Part shown: piece by piece, positions 1 to 64,000 of the stretch
Numbering within the stretch: the first letter of the stretch is position 1
Layout of the letters: each line of letters opens with the position of its first letter
Origin: Caldifarciminota bacterium
GTDB lineage: Bacteria > Hydrothermota > Hydrothermia > Hydrothermales > JAJRUZ01
NCBI GenBank assembly: GCA_024277525.1
Contig: JAJRUZ010000042.1
Location: 124,001-188,000 of the forward strand
Length of the DNA stretch: 64,000 nt
Reading direction: 5' to 3'
Program-made: the position numbers and the translations under genes
Notes under the pieces: model-generated
What the model saw: the letters and a program-made list of their open reading frames with translations, nothing else
Database searches by the model: none
What the model was told of the DNA's origin: nothing

Positions 1-2
1 AT

Positions 3-2942
3 ACTGATACAGTTGCTATTTTCAACTTTGACCAAGATACATTTCAATTTTCTGTATTAGATCTTGATCCGGGGTATGATAGGAATTACTATTATAAAGC
101 AATTGTTACTTCAAATCTTACGGGTAGTTTTGTATGGTTAGAGACATATCCTTATCCCGTAGATTGGTCAACACCCCCGTTGGGCTGTTACGACCTTCCT
201 TCTTATCCTCCAAATCCGTCCAATTTTTCTGCATCCAATATACCTGACGATGACGGGAATTGTATAAAACTTAGCTGGAGTCAAGTGACAAGCGCAGATG
301 GTTATTATATTTACCGTAAGGCAGAATATGAGCCGGAGTTCAGATTTATCTGGAAAGCTTCATCTCTTGAGGACCATTTTATTGATGATAATGTTGCAAA
401 TGGTGTGTCATATGCTTATCAAATTCGTTCCTATGTGTGGGACCCTATAAAAGATGAAATACGTGCTTCTACAGGAGTGGTGGCTTCAGCAATAAGTTCT
501 GATGAGAAAGCTCCTCCATTGGTTCAGAATGTGAATACCTATACAGAAACAGATACTCAATATACAAGGTTCTGGATAAAATGGGACCATGTCCCTTATA
601 CGCAAGAGAGGAATCTTGCAGGATATGAAGTTTGTCCTGAATTTAAATCTCCTACTGCTACTGCTCTGAGTTTAATCACTTTGGGAACAGATACCCTTGT
701 CGGAACATTAAGAAGGTCTCAACTGATAGACCGTCCCCACAATCCCGCTTTAATAGAAAGGAATTTTTATTTAATAGAATTCCCGACTCCTTTATTCTCC
801 ACCTGGATGAGACTCAAAGGTGCTTTATTGGCAGGTGGTGTTAGGGCAGTAGATAGGTCAGAAAACATAGGTCCTTGGTCAGGCACTTTTTATCTTAAAT
901 ACGGAGCGACAAATCCAAACTGGAACAAAGGTTGGTTCTATGCTTATATTCCCGGTCCCGGCTTAACAGATATTTTGCCGAATAATACGAAAAGAGTTTA
1001 TATTGATCAAAACAATAATATCCATGTTTTTTATTCATACAAAGGAATTGTTTGGCATTCTTTTCTTCCAGAAGGTGCAACGGAGTGGGTAAGGGAAAAA
1101 GTCGTGGACGGTGAAGACCCGGCTGCTGTTGTAATACAAAATACAGTTTACATAATATATACCCAAAAAGGAAAAGAGGGCTTTTTAAATATAAGGGTAT
1201 ATAACATTAATTCAAACGGAGCTTTAATTTTCCCTCCTATAGCCACTGCAAGATTCAAAATAACAAGCACATTAACAACACAGGTTGTTCCTGCTATTTA
1301 TCCTACCGAGTATCCTGTTACCTTCGGTCCCGGTGCACCCTCATTTGCAATAAAAAGAGATACAGGATATGCGGTGCTTACACGAGCATACGGAGAAAGA
1401 CAAGGAGAAACAATCACTTTAAAAGGAACCCATCTTATTTTCGCAAAAATACCTCTTCTCTCACCCGAAAACACAATATTTGAACAGATAGATTATCAGC
1501 CGTTTATGATTGCAGAACCGAGTTTTTCCGGTGAATTTCCCGATAGCTTTAAATCCATTTTCCGTTCCCCTACTGTTACAGTTGACAGACTTAATGGTGT
1601 TCACATTGTTTGGGATAAACCTGCATTTCTGGAATTCGGTGGACCAATTCGTCCAGCAGTTGTTATTTTTTCACCTCTTGCATATTACAGATTTTCCTTT
1701 GACACGGTGAGAGCACAGATAATTGACAATGAAGCATATAATCCTTACCTGAGATACGAGGCAGGAAAAATTCATCTTGTATACGCAAGAAGAAATGCAA
1801 ATTATGAATTAATTTACAGAACACTCGGAATTACATATGAATATATTCCTACAATTGAAAGATTCCCTCCGCCACCGGGTGAACTCATTCCGAGATATAC
1901 AGAATGGTCAGAACCTGTTATTATTGACACATCCGGTTATTTCTTGGATAATCCCTTTTATGAAAAAGGCAAAATTATTTATAATAAATTCACCGCATCC
2001 AACGCATGGGTATGGAATGATGATACTCTAAAAAAGGTCGTATTTTCAGAAATTTATGATGTAACAAGGGATTTAAGAGGCGTTTTCACAGACATAAGAA
2101 AAATTACAAAATCTGAACCTGTAAGCTCTATAAATCCACAGTTTGCTCTCAGAAGGACACGGAGGATAAATTATTTCAATTATATGTGGTCTGCATATTT
2201 GATTACTCACTCGGGTCTTTTTTACAGAGCAGATACGAATTATGCAAATAGGATAGTCCAGGTGGCAGAGATACTCGGAAATGAAACTCCATCAACCTAT
2301 ACACTTCAAAGAGAAGGATATCTCATCTTCGGTGACTCCCTCTATCAAAGAGCAGATTATGACACGAATGCTCTTATTTACTTCATACCCGATATTCAGA
2401 GTTTTTCTCAATTATGGGTAATTTTTAAAATTTACAACGGTCTTGAGGAAGATGTTAAATTAAAGTTTTATGTTGATAAAGAATGCAGGGGAGAAAAATG
2501 GATAAGTAGCGGTGAATACCTTGAATTTACAACACCGATTCCTTCTGCATCTTTAAGGGACAGTTCAATATTCTTAAAAGTAGAATGTGAGAAAGGACCT
2601 TTTGCAATACTTTCAGGATTCGCAATTTTAGGCAAAACCGGTAGAAGAAGATGTGAAGGACCGCAGAGTTCATCTGTACAAACAGAAAATATAAAATTTG
2701 GGATTCTCTCGCCAACACTTGTAAATAATCGAAAAATAAAATTTGCGGTTGATTTTGACCAGAACATAAACTTGGATATCTATGATATCACAGGAAGAAA
2801 AATCATAAATCTTTTCTCAGGGTTAAAGGAAAAGGGAATTTACGAGCTACCCGTTCCTTCAGAATTCTCAAAAGGTGTATATTTTATTATTCTGAAGGGA
2901 AAATATAAGGAAGAAAAGAAGAAAATCGTCTTGGTAAAATAG
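3..2942 (+). CDS. Secreted surface protein with FN3-like domains and C-terminal sorting-like domain (5' partial)
   Basis: Frame stays open from base 3 (TDTVAIFNFDQDTFQF...) into the 180 ORF, so TTG at 180 is not the true start; FN3-like segments; C-term NLDIYDITGRKIINLFSG..KGVYFIILKGKYKEEKKKIVLVK. Confidence 0.8.
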   Translation, partial: TDTVAIFNFDQDTFQFSVLDLDPGYDRNYYYKAIVTSNLTGSFVWLETYPYPVDWSTPPLGCYDLPSYPPNPSNFSASNIPDDDGNCIKLSWSQVTSADGYYIYRKAEYEPEFRFIWKASSLEDHFIDDNVANGVSYAYQIRSYVWDPIKDEIRASTGVVASAISSDEKAPPLVQNVNTYTETDTQYTRFWIKWDHVPYTQERNLAGYEVCPEFKSPTATALSLITLGTDTLVGTLRRSQLIDRPHNPALIERNFYLIEFPTPLFSTWMRLKGALLAGGVRAVDRSENIGPWSGTFYLKYGATNPNWNKGWFYAYIPGPGLTDILPNNTKRVYIDQNNNIHVFYSYKGIVWHSFLPEGATEWVREKVVDGEDPAAVVIQNTVYIIYTQKGKEGFLNIRVYNINSNGALIFPPIATARFKITSTLTTQVVPAIYPTEYPVTFGPGAPSFAIKRDTGYAVLTRAYGERQGETITLKGTHLIFAKIPLLSPENTIFEQIDYQPFMIAEPSFSGEFPDSFKSIFRSPTVTVDRLNGVHIVWDKPAFLEFGGPIRPAVVIFSPLAYYRFSFDTVRAQIIDNEAYNPYLRYEAGKIHLVYARRNANYELIYRTLGITYEYIPTIERFPPPPGELIPRYTEWSEPVIIDTSGYFLDNPFYEKGKIIYNKFTASNAWVWNDDTLKKVVFSEIYDVTRDLRGVFTDIRKITKSEPVSSINPQFALRRTRRINYFNYMWSAYLITHSGLFYRADTNYANRIVQVAEILGNETPSTYTLQREGYLIFGDSLYQRADYDTNALIYFIPDIQSFSQLWVIFKIYNGLEEDVKLKFYVDKECRGEKWISSGEYLEFTTPIPSASLRDSSIFLKVECEKGPFAILSGFAILGKTGRRRCEGPQSSSVQTENIKFGILSPTLVNNRKIKFAVDFDQNINLDIYDITGRKIINLFSGLKEKGIYELPVPSEFSKGVYFIILKGKYKEEKKKIVLVK

Positions 2943-3012
2943 GAAAAACACTTTAAAAAACTACGGTTCAACCCTTTTAAGGGGGGTAAATCATTTAAAA
3001 TCATAAAAATTT

Positions 3013-3321
3013 TAACCCATGTTTGCCATTTAAATTAGAAAGTTGTTGGGAGACAATAACTTCATTTTTTAGTTTGTCCCCACTTCTTTTGCCTTCGGAA
3101 TTTCCACACCAAATATCTTAAAAATTAGGAGACTTTGGGTTTATGTTTAATTATACAAGAATTTTATAAAAATTTCAAGTATTTATTCTAAAAAATTGTC
3201 CCCACAAAAATTTAAGAATCAAAAGCCATGAAAAAAGAAAATTGTTGAAAATCAAGGACTTTAAAAATTGAAGAACCAAAAATCTACAAATTTTCATTCA
3301 AAAAATGGCAAACACGGGTTA
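3013..3321. repeat. Gene-free interval bounded by a 19-bp inverted repeat (MITE-like candidate)
   Basis: TAACCCATGTTTGCCATTT at 3013-3031; reverse complement of 3303-3321 is TAACCCGTGTTTGCCATTT (1 mismatch). Confidence 0.5.
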
Positions 3322-3365
3322 TGAATAATATGAATAGAATAAATATATTCATTTTAACCCTCCGT

Positions 3366-5159
3366 TCACAAAAATTTTAAGAATAAAACAAATATAAAAG
3401 CAAATATAATAAAAAGATAAAAAGATACCTTCCTGGTAAAAAGAAATGAGACTGTTTTTCCGGAGTAAAACAAAAATTTTCCTGTCCCTTCCACAAGAAT
3501 AAAATCAATTAAACCCCTGTCAAATATTCTGGATATGTATTCAGAAGCATATCTCAATATCCCGAATAAAAACTTTGATACAAAATCATCATAGTAAAAT
3601 CCCCTTCTGAAAAAGTCCACTAATTTGTAATAACTCCCTGCAAGAGGAGGGGTCTCTTTTGTATATCTCTCAATTGAAATATATAAAGCCAATCCCATTA
3701 AAAATAAAGGGAAAAAGGCAAAAATAAAAGGAACCTCAAAATGAACCTTGAGGGAAAATATTTTAAAGTAAAAATTTTCAAAAACAGGGAGTCCTGTTAT
3801 AATTACAAATATTATCAGAATTAAAAGGGATATGTTCTGATATAAGGAATTTTTTGAGTATTTTTTCTTTAAAGGTTCTCCTTCAAAACAAAGGGAATAA
3901 CCCCGCATTATGTAAAATGAAGTCAGAAATACACCTATGGATGCAAGATAGAAAAAGGAAATCTTTTTAAAGGAAGCACTTATTATAAGTTCTTTACTTA
4001 TAAATCCTCCTGTCAGAGGGAATCCTGCAAGGGCAAGGGAGCCGATCAAAAAAGAAAAAGCCGTAAAAACAGATACCTTTCTCATTCCCCTTGTTTCAAA
4101 AATGTTTATTTTTTTGTGAATCATGTGCATTACATTTCCAGAGGAAAGAAATAAAAGTGCTTTAAAGAAAGCATGGGTTAAAAGATGCAAAAAGGCAAGA
4201 AGGGGATATCCTGTCCCGACCGCAAAAAACATGTAACCTATTTGTGAAATTGTGGAATAGGCAAGTATTTTTTTTAAGTCCCTTTCAAAACTCGCAACCA
4301 GTCCCGAAAGAAGTAAGGTAAGTGTTCCTATGAATAACACAAGATTTAAAACAAAGGGGTAAACCTCAAAAAGGGGATAAATTTTTATCAATAACCATAC
4401 TCCCGCGGTTACCATTGTTGCAGCATGAATTAAAGCAGAAACAGGGGTCGGACCTTCCATTGCATCAGGAAGCCATATATAAAAGGGAAATTGAGCGGAT
4501 TTTCCAGTTCCTGCAATTAAAGCAAATATAAGAAGGGGTAAAACCAAAATATCCGTCTTCGGTCTTAATGCACTTATTTCAAATGTTCCGAAAATTTTAT
4601 AATAAAAAAGTAAAAACAGAATAAAACCGAAATCAGCAAATCTTGTAATAAAGAATGCCTTTGTTCCCGCATTTTTTGCCTCTTCCCTCCATGTTTCATA
4701 AGAAATTAATAAATAAGAACACAAACCCACCCCCTCCCATCCCAGGAACATCAAAAGAAAATTTCCGGAATAAACAATAATTAACATAAAAAATACAAAA
4801 AGATTTAAAAAAGCAAAATACCTGTAAGGAGAATCATCCTTTTCCATATACCCGATTGAATAAAAATGAATTAAAGATGAAACAAATGTTACCATCATTC
4901 CCATTAATATGTTTATTTTTTCAATAATAAAAGAGAAATTGACATTGAAATCCGTAAATGTGATAAAAGGTAAATAAACTATTTCACCTTCTGTTTCAAA
5001 TAGTTTTAAATGAATCAAAAACGGAATAAATATAAAAAAAGTGGCAATGATTCCTGATGTTTTTGAATTTTTAAAACCCACAATTCCCTGTAAAATTGAG
5101 CCTATGAGCGGGAAGAGTATTAAAATAAAGAATAAAAATTTATATGTTGTAATCATCAC
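3366..5159 (-). CDS. nuoL: NADH-quinone oxidoreductase subunit L
   Basis: 597 aa multi-TM; MLFLGWEGVGLCSYLLISYE, LPDAMEGPTPVSALIHAATMVTAGVWLL, follows nuoIJK. Confidence 0.95.
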   Translation of the reverse strand: MMITTYKFLFFILILFPLIGSILQGIVGFKNSKTSGIIATFFIFIPFLIHLKLFETEGEIVYLPFITFTDFNVNFSFIIEKINILMGMMVTFVSSLIHFYSIGYMEKDDSPYRYFAFLNLFVFFMLIIVYSGNFLLMFLGWEGVGLCSYLLISYETWREEAKNAGTKAFFITRFADFGFILFLLFYYKIFGTFEISALRPKTDILVLPLLIFALIAGTGKSAQFPFYIWLPDAMEGPTPVSALIHAATMVTAGVWLLIKIYPLFEVYPFVLNLVLFIGTLTLLLSGLVASFERDLKKILAYSTISQIGYMFFAVGTGYPLLAFLHLLTHAFFKALLFLSSGNVMHMIHKKINIFETRGMRKVSVFTAFSFLIGSLALAGFPLTGGFISKELIISASFKKISFFYLASIGVFLTSFYIMRGYSLCFEGEPLKKKYSKNSLYQNISLLILIIFVIITGLPVFENFYFKIFSLKVHFEVPFIFAFFPLFLMGLALYISIERYTKETPPLAGSYYKLVDFFRRGFYYDDFVSKFLFGILRYASEYISRIFDRGLIDFILVEGTGKFLFYSGKTVSFLFTRKVSFYLFIIFAFIFVLFLKFL

Positions 5160-5433
5160 TTTCCCTCTGTTTTACGAGATTCAACAGGACCGAAAGTCCT
5201 ATTGCGGTTTCCGCTGCCACGATAGCAAGAAGATAAAGGAAAAAAATTCCGGTATCAATATTTTCATTGTTTAAATTCATCGCAAAAATTAAAAGAAGTG
5301 AGTTAAATGATATTTCAACAGATATTAAAAAATAAACAAAACTCTTTTTTGTGATAATTATTAAAATTGAAATGAAAAAAGTGAGAAAGAGTGATATAAT
5401 TTCAATACTCATCTTTGACCAAAAGGAAAGCAC
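5140..5433 (-). CDS. nuoK: NADH-quinone oxidoreductase subunit K (start may be Met at 5412)
   Basis: ~90 aa, 3 TM, SVEISFNSLLLIF..VAAETAIGLSVLL, between nuoJ and nuoL. Confidence 0.9.
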   Translation of the reverse strand: MLSFWSKMSIEIISLFLTFFISILIIITKKSFVYFLISVEISFNSLLLIFAMNLNNENIDTGIFFLYLLAIVAAETAIGLSVLLNLVKQRESDDYNI

Positions 5434-5854
5434 CTATGATTGCAACCAGAAGTATAATTGAAACAAGTTCAAATCCCAAAAAATCTTTTATTAAAGCATG
5501 AGAGAGAAGATTTAAATCAATTTCGGTAGGCTTTCGGAACCTAAACAATTTTGAAAAATTGACCGAAATAAAAATAAAGATATAGATTAAAAAAAATGAA
5601 AGAAATAATTTCATCTTGCTTTCTTTTTTACTTTCTTTTATTCTTAAAAGCGGTAAGAGAAATAAAAATAAGACAAGTATTGCCCCTACATAGAGAAACA
5701 GAACAAGGAGTCCGAAAAAGGGATTTTTGATGTAAAAATAGAGAATCCCTGTTATAAAAAGGTTCAGAAAAAAGAAAAAAAGGGCTTTGGATATTTTGTT
5801 TGATATTAAAATAAAAATAGCGGTGAGGGGTAAAAGTAAAAATAAAAATTTCAT
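5402..5854 (-). CDS. nuoJ: NADH-quinone oxidoreductase subunit J
   Basis: Multi-TM ~150 aa; NPFFGLLVLFLYVGAILVLFLFLLPLL motif; gene order. Confidence 0.88.
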   Translation of the reverse strand: MKFLFLLLPLTAIFILISNKISKALFFFFLNLFITGILYFYIKNPFFGLLVLFLYVGAILVLFLFLLPLLRIKESKKESKMKLFLSFFLIYIFIFISVNFSKLFRFRKPTEIDLNLLSHALIKDFLGFELVSIILLVAIIGAFLLVKDEY

Positions 5855-6354
5855 TTTTGAGGTGTTTCTTGTTTCGGAATAACGGTGGCGGGTCCTTTCG
5901 GGTCACCTTTTCTGTAAAAACCGAGCCATGCTTTTTTTGAAGGAGTACCCGAGGGGTCCAAAAGTTCCTCTTTTCTCAAAATCAGTTCCCTTCTTGTGAA
6001 TCCTGCAAGTTCAAAATATTTATCCATTACAAGTGCTTCGGTAGGACATGCTTCAACACAAAAACCGCATAAAATACATCTTCCGTAGTCAATCTCATAA
6101 ATTTTAGCATATCTCTCTGTATGAGAATGAGGATTTTCAGGGTCATTCTCTTCTGCCTCTATATAAATTGCATCAGTAGGACATACGTCTGCACATAGCA
6201 TACATCCGACGCATCTTTCAAGCCCGTTCTCCCATCTCTGTAAACGGTGTCTCCATCTCGTTCTGTAAAACATTTTTTTTCTTTCCTCGGGATATTGGAT
6301 TGTTAATTTCTTTTTAAAAAAATGTTTCAGAGTGATAAAAAGGGGTTTTATCAT
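5851..6354 (-). CDS. nuoI: NADH-quinone oxidoreductase subunit I (2x[4Fe-4S])
   Basis: CVGCMLCADVCPTDAI and CILCGFCVEACPTEAL. Confidence 0.95.
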   Translation of the reverse strand: MIKPLFITLKHFFKKKLTIQYPEERKKMFYRTRWRHRLQRWENGLERCVGCMLCADVCPTDAIYIEAEENDPENPHSHTERYAKIYEIDYGRCILCGFCVEACPTEALVMDKYFELAGFTRRELILRKEELLDPSGTPSKKAWLGFYRKGDPKGPATVIPKQETPQK

Positions 6355-6581
6355 CAGTTAAGAATTATTCCTTTTAAAAGGTTATATTCAAAAAGATAAT
6401 TCTCTTTTATAATGAGTGTTTCATTTTCGGTAAATAAAAATTTACTCTTTTTTCTTCCTTTTTTATTTTTTATTTTTTTTATGGCTTTTGGTTTAAAAAA
6501 TAAAATTTTGTCCGGTATCTTTACAGGAAGTGTTATATAAAAAAGAAGAAATAATGTTTTAAGGATTTTACCGGTATACAA
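6354..6581 (-). CDS. Hypothetical small basic protein between C25 peptidase and nuoI
   Basis: 75 aa ORF overlapping both neighbours in the same strand run. Confidence 0.45.
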   Translation of the reverse strand: MYTGKILKTLFLLFYITLPVKIPDKILFFKPKAIKKIKNKKGRKKSKFLFTENETLIIKENYLFEYNLLKGIILN

Positions 6582-9500
6582 TTAATTTCCCCCTTTTTTT
6601 AATCTTTTTACCGTTTGCAGGGTCCTTGACTTCAAGTAAATAAATATAGAGTCCGTTTGCAATGTCTCTTTTTATTCTCCATTTAAGGGAATTAAAACCC
6701 GCGGAAAACATCTGATAGGGTGATTCAAAAACCGGTATTCCTCTCATAGTATATATTTTAAGCTTGCAGAGGGCTTTTTTTGAAATTTCGAACCCGAGAA
6801 AGAAAAAAGATGAGGCAGGATTCGGATAAGGTATTACTTTTCTTACAAAAAGTGACTCTGCGAATGCTGTGACATAAAATTGTCTTAAAATTTTGCCCCT
6901 GTTATCAAACGGATCATAAGCAGAAAGACTTAAATTATGCTTACCCGAAGAGAGGTTCTTAAGTTTATAGTTAATATACCCTTTCTGAAAACTTCCCGGC
7001 TTATAATAAAATTTTTCATTTAAAGAAATTATCTCTTTCCCATCAATGGATAAAAGGATACTGCTATCTTTTGCAATATTTATTCCATTTTCGTCAAATA
7101 TTTCTATATAAAGGTTGAAATCAGGTGGAAGTGTGTCATTGTTTTTAAAAGGTTTTCCATTCACTGAGAGTTTAATTTCCGGTGCTTTGTAATCAACGAT
7201 TTGATTATCGGATAACTTTACCGGAAAGGAATCAATAAAGGCAAGTTCACCGAATCTGGTTGTGTTATAGGATATAACCCTTAAATAATCGGAATTTTTC
7301 TTCGGTAAAATAAATTTAAATTTTGAAACATTTGCATTATTATAACCTGCTCCCCTGAAAAGGGTTTTTCCCTTTCTATAAAGATAGTATCTGTAAGTTA
7401 TACCCCCGTGTTTAAAAACAAGGGTATCGATATAGGGTTCTGTTTCAATGTTTAAAAAAGAGACATCCGAGTTTTCTTTAAATTTTATCAAAAAAGAATC
7501 TATTGTTCGGAAAAATCTTAATGTGTCTCCGAAATATTTAAAATAAGAGTAAGAGAGGGTATCGGGTTTATAGGAGAAAATTCCCGTATTTTCCGGGAAT
7601 TTGTATAAAACAGTAGGGTCACCGAGATAGAGATATTTTTTACTCCCGAATCGTGCAAAATAGGCACATTCTCCGACAGAGTGAATTTTGAAATCTTTAA
7701 AACACTTAAAAAATTTTTGAATTACTGATTGATTTTCAAAAGCCTGGGTCAATGCTGCTGAGCCCAATCCCCCCGAGCCTGCTTTCATTATCCATTTTTC
7801 GCCTATTGCACCTTCCGGTCTATCAAAATTCATTGTTTTACAAGAGCCTAAGAGGATAAAATGGGGTCTGTTATTAACTTCCATCAAATCTATATCATCC
7901 GGTGTCAAGATTTCCTCATGAGCCAGTTGGTTCGGGTTTCCGTGCCCGAAGTAAAAAACAAATATAAAACCGTTTTCAAGAAGGGAGAGTAATGCCTTTG
8001 TTGCTGCAGGCTTTTTGCCTGCTTCACGGGGATAATCAAGCATGTAAAACCCCTGCTTGTCAACCGTATTAGGCAATTTTTTTAAAATCTCTGTCACCTG
8101 ATTTGTGTGCCCTGTTGCATCAAAACTTCCTCCACTTCCTGTTGTATCATCTGCTATACCCAGTACTTTATTTTTAAAATCATTTTTTTCAATACCTTTT
8201 TCATAATTTATTATTCTGTTCAGAAAACTCAGCATCTCTGCCGCGTTTTTTCCGGGTATTCTACCTATCACCATATCAGGATCAAACACACCTCCGTCAA
8301 ATTCCACAAAAAAATCGTCATAGGTAAAAGGAGGATGGTTAATATCCACTTCATATCCGTATTCATAAGGGGGTATATAATTTTTAACCCCTGATTTCAG
8401 AAAGTTTCTGAAATCGTATATTCCCTTACCCGCAAGCAACACATAATACGGAACAGGATCAAAATTTAAATAAGCAAATTTTAGGAAATTCCTTAAAGCA
8501 ACAGGATCCCTCACTCCGAAACCGAATTCCTCAAAAATATCTTCTATATTAATATAAATTATTTCGGGATCATTTATTTTTACGGTATCAATATAAAAAT
8601 TATTTTCCCTCCAATATATGTATCTTCTGAAAAGATTTCTGAAAGATTCGGGTCCTATTATCAAATAATCTGCTCCCTTTATCTCATTCAGAAATTTTCT
8701 GTTGAACTTTTGGATATAAGGATGAATGTATTTCTCTGCGTAAACAACCATAAAAGTATCCTGCTCGGGTTCAAGTGAAAAGACAATTGAATCAGAATTA
8801 AAATAAAAACCCTTTATTTCATAATATTCAAAGGGATTTTTGACTTTAAACAATTTGCCTCTTTTCGCAAATTCACCCCTCAGAAGGAAATTCTTCTTTT
8901 CATTTACATAAACATAAAAAATCAAACTGTCTTTAATATCAAAAAGAAGCGAATTGTATTTTACTTCAAAATAATCCAGATTAATCATTCCGTTAACATC
9001 AAGGGAAAATGAAGGTGAAGAATTTAATTTTTCTTTTATTTTTAATATCTCTTCAACCGGTTTTGATGTCGCAGGGTATGTTCTTTCAAAAATTATTTTA
9101 TTTGAAAGTAGGATTTTTAAATTTAAAGAGGTATTATTTTCCGGTTTTTTCCTTCTTATAAATACAAAGTTTATCCTTGCGGTGTCAGGCAAAGGATTAA
9201 AAAAATTGAGGTTATTTAATCTGAAAACAGTATCAAGTATCTGCTCTCCCACCCATTTTAATCCCGCCTTTGCAAGATTATAAAAATTCTTTTCGTGTCT
9301 TGTAACTTTTGTGCCTTTTGTTTCGTATTTATAATTTCCCGGTGTTCCGTCTATACTTTGAACAAAAATTCCTGAGTCACCTTCAAAAGATAAAAAATAT
9401 ACCGAATTTTCGGTGTATGGATGAAAATAAAAAGATATCTTTCCGTTTTCAATCCTGTATCCCTCCGCCTTAAATCCAACAAATAAAATTGTGTCTCTTT

Positions 9501-10335
9501 CATCAAAGATTCCCTTTTCTCCATTATCTATGAAAACGAAAGGAACTTTTTCCGGTTTTACATCAAAAGAATCGGGTGAGACAGGAAGTGCTTTTAATCT
9601 CGCATAAAGACATATCTTTGAAATATCAAGATTTTCAGGAGAAATATCAAGATTTTCTTTTATATCATCATAGGTAATATAATACACTCCGTTTTTAAAA
9701 ACAAAAATTTTCAGCCATAATCTTGTTTTGTCCCAGAAAGATGTATATGTTTCTTTCTTTTTATATTCAAGATTTGTTCTTTTAATCAAAAGTCTTTCGT
9801 ATAAGCCGGTGTTTGTTTTTCTTTCAGGAAAGATTCTGTAATTTTTCAAGTTTTTATTTTTTACTTTTACATTAATCAGAATCTTGTTAATGATTTCAAT
9901 TTCATTTTCTTTAATTTGAACAGGAAACAGAATAAGATACAATACATTTTTGAATCTCAAAAAGGAAGTTCCTTTTGGAATAATAATCTTTCCCGGAAAA
10001 GGAGTTTTATATTCTTTTTTGATTTCATAGAAAGAGAGACCGTCTTCTCTTATCTCAGGGATTCTTTTTATGTCATAAAACTTTGTGATTTTTCGTTTTT
10101 TAAGGATTTTATAATTAATTTCATATTCCGCATTCGGTTCTATTTCAATCGGAATTAAATATGAGGGAAGGTCTGGTAAGCCGGGGTCAAATTCCTTGAA
10201 TCTTTCTCCTTTAAAAAAAAGACAATTTGATAATGTTTCAACCTTTACATCGGGCTTAAATACGAAGGAAATTTCGTTTTCTGAATTTTTAAGTATTTGG
10301 AGATTTGTAAGTATTGAGAATAAGAAAAGAATCAT
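6568..10335 (-). CDS. C25 (gingipain-like) cysteine peptidase, PorU-like, with C-terminal sorting-like domain
   Basis: Catalytic His context FVFYFGHGNPNQ and Cys context FILLGSCKTMNFD; C-term VIPYPNPASSFFFLGFEISKKALCKLKIYTMRGIPVFES..NGLYIYLLEV. Confidence 0.85.
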   Translation of the reverse strand: MILFLFSILTNLQILKNSENEISFVFKPDVKVETLSNCLFFKGERFKEFDPGLPDLPSYLIPIEIEPNAEYEINYKILKKRKITKFYDIKRIPEIREDGLSFYEIKKEYKTPFPGKIIIPKGTSFLRFKNVLYLILFPVQIKENEIEIINKILINVKVKNKNLKNYRIFPERKTNTGLYERLLIKRTNLEYKKKETYTSFWDKTRLWLKIFVFKNGVYYITYDDIKENLDISPENLDISKICLYARLKALPVSPDSFDVKPEKVPFVFIDNGEKGIFDERDTILFVGFKAEGYRIENGKISFYFHPYTENSVYFLSFEGDSGIFVQSIDGTPGNYKYETKGTKVTRHEKNFYNLAKAGLKWVGEQILDTVFRLNNLNFFNPLPDTARINFVFIRRKKPENNTSLNLKILLSNKIIFERTYPATSKPVEEILKIKEKLNSSPSFSLDVNGMINLDYFEVKYNSLLFDIKDSLIFYVYVNEKKNFLLRGEFAKRGKLFKVKNPFEYYEIKGFYFNSDSIVFSLEPEQDTFMVVYAEKYIHPYIQKFNRKFLNEIKGADYLIIGPESFRNLFRRYIYWRENNFYIDTVKINDPEIIYINIEDIFEEFGFGVRDPVALRNFLKFAYLNFDPVPYYVLLAGKGIYDFRNFLKSGVKNYIPPYEYGYEVDINHPPFTYDDFFVEFDGGVFDPDMVIGRIPGKNAAEMLSFLNRIINYEKGIEKNDFKNKVLGIADDTTGSGGSFDATGHTNQVTEILKKLPNTVDKQGFYMLDYPREAGKKPAATKALLSLLENGFIFVFYFGHGNPNQLAHEEILTPDDIDLMEVNNRPHFILLGSCKTMNFDRPEGAIGEKWIMKAGSGGLGSAALTQAFENQSVIQKFFKCFKDFKIHSVGECAYFARFGSKKYLYLGDPTVLYKFPENTGIFSYKPDTLSYSYFKYFGDTLRFFRTIDSFLIKFKENSDVSFLNIETEPYIDTLVFKHGGITYRYYLYRKGKTLFRGAGYNNANVSKFKFILPKKNSDYLRVISYNTTRFGELAFIDSFPVKLSDNQIVDYKAPEIKLSVNGKPFKNNDTLPPDFNLYIEIFDENGINIAKDSSILLSIDGKEIISLNEKFYYKPGSFQKGYINYKLKNLSSGKHNLSLSAYDPFDNRGKILRQFYVTAFAESLFVRKVIPYPNPASSFFFLGFEISKKALCKLKIYTMRGIPVFESPYQMFSAGFNSLKWRIKRDIANGLYIYLLEVKDPANGKKIKKRGKLIVYR

Positions 10336-10505
10336 TCTTCAATGGGTTTTGCTTCTTCTGGGAGCAGGATCGGGATATCGTCTTCAATCGGGTATTTTAA
10401 TTTGCAATTTTTACAAATAAGTACATTTTCTTTCTCACGGTATTCAAGGTCTCCCTTGCATTTTGGACAGGCAATTATATCAAGAAGTTCTTTATCGAGT
10501 GCCAT
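10332..10505 (-). CDS. Trm112/UPF0434-like small zinc-ribbon protein (57 aa, absent from ORF track)
   Basis: Translated by hand: MALDKELLDIIACPKCKGDLEYREKENVLICKNCKLKYPIEDDIPILLPEEAKPIEE; ATGA overlap with the C25 gene. Confidence 0.88.
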   Translation of the reverse strand: MALDKELLDIIACPKCKGDLEYREKENVLICKNCKLKYPIEDDIPILLPEEAKPIEE

Positions 10506-10518
10506 TATATTTTAAAAA

Positions 10519-10608
10519 CGGAGGGGGCGGGATTCGAACCCGCGGTCCCCCTCAACGGGGGACAACGGCTTAGCAAGCCGCCGCCTTCGACCGCTCGGCC
10601 ACCCCTCC
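10519..10608 (-). tRNA. tRNA-Ser (anticodon GCT)
   Basis: GGAGGGG..CCCCTCC acceptor, loop TTGCTAA, long variable arm, T-loop TTCGAAT. Confidence 0.95.
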
Positions 10609-10656
10609 GCTTATATTATTATAAAGGATTTTCTCTGTCTTATCAAGTGAATAATT

Positions 10657-12423
10657 TTATTTATCAAAGCCGAATCCGTATTCATTATTTTCGGTTATTT
10701 TAAACCATTTCTTTTTATTTCTGCCTTTTAATTTGTATTTATCCCTGCCCCCTAAATCAAAAAATACACCGTAAGTAGGCATGTTTTTTCTCAGGGATAA
10801 AAATCTTAATTTTAAATTTGCGTCACCCAGATTTATTCCCTTTTTGATATTATATTCATCATTTCCTTCTTTATCTATAAAAATTCCCATACCGTTTGCA
10901 TTGCCTGCTCCCAGACTTAAATTCGGTGAGAAATATTTATCATTGCCCTTTTCATCCATAAAATAACCAAGTGTAAAATCATGACCCGCACCCTGTGCCA
11001 TATTTTTTTCTGCATAATAAAAATCATTGCCTTTCAGATTTAAAAGTATTCCTACACCGAAATGAGCACCTGCACCTTGCACATACCATATCCCTTTCAG
11101 GCTATCATTCCCTTCCTCATCAAACAGAATACCGACACCGTACCAGTAGGAACATCCCTGAGCAAAAACACCCGCTGAATATTTATCATTTCCTTTGTAA
11201 TCTATTAAAAGCCCTATACCTCCTGCAAGTGAGTGACCATCAATATAATCTGCTCTTTTACCGAACCCCATGCCCTGAACCAAATTTGCATTATGTTCTT
11301 TTGTCTGAGGAGAAGGAAAAATTATGTCCTTATCTTCTCCTATATACTTATCGTCACCGTATTTATCAAATAATAACCCTGACCCCAAGTGATATCCGAA
11401 TCCTTGCCCGTATTGATAAATATGATAAATATCATTGCCTTTTTTGTCAAATAATATGCCGGAACCGAAGGCACCTGCACCCTGACCGAAAACTTTTCCA
11501 TCATAAAAATCATTGCCTTCAAAATCAATAAGCATTCCTGTTCCGAATATACCTGAACCTAATCCTCCGAATTCACAATAATATTTGTCGTTTCCCTTAA
11601 AATCTATAAGAACCGAATAAGACAGAATACCTGCTCCGAAAGAAAAACTATTTGCTTTATACACATCATTTCCGGAGACATCTATTATAAGAGAAAAATA
11701 AGGAATCTTTTTTAATTTTGAGATATAGACATCGTCTCCTCCGAAATCAATCACAAGAAAAGGATTTTCAAGTAAAATTGTATCATTTTCTTTACCTCTA
11801 ATTATAATATCTCCGTAAGGCGTCTTCTCATAATATTCATTTTCAAAGTCACAATTTTTCAAAGAATCGATAATTTCATTGATTATTAGACAAAAATCCA
11901 TCGCACCTGTAAATAAATATAAATAATCAACTTTATCAATTGAACTTTCAAGGAGTTTTGAATCTTCTTCATAAAAATAACTCTTTATAAGTTTTAAAAT
12001 TGAATCCCTTTTTATTTCTTCAAAGGCATAATCGATCCATTTTTTTGTATTTTGGGTCGCTTTAATATAAAAAGATATTATCTTTGATAATCCTTTTTTA
12101 TTTATTCCTTTCCAATATTCTTTTACCGGGTTTTTTATAAGGTCTCTTCTGACATTTTTATTTATTAAAAAGCTTGCCGTTGAAAGCAGAAAATTCGGTA
12201 AGGTGTCCCTTTGAATTATTATCCCTGCGATTGTTTTTATATAATTTTCGATAACAAAAGGATTTTTTCTGAAAACATCGTAAATAAAGAGTTTTCCTTT
12301 ACCGCCTCCGTAAAAGTTCATGTATTCGTCTTTGATGTAAAAGTCTCTTTCGTCCATTTTGAAAGTTTTGAAAAGTTTCTTCCAAGGAGTTTGGATAATA
12401 AGAAAAATGATAAGGATTTTCAT
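10657..12423 (-). CDS. Exported repeat protein with about 12 tandem [IVL]L[IF]DxxGNDxY..QGxGxxxGxG units
   Basis: Short hydrophobic N-term MKILIIFLIIQTPW; about 26-aa repeats visible in the translation. Confidence 0.8.
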   Translation of the reverse strand: MKILIIFLIIQTPWKKLFKTFKMDERDFYIKDEYMNFYGGGKGKLFIYDVFRKNPFVIENYIKTIAGIIIQRDTLPNFLLSTASFLINKNVRRDLIKNPVKEYWKGINKKGLSKIISFYIKATQNTKKWIDYAFEEIKRDSILKLIKSYFYEEDSKLLESSIDKVDYLYLFTGAMDFCLIINEIIDSLKNCDFENEYYEKTPYGDIIIRGKENDTILLENPFLVIDFGGDDVYISKLKKIPYFSLIIDVSGNDVYKANSFSFGAGILSYSVLIDFKGNDKYYCEFGGLGSGIFGTGMLIDFEGNDFYDGKVFGQGAGAFGSGILFDKKGNDIYHIYQYGQGFGYHLGSGLLFDKYGDDKYIGEDKDIIFPSPQTKEHNANLVQGMGFGKRADYIDGHSLAGGIGLLIDYKGNDKYSAGVFAQGCSYWYGVGILFDEEGNDSLKGIWYVQGAGAHFGVGILLNLKGNDFYYAEKNMAQGAGHDFTLGYFMDEKGNDKYFSPNLSLGAGNANGMGIFIDKEGNDEYNIKKGINLGDANLKLRFLSLRKNMPTYGVFFDLGGRDKYKLKGRNKKKWFKITENNEYGFGFDK

Positions 12424-12523
12424 GCAATAATTTTAAGATATTAATCCCTAAACAATAAAAATAGGGTTACAATTTTAAATTAAAAACCTCTGCAGTTTAA
12501 AGCCATCCGATATTCACTTTTGT

Positions 12524-14153
12524 TTACTTTATCTTTATGATTTTTGTGTTAAGAATTTCTTTTCCTCTTTTATTTTTAATTTTTATATAATAAATACCGG
12601 GTTCCAGATAACTTACATTAACCCTATTCTCACCGTTTTTTAATTTGATTGTGCTGATTTCTCTTAAAGAAACATCGTATATCTTAATTGACATATTTTT
12701 AAGTGAAAGGTTTGTAATAATATAGAAGTGTTCATTTAATAAGTTAGGGGATATTAAAATTTTTCTGTTCTTTGGGTTAAATTTTCTTTCGGTAATAAAT
12801 GTAGTGTAGCAAATTGTTGAGATAGTGGGGGATACATCTGTCTCTGTTGAGGAAATAGATAAATGGGTAGCATTAGTTTGGGTTACTGTGAAATTAATAG
12901 GTAATTTTGAGGTATTGGTTGTTGTTATGTAAGGTGTAAAACTTGTTATATAGTTACAATTCGGAACATCTCCGGAAGAATTTGTTCGAATAAATAAATA
13001 ATCTTCACCCCATGTTACAGTATCTGTTGTAACTCCTGCAATTATTATAGAGCTATCATTTAGTTCCTTCAAATCATTTGTCCAATCCAAATCACCGATT
13101 TTATATACACGTGCCCATCGGAAATTACCCGAACTATCAACTTTTATCACCGATGCACTCCAGTTCACTGAATCTGTCTCAAAGTATGAACCTAAAAGGA
13201 TGCCGTCGTGGCTTAGAGATGCATTAAGTGCTTCATCCCATTTACCTGTGATTCCGAAGGTCTTTTGCCAAATAATATTACCTGATGTGTCAATTTTTAC
13301 AACCCACAGATCTCCCTCCGTTGTTCCCGGGAAAACAGTATTTCCCGGAAGATAATAGCTGTTTCCGTTTTCTCCTTCTATAAAATTCCATAAAGCATCG
13401 TCACTTGTATCTCCATAGGCATATTGCCATTTTATTGAACCGGTAGATGAATTTATTTTAACAACAAAGATATCGGTTCCTCCGTGTCCTGCTCCATCCG
13501 TTATACCTGAAATCACAAAATTATTGTTCTTATCTACAAAACCCCTTGCTACATTCTTCATAGGGACCGGAGGGAGCGTCATCTCCTGCAGAGCCATAAG
13601 TATTCTGCCGTACAATATTTCCGTTAAAATCCGATTTTAATACCCAGACATCTGTGAGACCTGCACCGAAAGAATTTGTTCCTCCAACAATAAGATAGCC
13701 ATCAGGAGCGACATCCACAGACCAGGCTTGTTCATCTCCTGCACCCCGAATCTTCTCTCCCACTGAATATTACCCGATGAGTCAAGTTTAACAATCCAGA
13801 AATCATAATTGCCTTCGGTTGTTGTCCATCCTGCGAAAATAAGTCCGGTGTCCGGAGTTTCTTTAATATCAACAGCCATATTGTCGGTCGTATCACCGTA
13901 AGTTTTTGCCCACCGGAGTTGTCCGTTGATATCGGTCTTTATAACAATTGCATCACCGTCGCCCTTAGCAGAAAAACCGTCAGAAAATCCTGCAGACACA
14001 ATACCTAAATCGAATGTCTGTATAACAGATTCTACTTCTTCAGCAGAGTAAGCTCCGGAAGCCCTATGGTTTTTAAAAATAAAGAATCTTGACATATTGC
14101 TTCCTTGGGGGGGGCAATCATGCATATTAGAGGAACTAAGATTTTTTTTTCAT
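12524..14153 (-). pseudogene. Secreted beta-propeller-like repeat protein with CTD, disrupted by several frameshifts
   Basis: ORFs 13637-14125, 13530-13763 and 12524-13615 carry successive pieces of one repeat pattern (YGDTxDxA..DGxxxxGxTxxxGxxDxxVxKxDSSGNIxWQKTYG); C-term CTD in the last ORF. Confidence 0.8.
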
Positions 14154-14579
14154 ATATTTAAACCTCTGTTTTGAAAACAGGAATTGAACCTGAATCCGAA
14201 TGCAATCCTATTCTTGTTATGTAGAACAGGAGAAAAATCCGGTATTAACCAACCCCTTTAGATTAAGATTCGGAATTTTGTTTTCAATTATAAAGGATTT
14301 TTTCAGAAAAATTTAAATAGATGTGAAATAGGTACAGGTTTGTTTTGATTAAAACAGGTCTTTTTTGCTTTTTTTATTAAAAAAGGCGATTTAAGCCTGA
14401 GTTTCATTTAAGAAATAAATTTTGAGATGTTAAGGAAAATTTTCCAGAATTACCTTAAGGGTATAGTTATTTTGCTAAAGCAGATATATTTTGTTTGATA
14501 AATCCGAAATTGGGTGATTCAGTGAGTTATTAATAGAATTGCATAAGGGTTTTTATTATCATTAAAATATTTTAGAAAA

Positions 14580-15716
14580 ATGAATGTTTTTTTGAAATTT
14601 CTTTTTTACCTTTTTCCTCTTTCTATCCCCATTTCCCTGACCCTGTCTTCTGCATTTGCCATCTTAATCATCATATTTCCCCTATTTTACTTCAAAAAAT
14701 TTAAAGAATTTGTAAAAAAAATAAAAGTTTTTTATATCTTATTTACCTTTTTAATCCTTTCTTTTCTTATCTCAACTTATTTTTCACCCTTCCCGATGGA
14801 AAGTTTAAAAAGGGGAAGAGATTTTTTCTTTTATTTACTTTTTCCATCTGTATTTTTTTTATCTTCAAAAATTGAAAAAAGAAAAATTCTTGACCTTTTT
14901 ATATTAGGAGGATTAATCTCTGCCTTTTATTCCTTTTATAGGTTGTTAACAGGAACCGCACTTGAAGGAAGAGCACACGGTTTTTTTCTTCAACCGATAA
15001 GATATGCAGAATTTATGCTTTTTCCGATTGCAATAAATTTTTATCTTTTATTAAACGAAAAAAGGAGCAATTTCAGGATTTTATACATTATTTCTTTTAT
15101 TATCCTCTTTACCGCCCTTGCCTTAACCGATTCAAGGGGCGGAATTTTAACTTCAATATTTTCAATATTTTTGATTTCATTTTTTAAAGATAAAAAAATA
15201 TCTTTATTTGTATTTGTTTCAGGGCTTTTAATAATTTTTATATTTTTTAAAATAAGTCCTTTTAAAATAAGAAAAGAAGGAGCAAGAAGTTCAAGTTTAG
15301 AAAAAAGATTCGAACTTCTGAAAGCATTTCCGGAATTTTTTATCAAAAGACCCTTATTCGGCTATGGAAGAATTGATATTAAAAATTTACTTTTAAATAA
15401 AGATACAGGAATTTCGGAAAAAAGTAAAGAACTTCTTATTTCCCTCATCCATTTTCATTTTGCACCCTTTCAAATGATTTTTTATCTCGGGTTAATTGGA
15501 ACAATTTTTTTATACAGTCTTTATTTTTATATTATCTTTATTCTTCTTAAATTAAGAAAAAATGACCTTCCGATATTGGGAATAAGTGTGATTATCGGTT
15601 TTCTTATAGAAGGAATATTCGGGTTAAATGTGATTATTGATCCGAATATATTTTCACTTTTCCTTATCACGGGTATCTGTGTCAATTATGAAAATAATCC
15701 TATTTTCCGGATATAA
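14580..15716 (+). CDS. O-antigen ligase/polymerase family membrane protein
   Basis: About 10 TM; ALTDSRGGILTS, RPLFGYG..LIHFHFAPFQMIFYLGLIG. Confidence 0.8.
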   Translation: MNVFLKFLFYLFPLSIPISLTLSSAFAILIIIFPLFYFKKFKEFVKKIKVFYILFTFLILSFLISTYFSPFPMESLKRGRDFFFYLLFPSVFFLSSKIEKRKILDLFILGGLISAFYSFYRLLTGTALEGRAHGFFLQPIRYAEFMLFPIAINFYLLLNEKRSNFRILYIISFIILFTALALTDSRGGILTSIFSIFLISFFKDKKISLFVFVSGLLIIFIFFKISPFKIRKEGARSSSLEKRFELLKAFPEFFIKRPLFGYGRIDIKNLLLNKDTGISEKSKELLISLIHFHFAPFQMIFYLGLIGTIFLYSLYFYIIFILLKLRKNDLPILGISVIIGFLIEGIFGLNVIIDPNIFSLFLITGICVNYENNPIFRI

Positions 15717-16737
15717 ACCTTGGGCTACTGTAAGTTATTTTTATAAATATTTAAGAAAATTAAATCAGGAAACTGTTTTTGTTTCATATGATAAAGGAAC
15801 GGATTTTTATGTTGAGTCCAGAAAGATAAGTTTAAAAAAAATTTTTAAGGAAATTTTTGAGCCTGATTTATTTATTTATGTTGAGACGGATCCGGGAGAA
15901 GGGTTCTGGATGGAGGATATTTTAGAAACAAAAGTTAAAAAAGCATGCTGGCTTATAGATAATCATTTAAATTTTAAATGGCACAAGAATCTTGCGAAAC
16001 TCTTTGACCATGTTTTTTTTGCTCAAAAGGCGGTTATCCCATGGGCTAAAAAATATGGAATTAATGCAGAATGGCTTCCCTTGGCTTGTGAGCCTGAAAT
16101 TCATAAGGAATGGAATAAAGAAAAGAAATATGATGTTGTATTCATAGGGCATCTAAACAGAGAAAGAGAAAGATTTTTTAAAAACCTTGAAGTAAATTTA
16201 AAAGGAATAAAAATAGGGGTTTTTGAAAAGATTTATCTTGAAGAAATGGCAAAGATTCAAAGCAAAGGCAAAATAGGATTTAATTTACCTGTCAGAAAGG
16301 ATATCAATATGAGGACATTTGAAGTGCCTGCATGCGGTTGCCTTTTGTTTTCTCCTCATATAAGGCATTTAAACGAAATTTTCAATGATAACGAAATAGT
16401 CATTTATAAAAACAAAAGGGAGATTTTTGAAAAAATTGAATATTATTTAAGTAATACAGGGGAATGGGAAAGAGTAAGAAAAAAGGGGATGAAAAGGGCT
16501 CGTAAAGAACATACATATTATAAAAGGGTTTTGAAATTCATGGAAAAAATAAGGGAAGAAAAAAGAGAAAAAAAGAGTTATTTTGACTTTTATTATTTAA
16601 GTTTAAAAAAACCTTTTAAAAAATACAGAAGGGCAGAGTATTTTTTGAAAATTTTGAAGACAGGACTTTTGATTAAAAATTTATATCTGGAAATGATGGA
16701 AAGAATAAGGAAAAAATCTGGGAAATTTCCTTATTGA
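15688..16737 (+). CDS. Glycosyltransferase, CgeB-like
   Basis: MKIILFSGYKPWATVSYFYKYLRK..CWLIDNHLNFKWHKNLAKLFDHVFFAQKAVIPWAKKYGINAEWLPLACEPE; start moved from 15637 to 15688. Confidence 0.7.
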   Translation: MKIILFSGYKPWATVSYFYKYLRKLNQETVFVSYDKGTDFYVESRKISLKKIFKEIFEPDLFIYVETDPGEGFWMEDILETKVKKACWLIDNHLNFKWHKNLAKLFDHVFFAQKAVIPWAKKYGINAEWLPLACEPEIHKEWNKEKKYDVVFIGHLNRERERFFKNLEVNLKGIKIGVFEKIYLEEMAKIQSKGKIGFNLPVRKDINMRTFEVPACGCLLFSPHIRHLNEIFNDNEIVIYKNKREIFEKIEYYLSNTGEWERVRKKGMKRARKEHTYYKRVLKFMEKIREEKREKKSYFDFYYLSLKKPFKKYRRAEYFLKILKTGLLIKNLYLEMMERIRKKSGKFPY

Positions 16738-17255
16738 TTCAGATAAAAAATATTCAAATACACATTTCCATAAATTCCCATTCTAATTAAATACCCTAAC
16801 TCTCCTTTTAGACCTACACCAAAATTTCCTTTAAACAAGTTACCAGAGCTGAAAATAAGGGATATTTCTGGTTTGAATTTTTCTATGTCATAATATGTAA
16901 TTTCAATTGCATTGTAAGCTTTATACAAACCTCTTATGTATGAGAGTGAAATTTTCGGGCCAATTTCCCATAATGAATTGCCATAGGAAATATTTAGTCC
17001 AAAATTTAAAATATACAAATAATTTTTAAAATATATAGGATAGACCCTTGGAACAGCAAAATTTAATCTGTTCTCATGCATTATATAAGTTTTAAAACCC
17101 ATTCCTATATTCATCTTGTTTTTTATTCTTTTATTCACATCTACGGAAATAACAACCCCTCCTCCAAGGGTATCGTTCCAGAATATTTGATAGCCGGAAG
17201 AAAAAGAAATTTTTGTCTGATTCAACAAAGCAATTAAAATAATTTTTAATACCAT
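16731..17255 (-). CDS. Putative outer-membrane beta-barrel-like protein
   Basis: Short signal-like N-term; alternating aromatic/hydrophobic strands; ends NVYLNIFYLNQ. Confidence 0.5.
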   Translation of the reverse strand: MVLKIILIALLNQTKISFSSGYQIFWNDTLGGGVVISVDVNKRIKNKMNIGMGFKTYIMHENRLNFAVPRVYPIYFKNYLYILNFGLNISYGNSLWEIGPKISLSYIRGLYKAYNAIEITYYDIEKFKPEISLIFSSGNLFKGNFGVGLKGELGYLIRMGIYGNVYLNIFYLNQ

Positions 17256-17294
17256 TCTTTTTAAATTTTAAACCATTTAATTTTATAATTCAAA

Positions 17295-18257
17295 ATGAGA
17301 ATATTTATTGATACAACGTGTCTGAATTACACATTTTCAGGGATTCAGAATTTTACAATCAATCTTATAAAAGAATTTAAAAATCTGGGAGAGGAAGTAA
17401 AGGAAATAAAAAAACCTTTTTTTAATTTTTTATTTGAAAAGGGCGATATTTATTTAGGTCCTGACGGAAGGGTTCCTTTTATTAAAAAAGTAAAAATCAT
17501 AAGCACAATCATTCATGATGTATGTTTTGAAACAAATCCTGAGACTTTTCCTGAAAAAGCGGTAAAAATTGCGAGAAAAAAAGTAAAAAAAGCCCTTTTA
17601 AAATCAGACATAATCTTTACTCCTTCAAATTTTACAAAAAAAATGATAGAGAAATTTTATGGCATAAAAAATAAAGTTTATACAATATATCCTGGAGTTA
17701 ATTTTCCTGACACGTTAAAACAGGTTGAAAACTTACCTGAAAAATTCTTTCTTTTTGTAGGGACGGTTCAGAAAAGGAAAAATTGTTTAAATCTTGTAAA
17801 GGCTTTTAAAGAACTCAATTTAAGAAACATTTGTCTTTTACTCGCAGGAGAGGAAGGATTCGGTGCAGAAGAAGTAAAAAAAGAAATAAGCAGAAATATT
17901 ATATGGTTGAAAAGGTATTTTTCACAAGAAGAAATATTTTATTTATATAAAAAAGCAATTGCCTTGGTTTTTCCAAGTTTATGTGAGGGATTCGGTCTGC
18001 CCGTTCTTGAAGCAATGGCATCCATGACTCCTGTAATTGCTTCCTCCTTGCAGGTTTTTAAAGAATATGCGAAGGATAAAATTTTTTATCTCACAGGATT
18101 TGATATTAAGGATATAAAAGAGGGTATAATTAAGTTTCTTGATGAATCCGAGGAGGAAATTAAAAAAAAGGTAAAGGAGGCAAAAAAAATTGCTGATGGG
18201 TTTTCATGGAAAAAAACCGCTTTAAATACCCTTAAAGTATGGAAGGAAACAATCTGA
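17295..18257 (+). CDS. Glycosyltransferase family 4
   Basis: FLFVGTVQKRKNCLNLVKAF; FPSLCEGFGLPVLEAMASMTPVIAS. Confidence 0.9.
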   Translation: MRIFIDTTCLNYTFSGIQNFTINLIKEFKNLGEEVKEIKKPFFNFLFEKGDIYLGPDGRVPFIKKVKIISTIIHDVCFETNPETFPEKAVKIARKKVKKALLKSDIIFTPSNFTKKMIEKFYGIKNKVYTIYPGVNFPDTLKQVENLPEKFFLFVGTVQKRKNCLNLVKAFKELNLRNICLLLAGEEGFGAEEVKKEISRNIIWLKRYFSQEEIFYLYKKAIALVFPSLCEGFGLPVLEAMASMTPVIASSLQVFKEYAKDKIFYLTGFDIKDIKEGIIKFLDESEEEIKKKVKEAKKIADGFSWKKTALNTLKVWKETI

Positions 18258-19606
18258 TTCTGAAGATAATTGAAAATCCAGAAATTCTGGATTCGGAAAG
18301 GGTGCCTTCTGTTTTTCATTATAAAAATTCTGATAAATTTTTTGATATAATAAACGAAAAAAGGGAATTCGGGGAAAGAATTTTGGTTCTCGGACATGAA
18401 GACATGGATGGTATCTCCTCACTTTACGGGATGGAAGTATTGCTTAGAAGAAAGGGAATGGATTTTGAAATTTATCTTCCCTCAAGGGAAAATGAAGCAC
18501 ATGGAATTTCGGAAGAGGTGATAAAAAAAATAAAAAATGAGGGATTTGACTTTTTAATCACCGTTGACTGCGGAATCTCAAATGAGAGGGAAATAAAACT
18601 TTTAAGAGAGTTGGGATTTGATGTATTCATTATAGATCATCATTCAGAGGGAAATTTTAAAGAGGAAAACTTAATTCATCCCTTTATCGGAAAAGGATTT
18701 CCTTTTCTATCCTCGGGTGTTCTTGTGTTTTTGATACTTATGCATGAATTAAAGGAAGAACTGTGGGAAAATGAGGATTTATTTGATTTTACTTATCTTG
18801 CGGGACTTTCTGTGCTCTCGGATAAAATGCCGCAAGCCGGTCCGAATGAGTTTGTTTTAAAAAAATCTCAAAAAATCTTTTCATACACCAGAATATATAA
18901 AATTTTCAATGAGGTGAATTTAAAGCCTCCGGGATTTAAGGAGATTTCCAAAATAATTTCAACCATACCGGCAGAAAGTGGAAGTCATTTAATTTTTGAT
19001 TTTCTCAGAGAAAAGGAGCATGAGAGTCAGAAAAAAATAATGAAAAGGATAATATCGAGATATATAGAGGAACAAGGCAAGTTTGAGGAAAGTATGTTTT
19101 ATGCGCGTAATTCTTATTATACCGAAAACAATGTTACCTTTATTGTTTCAAGGGAAATAAATCCAAGATATGCAGGATGGATAGCGTCAAGATTTTTAAA
19201 AGACAGTGGTTTTCCTGTAATTTGTATTGCTAAAAAAAACAACGAATGGGTCGGAGAGGCGAGGTCAAAGCCTCCTTTTTCAATTCTTAAAGTTCTCAGA
19301 GAGGTTTCTTTTCTTTTTAAGGATTTCGGGGGGCATCCCTTTGCGTGCGGGTTCAGCATAAAAGAAGAAAACTTACATCCATTCTTTGAGAATTTGAAAA
19401 AATTAACAGCAGAGATTAAAAACTTCATTCCTGAACCGGATATTATCATTGATGAATATGAATTTAGAGAAAAAAGGAAGGTATTAGATGAGTTATGTTT
19501 AAGGGGAATATATTTTTCGGTTGTTGTAAAGGGTAAAGAAGAGGAAAAGTTTTATTTTTCAACATCTAAGGGACTTCATGTACTATCCGAGCCACTTTCT
19601 CGTTAA
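18239..19606 (+). CDS. DHH-family phosphoesterase, RecJ-like
   Basis: GHEDMDGISS, TVDCGISN, IDHHSEG and the C-terminal FGGHPFACGFSI motif of DHHA1. Confidence 0.85.
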   Translation: MEGNNLILKIIENPEILDSERVPSVFHYKNSDKFFDIINEKREFGERILVLGHEDMDGISSLYGMEVLLRRKGMDFEIYLPSRENEAHGISEEVIKKIKNEGFDFLITVDCGISNEREIKLLRELGFDVFIIDHHSEGNFKEENLIHPFIGKGFPFLSSGVLVFLILMHELKEELWENEDLFDFTYLAGLSVLSDKMPQAGPNEFVLKKSQKIFSYTRIYKIFNEVNLKPPGFKEISKIISTIPAESGSHLIFDFLREKEHESQKKIMKRIISRYIEEQGKFEESMFYARNSYYTENNVTFIVSREINPRYAGWIASRFLKDSGFPVICIAKKNNEWVGEARSKPPFSILKVLREVSFLFKDFGGHPFACGFSIKEENLHPFFENLKKLTAEIKNFIPEPDIIIDEYEFREKRKVLDELCLRGIYFSVVVKGKEEEKFYFSTSKGLHVLSEPLSR

Positions 19607-19647
19607 TGCCTTTTATGTGTTTTGTCTAAAGTATAGAAATCGTGGCA

Positions 19648-19688
19648 GTACGATTTATCGTACATTGATACTTGCCGTAAGGATACGG
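19648..19688. repeat. Paired palindromic hairpins in a convergent intergenic region
   Basis: GTACGAT-TT-ATCGTAC (19648-19663) and CCGTA-AGGA-TACGG (19675-19688). Confidence 0.6.
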
Positions 19689-19714
19689 GTTTTACATATT
19701 GTATTTATTCCTCT

Positions 19715-19737
19715 GTAGGAGTGTTTCCTAACCACGA
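19715..19737 (+). repeat. Imperfect copy of the GTAGGAG REP-like element
   Basis: GTAGGAGTGTTTCCTAACCACGA versus GTAGGAGCGGTTTCCGAACCGCGA at 29460. Confidence 0.55.
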
Positions 19738-19747
19738 AAAAATTTCT

Positions 19748-20866
19748 TCAAATTTTTCTGACAAATACTAACGAATAACAGGCAACGGTCTTTTCAAAGA
19801 GTCCTTCAAAAGTTTTTGCTTTGATGTTTATTTTGCTCTCTTTAACACCCAAGATTTTCGCCAAATTTTTCTTGATTTTTCTCTTTTTATCTTTAAGTTT
19901 CGGTTCTTCAAGAAAGACGGTTATGTCAATATTTAAAAATTCATAACCCTCTGCTTTAAAAATTTTTAAAATTTCCTTTAAAAAAAATTCGGATTTTGTT
20001 CCTTTCCATCTTTTGTCCGTATCAGGAAAATATTCTCCTATATCCCCTTTTCCCATGGCTCCTAAGATTGCGTCAATAAGGGAATGAATAACAACATCGC
20101 CATCCGAATGTCCGATTGCTCTTATACCTTCCTTTATTTTTATCCCCCCGAGAATTAGATTTCCCTTTTTATATTCAAGTCTGTGAATATCAAATCCGAG
20201 TCCTGTTTTAAAACAAAACAAATTTTCAATTTCCTTTAAAATTTTCACATCCTCTTTAAAGGTTATTTTAAAATTAAAAAAATTATCTTTCAAATAAAAA
20301 GGAGAGATTGATAGGGTTTCTTTCAAAAGGGTTGATTCGTCAGGAAAGTCTCTTTTTTTTGTTTTTTTGAATGCTTTTAGAATCAGAGACTTTTTTGTTC
20401 CCTGCGGTGTATGGATCAACTTCAAGGATTCTCTTTTTATCAATTTATCTTCATAAATGGCAGTATCCGATGGATTCACATAAGGAACAACAAGGTCTTT
20501 TGTTTTAAGTTTTTTTCTTATTTTTTTGATCAATTCTATTGAAGGAAAAGGTCTTGCGAGGTCATGAATAAGAAGGTATTCAAAATTTGCTTTTTTAACT
20601 GCAATTTCAACGCTTTCTGCTCTGGTCTTTCCGCCTTTTACTATTTTTAAAGGCAAATTAAATTCTGTGTTTTTAATTTCTTTTTTAATGTTCTCAAAAA
20701 GAAACTCCGGCACAGTAAGAATAACCTCGCCTATGAAGTTAATTTTTTCAAGTTTTTTTATATGGTATGAATAAATGGGTAAGTTGAAAATTTTGAGTTT
20801 TATTTTAGGAAAGCCGAGTCTCTCTCCTTTTCCTGCTCCGAGTAGTATAAAACTTGTATCTTTCAA
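19748..20866 (-). CDS. ispDF: Bifunctional 2-C-methyl-D-erythritol 4-phosphate cytidylyltransferase / MEcPP synthase
   Basis: N-term FILLGAGKGERLG; C-term GLGFDIHRLEYKKGNLILGGIKI..GHSDGDVVIHSLIDAILGAMGKGDIGEYFPDTD. Confidence 0.95.
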   Translation of the reverse strand: MKDTSFILLGAGKGERLGFPKIKLKIFNLPIYSYHIKKLEKINFIGEVILTVPEFLFENIKKEIKNTEFNLPLKIVKGGKTRAESVEIAVKKANFEYLLIHDLARPFPSIELIKKIRKKLKTKDLVVPYVNPSDTAIYEDKLIKRESLKLIHTPQGTKKSLILKAFKKTKKRDFPDESTLLKETLSISPFYLKDNFFNFKITFKEDVKILKEIENLFCFKTGLGFDIHRLEYKKGNLILGGIKIKEGIRAIGHSDGDVVIHSLIDAILGAMGKGDIGEYFPDTDKRWKGTKSEFFLKEILKIFKAEGYEFLNIDITVFLEEPKLKDKKRKIKKNLAKILGVKESKINIKAKTFEGLFEKTVACYSLVFVRKI

Positions 20867-21129
20867 ATTTTTTGCAAAAGATAAATCATAAAAAATATTA
20901 AAATAAAGGTTAAGAGGTTGAGTTTAAAAATAAAGCCGAAGTTTAAATCAAGAATCAGGAGATTAAGTTTAATTTCCGGTATTCCGACTTTGACAGTATA
21001 TAAAATTGCATCTCTTGCAGGAGATTTCGGAAAAAAATACCTTAAAATTACTCCCAAGATATCACCGAATGCACCAGCAAGAATTACGGCTATAATATTT
21101 CGTAAAGTAAAAATTCTTTTTGCACTCAT
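20863..21129 (-). CDS. Small membrane protein, DUF4321-like
   Basis: 88 aa, 2 TM; GAFGDILGVILRYFFP; overlaps ispDF start. Confidence 0.6.
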   Translation of the reverse strand: MSAKRIFTLRNIIAVILAGAFGDILGVILRYFFPKSPARDAILYTVKVGIPEIKLNLLILDLNFGFIFKLNLLTFILIFFMIYLLQKI

Positions 21130-21191
21130 AGTTAAAAAGAAAAGAAATATTAAGGTTTTTAAGTAGAAAATTTCAATAGGAATTCAAAAAA

Positions 21192-22304
21192 TCATCTTTT
21201 ATAAAATTTTTTTATTTTTTCGCATACATATAAAACATCCTCATCTTTTAAATAAGGATGGCATGGCAAAGAAATAACCTCCCTTGATAATTTTTCTGTT
21301 AAAGGAAGGGAACCTTCTTTATATCCGTAAAACCTTGCCGCAGGTTGAAGATGGCAAGGAATGGGATAGTGAATGCCTGTTTCTATCCCTTTTTCTCTTA
21401 AATAGACCCTCAATTTATCCCTATCCTTTGCTCTTATCACAAAAAGATGATAAACCGATTTTTTATTTTTATCTTCTTTTGGTAAGATAACCTCGTTAAT
21501 GTCCCTTAGATTATCCCTATAAATTTTCGCTATTTCCCTTCTTCTTTCATTCCATTTATCCAGGAACCTCAATTTTAACAGTAAAACAGCTGCTTGAATT
21601 TCATCCATTCTGAAATTAAAGCCCATCATTTTACTTTCATAAGAGGAGACCTGTCCGTGTACCCTCATTAATTTCATTCTTTCATAAATTTCTTGATGAT
21701 TTGTGGAAATTCCTCCTGCTTCTCCGAGTGCTCCGAGGTTTTTCGTGTAATAAAAACTGAAAGCAGAAACATCTCCCAGATTTCCTACTTTTTCATCTTT
21801 ATACTTCCCTCCGTGTGCCTGAGCAGAGTCTTCGACCAGAATAATATCCGGATTTTCTCTTTTTATCTGCCAGAACTTGTCCATATTACATGGGGTACCG
21901 AAGAGATGGACAAGAATTATTGCCTTTGTTCTTTCGGTAATTTTATTTTTTACATCTTCTGGATCAATTGTATAATCGCTTTTTTTTACCTCTGCAAATA
22001 CTGGTTTTGCTTTCACCATCCATACTGCTTCAAGGGTTGCAAAAAAGGTGAAGGATGGTAAAATAATTTCATCATTTTCTCCTATTCCTGCCCCTCTCAG
22101 TGCGAGGTGAAGTGCATCGGTTCCTGAGGAGCATGTTAAAAAAAATTTTGTTCCGCAGTATTCTGCAAATTTTCTTTCAAATTCCTGTTGATAAGGACCT
22201 AAAAAAAGTTTCATTTCAGAAAAAATTTCTTTCCATAAGGAAAACAATTCTTCTTTTATTTCAATATATGCGGATCGAAGGTCAGCAAGTTTTATTTTTT
22301 TCAT
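21192..22304 (-). CDS. DegT/DnrJ/EryC1/StrS aminotransferase
   Basis: FLTCSSGTDALHLALRGAGIG, VEDSAQAHGG, SFYYTKNLGALGEAG; start at MKKIKLADLR. Confidence 0.93.
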   Translation of the reverse strand: MKKIKLADLRSAYIEIKEELFSLWKEIFSEMKLFLGPYQQEFERKFAEYCGTKFFLTCSSGTDALHLALRGAGIGENDEIILPSFTFFATLEAVWMVKAKPVFAEVKKSDYTIDPEDVKNKITERTKAIILVHLFGTPCNMDKFWQIKRENPDIILVEDSAQAHGGKYKDEKVGNLGDVSAFSFYYTKNLGALGEAGGISTNHQEIYERMKLMRVHGQVSSYESKMMGFNFRMDEIQAAVLLLKLRFLDKWNERRREIAKIYRDNLRDINEVILPKEDKNKKSVYHLFVIRAKDRDKLRVYLREKGIETGIHYPIPCHLQPAARFYGYKEGSLPLTEKLSREVISLPCHPYLKDEDVLYVCEKIKKFYKR

Positions 22305-22353
22305 AAGAGAATAATAAGGAAGTAAAAATATTAAAAACAAGTTAAATAATTAC

Positions 22354-23499
22354 TTAATAAAAACAGTTTGGAAAATCCGGATTGAAGAGCTTTCTCTGAT
22401 CCCTATTCCCACATCCCGATCCGTATACCTTTTCCACCCTTTCAGCTATTTTTATCCAGTCAAAATTTTTTGAGAATTCAAGTCCTTTTTCCTTTAATTT
22501 TTCTCTTAAATTTTCATCACTTATCAGAATTTCAATTTTTTCCGCAAGGTCATTTTCATTCTTATTTTTGAATAAAAGTCCGTTTATTCCGTGTTTTACA
22601 ACTTCATTATATCCCTCAATATCAGAACATATAACAGGGGTCCCTGATGCCATTGCTTCAATTAAAACAATTCCGAAAGTTTCACCACCTATTGCAGGTG
22701 ACACATATATATCAGCACTTCTGAAAATTATAGGTAATTCTTCAGTGGATACAAATCCGAAAAATTTTACATTCAGATTATTCTCTTGAGAAAATTTTTT
22801 GGCATTATCAAGCAAAGGACCTTTTCCCACCATCCAGAAATCAATGTCTTTATATCCTTTTTTCCTTAATATATTTATTGCCTTTAAAAAAATAAAGGGT
22901 CCTTTTCTGGGTTCAAATCTTCCGACAAATAAACTTATTAAATTATTTTTTTTAATCCTTTTTCCTTCAGGATTGAATCTCTTTGTATCAACCCCGTTCG
23001 GAATAATAACATAATTTCCGAAGGGAAAATATTTTTTGATTTCCCTATATGCTTTTTTTGAGACACATATAACCCTATCTAATTTTTTAAAACTTTCTTT
23101 ATAAAAAATTCTTGCGAGTTTATAAAAATTGAAACCGACAAAGGCGGTGTGAAAGGTAGCAATATTTTTTGAATCCGAAAACATAAGGGCGTGATAGGGC
23201 AGATTATGTCCCAAAGGACCGTGTGTATGGACAATATCATAACTTCTTTTGAACACCTCTCTTAATTTTTTTCTATATCCTTTTTCCCATGTAAAGGTAA
23301 TCTGTGTGAAATTTAAGGGTAGAATATTTATTCTTCCGACCCTTATCACATCCTTTTCTGATTCTCCTCCGTCATAACGGGCTGTTAAGATTTTGACCAC
23401 ATGTCCTCTTTCCCTCAATGCTTTTGATAAATGATACATATGTTCTGATACGCCTCCCGGAAAGGGATAATAGGCATCCGAGACCATTAAAATTTTCAT
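22354..23499 (-). CDS. Glycosyltransferase family 4
   Basis: DAYYPFPGGVSEHMYHLSKALRERGH; FVGRFEPRKGP; GGETFGIVLIEAMASGTPVI. Confidence 0.92.
   Translation of the reverse strand: MKILMVSDAYYPFPGGVSEHMYHLSKALRERGHVVKILTARYDGGESEKDVIRVGRINILPLNFTQITFTWEKGYRKKLREVFKRSYDIVHTHGPLGHNLPYHALMFSDSKNIATFHTAFVGFNFYKLARIFYKESFKKLDRVICVSKKAYREIKKYFPFGNYVIIPNGVDTKRFNPEGKRIKKNNLISLFVGRFEPRKGPFIFLKAINILRKKGYKDIDFWMVGKGPLLDNAKKFSQENNLNVKFFGFVSTEELPIIFRSADIYVSPAIGGETFGIVLIEAMASGTPVICSDIEGYNEVVKHGINGLLFKNKNENDLAEKIEILISDENLREKLKEKGLEFSKNFDWIKIAERVEKVYGSGCGNRDQRKLFNPDFPNCFY
22396..22420 (-). repeat. 25-bp dispersed repeat copy inside the 3' end of the GT4 gene
   Basis: ATCGGGATGTGGGAATAGGGATCAG; 20/25 identical to 29427-29451. 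Confidence 0.45.
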
Positions 23500-23942
23500 T
23501 TAATTCTTTCAAGTATTTTTGATTCAATTTCAAGTAAAATTTCCGGGATTTTTGCTCCTTTAATAAGTGAAGAAAATCCGAAAGTATAGAGCAGATGAAT
23601 TACTGCAAGTGTAAAAAGAATACTTAAAATTAAAAGGGATAAACTCCCTAATAATTTATCCCAGAATGAAAGTCCCAAATTTTTTATTGCTTTCTTTCCT
23701 GTTTTGGAAAGAAGAACAAATATTAAAAGTGAAAAAATAAATATTAAAAAAAATGATAAAAGCAGGGGTAAAGGAATAAAATCAGGAAGATAAGTTTTTA
23801 ATTTCGGAGAAAGATTGTATGCAAGAAGCACGGAAAAAGCAACCGAAAACCACCCTGTCAATAATTTCCATAATCCCTGAAACGCACCGACCAAAATTGA
23901 TATACCGAAGGTGATTAAAATAATTATATCAAATGGATGCAT
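23496..23942 (-). CDS. cvpA: CvpA family protein
   Basis: MHPFDIIILITFGISILVGAFQGLWKLLTGWFSVAFSVLLAY. Confidence 0.85.
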   Translation of the reverse strand: MHPFDIIILITFGISILVGAFQGLWKLLTGWFSVAFSVLLAYNLSPKLKTYLPDFIPLPLLLSFFLIFIFSLLIFVLLSKTGKKAIKNLGLSFWDKLLGSLSLLILSILFTLAVIHLLYTFGFSSLIKGAKIPEILLEIESKILERIK

Positions 23943-23973
23943 TTTTATTTATTATAGCATTAAAATAAATAAT

Positions 23974-24834
23974 ATGTCTTTATCCTTCATTTTCAGGGAA
24001 ACACTTAAAGGAATAAAAAATAATATAAAAATGGCTCTAACAAGTGTATTTATAATGTCTTTTTCTTTATTCTTTTTTATGTTTTTTATAATTTTAACTC
24101 TTAATTCCTTAAATATTATTTATAAAAGAGCAAATGAAATAAAATTTGAAGTCTATCCTTCTGAAAATTTAAATAATAAGTTTATGAATTTTTTTAAAGA
24201 CCTTTTGAGTTCCCTGAGGGGTGTTAAAAGGGTCATTTTTGTTGATTCAAAAGAGGGTAGGGAACTCTTTTTAAAAGATTACCCGGAATATAAAGAACTT
24301 TTAAATATTTTTGAAGAAGAAATATTCCCCCCGAAATTCACCCTTGAACTTAAACCTTATGTTTTACTCAGGGGCGAAATTCCTGAACTTAAATCCTTCA
24401 TTTCACGATTACCCGGAATAAAAGAAGTTTATTTCGGAGAGGAATATCTGCTAAAGGTTTTTAAATTACTCGTTTTCCTTTTATTCATTGATATTTTCTT
24501 TTTCTTTTTCCTTTTATTTTTGCTTTCACTTACAATTCTGCAGACATTGAGATTGACAATAAGGTCAAGATTGAAACTTCTTGAGGTCCTTTACCTTGTG
24601 GGAGCAGATGAGGAATACATTCGTTCACCTTTTGCCTTGGAAGGCTCAATATACGGATTTTTCGGCTCAATTATTGCCTCTATCCTTTTCTTTGCCTTTA
24701 TTACACTCTTAAAAAAATTATTCGGGGTCACTTTCCTGTTTGTTGTTCCGACTTCCGTAGCAATAATAGCATTCGGAGTTTTACTCGGATTTTTGTCATC
24801 TCAGATAGCACTTGCTGATTTAAAAGCAATATGA
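23974..24834 (+). CDS. ftsX: Cell division protein FtsX
   Basis: SFIFRETLKGIKNN; LRLTIRSRLKLLEVLYLVGADEEYIRSPFALEGSIYGFFGSI. Confidence 0.9.
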   Translation: MSLSFIFRETLKGIKNNIKMALTSVFIMSFSLFFFMFFIILTLNSLNIIYKRANEIKFEVYPSENLNNKFMNFFKDLLSSLRGVKRVIFVDSKEGRELFLKDYPEYKELLNIFEEEIFPPKFTLELKPYVLLRGEIPELKSFISRLPGIKEVYFGEEYLLKVFKLLVFLLFIDIFFFFFLLFLLSLTILQTLRLTIRSRLKLLEVLYLVGADEEYIRSPFALEGSIYGFFGSIIASILFFAFITLLKKLFGVTFLFVVPTSVAIIAFGVLLGFLSSQIALADLKAI

Positions 24835-25934
24835 TGATTTTATTTTTATTTTTCCAGATAAGTATCAAGGCAAAAGTTGATTCTCTTGAGAGGGAACTTA
24901 AAAGAATAAGAGAAGAAAGAAAAATTTTTGAGAAAAAAGAAGTCCAAATCCTTTCATCACTTGAGACAATAAAAAGGGAACTCGAGGTCTTAAACGAGAT
25001 GGAAAAATCCCTTTTAAAGGAAAGAAATAAACTTGAAAAAGAAGTAATGAATCTTGAAGACCTTATATTTGAAAATGAGAGGGAGCTTAAAAGGACAAAG
25101 AATGTGATTAAAAATTTTCTTATAAGTTTATATAAATACGGAAAGGTGAGCCCTTTAAATATTTTAAAGGGTCAAGGTTCCTTTTTGAATTTTTATACAG
25201 GACTCCTCGCAATTAAAAAGGGAATAAGTTTCAAGAAAAAAATATTGGAAAAGGGAGTTTTGCTTGTAAAGAATTTGAAGGAAAGAAAAAAAGTATATGA
25301 AAGAAAAGTAAAAGATCTCAGAGAGATAGAAGAAATCACAAGGGAGAAAAAAGGAGAAATAATCGGAATTAAAAAGCAAAGGGAAAGAATTTTATACGAT
25401 ATAAGAAAAAAGAAAAAAGAGAGAAAAAAACTTGAGAAGGAACTTTTGGCACAGGTTAAAAAATTTGAAGAACTTTTGAGAAGGATTGAAAGGGAAAGAA
25501 TGGCTAAATTGAAGAAAAAATTACCCAAGAATATTCCCAAAAAGGTCTTCTCCTGGCCTTTGAGAGGAAAAATTATTTCTTATTTCGGCAACATCTGGCA
25601 TCCTGAATATAAAACAAAGATTAAAAATAATGGAGTTGATATTAAAGGTGAACCCGGAGAAAAAGTCAGGGCAGCGGACGGTGGAATTGTTGTTTATGCG
25701 AATTTATTTATGGGGTACGGTCAAACTGTGATAATTGACCACGGAGACGGTTTTTATACCGTCTATGCAGGTTTAGGAAGAATATATGTTTTTCCGGGAC
25801 AAGCTGTGGTAAGGGGGGAACCGATCGGAGAAGTCGGGATTTCCCTTTTCGGAAAAGGTTATACCCTTCATTTTGAGGTAAGATATTCCGGCAGAGCACT
25901 TGACCCACTGCTTTTCCTTCCGTTTGAAAGTTGA
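24831..25934 (+). CDS. EnvC-like murein hydrolase activator (coiled coil plus degenerate LytM/M23)
   Basis: Long N-terminal coiled coil; FSWPLRGKIISYFG..NNGVDIKGEPGEKVRAADGGIVVYANLFMGYGQTVIIDHGDGFYTVYAGL..TLHFEVRYSGRALDPL. Confidence 0.88.
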   Translation: MMILFLFFQISIKAKVDSLERELKRIREERKIFEKKEVQILSSLETIKRELEVLNEMEKSLLKERNKLEKEVMNLEDLIFENERELKRTKNVIKNFLISLYKYGKVSPLNILKGQGSFLNFYTGLLAIKKGISFKKKILEKGVLLVKNLKERKKVYERKVKDLREIEEITREKKGEIIGIKKQRERILYDIRKKKKERKKLEKELLAQVKKFEELLRRIERERMAKLKKKLPKNIPKKVFSWPLRGKIISYFGNIWHPEYKTKIKNNGVDIKGEPGEKVRAADGGIVVYANLFMGYGQTVIIDHGDGFYTVYAGLGRIYVFPGQAVVRGEPIGEVGISLFGKGYTLHFEVRYSGRALDPLLFLPFES

Positions 25935-26006
25935 ATCCTTTTTACTTTAAAATTGTGATGTATGTCATAGAAGAATGATTAAAAATGGGTTTATAATTTA
26001 ATAATC

Positions 26007-26666
26007 ATGGAGGAATATAAAAATTATTATGAAATTCTCGGTTTAAAACCAGGAGCAAGTATAAGAGAAATAGAAATAGCCTTTAAAAAAATGGTTATCA
26101 AATTCCATCCTGATAAGTTTAAAAAAGATGGAGAAGAGGCGTATAAAAAAGCAGTTGAAAGATTTTCCCTTATAAATGAGGCATACCATGTTTTGTCAAA
26201 TCCGGAGAAGAGAAAAAAGTATGATGAAATGCTTAAAACAGGAAGTTTTATTCCTCCACAGATAAAGGCAAGGAAAACACAGGCAAAGAACGCTTTTAAA
26301 ATGGGTAAGGAATGCTTTGATAGGGGAGAATATGCAAAATCGTCCATGTATTTTAAATCAGCACTTACACTTGACCCTTCCTTTATTGAAGCAAGAATTT
26401 ACCTTGCATTAAGTTATGTGCGTTCGGGAAGGAAAAAAGAAGAGATTTTAAATCTTTTGAACAAACTGGAACCCAAAATTGAAACACTCAACAATCCGGA
26501 GGTTATTTATTTAATAGCAAGGGCATTTCTGGGAGCAGGTGAAAAGAAAAAGGCGGTTTCCGTGCTTGAAAAAGGTCTGAAGATATTTAAAAACAATGAG
26601 AAATTAAATAAACTCTACAAAGAAATAGGTGGAAAGAAACTATTTAAAATTTTTCCTTTCAAGTAA
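26007..26666 (+). CDS. J-domain protein with TPR repeats
   Basis: KNYYEILGLKPGASIREIEIAFKKMVIKFHPDKF..FSLINEAYHVLSNPEKRKKYD. Confidence 0.9.
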   Translation: MEEYKNYYEILGLKPGASIREIEIAFKKMVIKFHPDKFKKDGEEAYKKAVERFSLINEAYHVLSNPEKRKKYDEMLKTGSFIPPQIKARKTQAKNAFKMGKECFDRGEYAKSSMYFKSALTLDPSFIEARIYLALSYVRSGRKKEEILNLLNKLEPKIETLNNPEVIYLIARAFLGAGEKKKAVSVLEKGLKIFKNNEKLNKLYKEIGGKKLFKIFPFK

Positions 26667-28377
26667 TCTCATCTTTCTTCTTTTTTATCCTTATCCATTA
26701 AGAAAACTGAAAATAAAATTTCATCCCGAAAAGGAAAAAAGAAAAGTTTATTTCTTAAAAAAAGCATATTCAGATATAGAAGACCCTCTTAAAGTCTATG
26801 AAAATTTAAAAGATTTTCTTTCCATTTCAGATTTTGAAGACTCAGTAAAGGTCTTACCCATTTTTCTGCTTGCCGGCATTGAAACAAAGAAAATAAAACT
26901 TTCGGATTTTGAAAAATATTTGAAATATATAAATCCCGAGATCCGGGAACTACTGAAAATCTTTGAAAATTTGTATGAAAGTTTTTATGAAAATTACAAT
27001 TTAAAAGATACCTTTTTATATTTTATATATATAATAAACGCCCTCAATTTTAAAAAGAATATTACACTCCCTTATTTAAAAGATGAGCCCGAGCTTTTAT
27101 ATTCTTATTCATTAATGAAATTTAATGCAGGAAAAATAAAGGAAAGTGAAAAATTTATAAAAAAATTTCTTAAAAAAAAGAAGAATTTTTTCAATCCTCT
27201 TTACGATGATGCCTTATATCTTTTGGCATTAATTGAGAGATTAAAGGGTAATAAAAACAGGGAGTTAAAAATTTTGTTAAAATTAAAAAACGATTTTCCT
27301 TATACACCTTATAAAAATGAGATTTTTTTGAGACTTTTGTCAATATATTTTGAAAAAGAAAATTATAAAAAAATAATTGAACTTGAAGAAGAGATAAGTC
27401 CTTTTATGGAAAGGGTAATTCCCTATTTTTATACTGCTTATGTTTTTGAGGGAAAATTTGGAAAGGCGGAAAATCTGTTGAAAAAAATAAATGAATCCAA
27501 AAAAAGGGATTCACTGAGGTATATGGTGATAGAAAGATTAATAAAAAGAAAAAAATATGAATATGCGGATTTTATTGCAGAAGAAATTGAAAATAAAGAG
27601 GAAAAAAGATTTTTTGATTTGCTTTTAAAGATTTTTTATCTTAAGGGAGACGAAGCCTCACTTCTTGATTTATATAAAAAAGAAAGTGAAGATGAGAAAA
27701 AAGGAGAAATTGCGGAAATTCTGGGCAATTATTATCTTAAAGAGGGTAAACTTAAAGAAAGTGAAAAATTTTATAAAATTGCCTACGAAAAATTAAAAGA
27801 TGATGATATTTTATTTTCCCTTCTTTTTGTTAGATTAAAAAGTAAAAAAATAAAACAGGATGATTTTTACAGGATTTTTTTAAATAGTGCCAGGGATACG
27901 AATTTAATAAAAAAAGTAAGAAAGGATTATCACTTTTATTTAAAAGAAAAAGATGAATTTAAGCAAGCGGAAAGAAATTTAAAAGAACTTTTGAAATTAA
28001 AGAATGACGAAGACGAAATTAAGTTTTTGATAAGAGAACTCTTTGAAATTGAAAGGTTTGTTAAAAATGACACTTTCTTTTTGAATATTTTAAAAAAATA
28101 TAAAAAAAATAAAATTTCGGGGTTTGCGGCTTACATGGCACTGAAATATATGATTGAAAGAAATTTTCCGGAAGAAGAAATTTTCTCGTTTATCTCCCAG
28201 TTTGAAATAAAAGAAGGGGATATTTATGAGGATAAAATAACATTTCTCCTTGCAAATCTTTATTTAAAAGAGGAAAAAACAAATGAGGCAAAGGTTCTTT
28301 TTAAAGACCTTATAAAAGGTGAGGATTCCCTTTCTTATAAATCCCTTTTAATGCTCGGTGAGATTGCAATAAATTAA
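26629..28377 (+). CDS. TPR-repeat protein (5' portion, ended by TAA 28375)
   Basis: Repeated helical TPR pattern; 28402 ORF continues in the same frame. Confidence 0.7.
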   Translation: MERNYLKFFLSSNLIFLLFYPYPLRKLKIKFHPEKEKRKVYFLKKAYSDIEDPLKVYENLKDFLSISDFEDSVKVLPIFLLAGIETKKIKLSDFEKYLKYINPEIRELLKIFENLYESFYENYNLKDTFLYFIYIINALNFKKNITLPYLKDEPELLYSYSLMKFNAGKIKESEKFIKKFLKKKKNFFNPLYDDALYLLALIERLKGNKNRELKILLKLKNDFPYTPYKNEIFLRLLSIYFEKENYKKIIELEEEISPFMERVIPYFYTAYVFEGKFGKAENLLKKINESKKRDSLRYMVIERLIKRKKYEYADFIAEEIENKEEKRFFDLLLKIFYLKGDEASLLDLYKKESEDEKKGEIAEILGNYYLKEGKLKESEKFYKIAYEKLKDDDILFSLLFVRLKSKKIKQDDFYRIFLNSARDTNLIKKVRKDYHFYLKEKDEFKQAERNLKELLKLKNDEDEIKFLIRELFEIERFVKNDTFFLNILKKYKKNKISGFAAYMALKYMIERNFPEEEIFSFISQFEIKEGDIYEDKITFLLANLYLKEEKTNEAKVLFKDLIKGEDSLSYKSLLMLGEIAIN

Positions 28378-28401
28378 AAGAGGATTTCTTTACTCGATAC
28401 G

Positions 28402-28692
28402 GTGATTGAGTTTTTATCTCAAAGGGTTCCTTCTTCTCATCCCTATCTTTTGTATTTCCTTGCTGAAAAAGAAAAAGAAAAAGGTAATATAGAGAATGCG
28501 ATTAAACTTTATGAAAAGGCGGCGGAGAATTTTAAAGAAGACAGAGACAATGCAGCGAAAATGCTTTTAAAAGCAGCACTCATTTCAGAACCCAGAAGAA
28601 AAGATTATTATTTCAAAAGGGCGGAGATTCTGGCAGAAGATGAAAATTTAAAAAGCAAAATTGAGGAAATATGGAAAAAAGAGAAGTTTTGA
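28402..28692 (+). CDS. TPR-repeat fragment in frame with the preceding TPR gene
   Basis: YLLYFLAEKEKEKGNIENAIKLYEKAAENF; same frame as 26629-28377. Confidence 0.6.
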   Translation: MIEFLSQRVPSSHPYLLYFLAEKEKEKGNIENAIKLYEKAAENFKEDRDNAAKMLLKAALISEPRRKDYYFKRAEILAEDENLKSKIEEIWKKEKF

Positions 28693-28706
28693 TTTTAAAA
28701 TTTTAA

Positions 28707-29087
28707 ATGCCCAAAAAATTTTTCCTTCCCCTTTTCCTGGTTGTTATTTCCTGTGATATAAAAAGTGAAAAAATTGACCCTTCCTCAATAAGAGTTGAAG
28801 TCTTAAATGCAACGGGTGAGAGACATCTTGCAAGGATTGTTTCAATGGAATTGAGGAGAAAAGGATTTGATGTAATTCATTTCGGTAATGCAGATGACAC
28901 ACTTGATTACACGATTATTTTTGACAGAAAGAGCCCTGAAAAAAAATATGCAAAGATTTTAGCCAGGAGCATAGGATGTAAAAGAATCAGATTTGAACCG
29001 GACCCTCAGAAATTGTGCGAAGTGAGTATTATAATAGGGAAAGATTACAAAAAAATTTTTAAAGACCTGATGGTTCTGTGGAAATAG
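28707..29087 (+). CDS. Lipoprotein with LytR C-terminal domain
   Basis: Lipobox LFLVVISCD; IRVEVLNATGERHLARIVSMELRRKGFDVIHFGNAD. Confidence 0.82.
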   Translation: MPKKFFLPLFLVVISCDIKSEKIDPSSIRVEVLNATGERHLARIVSMELRRKGFDVIHFGNADDTLDYTIIFDRKSPEKKYAKILARSIGCKRIRFEPDPQKLCEVSIIIGKDYKKIFKDLMVLWK

Positions 29088-29422
29088 TTAAATACATTAC
29101 AAAAATAATTTATGATAAAAAGGGTGAAGATATTTTAATAATCGATGTTAGTGAAGTTTTAAAAGGAATTTGTGATTACTTTATCATTGCTACCTCGTTA
29201 TCTAATGAGCATTCAAGGGCACTTGCTGACGAGATTGAGGAAAAATTAAAAAAAGAAAAAGGAATTCTAATTCATCATATCGAAGGATACGAAAAAGGTA
29301 AATGGGTTTTAATAGATGTCGGAGATGTGGTTGTTCATATTTTTGACGAAGAAACAAGGAAATTTTATGATATAGAGTCCCTTTATGAGGATGAGAAAAA
29401 GATTAAATATGAAGGAGAATAA
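29078..29422 (+). CDS. rsfS: Ribosomal silencing factor RsfS
   Basis: DILIIDVSEVLKGICDYFIIATSLSNEHSRALADEI..GYEKGKWVLIDVGDVVVHIFDEETRKFYDIESLY. Confidence 0.95.
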   Translation: MEIVKYITKIIYDKKGEDILIIDVSEVLKGICDYFIIATSLSNEHSRALADEIEEKLKKEKGILIHHIEGYEKGKWVLIDVGDVVVHIFDEETRKFYDIESLYEDEKKIKYEGE

Positions 29423-29426
29423 TATA

Positions 29427-29451
29427 ATCGGGATTCGGGAATCGGAGTCAG
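29427..29451 (+). repeat. 25-bp dispersed repeat copy
   Basis: ATCGGGATTCGGGAATCGGAGTCAG; related to minus strand 22396-22420. Confidence 0.45.
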
Positions 29452-29459
29452 GAAAAATT

Positions 29460-29516
29460 GTAGGAGCGGTTTCCGAACCGCGAGGAGAAAAAGTAGGAGC
29501 GATTCCCAAATCGCGA
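29460..29516 (+). repeat. Tandem REP-like hairpins
   Basis: GTAGGAGCGGTTTCCGAACCGCGA (29460-29483) and GTAGGAGCGATTCCCAAATCGCGA (29493-29516); 6-bp stems, 4-nt loops. Confidence 0.8.
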
Positions 29517-29527
29517 TTAATTGAAAA

Positions 29528-31117
29528 ATGAAATTATCAGAGATTAAAAAAATTATTAAAAAAATAATAAAGGAAAAAACAGGAGAGGATTTTAAAATAG
29601 AAATTGAGGAGCCCAGGGCAAAGAATATTTCTGCTGACCTTTCCTTTCCTGCCTTTGAGATTTTAAAAAAATACAAAAATAAACTCGAAATTATTATCAA
29701 AGAATTAAAAGGTACAGGATTTTTTGAGAAGATTGAGACTGTTTTAGGATTTGTAAATTTAAAGTTAAAAAATGAAATTTTAATAAATTCTCTTGGATTG
29801 ATTTACAGGGATGTTTCGGAATATTTCAGGGGTGAGAAGAAAAATAAAAGAGTTCTTGTTGAGTATATCTCCGCAAATCCGACGGGTCCTTTAAATGTTG
29901 CAAATGCAAGAGCAGGTGTGATCGGAGATCTTCTTGTAGAATCTTTCAATATTTCCGGTTTTGATGTTGATTCGGAATATTATTATAATGATTGCGGGAA
30001 ACAGATTGAACTTCTCGGAATTTCATTGAGGGAAAGGGTTAAGGAAATTAAAGGAGAGGAATTTAAGATACCCGAAGAAGGTTATTACGGAGAATATTTA
30101 AAAAACATTGCAAGGGAATATGTTGAGAGAAGATATAATGTGCTTTCTTTCATTGTGGAGAATTACAAAGATTATGCCTTAAAAAAAATTGTTGAAATGC
30201 AAAAAAAATCTTTAAAAAATTTCGGTACCGAATTTAAAAATTATATTTATGAAAGTGAAATAAGAAAAAGCACTTTAATCAGAGAAGTTTTAAAGAAACT
30301 TGAAAATTATACTTACAAAAAAGAAGGAGCAATTTATTTCAAAAGTACGGAATTCGGAGATGATAAAGACAGGGTTCTTATGAAATCTGATGGAGAATAT
30401 ACATATTTTCTTGTTGATATCGCGTATCATCTTCATAAAATAAAAAGGGGTTACGATTACTTAATAAATCTCTGGGGTCCTGACCATCACGGTTACATTC
30501 CGAGAATGAAGGGTGCTTTAAGGGCTTTGGGTTTTGATAAATTTGAGGTATTGATTGTCCAGCAAGTCAATTTAAGGAGGGGAAAGGAAAGGGTGAGAAT
30601 GAGTAAAAGAAAGGGAGAAATATATTCCTTGGATGATTTAATAAAAGAGGTTGGAAAGGATGCTGCGAGATTCTTTTTACTTTTAAGGGCACCTTCAACT
30701 CCTCTTGATTTTGATTTAGAACTTGCAAAAAAAATGAGTCAGGAAAATCCCTTATATTATGTTCAGTATGCTCATGCAAGGTGTAATCAAATTGAAGAAT
30801 TTGCAAAAAAGAAAGGGTTTAATATGGAAATTCCGGAAAATATAAAATTTGATCCAAAAGAAATTGAAATTATAAAGAAAATTTATTTAATTCAGGACAT
30901 TTACGAAAAAATAAGTGAAAAGTTTGTTACGCATCTTTTGCCTTTCAAACTTATTAACCTTGTATCTGTTTTTCATTCCTTTTATCAATCCGAGAGAGTG
31001 GTAGATGAAAATAATGCGGAGAACACTTTAAGACGCCTTTTTATTGTAAGGTGTTTAAAAAATCTCTTAAAATTTATGCTTGGTTCAATGAAGATAAAAG
31101 CACCGGAGAAAATGTGA
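29528..31117 (+). CDS. argS: Arginyl-tRNA synthetase
   Basis: ISANPTGPLNVANARAGVIGD; MSKRKGEIYSLDDLIKEVGKDAARFFLL. Confidence 0.96.
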   Translation: MKLSEIKKIIKKIIKEKTGEDFKIEIEEPRAKNISADLSFPAFEILKKYKNKLEIIIKELKGTGFFEKIETVLGFVNLKLKNEILINSLGLIYRDVSEYFRGEKKNKRVLVEYISANPTGPLNVANARAGVIGDLLVESFNISGFDVDSEYYYNDCGKQIELLGISLRERVKEIKGEEFKIPEEGYYGEYLKNIAREYVERRYNVLSFIVENYKDYALKKIVEMQKKSLKNFGTEFKNYIYESEIRKSTLIREVLKKLENYTYKKEGAIYFKSTEFGDDKDRVLMKSDGEYTYFLVDIAYHLHKIKRGYDYLINLWGPDHHGYIPRMKGALRALGFDKFEVLIVQQVNLRRGKERVRMSKRKGEIYSLDDLIKEVGKDAARFFLLLRAPSTPLDFDLELAKKMSQENPLYYVQYAHARCNQIEEFAKKKGFNMEIPENIKFDPKEIEIIKKIYLIQDIYEKISEKFVTHLLPFKLINLVSVFHSFYQSERVVDENNAENTLRRLFIVRCLKNLLKFMLGSMKIKAPEKM

Positions 31118-31794
31118 TGGAATCCGTAATACAATGCATAAAAGTTTCAAAAACATATGAAGGAAGATACAAGGCGCTTGATGATATAAATTTGGAGATA
31201 AAAAAAGGAGATTTTGTTTTTATTGTCGGTCCAACGGGTGCTGGAAAGACGACCCTTTTGAGGCATATTTATATGTCCGATTTTCCTGATGATGGAGAAG
31301 TGAGGGTTTTGGATTATTCTTCAAGAAGGATAAAAAAAGAGGAAATAAAATTTTTAAGAAGAAAAATAGGTATAATATTTCAGGATTTTAAACTTTTGGA
31401 CGATAGGGATGCGGTTTCAAATGTTTCCCTTGCATTGGAGGCAATAGGGGAGAATCCGAGAAAGGCTCGTGAAAAGGCGTTAAATGTGCTTTACAATCTT
31501 GGTATGCTTTCAAAGGCGGAAAAGAGCATTTATGAACTTTCGGGTGGAGAAAAGCAGAAGGTTGCGATAGCAAGGGCACTTGTGAGGGAGCCTGTTATTT
31601 TAATAGCAGATGAACCTACAGGAAATATAGACCCAAAGGCACAAGATGATATAATGAATTTGCTTCAAGAAATCCATTCAAAGGGAACGACTGTAATAAT
31701 GGCAACACATAATTATTCTTTAATTGAAAAAATAAAAATAAAAAAGTTAATATATATGGAGTATGGAAGGATAAAAAGGGTTCAAAGCCCATAA
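31117..31794 (+). CDS. ftsE: Cell division ATP-binding protein FtsE
   Basis: Walker A GPTGAGKTTL, IFQDFKLLDDRDAVSNV, LSGGEKQKVAIARAL, ADEPTGNIDP; TGATG overlap with argS. Confidence 0.9.
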   Translation: MESVIQCIKVSKTYEGRYKALDDINLEIKKGDFVFIVGPTGAGKTTLLRHIYMSDFPDDGEVRVLDYSSRRIKKEEIKFLRRKIGIIFQDFKLLDDRDAVSNVSLALEAIGENPRKAREKALNVLYNLGMLSKAEKSIYELSGGEKQKVAIARALVREPVILIADEPTGNIDPKAQDDIMNLLQEIHSKGTTVIMATHNYSLIEKIKIKKLIYMEYGRIKRVQSP

Positions 31795-31809
31795 AAAATA
31801 TTAAATACC

Positions 31810-33282
31810 ATGAGTTTTTTGTTTTTAATATTTTATTTAAATGCTCAAGGAAAACCGGTTGATAAGTGTTTAACAGGTCATATTTTGCAAGAATTTCAGA
31901 GGACCGGTAAAATTTCAGCAAAGTTTATGCTTTTAAAAAAGAAGGATGCTTATTATACAACCCATTTTGTAATTTATTATGATCCTACCCAGGTTTCACT
32001 TGCTTATGTTGAGTCAACAGCCAAATATTTTGAGTACTCATGGGAGATACAGGTTGATACACTCGGATGGGATCCTCCTCCTATTCCTCCTGTGGTCGGA
32101 TATTACGAAGTCGGACTGCAGAATTTATCTGGAGGTGTTCTCGGGTTCACTTCTCCGGATTCTGCTGGTCCGGATACCACTCAAGAGGAATATTATTCTC
32201 ATATTGTGGTAGATATAGGTCTGGATTACAATACTTTAAAAGCAACTGTTTCTCATGAATTTAACCATGCTTGCCAATTCAGTTATACTGCTTATGATGC
32301 AATATGGTTTTATGAAAACTGTGCTACTTGGATGGAAGATATGGTGTATGATGATGTGAATGATTATATTAATTACTTACTATATGCTAACAATCCTTTA
32401 AATTTTCCTGATTCTGCAATTACTACTTTTAGTGACGGACTTTATCAATATGGAGGATGTTTATTCCCTATGTTTTTATCAGAATGGCTTAATACTCCGA
32501 GGGTGATTACTGACATCTGGTCAAGGATGGGGAGTCATTTTGGTGATTATACAATTCCGGATATTGACTACGTTTTAAAGAATAATTACGGAACTGGTCT
32601 TGATACTGCTCTTTTTTATTATGGTGAGTGGAGATTTTTCACAGGTTCATATAACGACGGGTATCATTTTGAAGAAGCAGGCTTATGGCCTTCTCCTTAT
32701 ATATTAAATCAGCATACATCTTATCCTGCAAGCGGTGATAATACTTCAAGAGTAATAGTTGAACCGGGAGGAACACATTTTATAAGATTTTCGCTTCTGG
32801 GTGGGAAAAATTTGATTGTAAGTTTTGATGGTATAGGGTTAAGATTGTGGAATGTGCGTTTAATTCAAAGAGGAGGGGTTGTTCCTTATCCTTATATTGA
32901 TATGGATATAGATCAAACTACCGGTGACGGGGTGGATACAACCGCAGGAGGAGTTCCAGAAGTCGTAATGGTTGTTACAGATGCAAAATTCAGCGGTATT
33001 TTAAGGAGTAATGTTACCTTTTCTTATACTGCTGATGCTACTCTTAACATAAGTGATAATTTGTCAAATCAAGGGGATTTTGATATTTTCTTTGTGAATG
33101 CAAATAAATATTTAATTTTGTCTCCTCTAAGAACCCAATTTTATCTTTTTGACTTGACCGGACGATTGGTTTCCTTTTATAATATCAAGCCGGGTAAAAA
33201 TTATATTACACTTGATAAAAAAGGTATTTTTATTTTAAAACAAAAAGATGGAAATAAAAAATTTAAAATTATTGGATATTAA
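31810..33282 (+). CDS. Secreted putative metalloprotease (HExxH) with CTD-like tail
   Basis: SHEFNHACQFSYTAYDAIWFYENCATWMED; C-term FYLFDLTGRLVSFYNIKPGKNYITL. Confidence 0.8.
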   Translation: MSFLFLIFYLNAQGKPVDKCLTGHILQEFQRTGKISAKFMLLKKKDAYYTTHFVIYYDPTQVSLAYVESTAKYFEYSWEIQVDTLGWDPPPIPPVVGYYEVGLQNLSGGVLGFTSPDSAGPDTTQEEYYSHIVVDIGLDYNTLKATVSHEFNHACQFSYTAYDAIWFYENCATWMEDMVYDDVNDYINYLLYANNPLNFPDSAITTFSDGLYQYGGCLFPMFLSEWLNTPRVITDIWSRMGSHFGDYTIPDIDYVLKNNYGTGLDTALFYYGEWRFFTGSYNDGYHFEEAGLWPSPYILNQHTSYPASGDNTSRVIVEPGGTHFIRFSLLGGKNLIVSFDGIGLRLWNVRLIQRGGVVPYPYIDMDIDQTTGDGVDTTAGGVPEVVMVVTDAKFSGILRSNVTFSYTADATLNISDNLSNQGDFDIFFVNANKYLILSPLRTQFYLFDLTGRLVSFYNIKPGKNYITLDKKGIFILKQKDGNKKFKIIGY

Positions 33283-33302
33283 ATTGAAAAAAGGAGAAAA
33301 AA

Positions 33303-33650
33303 ATGTTTGATTTATCTCCCTCTCAAGAATTTCTTTTTATAAGACTTTCAAGTTATGCATTATTGCTTGCGGTTTTTCTCCTGTGGCTTTCCTTTTTGTT
33401 TGCAGGAATAATAGCCAGGAGATTTGAAAAAGTATTAAGATTAAAAACAGGGTGGCTCTTCATAATGATTGCTCCTACCGGTCTTTTTCTTTACGGTGTC
33501 TTTTTCCTTTATTCCACATTTCAGGGTAAAATCAAGATGGGAACGGGTATGACTTTTCTTTCATATTCCCTTTTCTTTCTGGGTGGTCTTCTTACATTTT
33601 TAAGTTTCAGGAGCTTTCTGAAAGTGGTAAAAGGAGGGTTTAAAAAATGA
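33303..33650 (+). CDS. Hypothetical multi-TM protein
   Basis: 115 aa, several hydrophobic segments, SD AAAGGAG upstream. Confidence 0.6.
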   Translation: MFDLSPSQEFLFIRLSSYALLLAVFLLWLSFLFAGIIARRFEKVLRLKTGWLFIMIAPTGLFLYGVFFLYSTFQGKIKMGTGMTFLSYSLFFLGGLLTFLSFRSFLKVVKGGFKK

Positions 33651-33997
33651 AATTTGATATAAGGGCGGAAATTCTGTTTTTTATCGGGACCCTTCTTTTC
33701 ATGTTTTCTTTATTTTATTTTTCAGGAATTTTATCAAGGATGTTATCTTTGCTTAGAAAACCGAAATTTCTTTCCTCATTTCCTCTTATTGGCTCTTTAC
33801 TCTTATTTTTTGCTTCCTTGATTCATTTTTACAAAATCGTATTTGTTTATCCGAAATTAAAAGTTGCAGGATTCGAACTTTTTGATATTCTTATTTATTC
33901 TTTCAAACTTACACTCATTGAAAATTCCCTTTTTTTGATAAGCGGGATATTTGCCTTTCTCGCAACTTCCATTTATCTCTACTGGGTTTCCCGATGA
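33647..33997 (+). CDS. Hypothetical multi-TM protein
   Basis: 116 aa, ATGA overlap with previous ORF. Confidence 0.6.
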   Translation: MKFDIRAEILFFIGTLLFMFSLFYFSGILSRMLSLLRKPKFLSSFPLIGSLLLFFASLIHFYKIVFVYPKLKVAGFELFDILIYSFKLTLIENSLFLISGIFAFLATSIYLYWVSR

Positions 33998-34075
33998 TTT
34001 TATTTTTGAAATTTTTTGATTGTTTTCTATATAATGTAAAATGGTTCAAATCCATAAAAACTCAAATAATATAAA

Positions 34076-34753
34076 ATGCTGAATTTATTGCCTCTTTTGC
34101 TTATTTCGCAGGAAAGCGGTGGAGGAATAATTCAAGGTCTTGTTGATTATTTCCACAAAGGCGGAGGGATGATGTGGCTCCTTCTGATTGTGGCAATTCT
34201 TTCAATTGTTGTAATTCTGGAGAGGCTTTTTACCTTATGGAAACTGCGAATAAACCCCAGAAAATTTGTTTCAAATCTCATTGATATTATAAATGAAGAA
34301 GGTGTAGAGGAGGCGCTTGCCTATTGTTCTACAAATCCCTCTGTTGTGGCAAAAATATGCGAAGCAGCCCTTGAAAAGGCAGGTGAGGATAAGGAAATAA
34401 TGGAAGAAAATGTTGCAAGGAGAGCCTCCTTAGAGCTTGCTTTTCTTGACAGAGGGATGTTATGGCTTGCATCTTTTGCGACGATTGCTCCTCTTCTCGG
34501 ATTTTTGGGAACCGTTACAGGAATGATAAGGGCATTCCAGGCAGTAGCTGCAGCCGGTGAGGTTGAGCCAACTCTTGTAGCAGCGGGTATTTCAGAGGCA
34601 TTAATAACAACTGCGACGGGTCTTCTAATTGCTGCTCCTGTTGCACTTGCCCATACATTCTTCTCTTCAAGAATAAATTCCTTTTCCAGGGAAATGGAAG
34701 AAGCAGCAAATACCTTAATTGAATTTTTACTTGAAGCAAAAATAAAGAAGTAA
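34076..34753 (+). CDS. exbB: MotA/TolQ/ExbB proton channel family protein
   Basis: GGMMWLLLIVAILSIVVILERL; ATIAPLLGFLGTVTGMIRAF; EALITTATGLLIAAP. Confidence 0.93.
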   Translation: MLNLLPLLLISQESGGGIIQGLVDYFHKGGGMMWLLLIVAILSIVVILERLFTLWKLRINPRKFVSNLIDIINEEGVEEALAYCSTNPSVVAKICEAALEKAGEDKEIMEENVARRASLELAFLDRGMLWLASFATIAPLLGFLGTVTGMIRAFQAVAAAGEVEPTLVAAGISEALITTATGLLIAAPVALAHTFFSSRINSFSREMEEAANTLIEFLLEAKIKK

Positions 34754-34754
34754 A

Positions 34755-35258
34755 ATGCCTATTATAAAGAAAAAAATTCAGTATGAGGCAGAAATTCCCA
34801 CTGCTTCAATGGCAGATATTGCTTTCCTTCTCATAATATTCTTTATGGTTACTACTATATTTTCAAGGGACAGGGGTTTAAAACTCATTTTACCTGAGAG
34901 GTCTCCTGAATCTAAGGTAAAAATAAAAAAAGAGAATTTATTATCAATATTTATAAATCCCGAGGGAAAGATATTTTTAAAAGATGAAATTGAAGAGACA
35001 CCTTTTGAGAAATTAAGGGAAAGAGTGAGGAATGAGATAATGGGTAATCCGGAAAAGCTTGTTATATTTATAAAGACAAATGTGGATGCCCCTTATAACA
35101 AAATGATAGATGTATTTGACGAAGTTTTGCTTGCCTATGAGGAAGCTGATTCAATAATGTGGGAAAGAGGGCTTCTTGATAAGAATGGAAACGGTATTTT
35201 TGAAAAGGATGAGCATCTGAAGAAGAAAATTTCAATAAAGGGAATAGGAGGCGGATAA
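34755..35258 (+). CDS. exbD: ExbD/TolR family protein
   Basis: EIPTASMADIAFLLIIFFMVTTIFSRDRGLKLILPE. Confidence 0.92.
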   Translation: MPIIKKKIQYEAEIPTASMADIAFLLIIFFMVTTIFSRDRGLKLILPERSPESKVKIKKENLLSIFINPEGKIFLKDEIEETPFEKLRERVRNEIMGNPEKLVIFIKTNVDAPYNKMIDVFDEVLLAYEEADSIMWERGLLDKNGNGIFEKDEHLKKKISIKGIGGG

Positions 35259-35671
35259 TGAAAATTGAAAGGATTGCCAAGCCGAAGGCGGTGATTCCTA
35301 CTGCTTCAATGGCAGATATTGCTTTTTTACTTATAATATTTTTCATGCTTACGACAGTTTTCAGAAAGGAGAAGGGGCTTAAGACGATTCAATTCCCTCA
35401 GGCAGAGCAGACGCAGAGAATAAGGAAGCATAAGCATCTTGCTTACATATGGATTTCTAATAGAGGAGATATTTTTGTTCATGATTTGCCTGTGGATACC
35501 GCTTTTATAAAAAGGGATTTTCAGCAAAGGCTTTTTGAGGATCCCCAGCTTCTCACAATGATTATGGCGGATAAGAGAGTCAAATATAAGTATGTTCATA
35601 TGGTGACAGAGGCACTGAGGGCTGTAAAGGCATTGCGGGTGAGTTTCAGAACCGATTTTGAAAAAAAATGA
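35258..35671 (+). CDS. ExbD/TolR family protein (second copy)
   Basis: VIPTASMADIAFLLIIFFMLTTVFRKEKGLKTIQFP. Confidence 0.92.
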   Translation: MKIERIAKPKAVIPTASMADIAFLLIIFFMLTTVFRKEKGLKTIQFPQAEQTQRIRKHKHLAYIWISNRGDIFVHDLPVDTAFIKRDFQQRLFEDPQLLTMIMADKRVKYKYVHMVTEALRAVKALRVSFRTDFEKK

Positions 35672-35677
35672 ATTTAC

Positions 35678-35706
35678 TTGACAAATTTTTAAAAAAACCT
35701 TAAAAT
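35678..35706 (+). promoter_or_regulatory. Sigma70-like promoter immediately upstream of tonB
   Basis: TTGACA-17 nt-TAAAAT; -10 ends 7 nt before ATG 35714. Confidence 0.65.
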
Positions 35707-35713
35707 AAATATT

Positions 35714-36322
35714 ATGATTGACCCACGTGAAAAATATGATTTAATTTTTCAAATTTCTTTGACGGTCACTTTAATATTGTTTATAATCCTCTTTATGGGC
35801 TTGAAGGTTCGAATTTCCCCTTATACTCCGAAAGGTGCAGAGGAAATAATTGTTGAAAATATTGAGGAGAAATTGCAGGAATTGGAGCTTCCCAAGCCTC
35901 CTCCTAAGCCGAAGGTGGTGCATGAGATAGAAGAGGCTGAGTCAGAGGAAGAGGAAAATGTTCAGGAAACCATAGAGGAGACAACCGGAGACATTGAGGA
36001 AATGGAAATTCCTGTTCCTGAACCGGGTCAAATATTTAATGAATTTGAAGTTGAGGAAAAACCGGTTTTAATAGAGAAAGCAAAGCCCGAATACCCTGAT
36101 ATTGCACGGCAACTCGGACTTCAGGGTTGGGTAAGGGTAGTAGTAATAGTTGGTCCTGATGGAAGAGTAATGAGAATTGAGAGAGTTATAGCTGATCATG
36201 AGGTATTTAAAGAGCCTGCCATAAAAGCAGCAATGAAGTGTGTATTTAAGCCTGCCAAACAGGCAGGTGTTCCTGTTTCTGTAAGGGTTGTAATACCCTT
36301 TCATTTTGTTCTTCGAAAATAG
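35714..36322 (+). CDS. tonB: Energy transducer TonB
   Basis: N-terminal TM, KPPPKPK linker, C-term KPEYPDIARQLGLQGWVRVVVIVGPDGRV. Confidence 0.92.
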   Translation: MIDPREKYDLIFQISLTVTLILFIILFMGLKVRISPYTPKGAEEIIVENIEEKLQELELPKPPPKPKVVHEIEEAESEEEENVQETIEETTGDIEEMEIPVPEPGQIFNEFEVEEKPVLIEKAKPEYPDIARQLGLQGWVRVVVIVGPDGRVMRIERVIADHEVFKEPAIKAAMKCVFKPAKQAGVPVSVRVVIPFHFVLRK

Positions 36323-36333
36323 GAGGATTTGAT

Positions 36334-39300
36334 ATGAGGGTAAAAATAAAATATCTTATCTTGCTCGGGGGTATTGTTTTTACATACCTCTGGGCAGGAA
36401 CAACGGGTAAAATTTCCGGTCGTGTTACGGATGCGACGACCGGAGAAGGTTTACCTTTTGCGGTTGTGAGAATAAAAGGGACCCAGATGGGTGCTTATAC
36501 GGATGATCAAGGATACTATGTGATATTGAATGTTCCTCCTGGTAAATATGACATTATTGTTTCTTATACCGGCTATCAGCCCGGCTATGTGAAGGATGTG
36601 GTAGTAGAAGTTGATAGGACTATTGAGGTTAATATCGCTTTAAAGCCAACTACGGTGGTGGCTGAAACAATTGTTGTGGAGGCAAGAGAAAAACTTATCA
36701 GACCCGATGTGCCTGAAAGTAAGCAAACATTTAAAGGAGAACAAATTCAATCAATTCCTGTTACTACAATTCAGCAGACGGTTGCAATTTCAGCAGGTGT
36801 TGTTGAAAGAGGCGGCTTGCATATAAGAGGCGGAAGACCTGATGAAGTAGTGTATGTAGTGAATGGTGTTGAAATAAGGGATCCTTACACTAATTATACA
36901 AGTGCGGGTGTTCCTCTTATTTCCCTGGAAGAAGCTTCAATTTCAAGAGGAGGGTTTGATGTTGATCAGGGTACGACTGCCTCAGGAGCAATTTCCATTG
37001 TGACGAGGAGCGGCGGTGACAAGTACGGCTTTGAACTCAGGACAACGACTATGGATTTTTCATTTCTTGGAAACACAATTTACGGATATCTTGATGAGAA
37101 TACAGGTGATTATTATAGGGATTTTGTCCTCGGAAAGGAGACTGATATAAGTAAAGTACGGGTTAAGAGGCATAGACAGGGGGAAATATTTTCCGATTTT
37201 GCAATATATGGACCTGTATTACCCGGAAGGAGGGACTGGGCTAAATTTTTCTTCAGCGGCGAATACCGAACAGATAGAAATAGAGTTCCTGTAGCAATGG
37301 ATGAATCTTGGAGGGATAAAAATTATGCTTTTAACGGTAAAATAACAGTTCCTTTCGGGAATACATTTCTTCTCTTCTGCTCAGGATTTTACAGATATCA
37401 AAAATGGAGAAACTGGGATGATAATTGGAGGTTTGCCCTTGATAATTTCTGGAGATATGAGGCAAGGGAATTTCAGATTTCCGGTGGTATAAACTGGCTT
37501 GTTTTGAATAAATATATGAATGAGTTCAGATTCGGATATTATAAGAGACACTGGAAAAGAAATGTCCTTGAAGATGTGGATAATGATGGAGTGGATGATT
37601 TTGATGATAGGGACGAAGACGGTTGGGTTGAAGTTGATTTGGATTATTTCAGACCAGTTTATTATGATTCTGTTCAGAAGAAGTGGGTTGTGGGTGATTA
37701 TAAGGTTGGTTTGGATTCTTTAATGAAACTTTATGAAGGGTATGAAGAGATGGTTGAAGTTAATGAAGCAGAGGGTTATGTTGAACTTCCCTTTTATTGG
37801 TGGGAGGCAGGTGTTGCTTCTCTCTACCCTGCCGTCTCACAGGGGCCTCCCTGGTGGCCACTTGATACTACTTATACTGCACCCTACAACAAAGCGGGAT
37901 GGGGACAGAGAACAAGATTGGATATAGAGGTGCTTGAAGTTTATAAATATGACGAATACGGAAATATGCTTCTTGATACCGTAATAGAAATGTCGGGTAA
38001 ATGGTACAGATATCCTTTTGAGCCGACACCGGAATATGTAAGAAGTGGGAAATCTTCCTTAGAAGACCTTTTAGGAGAAGGATGGAAAGAAAGAAGAGTT
38101 CTTCTAAAACTGGGAAATCAATACATGCCTCTTCCTTGGGTTTATCCACGGGCTCAGTGGGGAATCGGTGAAAGTAGATTATTTACATTTTCATGGAGAT
38201 TAACTTCACAGCTTGTTAAGAAAACAAAGACAACAGCCGGTCATGAACTTCTTGCAGGATTTGAGTACAAGAGAATGGGAATTACACGATATACGGTTGA
38301 TTATGCAGGTGGGTTATCAAATATTTATTTTGATTTTGTAAATCCTCCTTTTGAGAAAAGACCGGGGGACCCTGAGAATTTCATTGATTGGTTTGAAGAT
38401 CACCCGGTGAATCCCTGGCAGGTTGCTTTTTATTTAAGGGATAAAATAGAAATGGAAGGAATGGTAGCAAAAGTCGGTTTCAGGTTTGATTATTATGACC
38501 CGAACGGTTGGTTTTTCACTGATACACTTAAACCTTTTGATCTTGATCCTGTATACGGTGGTCAAGGTATCAGGTTATTAAGTAAAGCTGCAAGAGCAAA
38601 GGGAAGATGGTATATATCACCGAGGCTCGGTATTTCACATCCTATAACAGAAAGGGATGTATTGCATTTTACTTATGGGCATTATTTCCAGGTTCCACCT
38701 TACTATCAGATGATTACTTCTTATGTCTTTTCGGGTGCATTCCCGGTTGTAGGAAATCCCAATCTTGAGCCCGAAAAGACAATAGCATATGAATTGGGTA
38801 TCAAGCACGGTTTCACAGAAGACTTTATAGTGGATATTACCGCATTTTATAAAGATATATTCGGATGGGCAAGGTCAAATATGTATCCTATCGGACAGAC
38901 AGGTGAAAATTATACTTCTTTTACTAATGAAGATTACGGATATGCAAGGGGAATTGAGGTCTCATTTATCAAGAGAACAGGTGGTGCATTTTTACCTTAT
39001 CTTGGACTTAATGCTAATTATACATATCAAATAGCTCTCGGTTCCTTTTCCAGTCCCTGGCAGGCATACAGATGGCAATGGGCAAGATATCCTCTTCCTC
39101 CAAAGGAAATGTACCTTGATTGGGATATAAGACATAAATTGAATGTTGTAATCTCTTGGATAGTACCCAAGGGAGCAAAAGGTTTTGCATTTGATGACTG
39201 GGGGATTACAATAAATCATTCTTATAGCTCCGGTGCACCCTGGACGCCTCCTTTCAGGAGTTCCAGAGATGCAATGGAAAAAATTAATGCAGAAAGAATG

Positions 39301-39540
39301 CCTTCTACTCAGAATACTGATTTAAGAATTTTCAAGAATTTCTCCATAGGTGGGCATGGTTCACTTCAGCTTTTCTTGGATGTGTATAATCTACTTAATG
39401 TGAGAAATTTAAACAGTATTGCTGATGCACAATGGTATGATCAGTTTGGTGACCCTGAGGGCGAGGCAAAGAACCTTACGGTTTGGGGACAAAGAAGAAG
39501 GGTACGATTCGGTTTCTTTATTAAATTTGCTGGATTTTAA
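36334..39540 (+). CDS. TonB-dependent receptor with carboxypeptidase-regulatory-like N-terminal domain
   Basis: GKISGRVTDATTGEGLPFAVVRIKGTQMGAYTDDQGYYVILNVPPGKYDI; plug IRGGRPDEVVYVVNGVEI; barrel C-term RVRFGFFIKFAGF. Confidence 0.92.
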   Translation: MRVKIKYLILLGGIVFTYLWAGTTGKISGRVTDATTGEGLPFAVVRIKGTQMGAYTDDQGYYVILNVPPGKYDIIVSYTGYQPGYVKDVVVEVDRTIEVNIALKPTTVVAETIVVEAREKLIRPDVPESKQTFKGEQIQSIPVTTIQQTVAISAGVVERGGLHIRGGRPDEVVYVVNGVEIRDPYTNYTSAGVPLISLEEASISRGGFDVDQGTTASGAISIVTRSGGDKYGFELRTTTMDFSFLGNTIYGYLDENTGDYYRDFVLGKETDISKVRVKRHRQGEIFSDFAIYGPVLPGRRDWAKFFFSGEYRTDRNRVPVAMDESWRDKNYAFNGKITVPFGNTFLLFCSGFYRYQKWRNWDDNWRFALDNFWRYEAREFQISGGINWLVLNKYMNEFRFGYYKRHWKRNVLEDVDNDGVDDFDDRDEDGWVEVDLDYFRPVYYDSVQKKWVVGDYKVGLDSLMKLYEGYEEMVEVNEAEGYVELPFYWWEAGVASLYPAVSQGPPWWPLDTTYTAPYNKAGWGQRTRLDIEVLEVYKYDEYGNMLLDTVIEMSGKWYRYPFEPTPEYVRSGKSSLEDLLGEGWKERRVLLKLGNQYMPLPWVYPRAQWGIGESRLFTFSWRLTSQLVKKTKTTAGHELLAGFEYKRMGITRYTVDYAGGLSNIYFDFVNPPFEKRPGDPENFIDWFEDHPVNPWQVAFYLRDKIEMEGMVAKVGFRFDYYDPNGWFFTDTLKPFDLDPVYGGQGIRLLSKAARAKGRWYISPRLGISHPITERDVLHFTYGHYFQVPPYYQMITSYVFSGAFPVVGNPNLEPEKTIAYELGIKHGFTEDFIVDITAFYKDIFGWARSNMYPIGQTGENYTSFTNEDYGYARGIEVSFIKRTGGAFLPYLGLNANYTYQIALGSFSSPWQAYRWQWARYPLPPKEMYLDWDIRHKLNVVISWIVPKGAKGFAFDDWGITINHSYSSGAPWTPPFRSSRDAMEKINAERMPSTQNTDLRIFKNFSIGGHGSLQLFLDVYNLLNVRNLNSIADAQWYDQFGDPEGEAKNLTVWGQRRRVRFGFFIKFAGF

Positions 39541-39554
39541 AAAGGAGGTTTTAG

Positions 39555-41675
39555 ATGAAATACTATTTAAAAGTATTTATTCTATTGATGTTAGTGGGTG
39601 GTCTTATATTTGCAAGAAATAAAAACGCAAATTCCGGTATAACTACTTCTTCTGCAATGAAAACATCCGAGAATCTTATATTCCAAATTCTTGTACCGGA
39701 AGTATGGAATTACATGAGCAATTACGGTTCACTTGGTGGCGAATTCGGTGCGGGTCTATATGGATATTCTTGGCCCGGTGGTGCTGCTGTGAATAATTAC
39801 TATTTATGGGGTGGATACTTTGCAATAGGTGCAAAAGTAGGTGGAAGATATTACACTACTTACACACAGTATCCTCCTACAACAGGATTATGGGCACCAA
39901 CCTCTGATTTTATTGAATATGCGGGTCCGGGAAAATCGGTTTATGATGTTGTGGTTTCGTGGAATGATTTTAAAGATGATAATCCCAGAAACTCCAGTGG
40001 TAGGCATCTCGGAATTAAAATAATATGGAGGACACTTTCCTGGCCTCATGAACCGTATAATGATTTTATTGCTCATGAGATATATATAATTTATGATAAA
40101 TCTCAATCTGATATAGCCGGCGCAGGTGATTATCTTGACTCAGTCTTTGTGGGAATGTGGTATGACTGTGATGTTTCAAATGCTGATCCGACTGATCCTC
40201 ATATTGATGATTTAGTGGGTTTTGACGGTTGGACAAAAGGAGAATGGAATAACCCGAATTTTACATATCTCTGGGATAATATGGACTTGGTAACTCATAT
40301 GTCAAATGACACATTTTTACCGGAACCCGATGGAATAAATGATCATTATTTCATATGGGGTGATGAACCTGAATATGAAAAAATAGTTGATTCTTCAATG
40401 GCTATTACCATAAATCAGGCAGGAAACACTTATTTAGGGTATTTAATTCCTTATGGAATGAGTTATATTTATGATGGTGACAATCCTGCTGACCCAGGTG
40501 ATGATACGGGTGAAGGAGGAGCGTGTGCGGGTTATATAGGAGGAGCATGGATTTATACACCGCCTACCCCTTCTGATTCTATAGTGATAAACGGAACGGA
40601 TACTTTCAGGATCATAAGACCCTGGTCTCATCAATGGTGGAACTGGGAATCTGACCCTGCTACTGATGAGGATGTTTATGCATATTTAAAAGGAAAACAT
40701 CCTGCAACATTATTTTACAGATATGCTCCGCATCCTAAGGATTTAGGTTTCAAAGAGTTTGATTATAGATTTTTGAATACAGTCGGGCCATTTAGAATAA
40801 AAAGCGGAGACACTTTAAAATTGGTGTGGGTAGCAGGTGTTGGACAGGGACTTGATGGTGGATATGATGATTACTGGGGTAGAGGCTGGCAAAGGGGTTT
40901 AAGACATGTAATAGAATGGGCATTTAAAGCATATTATGCAGGTGACCCAGGAGATCCTGCACATCCAACACCGCCTAAATTTGATCCTAACAAAGATACT
41001 CACTGGAAAATTCCGGTACCTCCTCCCGCTCCTCTTTTAAGATATTCTCCTTCTCCCGAAGGTGTTGCTCTTGCATGGGATAATACAGCAGAGAGGTATG
41101 TGGATCCTTTGAAAGGAAGACCGGATTTTGTGAAATATAGAATATATAGAGCAATTTACCAGCCTTTAAATTTTGAACTTATAGCAGAGATTAATTACGA
41201 TGCCGAAGGGAATATAGCCCATAATTATGTGGATAATGAGGCAAAACCGGGTTACCCCTATTATTATGCAGTTACAGCTGTTGATGAAGATGGACTTGAA
41301 AGTCCGACTAACAATTATCTTAAAGACGAATACAATAATCCCTTACCCCTTATAATGCCCGTTTCTCCTTCTCTCCCGAATGATGTGAGTGGTGTTTATG
41401 TTACCCCTAATCCTTTCAAGGGTTCTGCTAAGTGGTCTCAAACTGAAGTACACAGTACTCTTGCGTTTATGAACCTCCCTCCTTCCTGTAATATTTATAT
41501 ATTTACATTTAGTGGAAAACTTGTAAAGAAAATTGTTCATAGGTCTGGAACAGGAATGGAAACTTGGAATCTTCTAAATGAGGATGGAATAAAGGTGTCG
41601 AGTGGTGTATATCTTTATAAGGTAGAGACACCTAATGGTAATTATAAAATAGGAAAATTTGTAATACTGGATTAA
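39555..41675 (+). CDS. Secreted protein with FN3-like and C-terminal sorting-like domain
   Basis: Signal peptide MKYYLKVFILLMLVGGLIFA; C-term CNIYIFTFSGKLVKKIV..SSGVYLYKVETPNGNYKIGKFVILD. Confidence 0.8.
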   Translation: MKYYLKVFILLMLVGGLIFARNKNANSGITTSSAMKTSENLIFQILVPEVWNYMSNYGSLGGEFGAGLYGYSWPGGAAVNNYYLWGGYFAIGAKVGGRYYTTYTQYPPTTGLWAPTSDFIEYAGPGKSVYDVVVSWNDFKDDNPRNSSGRHLGIKIIWRTLSWPHEPYNDFIAHEIYIIYDKSQSDIAGAGDYLDSVFVGMWYDCDVSNADPTDPHIDDLVGFDGWTKGEWNNPNFTYLWDNMDLVTHMSNDTFLPEPDGINDHYFIWGDEPEYEKIVDSSMAITINQAGNTYLGYLIPYGMSYIYDGDNPADPGDDTGEGGACAGYIGGAWIYTPPTPSDSIVINGTDTFRIIRPWSHQWWNWESDPATDEDVYAYLKGKHPATLFYRYAPHPKDLGFKEFDYRFLNTVGPFRIKSGDTLKLVWVAGVGQGLDGGYDDYWGRGWQRGLRHVIEWAFKAYYAGDPGDPAHPTPPKFDPNKDTHWKIPVPPPAPLLRYSPSPEGVALAWDNTAERYVDPLKGRPDFVKYRIYRAIYQPLNFELIAEINYDAEGNIAHNYVDNEAKPGYPYYYAVTAVDEDGLESPTNNYLKDEYNNPLPLIMPVSPSLPNDVSGVYVTPNPFKGSAKWSQTEVHSTLAFMNLPPSCNIYIFTFSGKLVKKIVHRSGTGMETWNLLNEDGIKVSSGVYLYKVETPNGNYKIGKFVILD

Positions 41676-41681
41676 GGAGGT

Positions 41682-42671
41682 TTGAAAATGAAGAAATTTT
41701 TAATGATATTAGTGATAATTTTATTACCTTTCTCTACCCTCTTTTCGCAGAAAAAGGAGGGTAGAGCGTCCGCAGACTTTCTCTCAATACCTTTATTGCC
41801 AGAAGCTATGGGAATGGGTTCAGCTTATGTAGCTGTTGAAGGCGGTCCTCATTATGTATTCTGGAATCCTTCTCGTATTGCTGAGGTTAAAGGAAAAGCA
41901 TTTTATGCAGGTTATGTAGGATGGTATGTTGAATCAAAAATTCCCTATTTCTCTTTTACCTTTTCAAAACCACCTTATGGTAATTTTGCAATTTTTGCTT
42001 CAGGAGTATATTCTCCCAATTTTCAAGAAGCTACGGAGGATGCCCTTTTAACCGGGAATGTTTTCTCTTACAGTGCTTATCAAATCGGTGTTTCTTATGC
42101 AAGGTATTACACAGATAAATTTGCTGCGGGGTTAAATATTAAGTATATTCAGGAAACATACGGACCTTATTCTAAGGCAAAAACCTATGCAATTGATGCA
42201 GGTTCCATTTTCCATACGGGATTTGGAAGTTGGCGACTCGGAATGGCTCTTCAGAATCTTGGTCCTGATATAAAACCAGAGGGAACATATCTTTTGTGGC
42301 AAACAGGTGAAATGAGACCTTATTCTGCTGCTCCTTTACCTGCTGTTTTTAGATTAGGACTTGCAGGTGAGGTGATAGATAATCCTGGTCTTAAAGTGAC
42401 CTTATCAATAGAACTTATGCACCCTACAGATTATGCAGAATCAGTATCTTTTGGAATGAAATTGTTATATATGAATATGGCTTATCTTTGCTTAGGATAC
42501 AGATATTACATAAGTAAACTCCCTGTTGACGATGTTGGTGCGGGTGGTTTAGGTTTCGGTTTCGGGCTTAATTATAAAACATCATTTGGTGGATTGGGAT
42601 TTTCTTATTCTTACACTGATATGGGTATTTTACCGGATATTCATCGTTTTTCTTTGAATTATGGATTTTAA
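41682..42671 (+). CDS. PorV/PorQ-like outer-membrane protein
   Basis: SADFLSIPLLPEAMGMGSAYVAVEGGPHYVFWNPSRIAEVKG. Confidence 0.82.
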   Translation: MKMKKFLMILVIILLPFSTLFSQKKEGRASADFLSIPLLPEAMGMGSAYVAVEGGPHYVFWNPSRIAEVKGKAFYAGYVGWYVESKIPYFSFTFSKPPYGNFAIFASGVYSPNFQEATEDALLTGNVFSYSAYQIGVSYARYYTDKFAAGLNIKYIQETYGPYSKAKTYAIDAGSIFHTGFGSWRLGMALQNLGPDIKPEGTYLLWQTGEMRPYSAAPLPAVFRLGLAGEVIDNPGLKVTLSIELMHPTDYAESVSFGMKLLYMNMAYLCLGYRYYISKLPVDDVGAGGLGFGFGLNYKTSFGGLGFSYSYTDMGILPDIHRFSLNYGF

Positions 42672-42687
42672 AAAGGAGGTTTTTATT

Positions 42688-43632
42688 ATGAAGATATTAA
42701 AAAATATAGTTTGTTTTAGTTTAATAATGATGATTGTATCGTGCGGTACTAAAACAGGTCCTACTCCGCCTCCTGCCCTTAGTTTAAGGAAATTGTTAAA
42801 AGAAGGTTGGACAAGCTATGGTAAACATGAAGAAGAAAAAGCGTATGCAAAATTTGATACTCTTGTTTCTATGGTAAGAGCGGATACAGGAGATGGGTAT
42901 ATAGGGCTTGCTTATGCTGCAAGAGATTTGTTTTCATATTCAGAATCTCACTCTTCAAATGCACTTGCGCTTTCCTTGCTTAATGACCCCATTAAAAGGG
43001 TATTGAATGAAAGGGCAATCATAATTGATTCCTCTTATTGGATTTATGTTAGGAATCCTATAGGATTTCTTGTAGATACTTTTGTAGTGTGTGAAGTGGG
43101 AAAGGAGGATAAAAGAGGTGTGCCGGTAGGAACAAAATTGAATTATGTAATTATAGAAGTTAAAGATAAAGCATTGAGATTAGCCCCTGACTTTACTCCG
43201 AAGGGTCCTCCCCGCAGTGAAGATGAGATTCTCGTGACTTATTATACTTATGACACTACAAAAGTTGTAAATGGCTTACATCTTTTAGCTTATGCAAACG
43301 AAGTTGCTACCTATTATGCTGAGAATAAATATTGGGAAGCTGCCGGTATGTTCAGGAATTTTGAAATCTTATTAGATAAATTTGGTTCTGATTTTAATTT
43401 TAGTAAGGCATATCCTATCCTTCTTGAAGATAAATCTATAGAAGAAGAACTCAATTCAATGATTAATGACTATAATGTTAAGTTAATCGGTGCTTTTGCA
43501 TACTTTAATAAAGGATTTTATGCGAATTCAATTTATATTGTGAGAGACCTTATAAATAATCCAAACTGGAATGACCCTGACAACCCTGATGTTGAAGCTT
43601 TATATAATAAATTAGTCGAACTTTCAAAATAA
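42688..43632 (+). CDS. Lipoprotein with TPR-like architecture
   Basis: Lipobox SLIMMIVSCGTK; AAGGAGG SD; LLKEGWTSYGKHEEEKAYAKFDTLV. Confidence 0.65.
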   Translation: MKILKNIVCFSLIMMIVSCGTKTGPTPPPALSLRKLLKEGWTSYGKHEEEKAYAKFDTLVSMVRADTGDGYIGLAYAARDLFSYSESHSSNALALSLLNDPIKRVLNERAIIIDSSYWIYVRNPIGFLVDTFVVCEVGKEDKRGVPVGTKLNYVIIEVKDKALRLAPDFTPKGPPRSEDEILVTYYTYDTTKVVNGLHLLAYANEVATYYAENKYWEAAGMFRNFEILLDKFGSDFNFSKAYPILLEDKSIEEELNSMINDYNVKLIGAFAYFNKGFYANSIYIVRDLINNPNWNDPDNPDVEALYNKLVELSK

Positions 43633-43648
43633 CAAAGGAGGTTAGAAG

Positions 43649-46600
43649 ATGAAAAAGATAACATGGATTCTTTTGATAGTTTCCTCCACGCTTTTTTCTG
43701 CTTTTAATGTGGGGGATACCGCGACATTTACAACTTATATAGTGGGTCCATTCGCCGGATACACTTCAAGGAAGGTAATGTGTCAAGCTGTTACCTCTCA
43801 TGCCTATATCTTCACACAGGAGGATTATTACCCTATAAATCATGTTAAAGGAATGCAAGGGCAGGATATATTTGCACTTTCAAGTGATGGTTCTTTGTTT
43901 AAATATGATGCTTCTACGCAGAGTTGGAAAAAAGATACATTTGATGTTAATTATTTTGTAATTAAGCCTGTCTCCGCAACTAAATATCATATAATCATAG
44001 GAACACCTTCGGGTGTGGCATATAAAAGTAATACTACTTCCTGGACCGATAAGTTACCCGATTATGATGCTGTTCGTCAGGATCTCAATATCAAAAAATT
44101 TGCAGTTTCTCCAATCGGGGTAAGTTCATTTTATAGAGTATATTATATGAATAAAAAAGGTTTCTATTATGCAAATGGTACCCAGGCATCGGGTCCGAGT
44201 AATTCCTGGATTCCGCTTGAAGGAATATTTGTTGATGAGAATTTTCAGAAATATAATGAAGGAGATTCGGTATGGGGCGGTGTGGTTGAGACATTTACAG
44301 ATTCAGTACTATTGGTTTCCACAAAGGCTCTTACCTTTGGAGATACTTCTAATTATTCTACTGGTGTAGATTTTAGTATAAGTGCATATGATTTTACAGC
44401 GTATTTTACAATTTATACCGATTCTGTAAATACCCCTGAATTCAGAATAGATCTCAAAAGAGAAAGTAGTAATGGAACTTATACTTCCCTTTATATAGAG
44501 TTTAAAAATTCTTCTGTTTATTTAAATGACCAAAGGGTAGGACCTATAAAACCCGGAGACGGATTTAATTTTACTTTGGTTGTTAAGGATAATAAAGCGG
44601 TTTTGAAGTATTCTTCTTTGAAAGGTGTTTCTGGAGAGAGTGATACCGTAAATTGTTACTATCAAAATTCCTTTGATAGATTTAAAGGTTTCACCTTTGT
44701 TTTCGGTTCCAACTCTTCCTCTAAATTCTATATAGATGATGTTTTCATTGTGCCTTATGAAGTTAAAAAAATAGCGGGTCATGCATCTGATAGAAAGCGT
44801 TGTTTCTTCTTGCTTCCTTATGCTTTGGTTATATATGATAACAATGTTCCTGAGTGGAGACTTATTTATACTGCTTTACCCGGTAGTAGTGAATTTGTTG
44901 ATCTTGTGAGTGTTCCGTATGCCGATAGCCTATTGTACCTTGTTATGAAATCAAAAGTAGATACCTTAGAAGTATTTTCAATATTGAAATTAGAAGATAC
45001 TACGGGTGATTTTTCAGGACCGCCTGTAGTTTCTACTATTACTGATTTTACGGGTGAGTATCTTACCTTTTCTATTAACTTTTCCAATCCTTCCCAACTT
45101 GCTTTCTCTTATAAAAATGAATCCGGAATGCCTCATCTTTTAATTTCGAAAGATGGCGGATCTACTTTTACCGAAGAAATGTCAGGATTTGCGGAATGGG
45201 GTCCTTTTGACTGGACAGGGGTCGTGCATTCTTTCTATTTTGAGAATGATAATACCTATTTTGCCGGAACAGAGCAGGGTGTATTCAAAAAGTCAGGAAC
45301 CGGTGACTGGGAAGAAATTAACAGAGGGATACTTAAAAGGTTTGTTACAAAATCAGAGATTCAGGCGTTTGCAAACCTTGTGGAGACTTTTCCGTGGGAC
45401 GCGTTTTATAACGAACTCGGACCTTTCGGTGTTAATAGGGATAATGACGATCATGTTATTATTCTGCTTTCAGAAACCGGTTATGTGCTTTCATCCGATG
45501 CAAAAATTCCGATAGGATATGCTTATAATGCGGATGTTATTAAAGATAACAAAGTCGAAATGATTCAAATAGACCCTATTGATACAAAAGTGGATACTTT
45601 GAGGGATTTATCTAATCCGGCTTTACTTAAAGATTTGGCTTATGCATTGGCTGGTTTACATCTGATTACATGGGACCCTGATGAACCTGCATGGTTAAGG
45701 GTAGGAGCAGAAGTTGTAGGTTATCATATATTAAAAGCAGGTTCTTTGGATTCACCAAATAAGGCTGATACATTTATTCTTCCTGAAAAGAACTTGTTGC
45801 ACACTTATATTAATACAGATATTGAAAGTGAAAGGAAATATGCTTTTCCCTTCATATATTATCTTGTTGAAAAGAAAGGAATTTCTGTATTAAGAAACTG
45901 GTGGCAGGATAAGAAATATCAAGGACTTCTGGGACTCACACAATTTGCAAGAGGTGATGGTGATACAGCTTTGTTCTATGAAGATGTCCTTTATAATGTT
46001 ATGACGGGAGGGTTTAAAAATATTGTGGCGGATCTTACTTATAAAGATTTTGTTGAATACAAAGCCTGGGTTTCCGGTTATTCAGAAAAGTTATCTCCCT
46101 ATTCTTTTGTTGCTATAAAAATAAAGAATCCGACAGACTACGGAGTTATCACATCATTTAAATATAAAGGGACAATCACGAACGGACTTTTCATTCATCC
46201 TGAAAATGAGTCGCTTATAGTTACAGTGCCGGAACCCAAAGGAAAAGAAAGGGAAGGTATATTAACTTTGCCTAATGATACAACAACTATAAAGAAATTC
46301 TTATTTGTCGGTTATGACGATGATACAATTGGAGGACCTGATGAAGCGAGTTTCAGGTTTGCAATAGGTGTTGATAATAAAGCCCCTGAGGTTGTAACCG
46401 GCTTCTTTCACAGTGATTTACTGAACAAAAGAGTTAATCTTTTTATTTTCGGAAATGAAAAGATTTACAAAGACCCTGCTAATTCCAAGCCTTATGTTTT
46501 TATGATTGCCGGAAATGATACTACGGAATGTGAGGTTTCTGTAAAGTCTTCATATATTGATACACTTCCTTCAGGTTCACCGGTTGCTGCTATGTATGTT

Positions 46601-47329
46601 TCGGATGTGGATCTTAATTTTGTGAATAAAGAAGCAAAAATTCTTATAAAAGGTGCAGACCTTCTCGGAAATGATTTTAATGATATTGAAATTATATTTA
46701 ATGAATGGTTAACACAAAAAGGAACTTTTGCTTATAGTGATGGTTCTCTTATTATTGAGACACCTGATGGAGCGTTTTCTTCAATAAAGTCCATTCTGGT
46801 TTCAAAGACGGATTTTGTGCCGTTTGAGAGCGATGCAAGAGCAAAAAGGGTTTCTCCTTATTATGTAATAGGTAATGAAAATCTTTATGCACTGCGTCCA
46901 TGTGTGGTTAAAATAGAATATCCTGGTAAAGGAACCCTTTACCGATATGAGAATGGGATGTGGGTGAGAGTGGAAGGTGGTCTTGATAACAACGGTTTTT
47001 ATGTTGCTCCTGTTCAGAAATTCGGGGTTTTTACATTTTATGACGGGGATACTCCATCGAAACTTAAATTCTCGCTTTCGTTATCTAAGTATGTTTTAAA
47101 TAGCAAGGAGCCCCTGTTTGTGAATATAACATTACCCGAAAGGTTGAATGCGGAACTTAAACTCTATAATGCCTCCGGTAGGGTTATAGAGGTGATTAAA
47201 CAAGGAATATGGAATTCGGGTTCTCATGTTATAGGTGTTAATGTGAATAAATTACCTTCCGGAAGTTATTTCTTAATTTTTAAAGCAAAAAGCCTGAAAG
47301 TGACAAAGAAGGTGATTAAGGTTGAATAA
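43649..47329 (+). CDS. Large secreted protein with degenerate metalloprotease-like core and CTD
   Basis: Signal MKKITWILLIVSSTLFS; LGPFGVNRDNDDHVIILLSE..LAGLHLITWDPDEPAWLRVGAEVVGY; C-term ELKLYNASGRVIEVIKQG..PSGSYFLIFKAKSLKVTKKVIKVE. Confidence 0.7.
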   Translation: MKKITWILLIVSSTLFSAFNVGDTATFTTYIVGPFAGYTSRKVMCQAVTSHAYIFTQEDYYPINHVKGMQGQDIFALSSDGSLFKYDASTQSWKKDTFDVNYFVIKPVSATKYHIIIGTPSGVAYKSNTTSWTDKLPDYDAVRQDLNIKKFAVSPIGVSSFYRVYYMNKKGFYYANGTQASGPSNSWIPLEGIFVDENFQKYNEGDSVWGGVVETFTDSVLLVSTKALTFGDTSNYSTGVDFSISAYDFTAYFTIYTDSVNTPEFRIDLKRESSNGTYTSLYIEFKNSSVYLNDQRVGPIKPGDGFNFTLVVKDNKAVLKYSSLKGVSGESDTVNCYYQNSFDRFKGFTFVFGSNSSSKFYIDDVFIVPYEVKKIAGHASDRKRCFFLLPYALVIYDNNVPEWRLIYTALPGSSEFVDLVSVPYADSLLYLVMKSKVDTLEVFSILKLEDTTGDFSGPPVVSTITDFTGEYLTFSINFSNPSQLAFSYKNESGMPHLLISKDGGSTFTEEMSGFAEWGPFDWTGVVHSFYFENDNTYFAGTEQGVFKKSGTGDWEEINRGILKRFVTKSEIQAFANLVETFPWDAFYNELGPFGVNRDNDDHVIILLSETGYVLSSDAKIPIGYAYNADVIKDNKVEMIQIDPIDTKVDTLRDLSNPALLKDLAYALAGLHLITWDPDEPAWLRVGAEVVGYHILKAGSLDSPNKADTFILPEKNLLHTYINTDIESERKYAFPFIYYLVEKKGISVLRNWWQDKKYQGLLGLTQFARGDGDTALFYEDVLYNVMTGGFKNIVADLTYKDFVEYKAWVSGYSEKLSPYSFVAIKIKNPTDYGVITSFKYKGTITNGLFIHPENESLIVTVPEPKGKEREGILTLPNDTTTIKKFLFVGYDDDTIGGPDEASFRFAIGVDNKAPEVVTGFFHSDLLNKRVNLFIFGNEKIYKDPANSKPYVFMIAGNDTTECEVSVKSSYIDTLPSGSPVAAMYVSDVDLNFVNKEAKILIKGADLLGNDFNDIEIIFNEWLTQKGTFAYSDGSLIIETPDGAFSSIKSILVSKTDFVPFESDARAKRVSPYYVIGNENLYALRPCVVKIEYPGKGTLYRYENGMWVRVEGGLDNNGFYVAPVQKFGVFTFYDGDTPSKLKFSLSLSKYVLNSKEPLFVNITLPERLNAELKLYNASGRVIEVIKQGIWNSGSHVIGVNVNKLPSGSYFLIFKAKSLKVTKKVIKVE

Positions 47330-47410
47330 TTTATTAAAAATGGTTTATATTAAAAAATCACTTATCAAAAAAGGGGTTCAATTCCCCAAAAACATTTGGA
47401 GGAGGTTTTT

Positions 47411-49771
47411 ATGTGGCGTAAAGTAATGCTACCGCTCCTTTTGACAGGAGCGCTGATGGCAGGTGAATTTTTTGCTGTAAAACCTGCCAAAAAGTCTGCG
47501 GGAAAAAGCGATATAGTTCCTCTTAAGAATGTCAAAATGCAGGTTCAAAAATTATGGAATAATCCTGTTATTACTGCTGCTCAATGGGGACAGGGATTAG
47601 GTGCTGCCGCTGTTCTCGGTCCAGCAGATACACCTTTGATTGACTGGTGGACAGAACTTGCATGGACGGGAGATATTAAATTCGGGATCTGGAATATTTA
47701 TGACCCTAATGCTCCAGCATATGTATTAAGTGGTATAGACCCTGGAGATACATTTGCCGCATATTTTAAACCACCTGCAGCCTGTACTATCGTAGCTTTT
47801 GGTATTTACTATTTTAACGATGAAGGTTCTCCTACAGCAGACTTAACATATTTGGCGGCATGGACAAGACCCGAAGTTGACCCAGAATTTATTTGGGATT
47901 ATGGTGCAGGTTTAGATCCTACTGCACCTCTTGGTGCATATATTGATTATCATTATGGATATAATTATCCTGCCCCTAATCCTCCTTACGATGATACTAA
48001 TTTAATAACATCTCCTACCTTAATCTCGGTTCCTCAAGATACTCTTAATATTCAGTATACTATATTTTATCCAGATTCCGGTGCCATAGATGATTCCACA
48101 GGAGATGAATTTTGGGTTGCTTGGACACCTTTGACTGCCGGAGCATCAAATGCAATGCCCTGGGTAGTCATTACCGCAAGTTATGGAAAAGGTGATTGGA
48201 AATGCTGGATTTATCAGCAGGACCTTTCTGGATTCGGCATAGATCCCGGTTGGTATAACCAATGGCACGGATACTGGATGGATGCATTCGTATGGATTTA
48301 TGAAGACCCGCCTTCGATGTGGAAAGAGGTGACAGATTTACCTTGGACATTTTCAACCGGTCCGTTTAAAGTTAGAGCCCATATTGTAGATATTCTTGGT
48401 ATTCCGGCAGCAAATCAAGGTGTAAGAGCATGTACACTTCTTGTCTGGACCTCGGCAGGTGATACTTTTTATATTGATGGAGGAAAGCCTGTTGAAGGAG
48501 ATTCAACCGATGGTTGGTGGGAATTCACATTCGGACCATTCACTCCCGGGGATACGATTTACTATACAGGGTATATAGCGTATGATTACAGTGGAGGTTC
48601 TTCATCCGAAGGAAAAGTTCATTCCTTTGTTATCCTTCCTTATGACCCGAAATATAAAGTTCTTTTTGTTGATGAAGACCAAGATGCCTGGGCACAATAT
48701 GCCTATGATATATTGAATGAATTGGTTGACCTCAAAGATACTGTTGTTAACGGTACACCTGCTGCTTATTATTGGGATGCTGCGGTTTACGGATATCCTG
48801 ATTCCTCTGTTTTGGATATCAATAAATTTGATATGGTCTTCTGGACAGGTTGGGGACCCGAAATTTTTGCTTCGGATACAGCTCTTGTTAAAGCGTACTT
48901 AGATGCAGGTGGACAATTGTTTATTTCATCTCAAGACTTGGTTGTTGGAGGTTTTGGTATAGGAGACTGGACCAGTGAAGTCAACATAAAGAATGATTAT
49001 CCCGGTCACTTCCTCCATACTTATTTAAAAATGGGAATTGCTCTTGATGATTACATAGGAGGTGTAGTTTCCTCTAATTACGATACAGTGAATGCATTTT
49101 ATGGATTCCCGGGCGATACAATTTCTGATCCTTGGGGTTACGGAGATTCTATACTTTATTACGGATTCTTACATTATAATTTTGCCGGATATGTATTCCC
49201 CGATGACTTAGGAAATGGTGTTTATGATACTGTCTTTCCTTGTTTCTTCTATGAGAAGGGTGTACCTGATAGAGAAAGTGGAACCCCTGCTGCTTATTGG
49301 TATGACGGAACTGCATACGGTGAACCCTATAAAATTGTCGTAGCCTACTTCAATTATCAATTCCTTGTAGAGGGTGTCCAGTATGATACAGCAGGTAATG
49401 TTATTAGCTATTATCAGGATACTTTTGATTTGAAGTTGTTGACAGAGAGAATACTTGAACTTTTCGGTTACACAAGTGTCGGTGAATTGCCCAGCTTCAA
49501 ACCCAAGGCTCTGAGACTTTCACTCCGAGCACCTTCCATTGCCGGACTCGGAAATGTCAATCTCTTTTATACAATTCCGAATGCAGGAAATGTAAGAATT
49601 GCACTTTATGATGCATCTGGTAGGTTAATAAAGAATCTCTTTAACGGCAGAAAGAAAGCAGGTGCCTATGCCATTTCATTCCCGACTAAGGATCTGAGAG
49701 CAGGAACATACTTTGTAAAACTTGACTTTAACGGAAAATCTAAGACACAGAAACTGGTCTTTCTCAGGTAG
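47411..49771 (+). CDS. Secreted surface protein with GATase-like segment and CTD
   Basis: Strong SD GGAGGAGG; signal MWRKVMLPLLLTGALMAG; C-term NVRIALYDASGRLIKNLFNGRKKAG..RAGTYFVKLDFNGKSKTQKLVFLR. Confidence 0.8.
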   Translation: MWRKVMLPLLLTGALMAGEFFAVKPAKKSAGKSDIVPLKNVKMQVQKLWNNPVITAAQWGQGLGAAAVLGPADTPLIDWWTELAWTGDIKFGIWNIYDPNAPAYVLSGIDPGDTFAAYFKPPAACTIVAFGIYYFNDEGSPTADLTYLAAWTRPEVDPEFIWDYGAGLDPTAPLGAYIDYHYGYNYPAPNPPYDDTNLITSPTLISVPQDTLNIQYTIFYPDSGAIDDSTGDEFWVAWTPLTAGASNAMPWVVITASYGKGDWKCWIYQQDLSGFGIDPGWYNQWHGYWMDAFVWIYEDPPSMWKEVTDLPWTFSTGPFKVRAHIVDILGIPAANQGVRACTLLVWTSAGDTFYIDGGKPVEGDSTDGWWEFTFGPFTPGDTIYYTGYIAYDYSGGSSSEGKVHSFVILPYDPKYKVLFVDEDQDAWAQYAYDILNELVDLKDTVVNGTPAAYYWDAAVYGYPDSSVLDINKFDMVFWTGWGPEIFASDTALVKAYLDAGGQLFISSQDLVVGGFGIGDWTSEVNIKNDYPGHFLHTYLKMGIALDDYIGGVVSSNYDTVNAFYGFPGDTISDPWGYGDSILYYGFLHYNFAGYVFPDDLGNGVYDTVFPCFFYEKGVPDRESGTPAAYWYDGTAYGEPYKIVVAYFNYQFLVEGVQYDTAGNVISYYQDTFDLKLLTERILELFGYTSVGELPSFKPKALRLSLRAPSIAGLGNVNLFYTIPNAGNVRIALYDASGRLIKNLFNGRKKAGAYAISFPTKDLRAGTYFVKLDFNGKSKTQKLVFLR

Positions 49772-49797
49772 AAGACAAAAATTATAAAATAAAATTG

Positions 49798-49827
49798 CCC
49801 CCGGGTTTAATCCCCGGGGGTTTTTTT
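49798..49827 (+). terminator. Rho-independent terminator
   Basis: CCCCCGGG-TTTAATC-CCCGGGGG followed by T7. Confidence 0.95.
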
Positions 49828-49841
49828 ATTATAATTTATAG

Positions 49842-51488
49842 ATGAAAATACTCTTTTTCTTTCTTTTTCTTTTGAGCAGTTCAGAAAAGGACTATATAAA
49901 AAAAATAAATGAACTGATTAAAAGAAGAAGATATGATAAAGCAGAGGAAATTATCAGAGAAAACAGAAAAAAAGGAAAAAATGAAAAACTTGATTACCTA
50001 TTCATTTATGTTTTTTATAAAAAAAAGGTTCCAGACTCTGTTATTTTTTATTCTAATAAGTTCTTAAAAGATTATACGCGGAGTAAATTTAAAACAGAAG
50101 TATTATACATGCTTGCAAAAGGGTATGAAGATAAGAAATTTTCAATAAGAGCATTTGAAACTTATATTGAGGTATTGAGACAAGGGAAATCTCCATACTA
50201 TAAAGAAGCAGAAAAAAAAGTAATAAAATATGCCAAAATAATCTCTTTAAGGGATTTACTGAGAAATATTACAAAGCTTCAAAATATGCCGATTTATCCT
50301 GAACTCCTTTCAATCGGATTTGATAAAGCAAGAGCAGAAGGAGACCTTCAAGCGCAAGAGGAAATATATACCATTCTGAAAGAATTTTATCCTGAACATA
50401 AAAAAACAAAAGAGGCAGAAAGAATATTTGAAAAAAAGAAAAAATCCTTTTTACCTATTTTCGGAGAAAGAAGAGGAAATCTGGTTCTTCTACTGCCTCT
50501 TACAGGACCTGACAGCACTTACGGGAGGGATTTTTTAAGGGGTTTTAAACTTTCTTTTAAAGAAAATTCTTACAAAACAGAAGATACAAAAGGAGAACCG
50601 CTTTATACATATAAAGTCCTTAAAGACCTCTTTACATTTTCTCAAAACTTCTCAATTGCAGTTGGTCCGATTCTTGAAGAAAATATGTTTATTGCACTTC
50701 CTTTGTTCTCGGAAAAGAAAGATAAAGTTTTCATTCTTCCTTCTCTTTCTTATATTAGAGCTCCTGAGTTCGGAAACAATATAATTTCTTTTTCAAATTC
50801 GATTCATGAAGAAATAAAAGCCATTGTGGAGAGGTTTATTTTACCGAATAACTTTGATTCCATTGCGATTTTAATTCCCGAAACCATAGAGGGCGAAAGC
50901 ATTTATTCTTTCCTCCATGACCTTTTTTCAAATAAAGAAAACTTAAAAGTTTTATTTTTAACCTATTCCATTGATTCGGTAGATTTCCAATCTAGGCTTG
51001 ATTCAATGATAAAATTCTTCGGTGATACGCTTGGTCCGGAGCTTATAATATTTCCTTCTGGAACAGAAGAAGGGCTCCTTGCTCTTGCTTCTCAGGTTGT
51101 GTTTAAGGGTTTTAAATCTTTGATTATTACTACGGGTAAATTCACCACAGAAGATTTTGCTTTGAAATCAAATCAATATATCGAAGATAAAGTAATTTTT
51201 TCCTCAATAGGGATATGGGACAGAACACTTTATGAAAAATTTATAGAAGAGTATAAAAAAGCATATAATGATTATCCGGGCGAAGCTGCATTCTTAGGAT
51301 ATGATACAGGAATAATTTTGAATTATGCTTTTGAAAAAAATATGAGCGGTCCCTTTTCTTTCAAGAATTTTTTAAGAAATTTAAAAGTTTTCAAAGGTGC
51401 ATATAAGTTTTATTTATTTGCAGAAGAAGGCGATTTTATAGTAAAATTTTACCGGATAAAAAATAAAAGATTTTATGAAATAAAATGA
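49842..51488 (+). CDS. TPR plus periplasmic ligand-binding (LpoA/LivJ-like) protein
   Basis: GNLVLLLPLTGPDSTYGRDFLRGFKLSF; YNDYPGEAAFLGYDTGIIL. Confidence 0.78.
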   Translation: MKILFFFLFLLSSSEKDYIKKINELIKRRRYDKAEEIIRENRKKGKNEKLDYLFIYVFYKKKVPDSVIFYSNKFLKDYTRSKFKTEVLYMLAKGYEDKKFSIRAFETYIEVLRQGKSPYYKEAEKKVIKYAKIISLRDLLRNITKLQNMPIYPELLSIGFDKARAEGDLQAQEEIYTILKEFYPEHKKTKEAERIFEKKKKSFLPIFGERRGNLVLLLPLTGPDSTYGRDFLRGFKLSFKENSYKTEDTKGEPLYTYKVLKDLFTFSQNFSIAVGPILEENMFIALPLFSEKKDKVFILPSLSYIRAPEFGNNIISFSNSIHEEIKAIVERFILPNNFDSIAILIPETIEGESIYSFLHDLFSNKENLKVLFLTYSIDSVDFQSRLDSMIKFFGDTLGPELIIFPSGTEEGLLALASQVVFKGFKSLIITTGKFTTEDFALKSNQYIEDKVIFSSIGIWDRTLYEKFIEEYKKAYNDYPGEAAFLGYDTGIILNYAFEKNMSGPFSFKNFLRNLKVFKGAYKFYLFAEEGDFIVKFYRIKNKRFYEIK

Positions 51489-51661
51489 AAAATTCATTGC
51501 CTTATAAAAAAGAAAATTACATTTTGCTTATTGCAGGAATTATCTGCGCTGTAATCGGATTTGTGTTTTTATGGTTTGGAGATAAAACCTTTTCCGTAAT
51601 CTTTATGGTTGTGGGTTATCTTATCCTTATCCCTCTGGGTCTTCTTCTGAAATTTAAATAA
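51485..51661 (+). CDS. Small two-TM protein (58 aa, absent from ORF track)
   Basis: ATGA overlap with previous gene; MKNSLPYKKENYILLIAGIICAVIGFVFLWFGDKTFSVIFMVVGYLILIPLGLLLKFK. Confidence 0.7.
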   Translation: MKNSLPYKKENYILLIAGIICAVIGFVFLWFGDKTFSVIFMVVGYLILIPLGLLLKFK

Positions 51662-51769
51662 AATTAATTAATTTGTGTTAAAAACCCATAATTTATTATA
51701 ATAATTTTGATGTTCCTGATATTTTTATTAATAAATCTCTGGACTTATAAAGGACCCTAAGGAGGATGG

Positions 51770-54700
51770 GTGCAAAGCATAAAGGTTTCACCTTCAGGAA
51801 GTGTTTATATCGGAGTATTCTTCGGAGGAATATATAAAAGTATAAATAAAGGGCAAACTTGGTTTCCTTTAACAGATGATAATGATTCTTTATTTTTTAA
51901 AGAAATTCCCTATCTTAAATTACATTACTGGAATCCCGACAGTGTAATTTTTTTCTTGGCGGTATCGGATTCTCAAAACGGCTCAGGCAAGGTTTATGAA
52001 CTTTATTTTACCTATGATGCAGGGAATAACTGGATAAAAATACCGATTTTCCTTTTACCCGGAGATGTAATTGAAGGACCTGTCGGACTCGGAATAATTG
52101 ATACTTTTCTATTCATAGGGTTTGACAATAAGGTACTCAAATTTAATATATCAAGATGGACCTTTGATGCCTTAAATTCTATCCCTTCCACACTGTTTCC
52201 TATAAAAGATTTGAATGACTTTTTTATACCCGGAACAGGAAGAGGTCTTGTAATATCAACACAACAGGGTGTCCATGTTTCCACCGATGCTGGAAATACA
52301 TGGACACAATTCCCAATAGGAGACACTGTGTTAAATGATACGGAAGTAAAAAAAACATTTATACTTCCGCCTTCTGCTTCTGTTCCTGCAGTTTGCTTTG
52401 CAACAGGAAGGGGTGTTTTTTATCTTGACCCTGTATCAGGGCAGTGGAAAAAAAGCACAAATTCACCCTACGGAGTTGAAGGTTTTTGGTATGTGGATAC
52501 CGCAAAAGTATATGCATATAACTGGAATGAAATTTATGTAAGTTCAAATTATGGAGTGGAATTTACAGATACTTTAAAATTACCGACATCTATATTTCCT
52601 TTAATTTACGAACTTTCCTCTATTCGGGATTCTTTGCTTGTTGCAACATCCGCAGGTGTCTTTTATACAACGGATAACGGCTTAAGTTTTAATTTAAGAA
52701 ACAGGGGTATAAGGGAAGTGATGTTGACTTCCGTGGATATTAACCCTTCCATTTCTTCAGAACTAATTATTTATTCAGCCGGTTCCGGTGTAATGAAAAG
52801 TAATGATTACGGAAATTCATTTGTTTATAAAAATAAAAAACTTGCCCCCTTAATAACAAAAGCAAGTTATCATCCCGGGCAAGGTGATGTGCTCTATGCT
52901 TTAAGTTATTTCGGAGGAATATATAAAAGCATTGACGGAGGAGAAAACTGGAATATTTTAAATTCCACGGATACAATACCGATAACGGAATTTTTTATCC
53001 ACCCGATTTTCCCAAAGTGGATATACTTGGGAACAAAAGATGGTCTTGTAGTTTCAAAGGATAGCGGTAATACATGGTTAAAGGTTATAGACGGGGTGAG
53101 CACTGTAACCGGTATTGATGTGAGTAAAGAAAATCCCGAAAGGATTATAATATGTACTTATCTGAACGGTTTATTTATAAGTAATGACACGGGTTTGAAT
53201 TTTACAAATTTCAGCAATCCTCCTGAAATTGATGGACTTATAAAGGTTAAAATAAGCCCGGTGCATGACAGTGTAATATATGTATTAAAAAATTCGGATA
53301 AAATTTTTCTTACAGAAGATTTCGGACAATCATGGAAGCCGGTATTTTCTAACCCTTCTTATATTTTTACCAATATGGATGTTTTTGAGAATAACCCGGA
53401 AATTGTATATGTTTCACTTTTTAATTATCCGGGAATACTTCAATCCCTTGATAGAGGAAGAACATTTTTTAATTTCGGAAAGGGATTAAAAGACCTTTCC
53501 TTTTATCCGTTAAGTTTTAATATTAAATTGGATTCAAAAACTAATATACACAGAGCCTATTGTGCTACTGTGAACGGCTTATTTGAGATTAAAGATAGTG
53601 TATTTGTTTTAAACGGTAATGTAACACCCCCTGTATTTACACCTGACGGAGACGGAGTGGATGATTCCTGCATTTTTTACTTCAACGCAGAAGATTCCTC
53701 AAATATAGGAATATTATACGCATATATTTATGATTCCTTGGGAAACATTGTGAATAAATTTAAGACCTTGAAAGCAAAAGAGTTAACCCTTCAAACCTCT
53801 ATCATATATTACGGTTATAATGACACCGGAATACAGATTCTACCGGGCACATATACAATTGAAGCATTTTCCTATGACGGTCTGCTTAATTATGACACAT
53901 TCAGAACAACATTTAAAATAGATTATGTACCTTTACAGACTTCAAATATTATTTCACTTGCCAATACTTACCAGCAAAAATTTGCCCTTACGAATGACGG
54001 AAAAATTTATGTGTTTTATGTTTCATGGAGAAATTTTCCGGAAGTTTATTACAGTATATCGGAAGACGGAGGAATAACATGGAGTTATCCTGTCAATATT
54101 TCAAATTCCAGAAGAAGAAAATCAATTCTGCCTTGTGTTGATGTAAATATAAAAGGAGAGATAGGGGTTATATTTTTGGAAGAAAATATACTCGGTGTTT
54201 TAAGGCCTGCCTTTGTTCTTATTGACTCATCGGGTGTAGTTGAAAAAATTTCCTTTACAGGAAATAAAAACTGCGGAGAAGTTTTTTTAATATCGGACTT
54301 GCAGGGCAATTTCCATGTTGTCTGGTCCGAAGAGGTATCCACTTCAAATTACGATATATATTATCGCAGATGGGATACTCAAAGCAATGCTTTTGATCCG
54401 GTAATAAGACTTACTACTTCCTCGGTTCCCTCTATGAACCCCTTTTTGGTAACCGATGAGTTCGGAAATCTCTATCTTTATTATTCCGAAGGAATTAAAG
54501 GTTCCGAAGAGATTCATCGCATGAAGGGAAATATATCCGGAACATGGGACTTAGCATCCGACTCAACCCTGTTTGATGGCTCCTCCCCTCAGGTTGTTAT
54601 AGATAATATAAACAATGTCCATTTATTCAGATTGTATAACGGTAGAATATACTATACTCAATTTATCCCGGATTCCGGATGGAGTTCTGATGTTATTGTT

Positions 54701-55570
54701 GACCAGGGAACAGGGAATATAAAAGATTTTTCTGTTTCTTATGATTCACTTGACAATATATATGTTGTATGGGCGGAAAGCACAACTGCATATTCAATAA
54801 AAGCAAGATTAAAAGAACATACCGAGGGATGGCAGGATATAAGGGAAATAGTTCCGTATAATGCCCGGAGCCCTTCTCTGAGCCGTCCCCACTCGGGAAA
54901 GATTCTGTATTTGAAAACAGACAGTATCCCCTATAAGGTATCTTTTGCTGATTTTGAGTCCATTTTAGATACATTTCCTCCCCTTATAATAACATATTTT
55001 GAAAAGGATACGGTTATGATCGGTGATTCCGCAATTTTATATATAGAAACAAACGAATTATTAAGTGATAATCCCACGGTTACGGTATTTAAAAACAATT
55101 TTCATGATACACTTTTTGTAATAAAAGATTCTTTAAATCCTTTATTATATTACAGTTCTTTCTCCACAAAGGGTTTTCCCTCCGGTGAGGTATATTTCAA
55201 AGTTTATGCAAAAGATGTATCCGGAAATGAGAATTATTCTCAGGATACATTATATACGGAGCGTAAGGGAGAACTTCTGCCCGAAGACCTTGTTATTATA
55301 TGGCCGAATCCTGCAAGGAATACGGATAAGGTTCATATTGAATTTTCTACAAATGTAAATGTGAAGGTGAAAATAAAGATTTATTCCCTGACAGGTAGAC
55401 TCGTAAAAACTTATGAAAAGAATGCAATAGGCGGAGAAACAAGAAATGAATTTTTATGGAAAATAGATAAAAGTGTTTCCTCCGGTATCTATATGGTGGT
55501 TTTGGAAGCAGAAGACCCTGACACAAAAGAGATAAAAAGAGTAATTAAAAAAGTGGGAATTGTGAAATGA
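51770..55570 (+). CDS. Asp-box/BNR repeat surface protein with CTD; secretion signal separated by in-frame TAA
   Basis: KSINKGQTW, VSTDAGNTW, KSIDGGENW, VSKDSGNTW, LTEDFGQSW; C-term IKIYSLTGRLVKTYEK..SSGIYMVVLEAEDP; upstream MFLIFLLINLWTYKGP* in frame. Confidence 0.75.
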   Translation: MQSIKVSPSGSVYIGVFFGGIYKSINKGQTWFPLTDDNDSLFFKEIPYLKLHYWNPDSVIFFLAVSDSQNGSGKVYELYFTYDAGNNWIKIPIFLLPGDVIEGPVGLGIIDTFLFIGFDNKVLKFNISRWTFDALNSIPSTLFPIKDLNDFFIPGTGRGLVISTQQGVHVSTDAGNTWTQFPIGDTVLNDTEVKKTFILPPSASVPAVCFATGRGVFYLDPVSGQWKKSTNSPYGVEGFWYVDTAKVYAYNWNEIYVSSNYGVEFTDTLKLPTSIFPLIYELSSIRDSLLVATSAGVFYTTDNGLSFNLRNRGIREVMLTSVDINPSISSELIIYSAGSGVMKSNDYGNSFVYKNKKLAPLITKASYHPGQGDVLYALSYFGGIYKSIDGGENWNILNSTDTIPITEFFIHPIFPKWIYLGTKDGLVVSKDSGNTWLKVIDGVSTVTGIDVSKENPERIIICTYLNGLFISNDTGLNFTNFSNPPEIDGLIKVKISPVHDSVIYVLKNSDKIFLTEDFGQSWKPVFSNPSYIFTNMDVFENNPEIVYVSLFNYPGILQSLDRGRTFFNFGKGLKDLSFYPLSFNIKLDSKTNIHRAYCATVNGLFEIKDSVFVLNGNVTPPVFTPDGDGVDDSCIFYFNAEDSSNIGILYAYIYDSLGNIVNKFKTLKAKELTLQTSIIYYGYNDTGIQILPGTYTIEAFSYDGLLNYDTFRTTFKIDYVPLQTSNIISLANTYQQKFALTNDGKIYVFYVSWRNFPEVYYSISEDGGITWSYPVNISNSRRRKSILPCVDVNIKGEIGVIFLEENILGVLRPAFVLIDSSGVVEKISFTGNKNCGEVFLISDLQGNFHVVWSEEVSTSNYDIYYRRWDTQSNAFDPVIRLTTSSVPSMNPFLVTDEFGNLYLYYSEGIKGSEEIHRMKGNISGTWDLASDSTLFDGSSPQVVIDNINNVHLFRLYNGRIYYTQFIPDSGWSSDVIVDQGTGNIKDFSVSYDSLDNIYVVWAESTTAYSIKARLKEHTEGWQDIREIVPYNARSPSLSRPHSGKILYLKTDSIPYKVSFADFESILDTFPPLIITYFEKDTVMIGDSAILYIETNELLSDNPTVTVFKNNFHDTLFVIKDSLNPLLYYSSFSTKGFPSGEVYFKVYAKDVSGNENYSQDTLYTERKGELLPEDLVIIWPNPARNTDKVHIEFSTNVNVKVKIKIYSLTGRLVKTYEKNAIGGETRNEFLWKIDKSVSSGIYMVVLEAEDPDTKEIKRVIKKVGIVK

Positions 55571-57510
55571 GATTCAAGATAACTTTTGTAATTTTTGTAA
55601 CATTCTCTTTTCTTTATTCTTCAGGAGCGGAGTTTCTTCTCATTTATCCTGATGCAAGGGGTTCTGCAATGGGAGGGGCTTTATTTTCCCTTGCGGAAGG
55701 AGAGGAAGGTGTTTTCTGGAATCCGGCAGGAATACCCGAAAAAAGGGACCCGCATATTTCGGGAACACACTCGGAATGGTTTCAGGGAGCAAGATTTGAG
55801 TATGTTGCCTTTTCGTTGCCCAAAAACAGATTCGGGTATTTCGGGATAGGGATGAAAGCCCTGTATATTCTGAATATTGAAAGAAGAACACAATACACAA
55901 TTCAACCCGAAGGCACCTATTCCGCAATTTTTTCAAATTTGAATTTTTCTTACAGCAAAAAAATTTCCGAATATTTTAATTTCGGTATAACCCTTAAGGT
56001 TATTTATGAAAATATTTATAAGGACATGGCTTTTGCCTTTGCAGGTGATATGGGCTTGCTTTATTTATCTCCCGCAGGAATAAGAGCGGGGCTTGTAGTT
56101 AAAAACATAGGGACTCCCGTAAAATTCATAAATGAAAGCGACCCCTTACCTTTGAGCATTAATGCCGGAATTTCCTATTTAACGCCTTCCAGAAATCTTG
56201 CATTTTCTTTTGGATATTCTTATGACGTTCCTGACAAATGGGGAGGTGTAAATATCGGAGCAGAATATACAATACTTAATAAAGTTTATTTAAGGGCAGG
56301 ATATACCTCACTTCTTAATAATATAGACGGATTTTCCGGATATTCATTCGGAGCAGGATTTAAAATTCTGGGATATAAGATAGATTATTCCTTTGTTCCA
56401 TACGGAATTCTCGGTTTTACTCATAAAATTACAATATCCTATTCCTTCGGATATTCACGAAAAAAGAGGCTTGAATTGGTGAAAAAGCTTAAAGCAAAGA
56501 CAAGAGCTGAACTCCTTGAAAAGGAAAAATTGACAAGTATGTCATATTATGAACAGGGTAAAGAAAAGTTTGGAAAAGGGGAATATGAAGAGGCTCAGAA
56601 ATTACTTGACATTGCTTTGATATGGGACCCTGATAATCAAAAAGCAAAGGAGTTGCTTGCACTCACCCAGGGAAAGCTTCTTGCAAGAAAACTTACGAAA
56701 CTCTTTAATCAGGCAAGAAGGGCTTTCAGAAAAGGAAACATGCCCGAGGCTTTAAAATCGGTGTCAGAGATTCTTAAACTTGACCCTGCAAATGAAGACG
56801 CAAAGATTTTAAAGGATTCCATAGATTACATAATAAAAGAACAGGCAAAGAAAAGGGCTGAGAAAGTAAAAAGAAAAGAAGAAGTTTCAACATACTTTGA
56901 AAAAGGGATAAAATATTTTGAAAAGGGAAATTACAAAAAAGCAAAAATTTATTTTGAAAAGGTATTGAAGATATTTCCCGGTCATAAAGAAGCAAAGGAG
57001 TATATTACAAAGACAAAGTATGAGATAGAAAATAAGTTTAATGAATGTTACGAGAAAGCAAATAAATACTATAAAGAAAAGAAATATAATGAATCTTATC
57101 TTTTTATAAAAAAGGCTCTTGAATACAAATCAACACCCGAGGCAAAAAATATGTTTGAGAATATAAAGAGAAAAATAAAAGAGGAGGTGGATAAATTAAT
57201 AAAAGAGGCAAAAGAACTGTATTCAAAGGGTAAATATGACGAGTCTTATGAAATTTGTTTAAGAGCAAAGAAATTTTCACCTGATAATCCCGAGATTTTG
57301 TCTCTGATAAGAAAAATAGAAAGGGAAAGGGGAGAGGAGATTGATTTGGACAAACTCTATCTTTTAGGGATTCAGGCTTATACAAGGGATGATTACAGAA
57401 CAGCCCTTTCTTATTGGGGTAAGATTTTGGAAATTGACCCGAATTATCCGAACGCAAGGAAAAATTATGAAAGAGCTCTTGCCAAGATAAAGGAACTTGA
57501 AAAGAAGTGA
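55567..57510 (+). CDS. PorV/PorQ-like beta-barrel fused to C-terminal TPR repeats
   Basis: AEFLLIYPDARGSAMGGALFSLAEGEEGVFWNPAGIP; C-term AYTRDDYRTALSYWGKILEIDPNYPNARKNYERALAK. Confidence 0.82.
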   Translation: MRFKITFVIFVTFSFLYSSGAEFLLIYPDARGSAMGGALFSLAEGEEGVFWNPAGIPEKRDPHISGTHSEWFQGARFEYVAFSLPKNRFGYFGIGMKALYILNIERRTQYTIQPEGTYSAIFSNLNFSYSKKISEYFNFGITLKVIYENIYKDMAFAFAGDMGLLYLSPAGIRAGLVVKNIGTPVKFINESDPLPLSINAGISYLTPSRNLAFSFGYSYDVPDKWGGVNIGAEYTILNKVYLRAGYTSLLNNIDGFSGYSFGAGFKILGYKIDYSFVPYGILGFTHKITISYSFGYSRKKRLELVKKLKAKTRAELLEKEKLTSMSYYEQGKEKFGKGEYEEAQKLLDIALIWDPDNQKAKELLALTQGKLLARKLTKLFNQARRAFRKGNMPEALKSVSEILKLDPANEDAKILKDSIDYIIKEQAKKRAEKVKRKEEVSTYFEKGIKYFEKGNYKKAKIYFEKVLKIFPGHKEAKEYITKTKYEIENKFNECYEKANKYYKEKKYNESYLFIKKALEYKSTPEAKNMFENIKRKIKEEVDKLIKEAKELYSKGKYDESYEICLRAKKFSPDNPEILSLIRKIERERGEEIDLDKLYLLGIQAYTRDDYRTALSYWGKILEIDPNYPNARKNYERALAKIKELEKK

Positions 57511-58874
57511 GAAAATTTAAAATTCCGATTCAAATAAAATTTCTTATATTAATTGCAATTCTTCTTTCACTTATAAGTTTATTAACAATTAAATTTGTGG
57601 GAGATTATTCAGCCAATTCTTTAAGAAAGGAGATAGGATTAAGAGCCAGGATGTTCGGTAAAAGTATTGCTGCAAGTGCGGAGGATGCCCTTATTGAAAA
57701 TGATGAACTCTTTCTTTTCAAACTCGTTACAGATGCTGTCAAAAACAGGGATATCCTGTATGCGTTTGTTGTCAATGAAGAAGGAACAATAAAGGCTCAC
57801 AGTGATATAAATCAATACGGGAAAAAATACACACCCAGGGGCAAAGAAGTTAAAGCAGGTAGAATTTTAAAGTTCAAAGGAAAAGAGATTCTTGAAATCA
57901 CAATTCCTGTTTTGCTTGCGGGTAAAAAGAAAATAGGGGAGGTTCATCTCGGAGTTTCCTTGGAACCTATAAAAGAAAATTTAAAAAAATTGAGGGAAAC
58001 TATTATTTTTATAACTTTGGGAATTTTCTTTGTGGGAATAGTAATAACGGCTTTTATGACAAAGATAATGACAGATCCTATAAAAACGCTTGTAAAGGGA
58101 ACAATGGAAATTGCCGAAGGTAATTTTGATTTCAGGATAAGGAAATATCCGAAGGATGAAATCGGAGACCTGGCTGTTGCATTCAATCAAATGGCAAGGA
58201 GTCTTAAAGAGAAGGAGTTGATAAAGGATGCATTTAAAAGGTATGTGTCAAAGCAGGTTGCAGAGGAAATATTCAAGAATCCAGAAAAATATATTCAGAG
58301 TTTGAAAGGTGAAAGAAGGAAGGTTGCGGTATTTTTTGCTGATATACGCGGATTTACCCCTCTTGCAGAAAAGCTGCCTCCGGAAGAGGTTGTTTCTATT
58401 TTAAATGATTATCTTTCCCTTATGACGGAAATCGTGTTTAAATATGAAGGAACACTTGATAAATTCATAGGTGATTGTATAATGAGTGTATTCGGAGCGC
58501 CTATATCTCATCCGGATGATGCATTAAGGGCTGTAAAAGCTGCGTATGAAATACAGGAATATTTGAACAGAGTAAATGAGGAAAGAAAAAAAGAGGGGAA
58601 AATACCGGTATATGTCGGTATCGGGATTAACTACGGAGAGGCGGTTGTCGGAAATATCGGCTCAAAGGAGAGGCTTGATTATACTGTAATAGGTGATACG
58701 GTAAATCTTGCATCAAGACTTGAGTCCCTTGCAAAAAAGGGAGAGATTCTGATTTCCGAGCAGGTTTATAATGAAGTAAAAGAACATGTTGTAGTTGAGG
58801 AGATACCTCCTACAAAGGTAAAAGGCAAGGAGAGGCCGGTTAAGATATACTCGGTTAAGAAAGTAGCATATTGA
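57507..58874 (+). CDS. Membrane class III adenylate/guanylate cyclase with extracytoplasmic sensor and HAMP
   Basis: VAVFFADIRGFTPLAEKLPPEEVV; TLDKFIGDCIMSVFGAP; LDYTVIGDTVNLASRLE. Confidence 0.93.
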   Translation: MRKFKIPIQIKFLILIAILLSLISLLTIKFVGDYSANSLRKEIGLRARMFGKSIAASAEDALIENDELFLFKLVTDAVKNRDILYAFVVNEEGTIKAHSDINQYGKKYTPRGKEVKAGRILKFKGKEILEITIPVLLAGKKKIGEVHLGVSLEPIKENLKKLRETIIFITLGIFFVGIVITAFMTKIMTDPIKTLVKGTMEIAEGNFDFRIRKYPKDEIGDLAVAFNQMARSLKEKELIKDAFKRYVSKQVAEEIFKNPEKYIQSLKGERRKVAVFFADIRGFTPLAEKLPPEEVVSILNDYLSLMTEIVFKYEGTLDKFIGDCIMSVFGAPISHPDDALRAVKAAYEIQEYLNRVNEERKKEGKIPVYVGIGINYGEAVVGNIGSKERLDYTVIGDTVNLASRLESLAKKGEILISEQVYNEVKEHVVVEEIPPTKVKGKERPVKIYSVKKVAY

Positions 58875-58877
58875 GTT

Positions 58878-59687
58878 TCAGAGGTCTGATGTAAATATTT
58901 TTTCTTTGTTTGATAGTTTACCGGGTCTGCGATGCGTCATACTGATTATCAAAAGGAATAGAGTAAGGACGACAACAATTGAGGGTCCCATAGGAATGTC
59001 TAAAATATAAGAAATGAAAGTACCTATTATACTTCCTGCTACACCTGTGATCCATCCTATCAGAAGGCGTTTTATGAAATTAAAAGCCAAAAATCCTGAT
59101 ATTAAAGAAGGAATAATCAGAAAAGAAAAAACCAGCAGAACCCCTCCCATCTGAACGGCATAAGTCACAGTTAATGCAAAAGTGATAAAGAATACAAAAT
59201 CAAGGATAAAATTCGTGAGATTACCCTCTGAAAGTGCGAGAAATTTTTTCCAGAAAAAGAAGTGGATAATAGAAATACCTGTGTATATTACAAATATTTT
59301 TAACAATTTTCCGTATGTTATCCATAACAAACTTCCGGAAAGAATACTCCGGAGTGCTTCTTCTCCATGAGGTGCCTTTTCAAGAAAAAGTATAGTCAAA
59401 GCAGTAGCAGACACATAAGTAACTCCTATCAACGCTTCTTGAATGATTTTGTCTTTATAGATACGAAATGTGGATATCAAAAGTGCACCCAAAATTCCGA
59501 ATGATAAAGATGTAAAAAAGAGATCCCAATTAAGCATCACAGCAAAAGCACTTCCCATAGCAACAATTTGAGCAATTGCCAAATCCGCAAATATTATCCC
59601 TCTCTTAAGGATATGGAGCCCGAAATAAGTGTGTATTCCCGCTATCATAAAAGAAGCAAAAATAACAGGGAGTAAAATTTCAATCAT
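58878..59687 (-). CDS. znuB: Metal (Zn/Mn) ABC transporter permease
   Basis: HTYFGLHILKRGIIFADLAIAQIVAMGSAFAV; GGVLLVFSFLIIPSLISGFLA. Confidence 0.88.
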   Translation of the reverse strand: MIEILLPVIFASFMIAGIHTYFGLHILKRGIIFADLAIAQIVAMGSAFAVMLNWDLFFTSLSFGILGALLISTFRIYKDKIIQEALIGVTYVSATALTILFLEKAPHGEEALRSILSGSLLWITYGKLLKIFVIYTGISIIHFFFWKKFLALSEGNLTNFILDFVFFITFALTVTYAVQMGGVLLVFSFLIIPSLISGFLAFNFIKRLLIGWITGVAGSIIGTFISYILDIPMGPSIVVVLTLFLLIISMTHRRPGKLSNKEKIFTSDL

Positions 59688-60555
59688 GTTCCGTCCCCTT
59701 TTTTATTATTTTAAGTATTTGGCTTATTAAATCAAAATAATTTTTTATTTCCTTCTTACTTCCTATATCATGCGGAATTACCACATATTTTATGCCGGTG
59801 AGCCTTGATAATTTCTCAGGTGCCTTTTTGTCATAGTAAACCGAACTTAAAATTAATTCAACATTTTTGTCTTTGATTTTTTGAACAAGTTTCTTTAAAT
59901 GACCAGGAGTAGGAGGAATCCCGGGTTTTGGTTCTATGTAATCCACTATCTTAAAACCGAATCTATTTGCCACATATTCATAAAGCTTATGATAACTTAC
60001 AAATTTTTTCCCCTCTAAAAACTTATATTTTTCTTTCCACATCTTTAAGCTGTCTTCTATTTCCTTTTTTAACTTTTCACCGTTTTGTAAATAAAATTTT
60101 GCGTTTTCAGGGTCGATCCTCGAAAATATCCTTGAAAGCGAGTCAACAATAACCTCTATATTAAGAGGGTCAAGATGATAATGGGGATTTCCGAAAGGAT
60201 GAATATCTCCCATTGCACGTGTTACTTTTCCTATCGGTTTTTCAAGAATACAAGGAGCAAACTCGGATAAATCAATGTTTCCTGAGGCACCCGGCATTAT
60301 CTTCGAATTTCCGCTTTTTTCAAGAAGATACGGCAAATATCCTATCTCCAGATCAAGACCATTATATAATAGAATGTCCGCTTTCCTGAGTTTTAATATC
60401 ATACTTGGCTTTATATAAACTTTATGTGGATCAGATCTTCCGTCAACAAGTGTATATACCTTTACCCTGTTTTTCCCGATTTCCTCTGCAATCCACCCTA
60501 TCCAGGGAAGTGTAGCTACAATTTTTAAAACTGAAAAAATTAAAATTAGTGCCAT
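59680..60555 (-). CDS. znuA: Metal (Zn/Mn) ABC transporter substrate-binding protein
   Basis: DIHPFGNPHYHLDPLN; FVSYHKLYEYVANRFGFKIVDYIEPKPGIPPTPGHLKKL. Confidence 0.9.
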   Translation of the reverse strand: MALILIFSVLKIVATLPWIGWIAEEIGKNRVKVYTLVDGRSDPHKVYIKPSMILKLRKADILLYNGLDLEIGYLPYLLEKSGNSKIMPGASGNIDLSEFAPCILEKPIGKVTRAMGDIHPFGNPHYHLDPLNIEVIVDSLSRIFSRIDPENAKFYLQNGEKLKKEIEDSLKMWKEKYKFLEGKKFVSYHKLYEYVANRFGFKIVDYIEPKPGIPPTPGHLKKLVQKIKDKNVELILSSVYYDKKAPEKLSRLTGIKYVVIPHDIGSKKEIKNYFDLISQILKIIKKGTEHD

Positions 60556-60568
60556 TTTTTACCTCCTT

Positions 60569-61474
60569 TTAAAATGGATGTGCTCCATGAGGTCCGATAC
60601 TGAAATTTGCTTCAAAAAATATTTTCTTTTCTCGAAATTTATAACTCAATCTGAATCTCGAAAATTCTGTCGGACTGTAATCTATCATGAAAGTATATTC
60701 GGGTTTTTCTTCTTTAATTAAATCTACCCTTAAACCGAGTCTCCAACCATAAGTAAATTTATATACAAAATCAAAATATCCGCCTCTGTGGTTTTTGTCT
60801 TTACCTTGATAATATCCACCTGTGAAAAGTAATCCCTTTGTTCGCTCTTCGCCGGGTTTTATTCTCTTTATAACCAGTTCAACTCCGGACCACTTCAGGG
60901 TATCTCTTTTTAAACAAAGAGAAGGCGATAGCCATAAAGTAATGAAAAAGGGAAGGTCATATGAGAGATGAGAGTAAAACAAGAAATAATCAAAATTACT
61001 TTCTTCTCCTTTTAAAATTTCAATTCCGGGTTCAAGAAAAATATTCATAGGCAAAATATAAGAGATACCGACACCTATGTCATTTATCCCTTCTGTTCCG
61101 TGTTCATGTTCCTCATTTTGTGAGAGCGGTAAAAACTCATAGATATGCGGAAGTTCAGGAAAATCCCAAGAATGAATATGTTGAGGATTTAGGCGGGTGA
61201 ATTTACTTTTAAATTTACCCAGGTTTATTTTAAAAGGTAAGGTGAGTGTGGTAATGTATGCTTCTTCAAGTTCAATGCCTTCTGCTGAAATAGGAAAAAC
61301 ACCGTAAAATAAAAAATAAGGATCCACAGGTCCCTTCATCACAAACTCAAAATGTAAATCACTCGCCTTATATGTACTGTCTATAATTTTTTCTCCTCTC
61401 AAATAAAGAATACCTCCGAACTCAGGGTTAAAATATGGTTGAATTAATTGTGCCATGATTATAAGTTTTATCAT
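60569..61474 (-). CDS. His-rich outer-membrane-like protein linked to metal uptake
   Basis: QHIHSWDFPELPHIYEF, NEEHEHGTEG, C-term FEANFSIGPHGAHPF; SD-linked to znuA. Confidence 0.6.
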   Translation of the reverse strand: MIKLIIMAQLIQPYFNPEFGGILYLRGEKIIDSTYKASDLHFEFVMKGPVDPYFLFYGVFPISAEGIELEEAYITTLTLPFKINLGKFKSKFTRLNPQHIHSWDFPELPHIYEFLPLSQNEEHEHGTEGINDIGVGISYILPMNIFLEPGIEILKGEESNFDYFLFYSHLSYDLPFFITLWLSPSLCLKRDTLKWSGVELVIKRIKPGEERTKGLLFTGGYYQGKDKNHRGGYFDFVYKFTYGWRLGLRVDLIKEEKPEYTFMIDYSPTEFSRFRLSYKFREKKIFFEANFSIGPHGAHPF

Positions 61475-61541
61475 TTTTCCACCTCCTTTTTAGTTTTTTA
61501 CTTTTGAATAAAGTTAAAAAGAAAGTCGGAAAGAGTTAAAT

Positions 61542-61820
61542 TTAGATATGAATATCGGGTGGTCCCCTTATTCTAAAATCTCGCTTTATTTTATTAAATT
61601 TCTTATCTTCCTTTTCAATTTTAAGAAATTCCTCAATAATTTCCGTTCTCGTAATTCCTTCATTTTGTTTTTCACATATGTTTATATTGCTTAATCCTAA
61701 TTTACATACTATACAACTTTTACTTTCTATTCCTATGTGGTTATGAATAAATAAGGAACCATTAAGTAAAAGTCCGATAAGTAATAATAAATAAAATATT
61801 TTTACTCTCTTATACTCCAT
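61542..61820 (-). CDS. Small membrane protein with HNH and CxxC motifs
   Basis: 92 aa from ATG 61820 (TAATG overlap with tldD): LLLNGSLFIHNHIGIESKSCIVCKLGLSNINIC. Confidence 0.6.
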   Translation of the reverse strand: MEYKRVKIFYLLLLIGLLLNGSLFIHNHIGIESKSCIVCKLGLSNINICEKQNEGITRTEIIEEFLKIEKEDKKFNKIKRDFRIRGPPDIHI

Positions 61821-63262
61821 TATTTGCTTCCTGAACCGAATTTTATCTTTCTGAATCTTGCAGGAGGAGAGGCATGTCCTACATGCATTGTCTGTCCCGG
61901 TTCCCCTTTCCCACAATTTAAAAGACCGTACAATTTTTGTTCTTTCCCTATTCCATCACATGCATTCCAGAATTCAGGAGTTATACCATAATAAAGCGGA
62001 TCCCTCACTATTTCGCCTGTCAATTTACCGTCTTTAATTCTGTAACCTATCTCGCATGCGAATTGGAAATTTAATCTTTTCTCATCTATACTCCAACTTT
62101 TATTAACATCAATTAAAAAACCATCTTTAATATCCGATATTAATTCTTCAAGATATCTATCTCCGGGTTCAAGATTTATGTTTGTCATTCTTACAATAGG
62201 AATTCGGTCCCAGTTAGAAGCTCTTGCAGCTCCTGAGGACTCCCTATTTATATGAACTGCTGTATCCCTTGAAGAAAGATAACCGGATAGTATTCCATTT
62301 TTAATTAAATAAATTTTTTTTGCTTTTGTTCCCTCATCATCAAAACCGAATGTTCCTAAACCACCTGGATAAGTGGCATCAGCAGTTATATTAACTATTT
62401 CTGATGCATATTTGAAATTATCCAGTTTATCAATAGTTGCAAAGCTTGTGCCTGCATAGGATGCTTCATAACCCAGAACTCTGTCAAGTTCTGTTGCATG
62501 CCCTACTGATTCGTGTATTTGGAGTATCATCTGCCCTGGCATTATCACAAGGTCAAACTCTCCTGCGGGTGCGGGTTTGCTCTCAATCAACTTATCCGCC
62601 TCTTCCTTTACCTTATCCGCATTCTTAATCCAGTCTTCTTTATCTATAACTTCAAATCCTCCCTGAAGGTAATTTCCTCCGTGACTTTCAGGATATGACC
62701 TTACTTGTAATAAACCGTCTTTAAATGTGTAAAGTGAATATCCTCCTCCGGAATGGTATATTTCCTGGAAGATTAAATGTCCCTCTGTTGAAGCAAAATG
62801 TTTTCTTTCTTTGAAAAAATTAAGAATTATGTTTCTTAAAACCCCGTATTTTGCTTTTTTGAGAACTTCATCAATTTCAAGCATAAATTTTATTTTTTCT
62901 TCAGAGGATATTTTAAAGGGGTCTTTCTCGACTTTACTTTTATATTCCCCCTTATGGGCTCCCTCTTTTTGCAATTTATATCCGAAAGGCGCATATTTTG
63001 AGGATGCTTCACTTAATTTTTTTGCCTTTTTAACTGTTTCAAAAATTTTATCTCTACTAAAATCATTTGAAGCAGCAAATCCCATTCCTCCGTTATGAAA
63101 AACTCTTATTCCGAATCCCGCATCTTCGGATTTTACAAATGCTTCGAGTCTTCCGTTTTTTAAAAGTAAGCTTTCTTCTTCTTTTTCAACAATTCGTATT
63201 TCTCCGTAATCAACTTTTAAAAGTTCAAAAGCATTTAAAGCATATTCAAGAAATTCTTTCAT
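61820..63262 (-). CDS. tldD: TldD/PmbA family metalloprotease
   Basis: HESVGHATELDRVLGYEASYAGTSFAT; TFGFDDEGTKA; ESSGAARA. Confidence 0.94.
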   Translation of the reverse strand: MKEFLEYALNAFELLKVDYGEIRIVEKEEESLLLKNGRLEAFVKSEDAGFGIRVFHNGGMGFAASNDFSRDKIFETVKKAKKLSEASSKYAPFGYKLQKEGAHKGEYKSKVEKDPFKISSEEKIKFMLEIDEVLKKAKYGVLRNIILNFFKERKHFASTEGHLIFQEIYHSGGGYSLYTFKDGLLQVRSYPESHGGNYLQGGFEVIDKEDWIKNADKVKEEADKLIESKPAPAGEFDLVIMPGQMILQIHESVGHATELDRVLGYEASYAGTSFATIDKLDNFKYASEIVNITADATYPGGLGTFGFDDEGTKAKKIYLIKNGILSGYLSSRDTAVHINRESSGAARASNWDRIPIVRMTNINLEPGDRYLEELISDIKDGFLIDVNKSWSIDEKRLNFQFACEIGYRIKDGKLTGEIVRDPLYYGITPEFWNACDGIGKEQKLYGLLNCGKGEPGQTMHVGHASPPARFRKIKFGSGSK

Positions 63263-63303
63263 AATTCAAAAAAGAGGGAGCCGTGGGATTTGAACCCTTA
63301 CAA

Positions 63304-63375
63304 TGGAGCGAGGGGGATTTGAACCCCCGACCTTCCCCGTGCGAGGGGGATGTTCTCCCACTGAACTACCGCCCC
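63304..63375 (-). tRNA. tRNA-Ala (anticodon CGC)
   Basis: GGGGCGG/TCGCTCC acceptor with G3-U70, anticodon loop CTCGCAC, T-loop TTCAAAT. Confidence 0.88.
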
Positions 63376-63397
63376 GTAAAAACCGGCTCCGCACATC

Positions 63398-63658
63398 TCA
63401 CCCGGCAGGTTTTAAATATTTTAAAACCTTACTCTTTATTCTTGCTCCTTTATTCTCATGTATCACTCCCCTTTTTACAGCCTTATCAACCACACTCTGT
63501 AATTCCCTGTAAATGTCCTCTTTTTCCTTAACATCCTTTGATTTTCTTATTTTTTTAATCAAATTCTTTATTTTTAATTTGTATATCCTGTTCCTTATTC
63601 TTCTTTTTTCATTTTGCCTTTCCCTTTTTAAAACCGAAAGTGATTTCTTTTTGCCCAT
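63398..63658 (-). CDS. rpsT: 30S ribosomal protein S20
   Basis: SVLKRERQNEKRRIRNRIYKLKIKNLIKKIRK..LQSVVDKAVKRGVIHENKGARIKSKVLKYL. Confidence 0.92.
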   Translation of the reverse strand: MGKKKSLSVLKRERQNEKRRIRNRIYKLKIKNLIKKIRKSKDVKEKEDIYRELQSVVDKAVKRGVIHENKGARIKSKVLKYLKPAG

Positions 63659-63747
63659 TTAAGATTTATTTTATTTAATTTCGGATTTGAACCGTTTTTT
63701 TTAAATTATTATTTTATTATATCAAATTTAAGGCTTAAAATTAAAAA

Positions 63748-64000
63748 ATGCAAATGTTTTTATTTTTTATAATCTCTTTTGAAAGTGTTATCTACGGAGG
63801 AGAAAGATGGAATTTTTCAAGAAGTGCAAGAATTTCAGGACTCGGAGAAGCCTCGGTATCTTTGAAAGACCCGGCAGGGATTGTATTTAATCCGGCAATT
63901 TCAATGCTCTTTGAAAAAAAATCCCTTGAATTAACTTTTTCTGATTATTTTGAAAATATCTTCAAATTCGGTTCATTGAACTTTATAACAGGTGACTCGC
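63748..64000 (+). CDS. PorV/PorQ-like protein (3' partial)
   Basis: Hand translation: MQMFLFFIISFESVIYGGERWNFSRSARISGLGEASVSLKDPAGIVFNPAISMLFEKK..., open to window end. Confidence 0.7.
   Translation, partial: MQMFLFFIISFESVIYGGERWNFSRSARISGLGEASVSLKDPAGIVFNPAISMLFEKKSLELTFSDYFENIFKFGSLNFITGDS

Follow-up and report, generated by a model that had tools for sequence, protein, structure and literature searches.

The stretch of DNA analysed here, called the window throughout, comprises 64,000 nucleotides and contains on its minus strand a gene for a 588-residue GND repeat protein that begins with ATG (Table 1). This open reading frame is coding beyond doubt, because 35 orthologue-like proteins of other genomes align along it with 28–44% identity. 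The preliminary description of this DNA had confined the repeat protein to positions 10657–11770, which correspond to the C-terminal 371 residues only of the full frame at 10657–12423. The gene is located between a tRNA-Ser and a split repeat protein, in the neighbourhood of T9SS-type proteins. The split gene (12524–14125, minus strand) codes for a protein that is delta-60/SBBP-like and ends in a Por_Secre_tail domain, spread over two open reading frames; the missing middle of ~75 amino acids lies in another frame, which implies two compensating frameshifts that reflect either an assembly error or a decaying gene. A gingipain-type Peptidase_C25 of 1255 amino acids with a weak C-terminal sorting domain is encoded at 6568–10335 (minus strand), in a phylum outside Bacteroidota. 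Further along, the plus strand encodes three large proteins (43649–47329, 47396–49771 and 51770–55570) that all carry a T9SS-type sorting tail; Sortilin/Vps10 repeats are present in one of them, and a TonB-dependent receptor is encoded upstream of the three (36334–39540). The T9SS has been called specific to Bacteroidetes (PMC7463736). The GND protein itself returned no match to a T9SS sorting domain (PF18962 or similar; Por_Secre_tail), though such domains are present in nearby proteins, and it does possess a hydrophobic N-terminus; both features had been read correctly in the preliminary description. A hydrophobic 10-mer precedes the residue-30 position in 87 of 93 testable homologues, and these N-termini suggest that the protein is exported, either to the periplasm or to the cell surface.

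Table 1. Features of the GND solenoid gene and its product, with the evidence for each
Feature	Position in window	Strand	Basis
Whole gene: putatively exported protein, helical domain then GND beta-solenoid	10657..12423	-	ORF, full-length orthologue alignment, AlphaFold2
Signal-peptide-like hydrophobic N-terminus, residues 1-12 (MKILIIFLIIQT)	12388..12423	-	sequence
N-terminal helical domain, residues 13-188, nearly invariant Pro55	11860..12387	-	AlphaFold2 secondary structure
Beta-solenoid domain, residues 197-587	10663..11835	-	AlphaFold2 on residues 196-588 alone
Twelve DxxG[N/D]DxY turn motifs, residues 223-563	10735..11757	-	motif scan and shuffles
Long turn 6, conserved insert PSPQxxxHN...QGxGFGxRxDxxDGxSLAGG, residues 362-402	11218..11340	-	two alignments
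Invariant Arg390, turn 6	11254..11256	-	79/79 unbiased and 69/69 pattern-selected homologues
Invariant Tyr426 and near-invariant Trp427, turn 7	11143..11148	-	Tyr 79/79, Trp 63/79, unbiased set
Invariant His454, turn 8	11062..11064	-	79/79
His481 (62/79; Trp in 12) and invariant Asp482 (79/79), turn 9	10978..10983	-	unbiased set

The repeat array is regular, with interruptions at defined places. Twelve [D/N/E]xxGxD units begin at residues 226, 248, 274, 300, 326, 353, 408, 435, 462, 490, 517 and 556, giving unit-to-unit spacings of 22, 26, 26, 26, 27, 55, 27, 27, 28, 27 and 39 residues, and the autocorrelation of the protein peaks at 26–27 residues. Among 10,000 shuffled versions of the protein the mean number of motifs was 1.2 and the maximum 7, against 12 in the real sequence, so that the twelve units first noticed by eye are upheld. 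The idea of a near-continuous array of ~26-residue units stands as regards the period, less fully as regards continuity: one interval is only 22 residues long, a conserved insert in turn 6 accounts for the 55-residue interval, and an insert is also found in the 39-residue interval, before the last motif. Over 100 family members the consensus takes the form G-x-G-x-L-x-D-x-x-G-[ND]-D-x-Y-x-[AGS]...QG, which is more accurate than that derived from the single protein. The solenoid contains 65 glycines among 392 residues, and upstream of it Pro55 is kept in 96% of 100 family members.

AlphaFold2 modelling of the whole protein from 36 sequences (pLDDT 90.5, pTM 0.93) produced helices across residues 13–188 and a strand-rich coil across residues 197–587, and modelling of residues 196–588 alone from 67 more diverse sequences was also of high confidence (pLDDT 96.7, pTM 0.94). 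Each predicted turn consists of a strand ending in Asp, a DxxGND corner, a second strand bearing the Tyr and a Gly-rich QGxG stretch. A continuous coil of short strands with one coil per repeat, the hallmark of the beta-solenoid class, is thus seen in models from two alignments, in keeping with the solenoid put forward in the preliminary description. The protein is therefore confidently predicted to be a short helical domain followed by a continuous 12-turn beta-solenoid.

The search for known relatives yielded little. Pfam, NCBIfam and PHROGs contain no family describing the window protein, profile searches of PDB sequences found no relative, and the same family searches with 36 full-length homologues and 67 solenoid domains gave isolated or sub-threshold matches only. 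Foldseek, which may under-score repetitive folds of this sort, retrieved nothing from the PDB at E <= 0.001 with either the whole model (best E 0.26) or the solenoid alone (best E 0.31), and no match at that threshold among viral structure models (best 0.083). A search of the available literature for a GNDxY repeat found no description. The case for a solenoid without a solved structural relative is strong but not final, and neither a characterised repeat family nor a non-solenoid fold, the two outcomes that had been named as contradicting the preliminary description, was observed. We regard the GND solenoid as a real and widespread family of the beta-solenoid kind, unnamed in the libraries searched, with a probable active site.

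The closest parallel in composition is the RTX or hemolysin-type beta-roll (PF00353), which like the GND protein is an exported, Gly/Asp-rich beta-solenoid with a G-x-D-x-hydrophobic core. The RTX motif is G-x-D-x-U, and the G-[ND]-D-x-Y core can be aligned with it. It is conceivable that the GND protein is a calcium-stabilised roll working as RTX proteins do, in which one cation per turn would sit at the D-x-x-G-[ND]-D corners and a structural or adhesive protein would fold upon export. Over ten turns of 100 proteins Asp occupies the first position in 94% and the sixth in 98%, the median net charge of the solenoid in the family is -26, and stacked carboxylates usually need cations; on the other hand the net charge of the window protein is merely -8, and hydrogen bonds alone can hold D-x-x-G-N turns. 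The resemblance to RTX repeats remarked on earlier did not hold up as kinship in the searches. PF00353 gave no match for the window protein at E <= 10, nor for the 36 homologues or the 67 solenoid domains at E <= 0.01, the PDB profile search matched no RTX chain though RTX structures are present in the PDB, and the Foldseek matches were not significant. A PF00353 search of eight genomes gave no match but carries no weight here: the E-value limit was too strict for a 36-residue model, and the controls returned nothing either. The tandem nonapeptide GGxGxDxUx, two copies of which build each 18-residue RTX coil, is absent; instead the GND protein has a single DxxG[N/D]DxY in every turn of 26–27 residues, a difference of motif that the preliminary description had rightly sensed. 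The GND protein further differs from RTX proteins by an Asp in place of the first Gly, a nearly fixed set of 12 turns and the invariant R-Y-H-D site described below. We have therefore rejected membership of the RTX family on grounds of Pfam, PDB profiles, period and motif, and consider a roll of RTX-like mechanism improbable. Calcium or another cation at the GND corners is nonetheless compatible with the acidic composition and may plausibly stabilise them.

Other repeat folds show partial similarities. Right-handed beta-helix enzymes (pectate lyase, GH28, GH55 and C5-epimerases) have turns of roughly similar length and can likewise harbour a site on consecutive turns, and a GH55 glucanase is among the weak, non-significant top Foldseek matches. 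However, no significant Foldseek match (E >= 0.26) or Pfam beta-helix match links them to the GND protein, most of whose turns bear a GND corner and a QG stretch. The SBBP beta-propeller repeat (PF06739) shares a D-x-x-G-N-x-Y beta-turn; the window protein scores 14.0 and 17.2 bits against it, below the Pfam cut-off of 20.5, one of 67 family members reaches E = 3.4e-6, and the GND protein is predicted to be a solenoid rather than a propeller. The recently solved Knotted Solenoid of Brevundimonas, a beta-solenoid class limited to certain bacteria, is considered by its authors to be related to pentapeptide-repeat solenoids (PMC13123833). We judged it to be a different fold; the GND motif and the Y-H-D site are not mentioned in the accessible portion of that article.

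The family is found far beyond the window. Homologues are present in 113 of 147 genomes (~77%) of the window's own phylum, most likely WOR-3, and, using the solenoid profile at E <= 1e-10, in 44 of 99 Planctomycetota genomes (often in multiple copies), 33 of 101 Armatimonadota genomes and 11 of 54 Caldisericota genomes; records of Acidobacteriota and Eisenbacteria also contain the GND solenoid. A contig scan with the alignment recovered 496 relatives; an earlier scan with the single protein had recovered none. A phage or plasmid origin was considered and rejected: there was no plasmid match, no relative on viral contigs and no PHROG. The window's genome encodes a second copy of 886 amino acids with C-terminal HEAT repeats, and a quick tree, with several long branches and an uncertain order of branching in detail, places the HEAT-type subfamily apart from a clade of many phyla that holds the window type.

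Comparison of these proteins turn by turn indicates that the coil has a fixed architecture. The motif count is 11–13 in 84 of 100 non-redundant members, and 11 of the 12 turns of the window protein best match the same-numbered turn in other proteins, a correspondence that extends even across phyla. The set of turns was therefore already established in an ancestor, and no multiplication of turns is under way. The GND solenoid is not an open-ended array, and the number of its turns hardly varies. Nor can one turn stand in for another, a property that the preliminary description missed together with the invariant Arg, Tyr, His and Asp on four of the turns. This level of order is hard to reconcile with a mere structural spacer, or with a low-complexity protein that is rich in Gly and Asp by chance and devoid of a specific site. 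The Gly-rich, repetitive sequence is what such a protein would have, but near-fixed turn number, conserved turn identity, invariant residues on particular turns, a high-confidence model and broad conservation make this explanation barely credible.

The four residues, R390, Y426, H454 and D482, are found one each on four consecutive turns and are identical in all 79 scorable homologues of an unbiased set, gathered by a whole-genome search without any sequence pattern. With the repeat motif's own Gly, Asp and Tyr set aside, no other residue reaches 100% conservation in this set. A second set of 69 homologues, retrieved with a degenerate pattern containing Tyr-Trp, was kept apart because the pattern introduces a bias for Y426 and W427; it does not contain R390, H454 or D482, and all three are still invariant there (D482 in 68 of 68 scorable sequences). 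Position 427 is W, F or Y in most homologues. When the turns are placed in register, from which adjacency and exposure of the quartet were read, H454 and D482 coincide in position on adjacent turns, with Trp427 at the equivalent place one turn earlier, while Tyr426 is offset from this register by one residue and Arg390 is situated within the long turn 6. The equivalent positions in plain turns are variable, the top residue reaching for example 14–50% identity, and the site-bearing motifs are spaced by 27–28 residues compared with 26 in plain turns. All four residues are intact in divergent forms fused to PDZ, HEAT, HEAT plus TPR or Big_7 domains. Among the most distant members, whose alignment is less secure, three (L162, L163 and L168) keep the GND turns and do not have the quartet, a fourth (L171) has Gln at the His454 position and a fifth (L166) has none of those turns. 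As the three members build the turns without it, the quartet is dispensable for the scaffold, which fits the expectation for a functional site. A calcium roll would leave this turn-specific quartet unexplained. Such conservation is better explained by a catalytic or binding site than by a passive beta-roll, and the quartet resembles the active site of an enzyme.

What might such a site do? The substrates of beta-helical proteins are commonly extracellular polymers, which are acted on in a groove that follows the coil. His-Asp, Tyr and Arg are likewise a well-known combination for moving protons next to an anionic group; uronate lyases and epimerases are examples. On the strength of these two precedents we propose that the GND protein is an exported enzyme acting on an anionic polymer of the envelope or the environment. 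The ~26–27-residue turns would be held together by a buried Leu/Gly face and by the D-x-x-G-[ND]-D-x-Y corner of each turn. Turns 6–9 would display Arg390, Tyr426, His454 and Asp482, with Trp427 and His481 alongside, and a groove running along the solenoid would bring the four together as an active site. Asp482 and His454, at the same position of adjacent turns, may act as a general base/acid dyad, Tyr426 as the partner acid/base, and Arg390 may hold an anionic group of the substrate. This substrate would be a polymer outside the cell or in its envelope, an anionic glycan being the likeliest by analogy with other beta-helical enzymes. In our searches the gene had no homologous enzyme or known domain of defined activity. 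No neighbouring gene is conserved across phyla, and the context therefore gives no substrate.

The quartet could alternatively bind a ligand or a metal without catalysis, and a non-catalytic ligand-binding scaffold is the chief rival to the enzyme. In such a protein the quartet and the neighbouring Trp and His would bind a sugar, a peptide or a metal ion, the molecule would serve as an exported receptor, sensor or chaperone-like factor, and HEAT, TPR, PDZ or Ig fusions would add partners. The fused domains are indeed protein-interaction modules and not enzymes, the aromatic position of Trp427 suits sugar stacking and the His/Asp cluster could hold a metal. Yet strict R-Y-H-D identity over deeply diverged subfamilies is seen more often in catalytic than in binding sites, and the gene has no transporter or sensor as a recurrent neighbour in different phyla; we consider this alternative rather unlikely, albeit a serious one. 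On balance we take the GND protein for an exported enzyme built on a new kind of beta-solenoid, or failing that for a protein that binds a ligand. The more specific proposal of an exported helical and 12-turn solenoid protein with an R-Y-H-D active site, of presumed chemistry and substrate, seems to us evenly poised between right and wrong. That it represents a previously undescribed class of beta-solenoid enzyme, with an Arg-Tyr-His-Asp site on four successive coils, common in WOR-3, Planctomycetota, Armatimonadota and Caldisericota and divided into at least two ancient subfamilies, we suggest a little more tentatively still.

If the proposal is true, a common exported family of mostly uncultured phyla combines a fold for which no related structure has been solved with a probable active site that has no name in databases, and a further type of solenoid with Asp/Gly corners can be set beside RTX rolls and pectate-lyase helices. 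The quartet turns a ‘hypothetical protein’ into a directly testable claim about four residues.

Fused homologues from Planctomycetota carry PDZ domains ahead of the solenoid, and elsewhere the solenoid precedes HEAT and TPR repeats or follows Big_7 Ig domains (six loci among these arrangements); one Big_7-fused protein also has a dockerin match. In 13 Armatimonadota loci a gene for a rhomboid-family protease, assigned by reading its sequence, comes directly after the solenoid gene, an adjacency that possibly represents lineage synteny, or else processing of the product. Four Caldisericota loci contain two tandem copies of the family with a conserved gene of ~326 amino acids between them.
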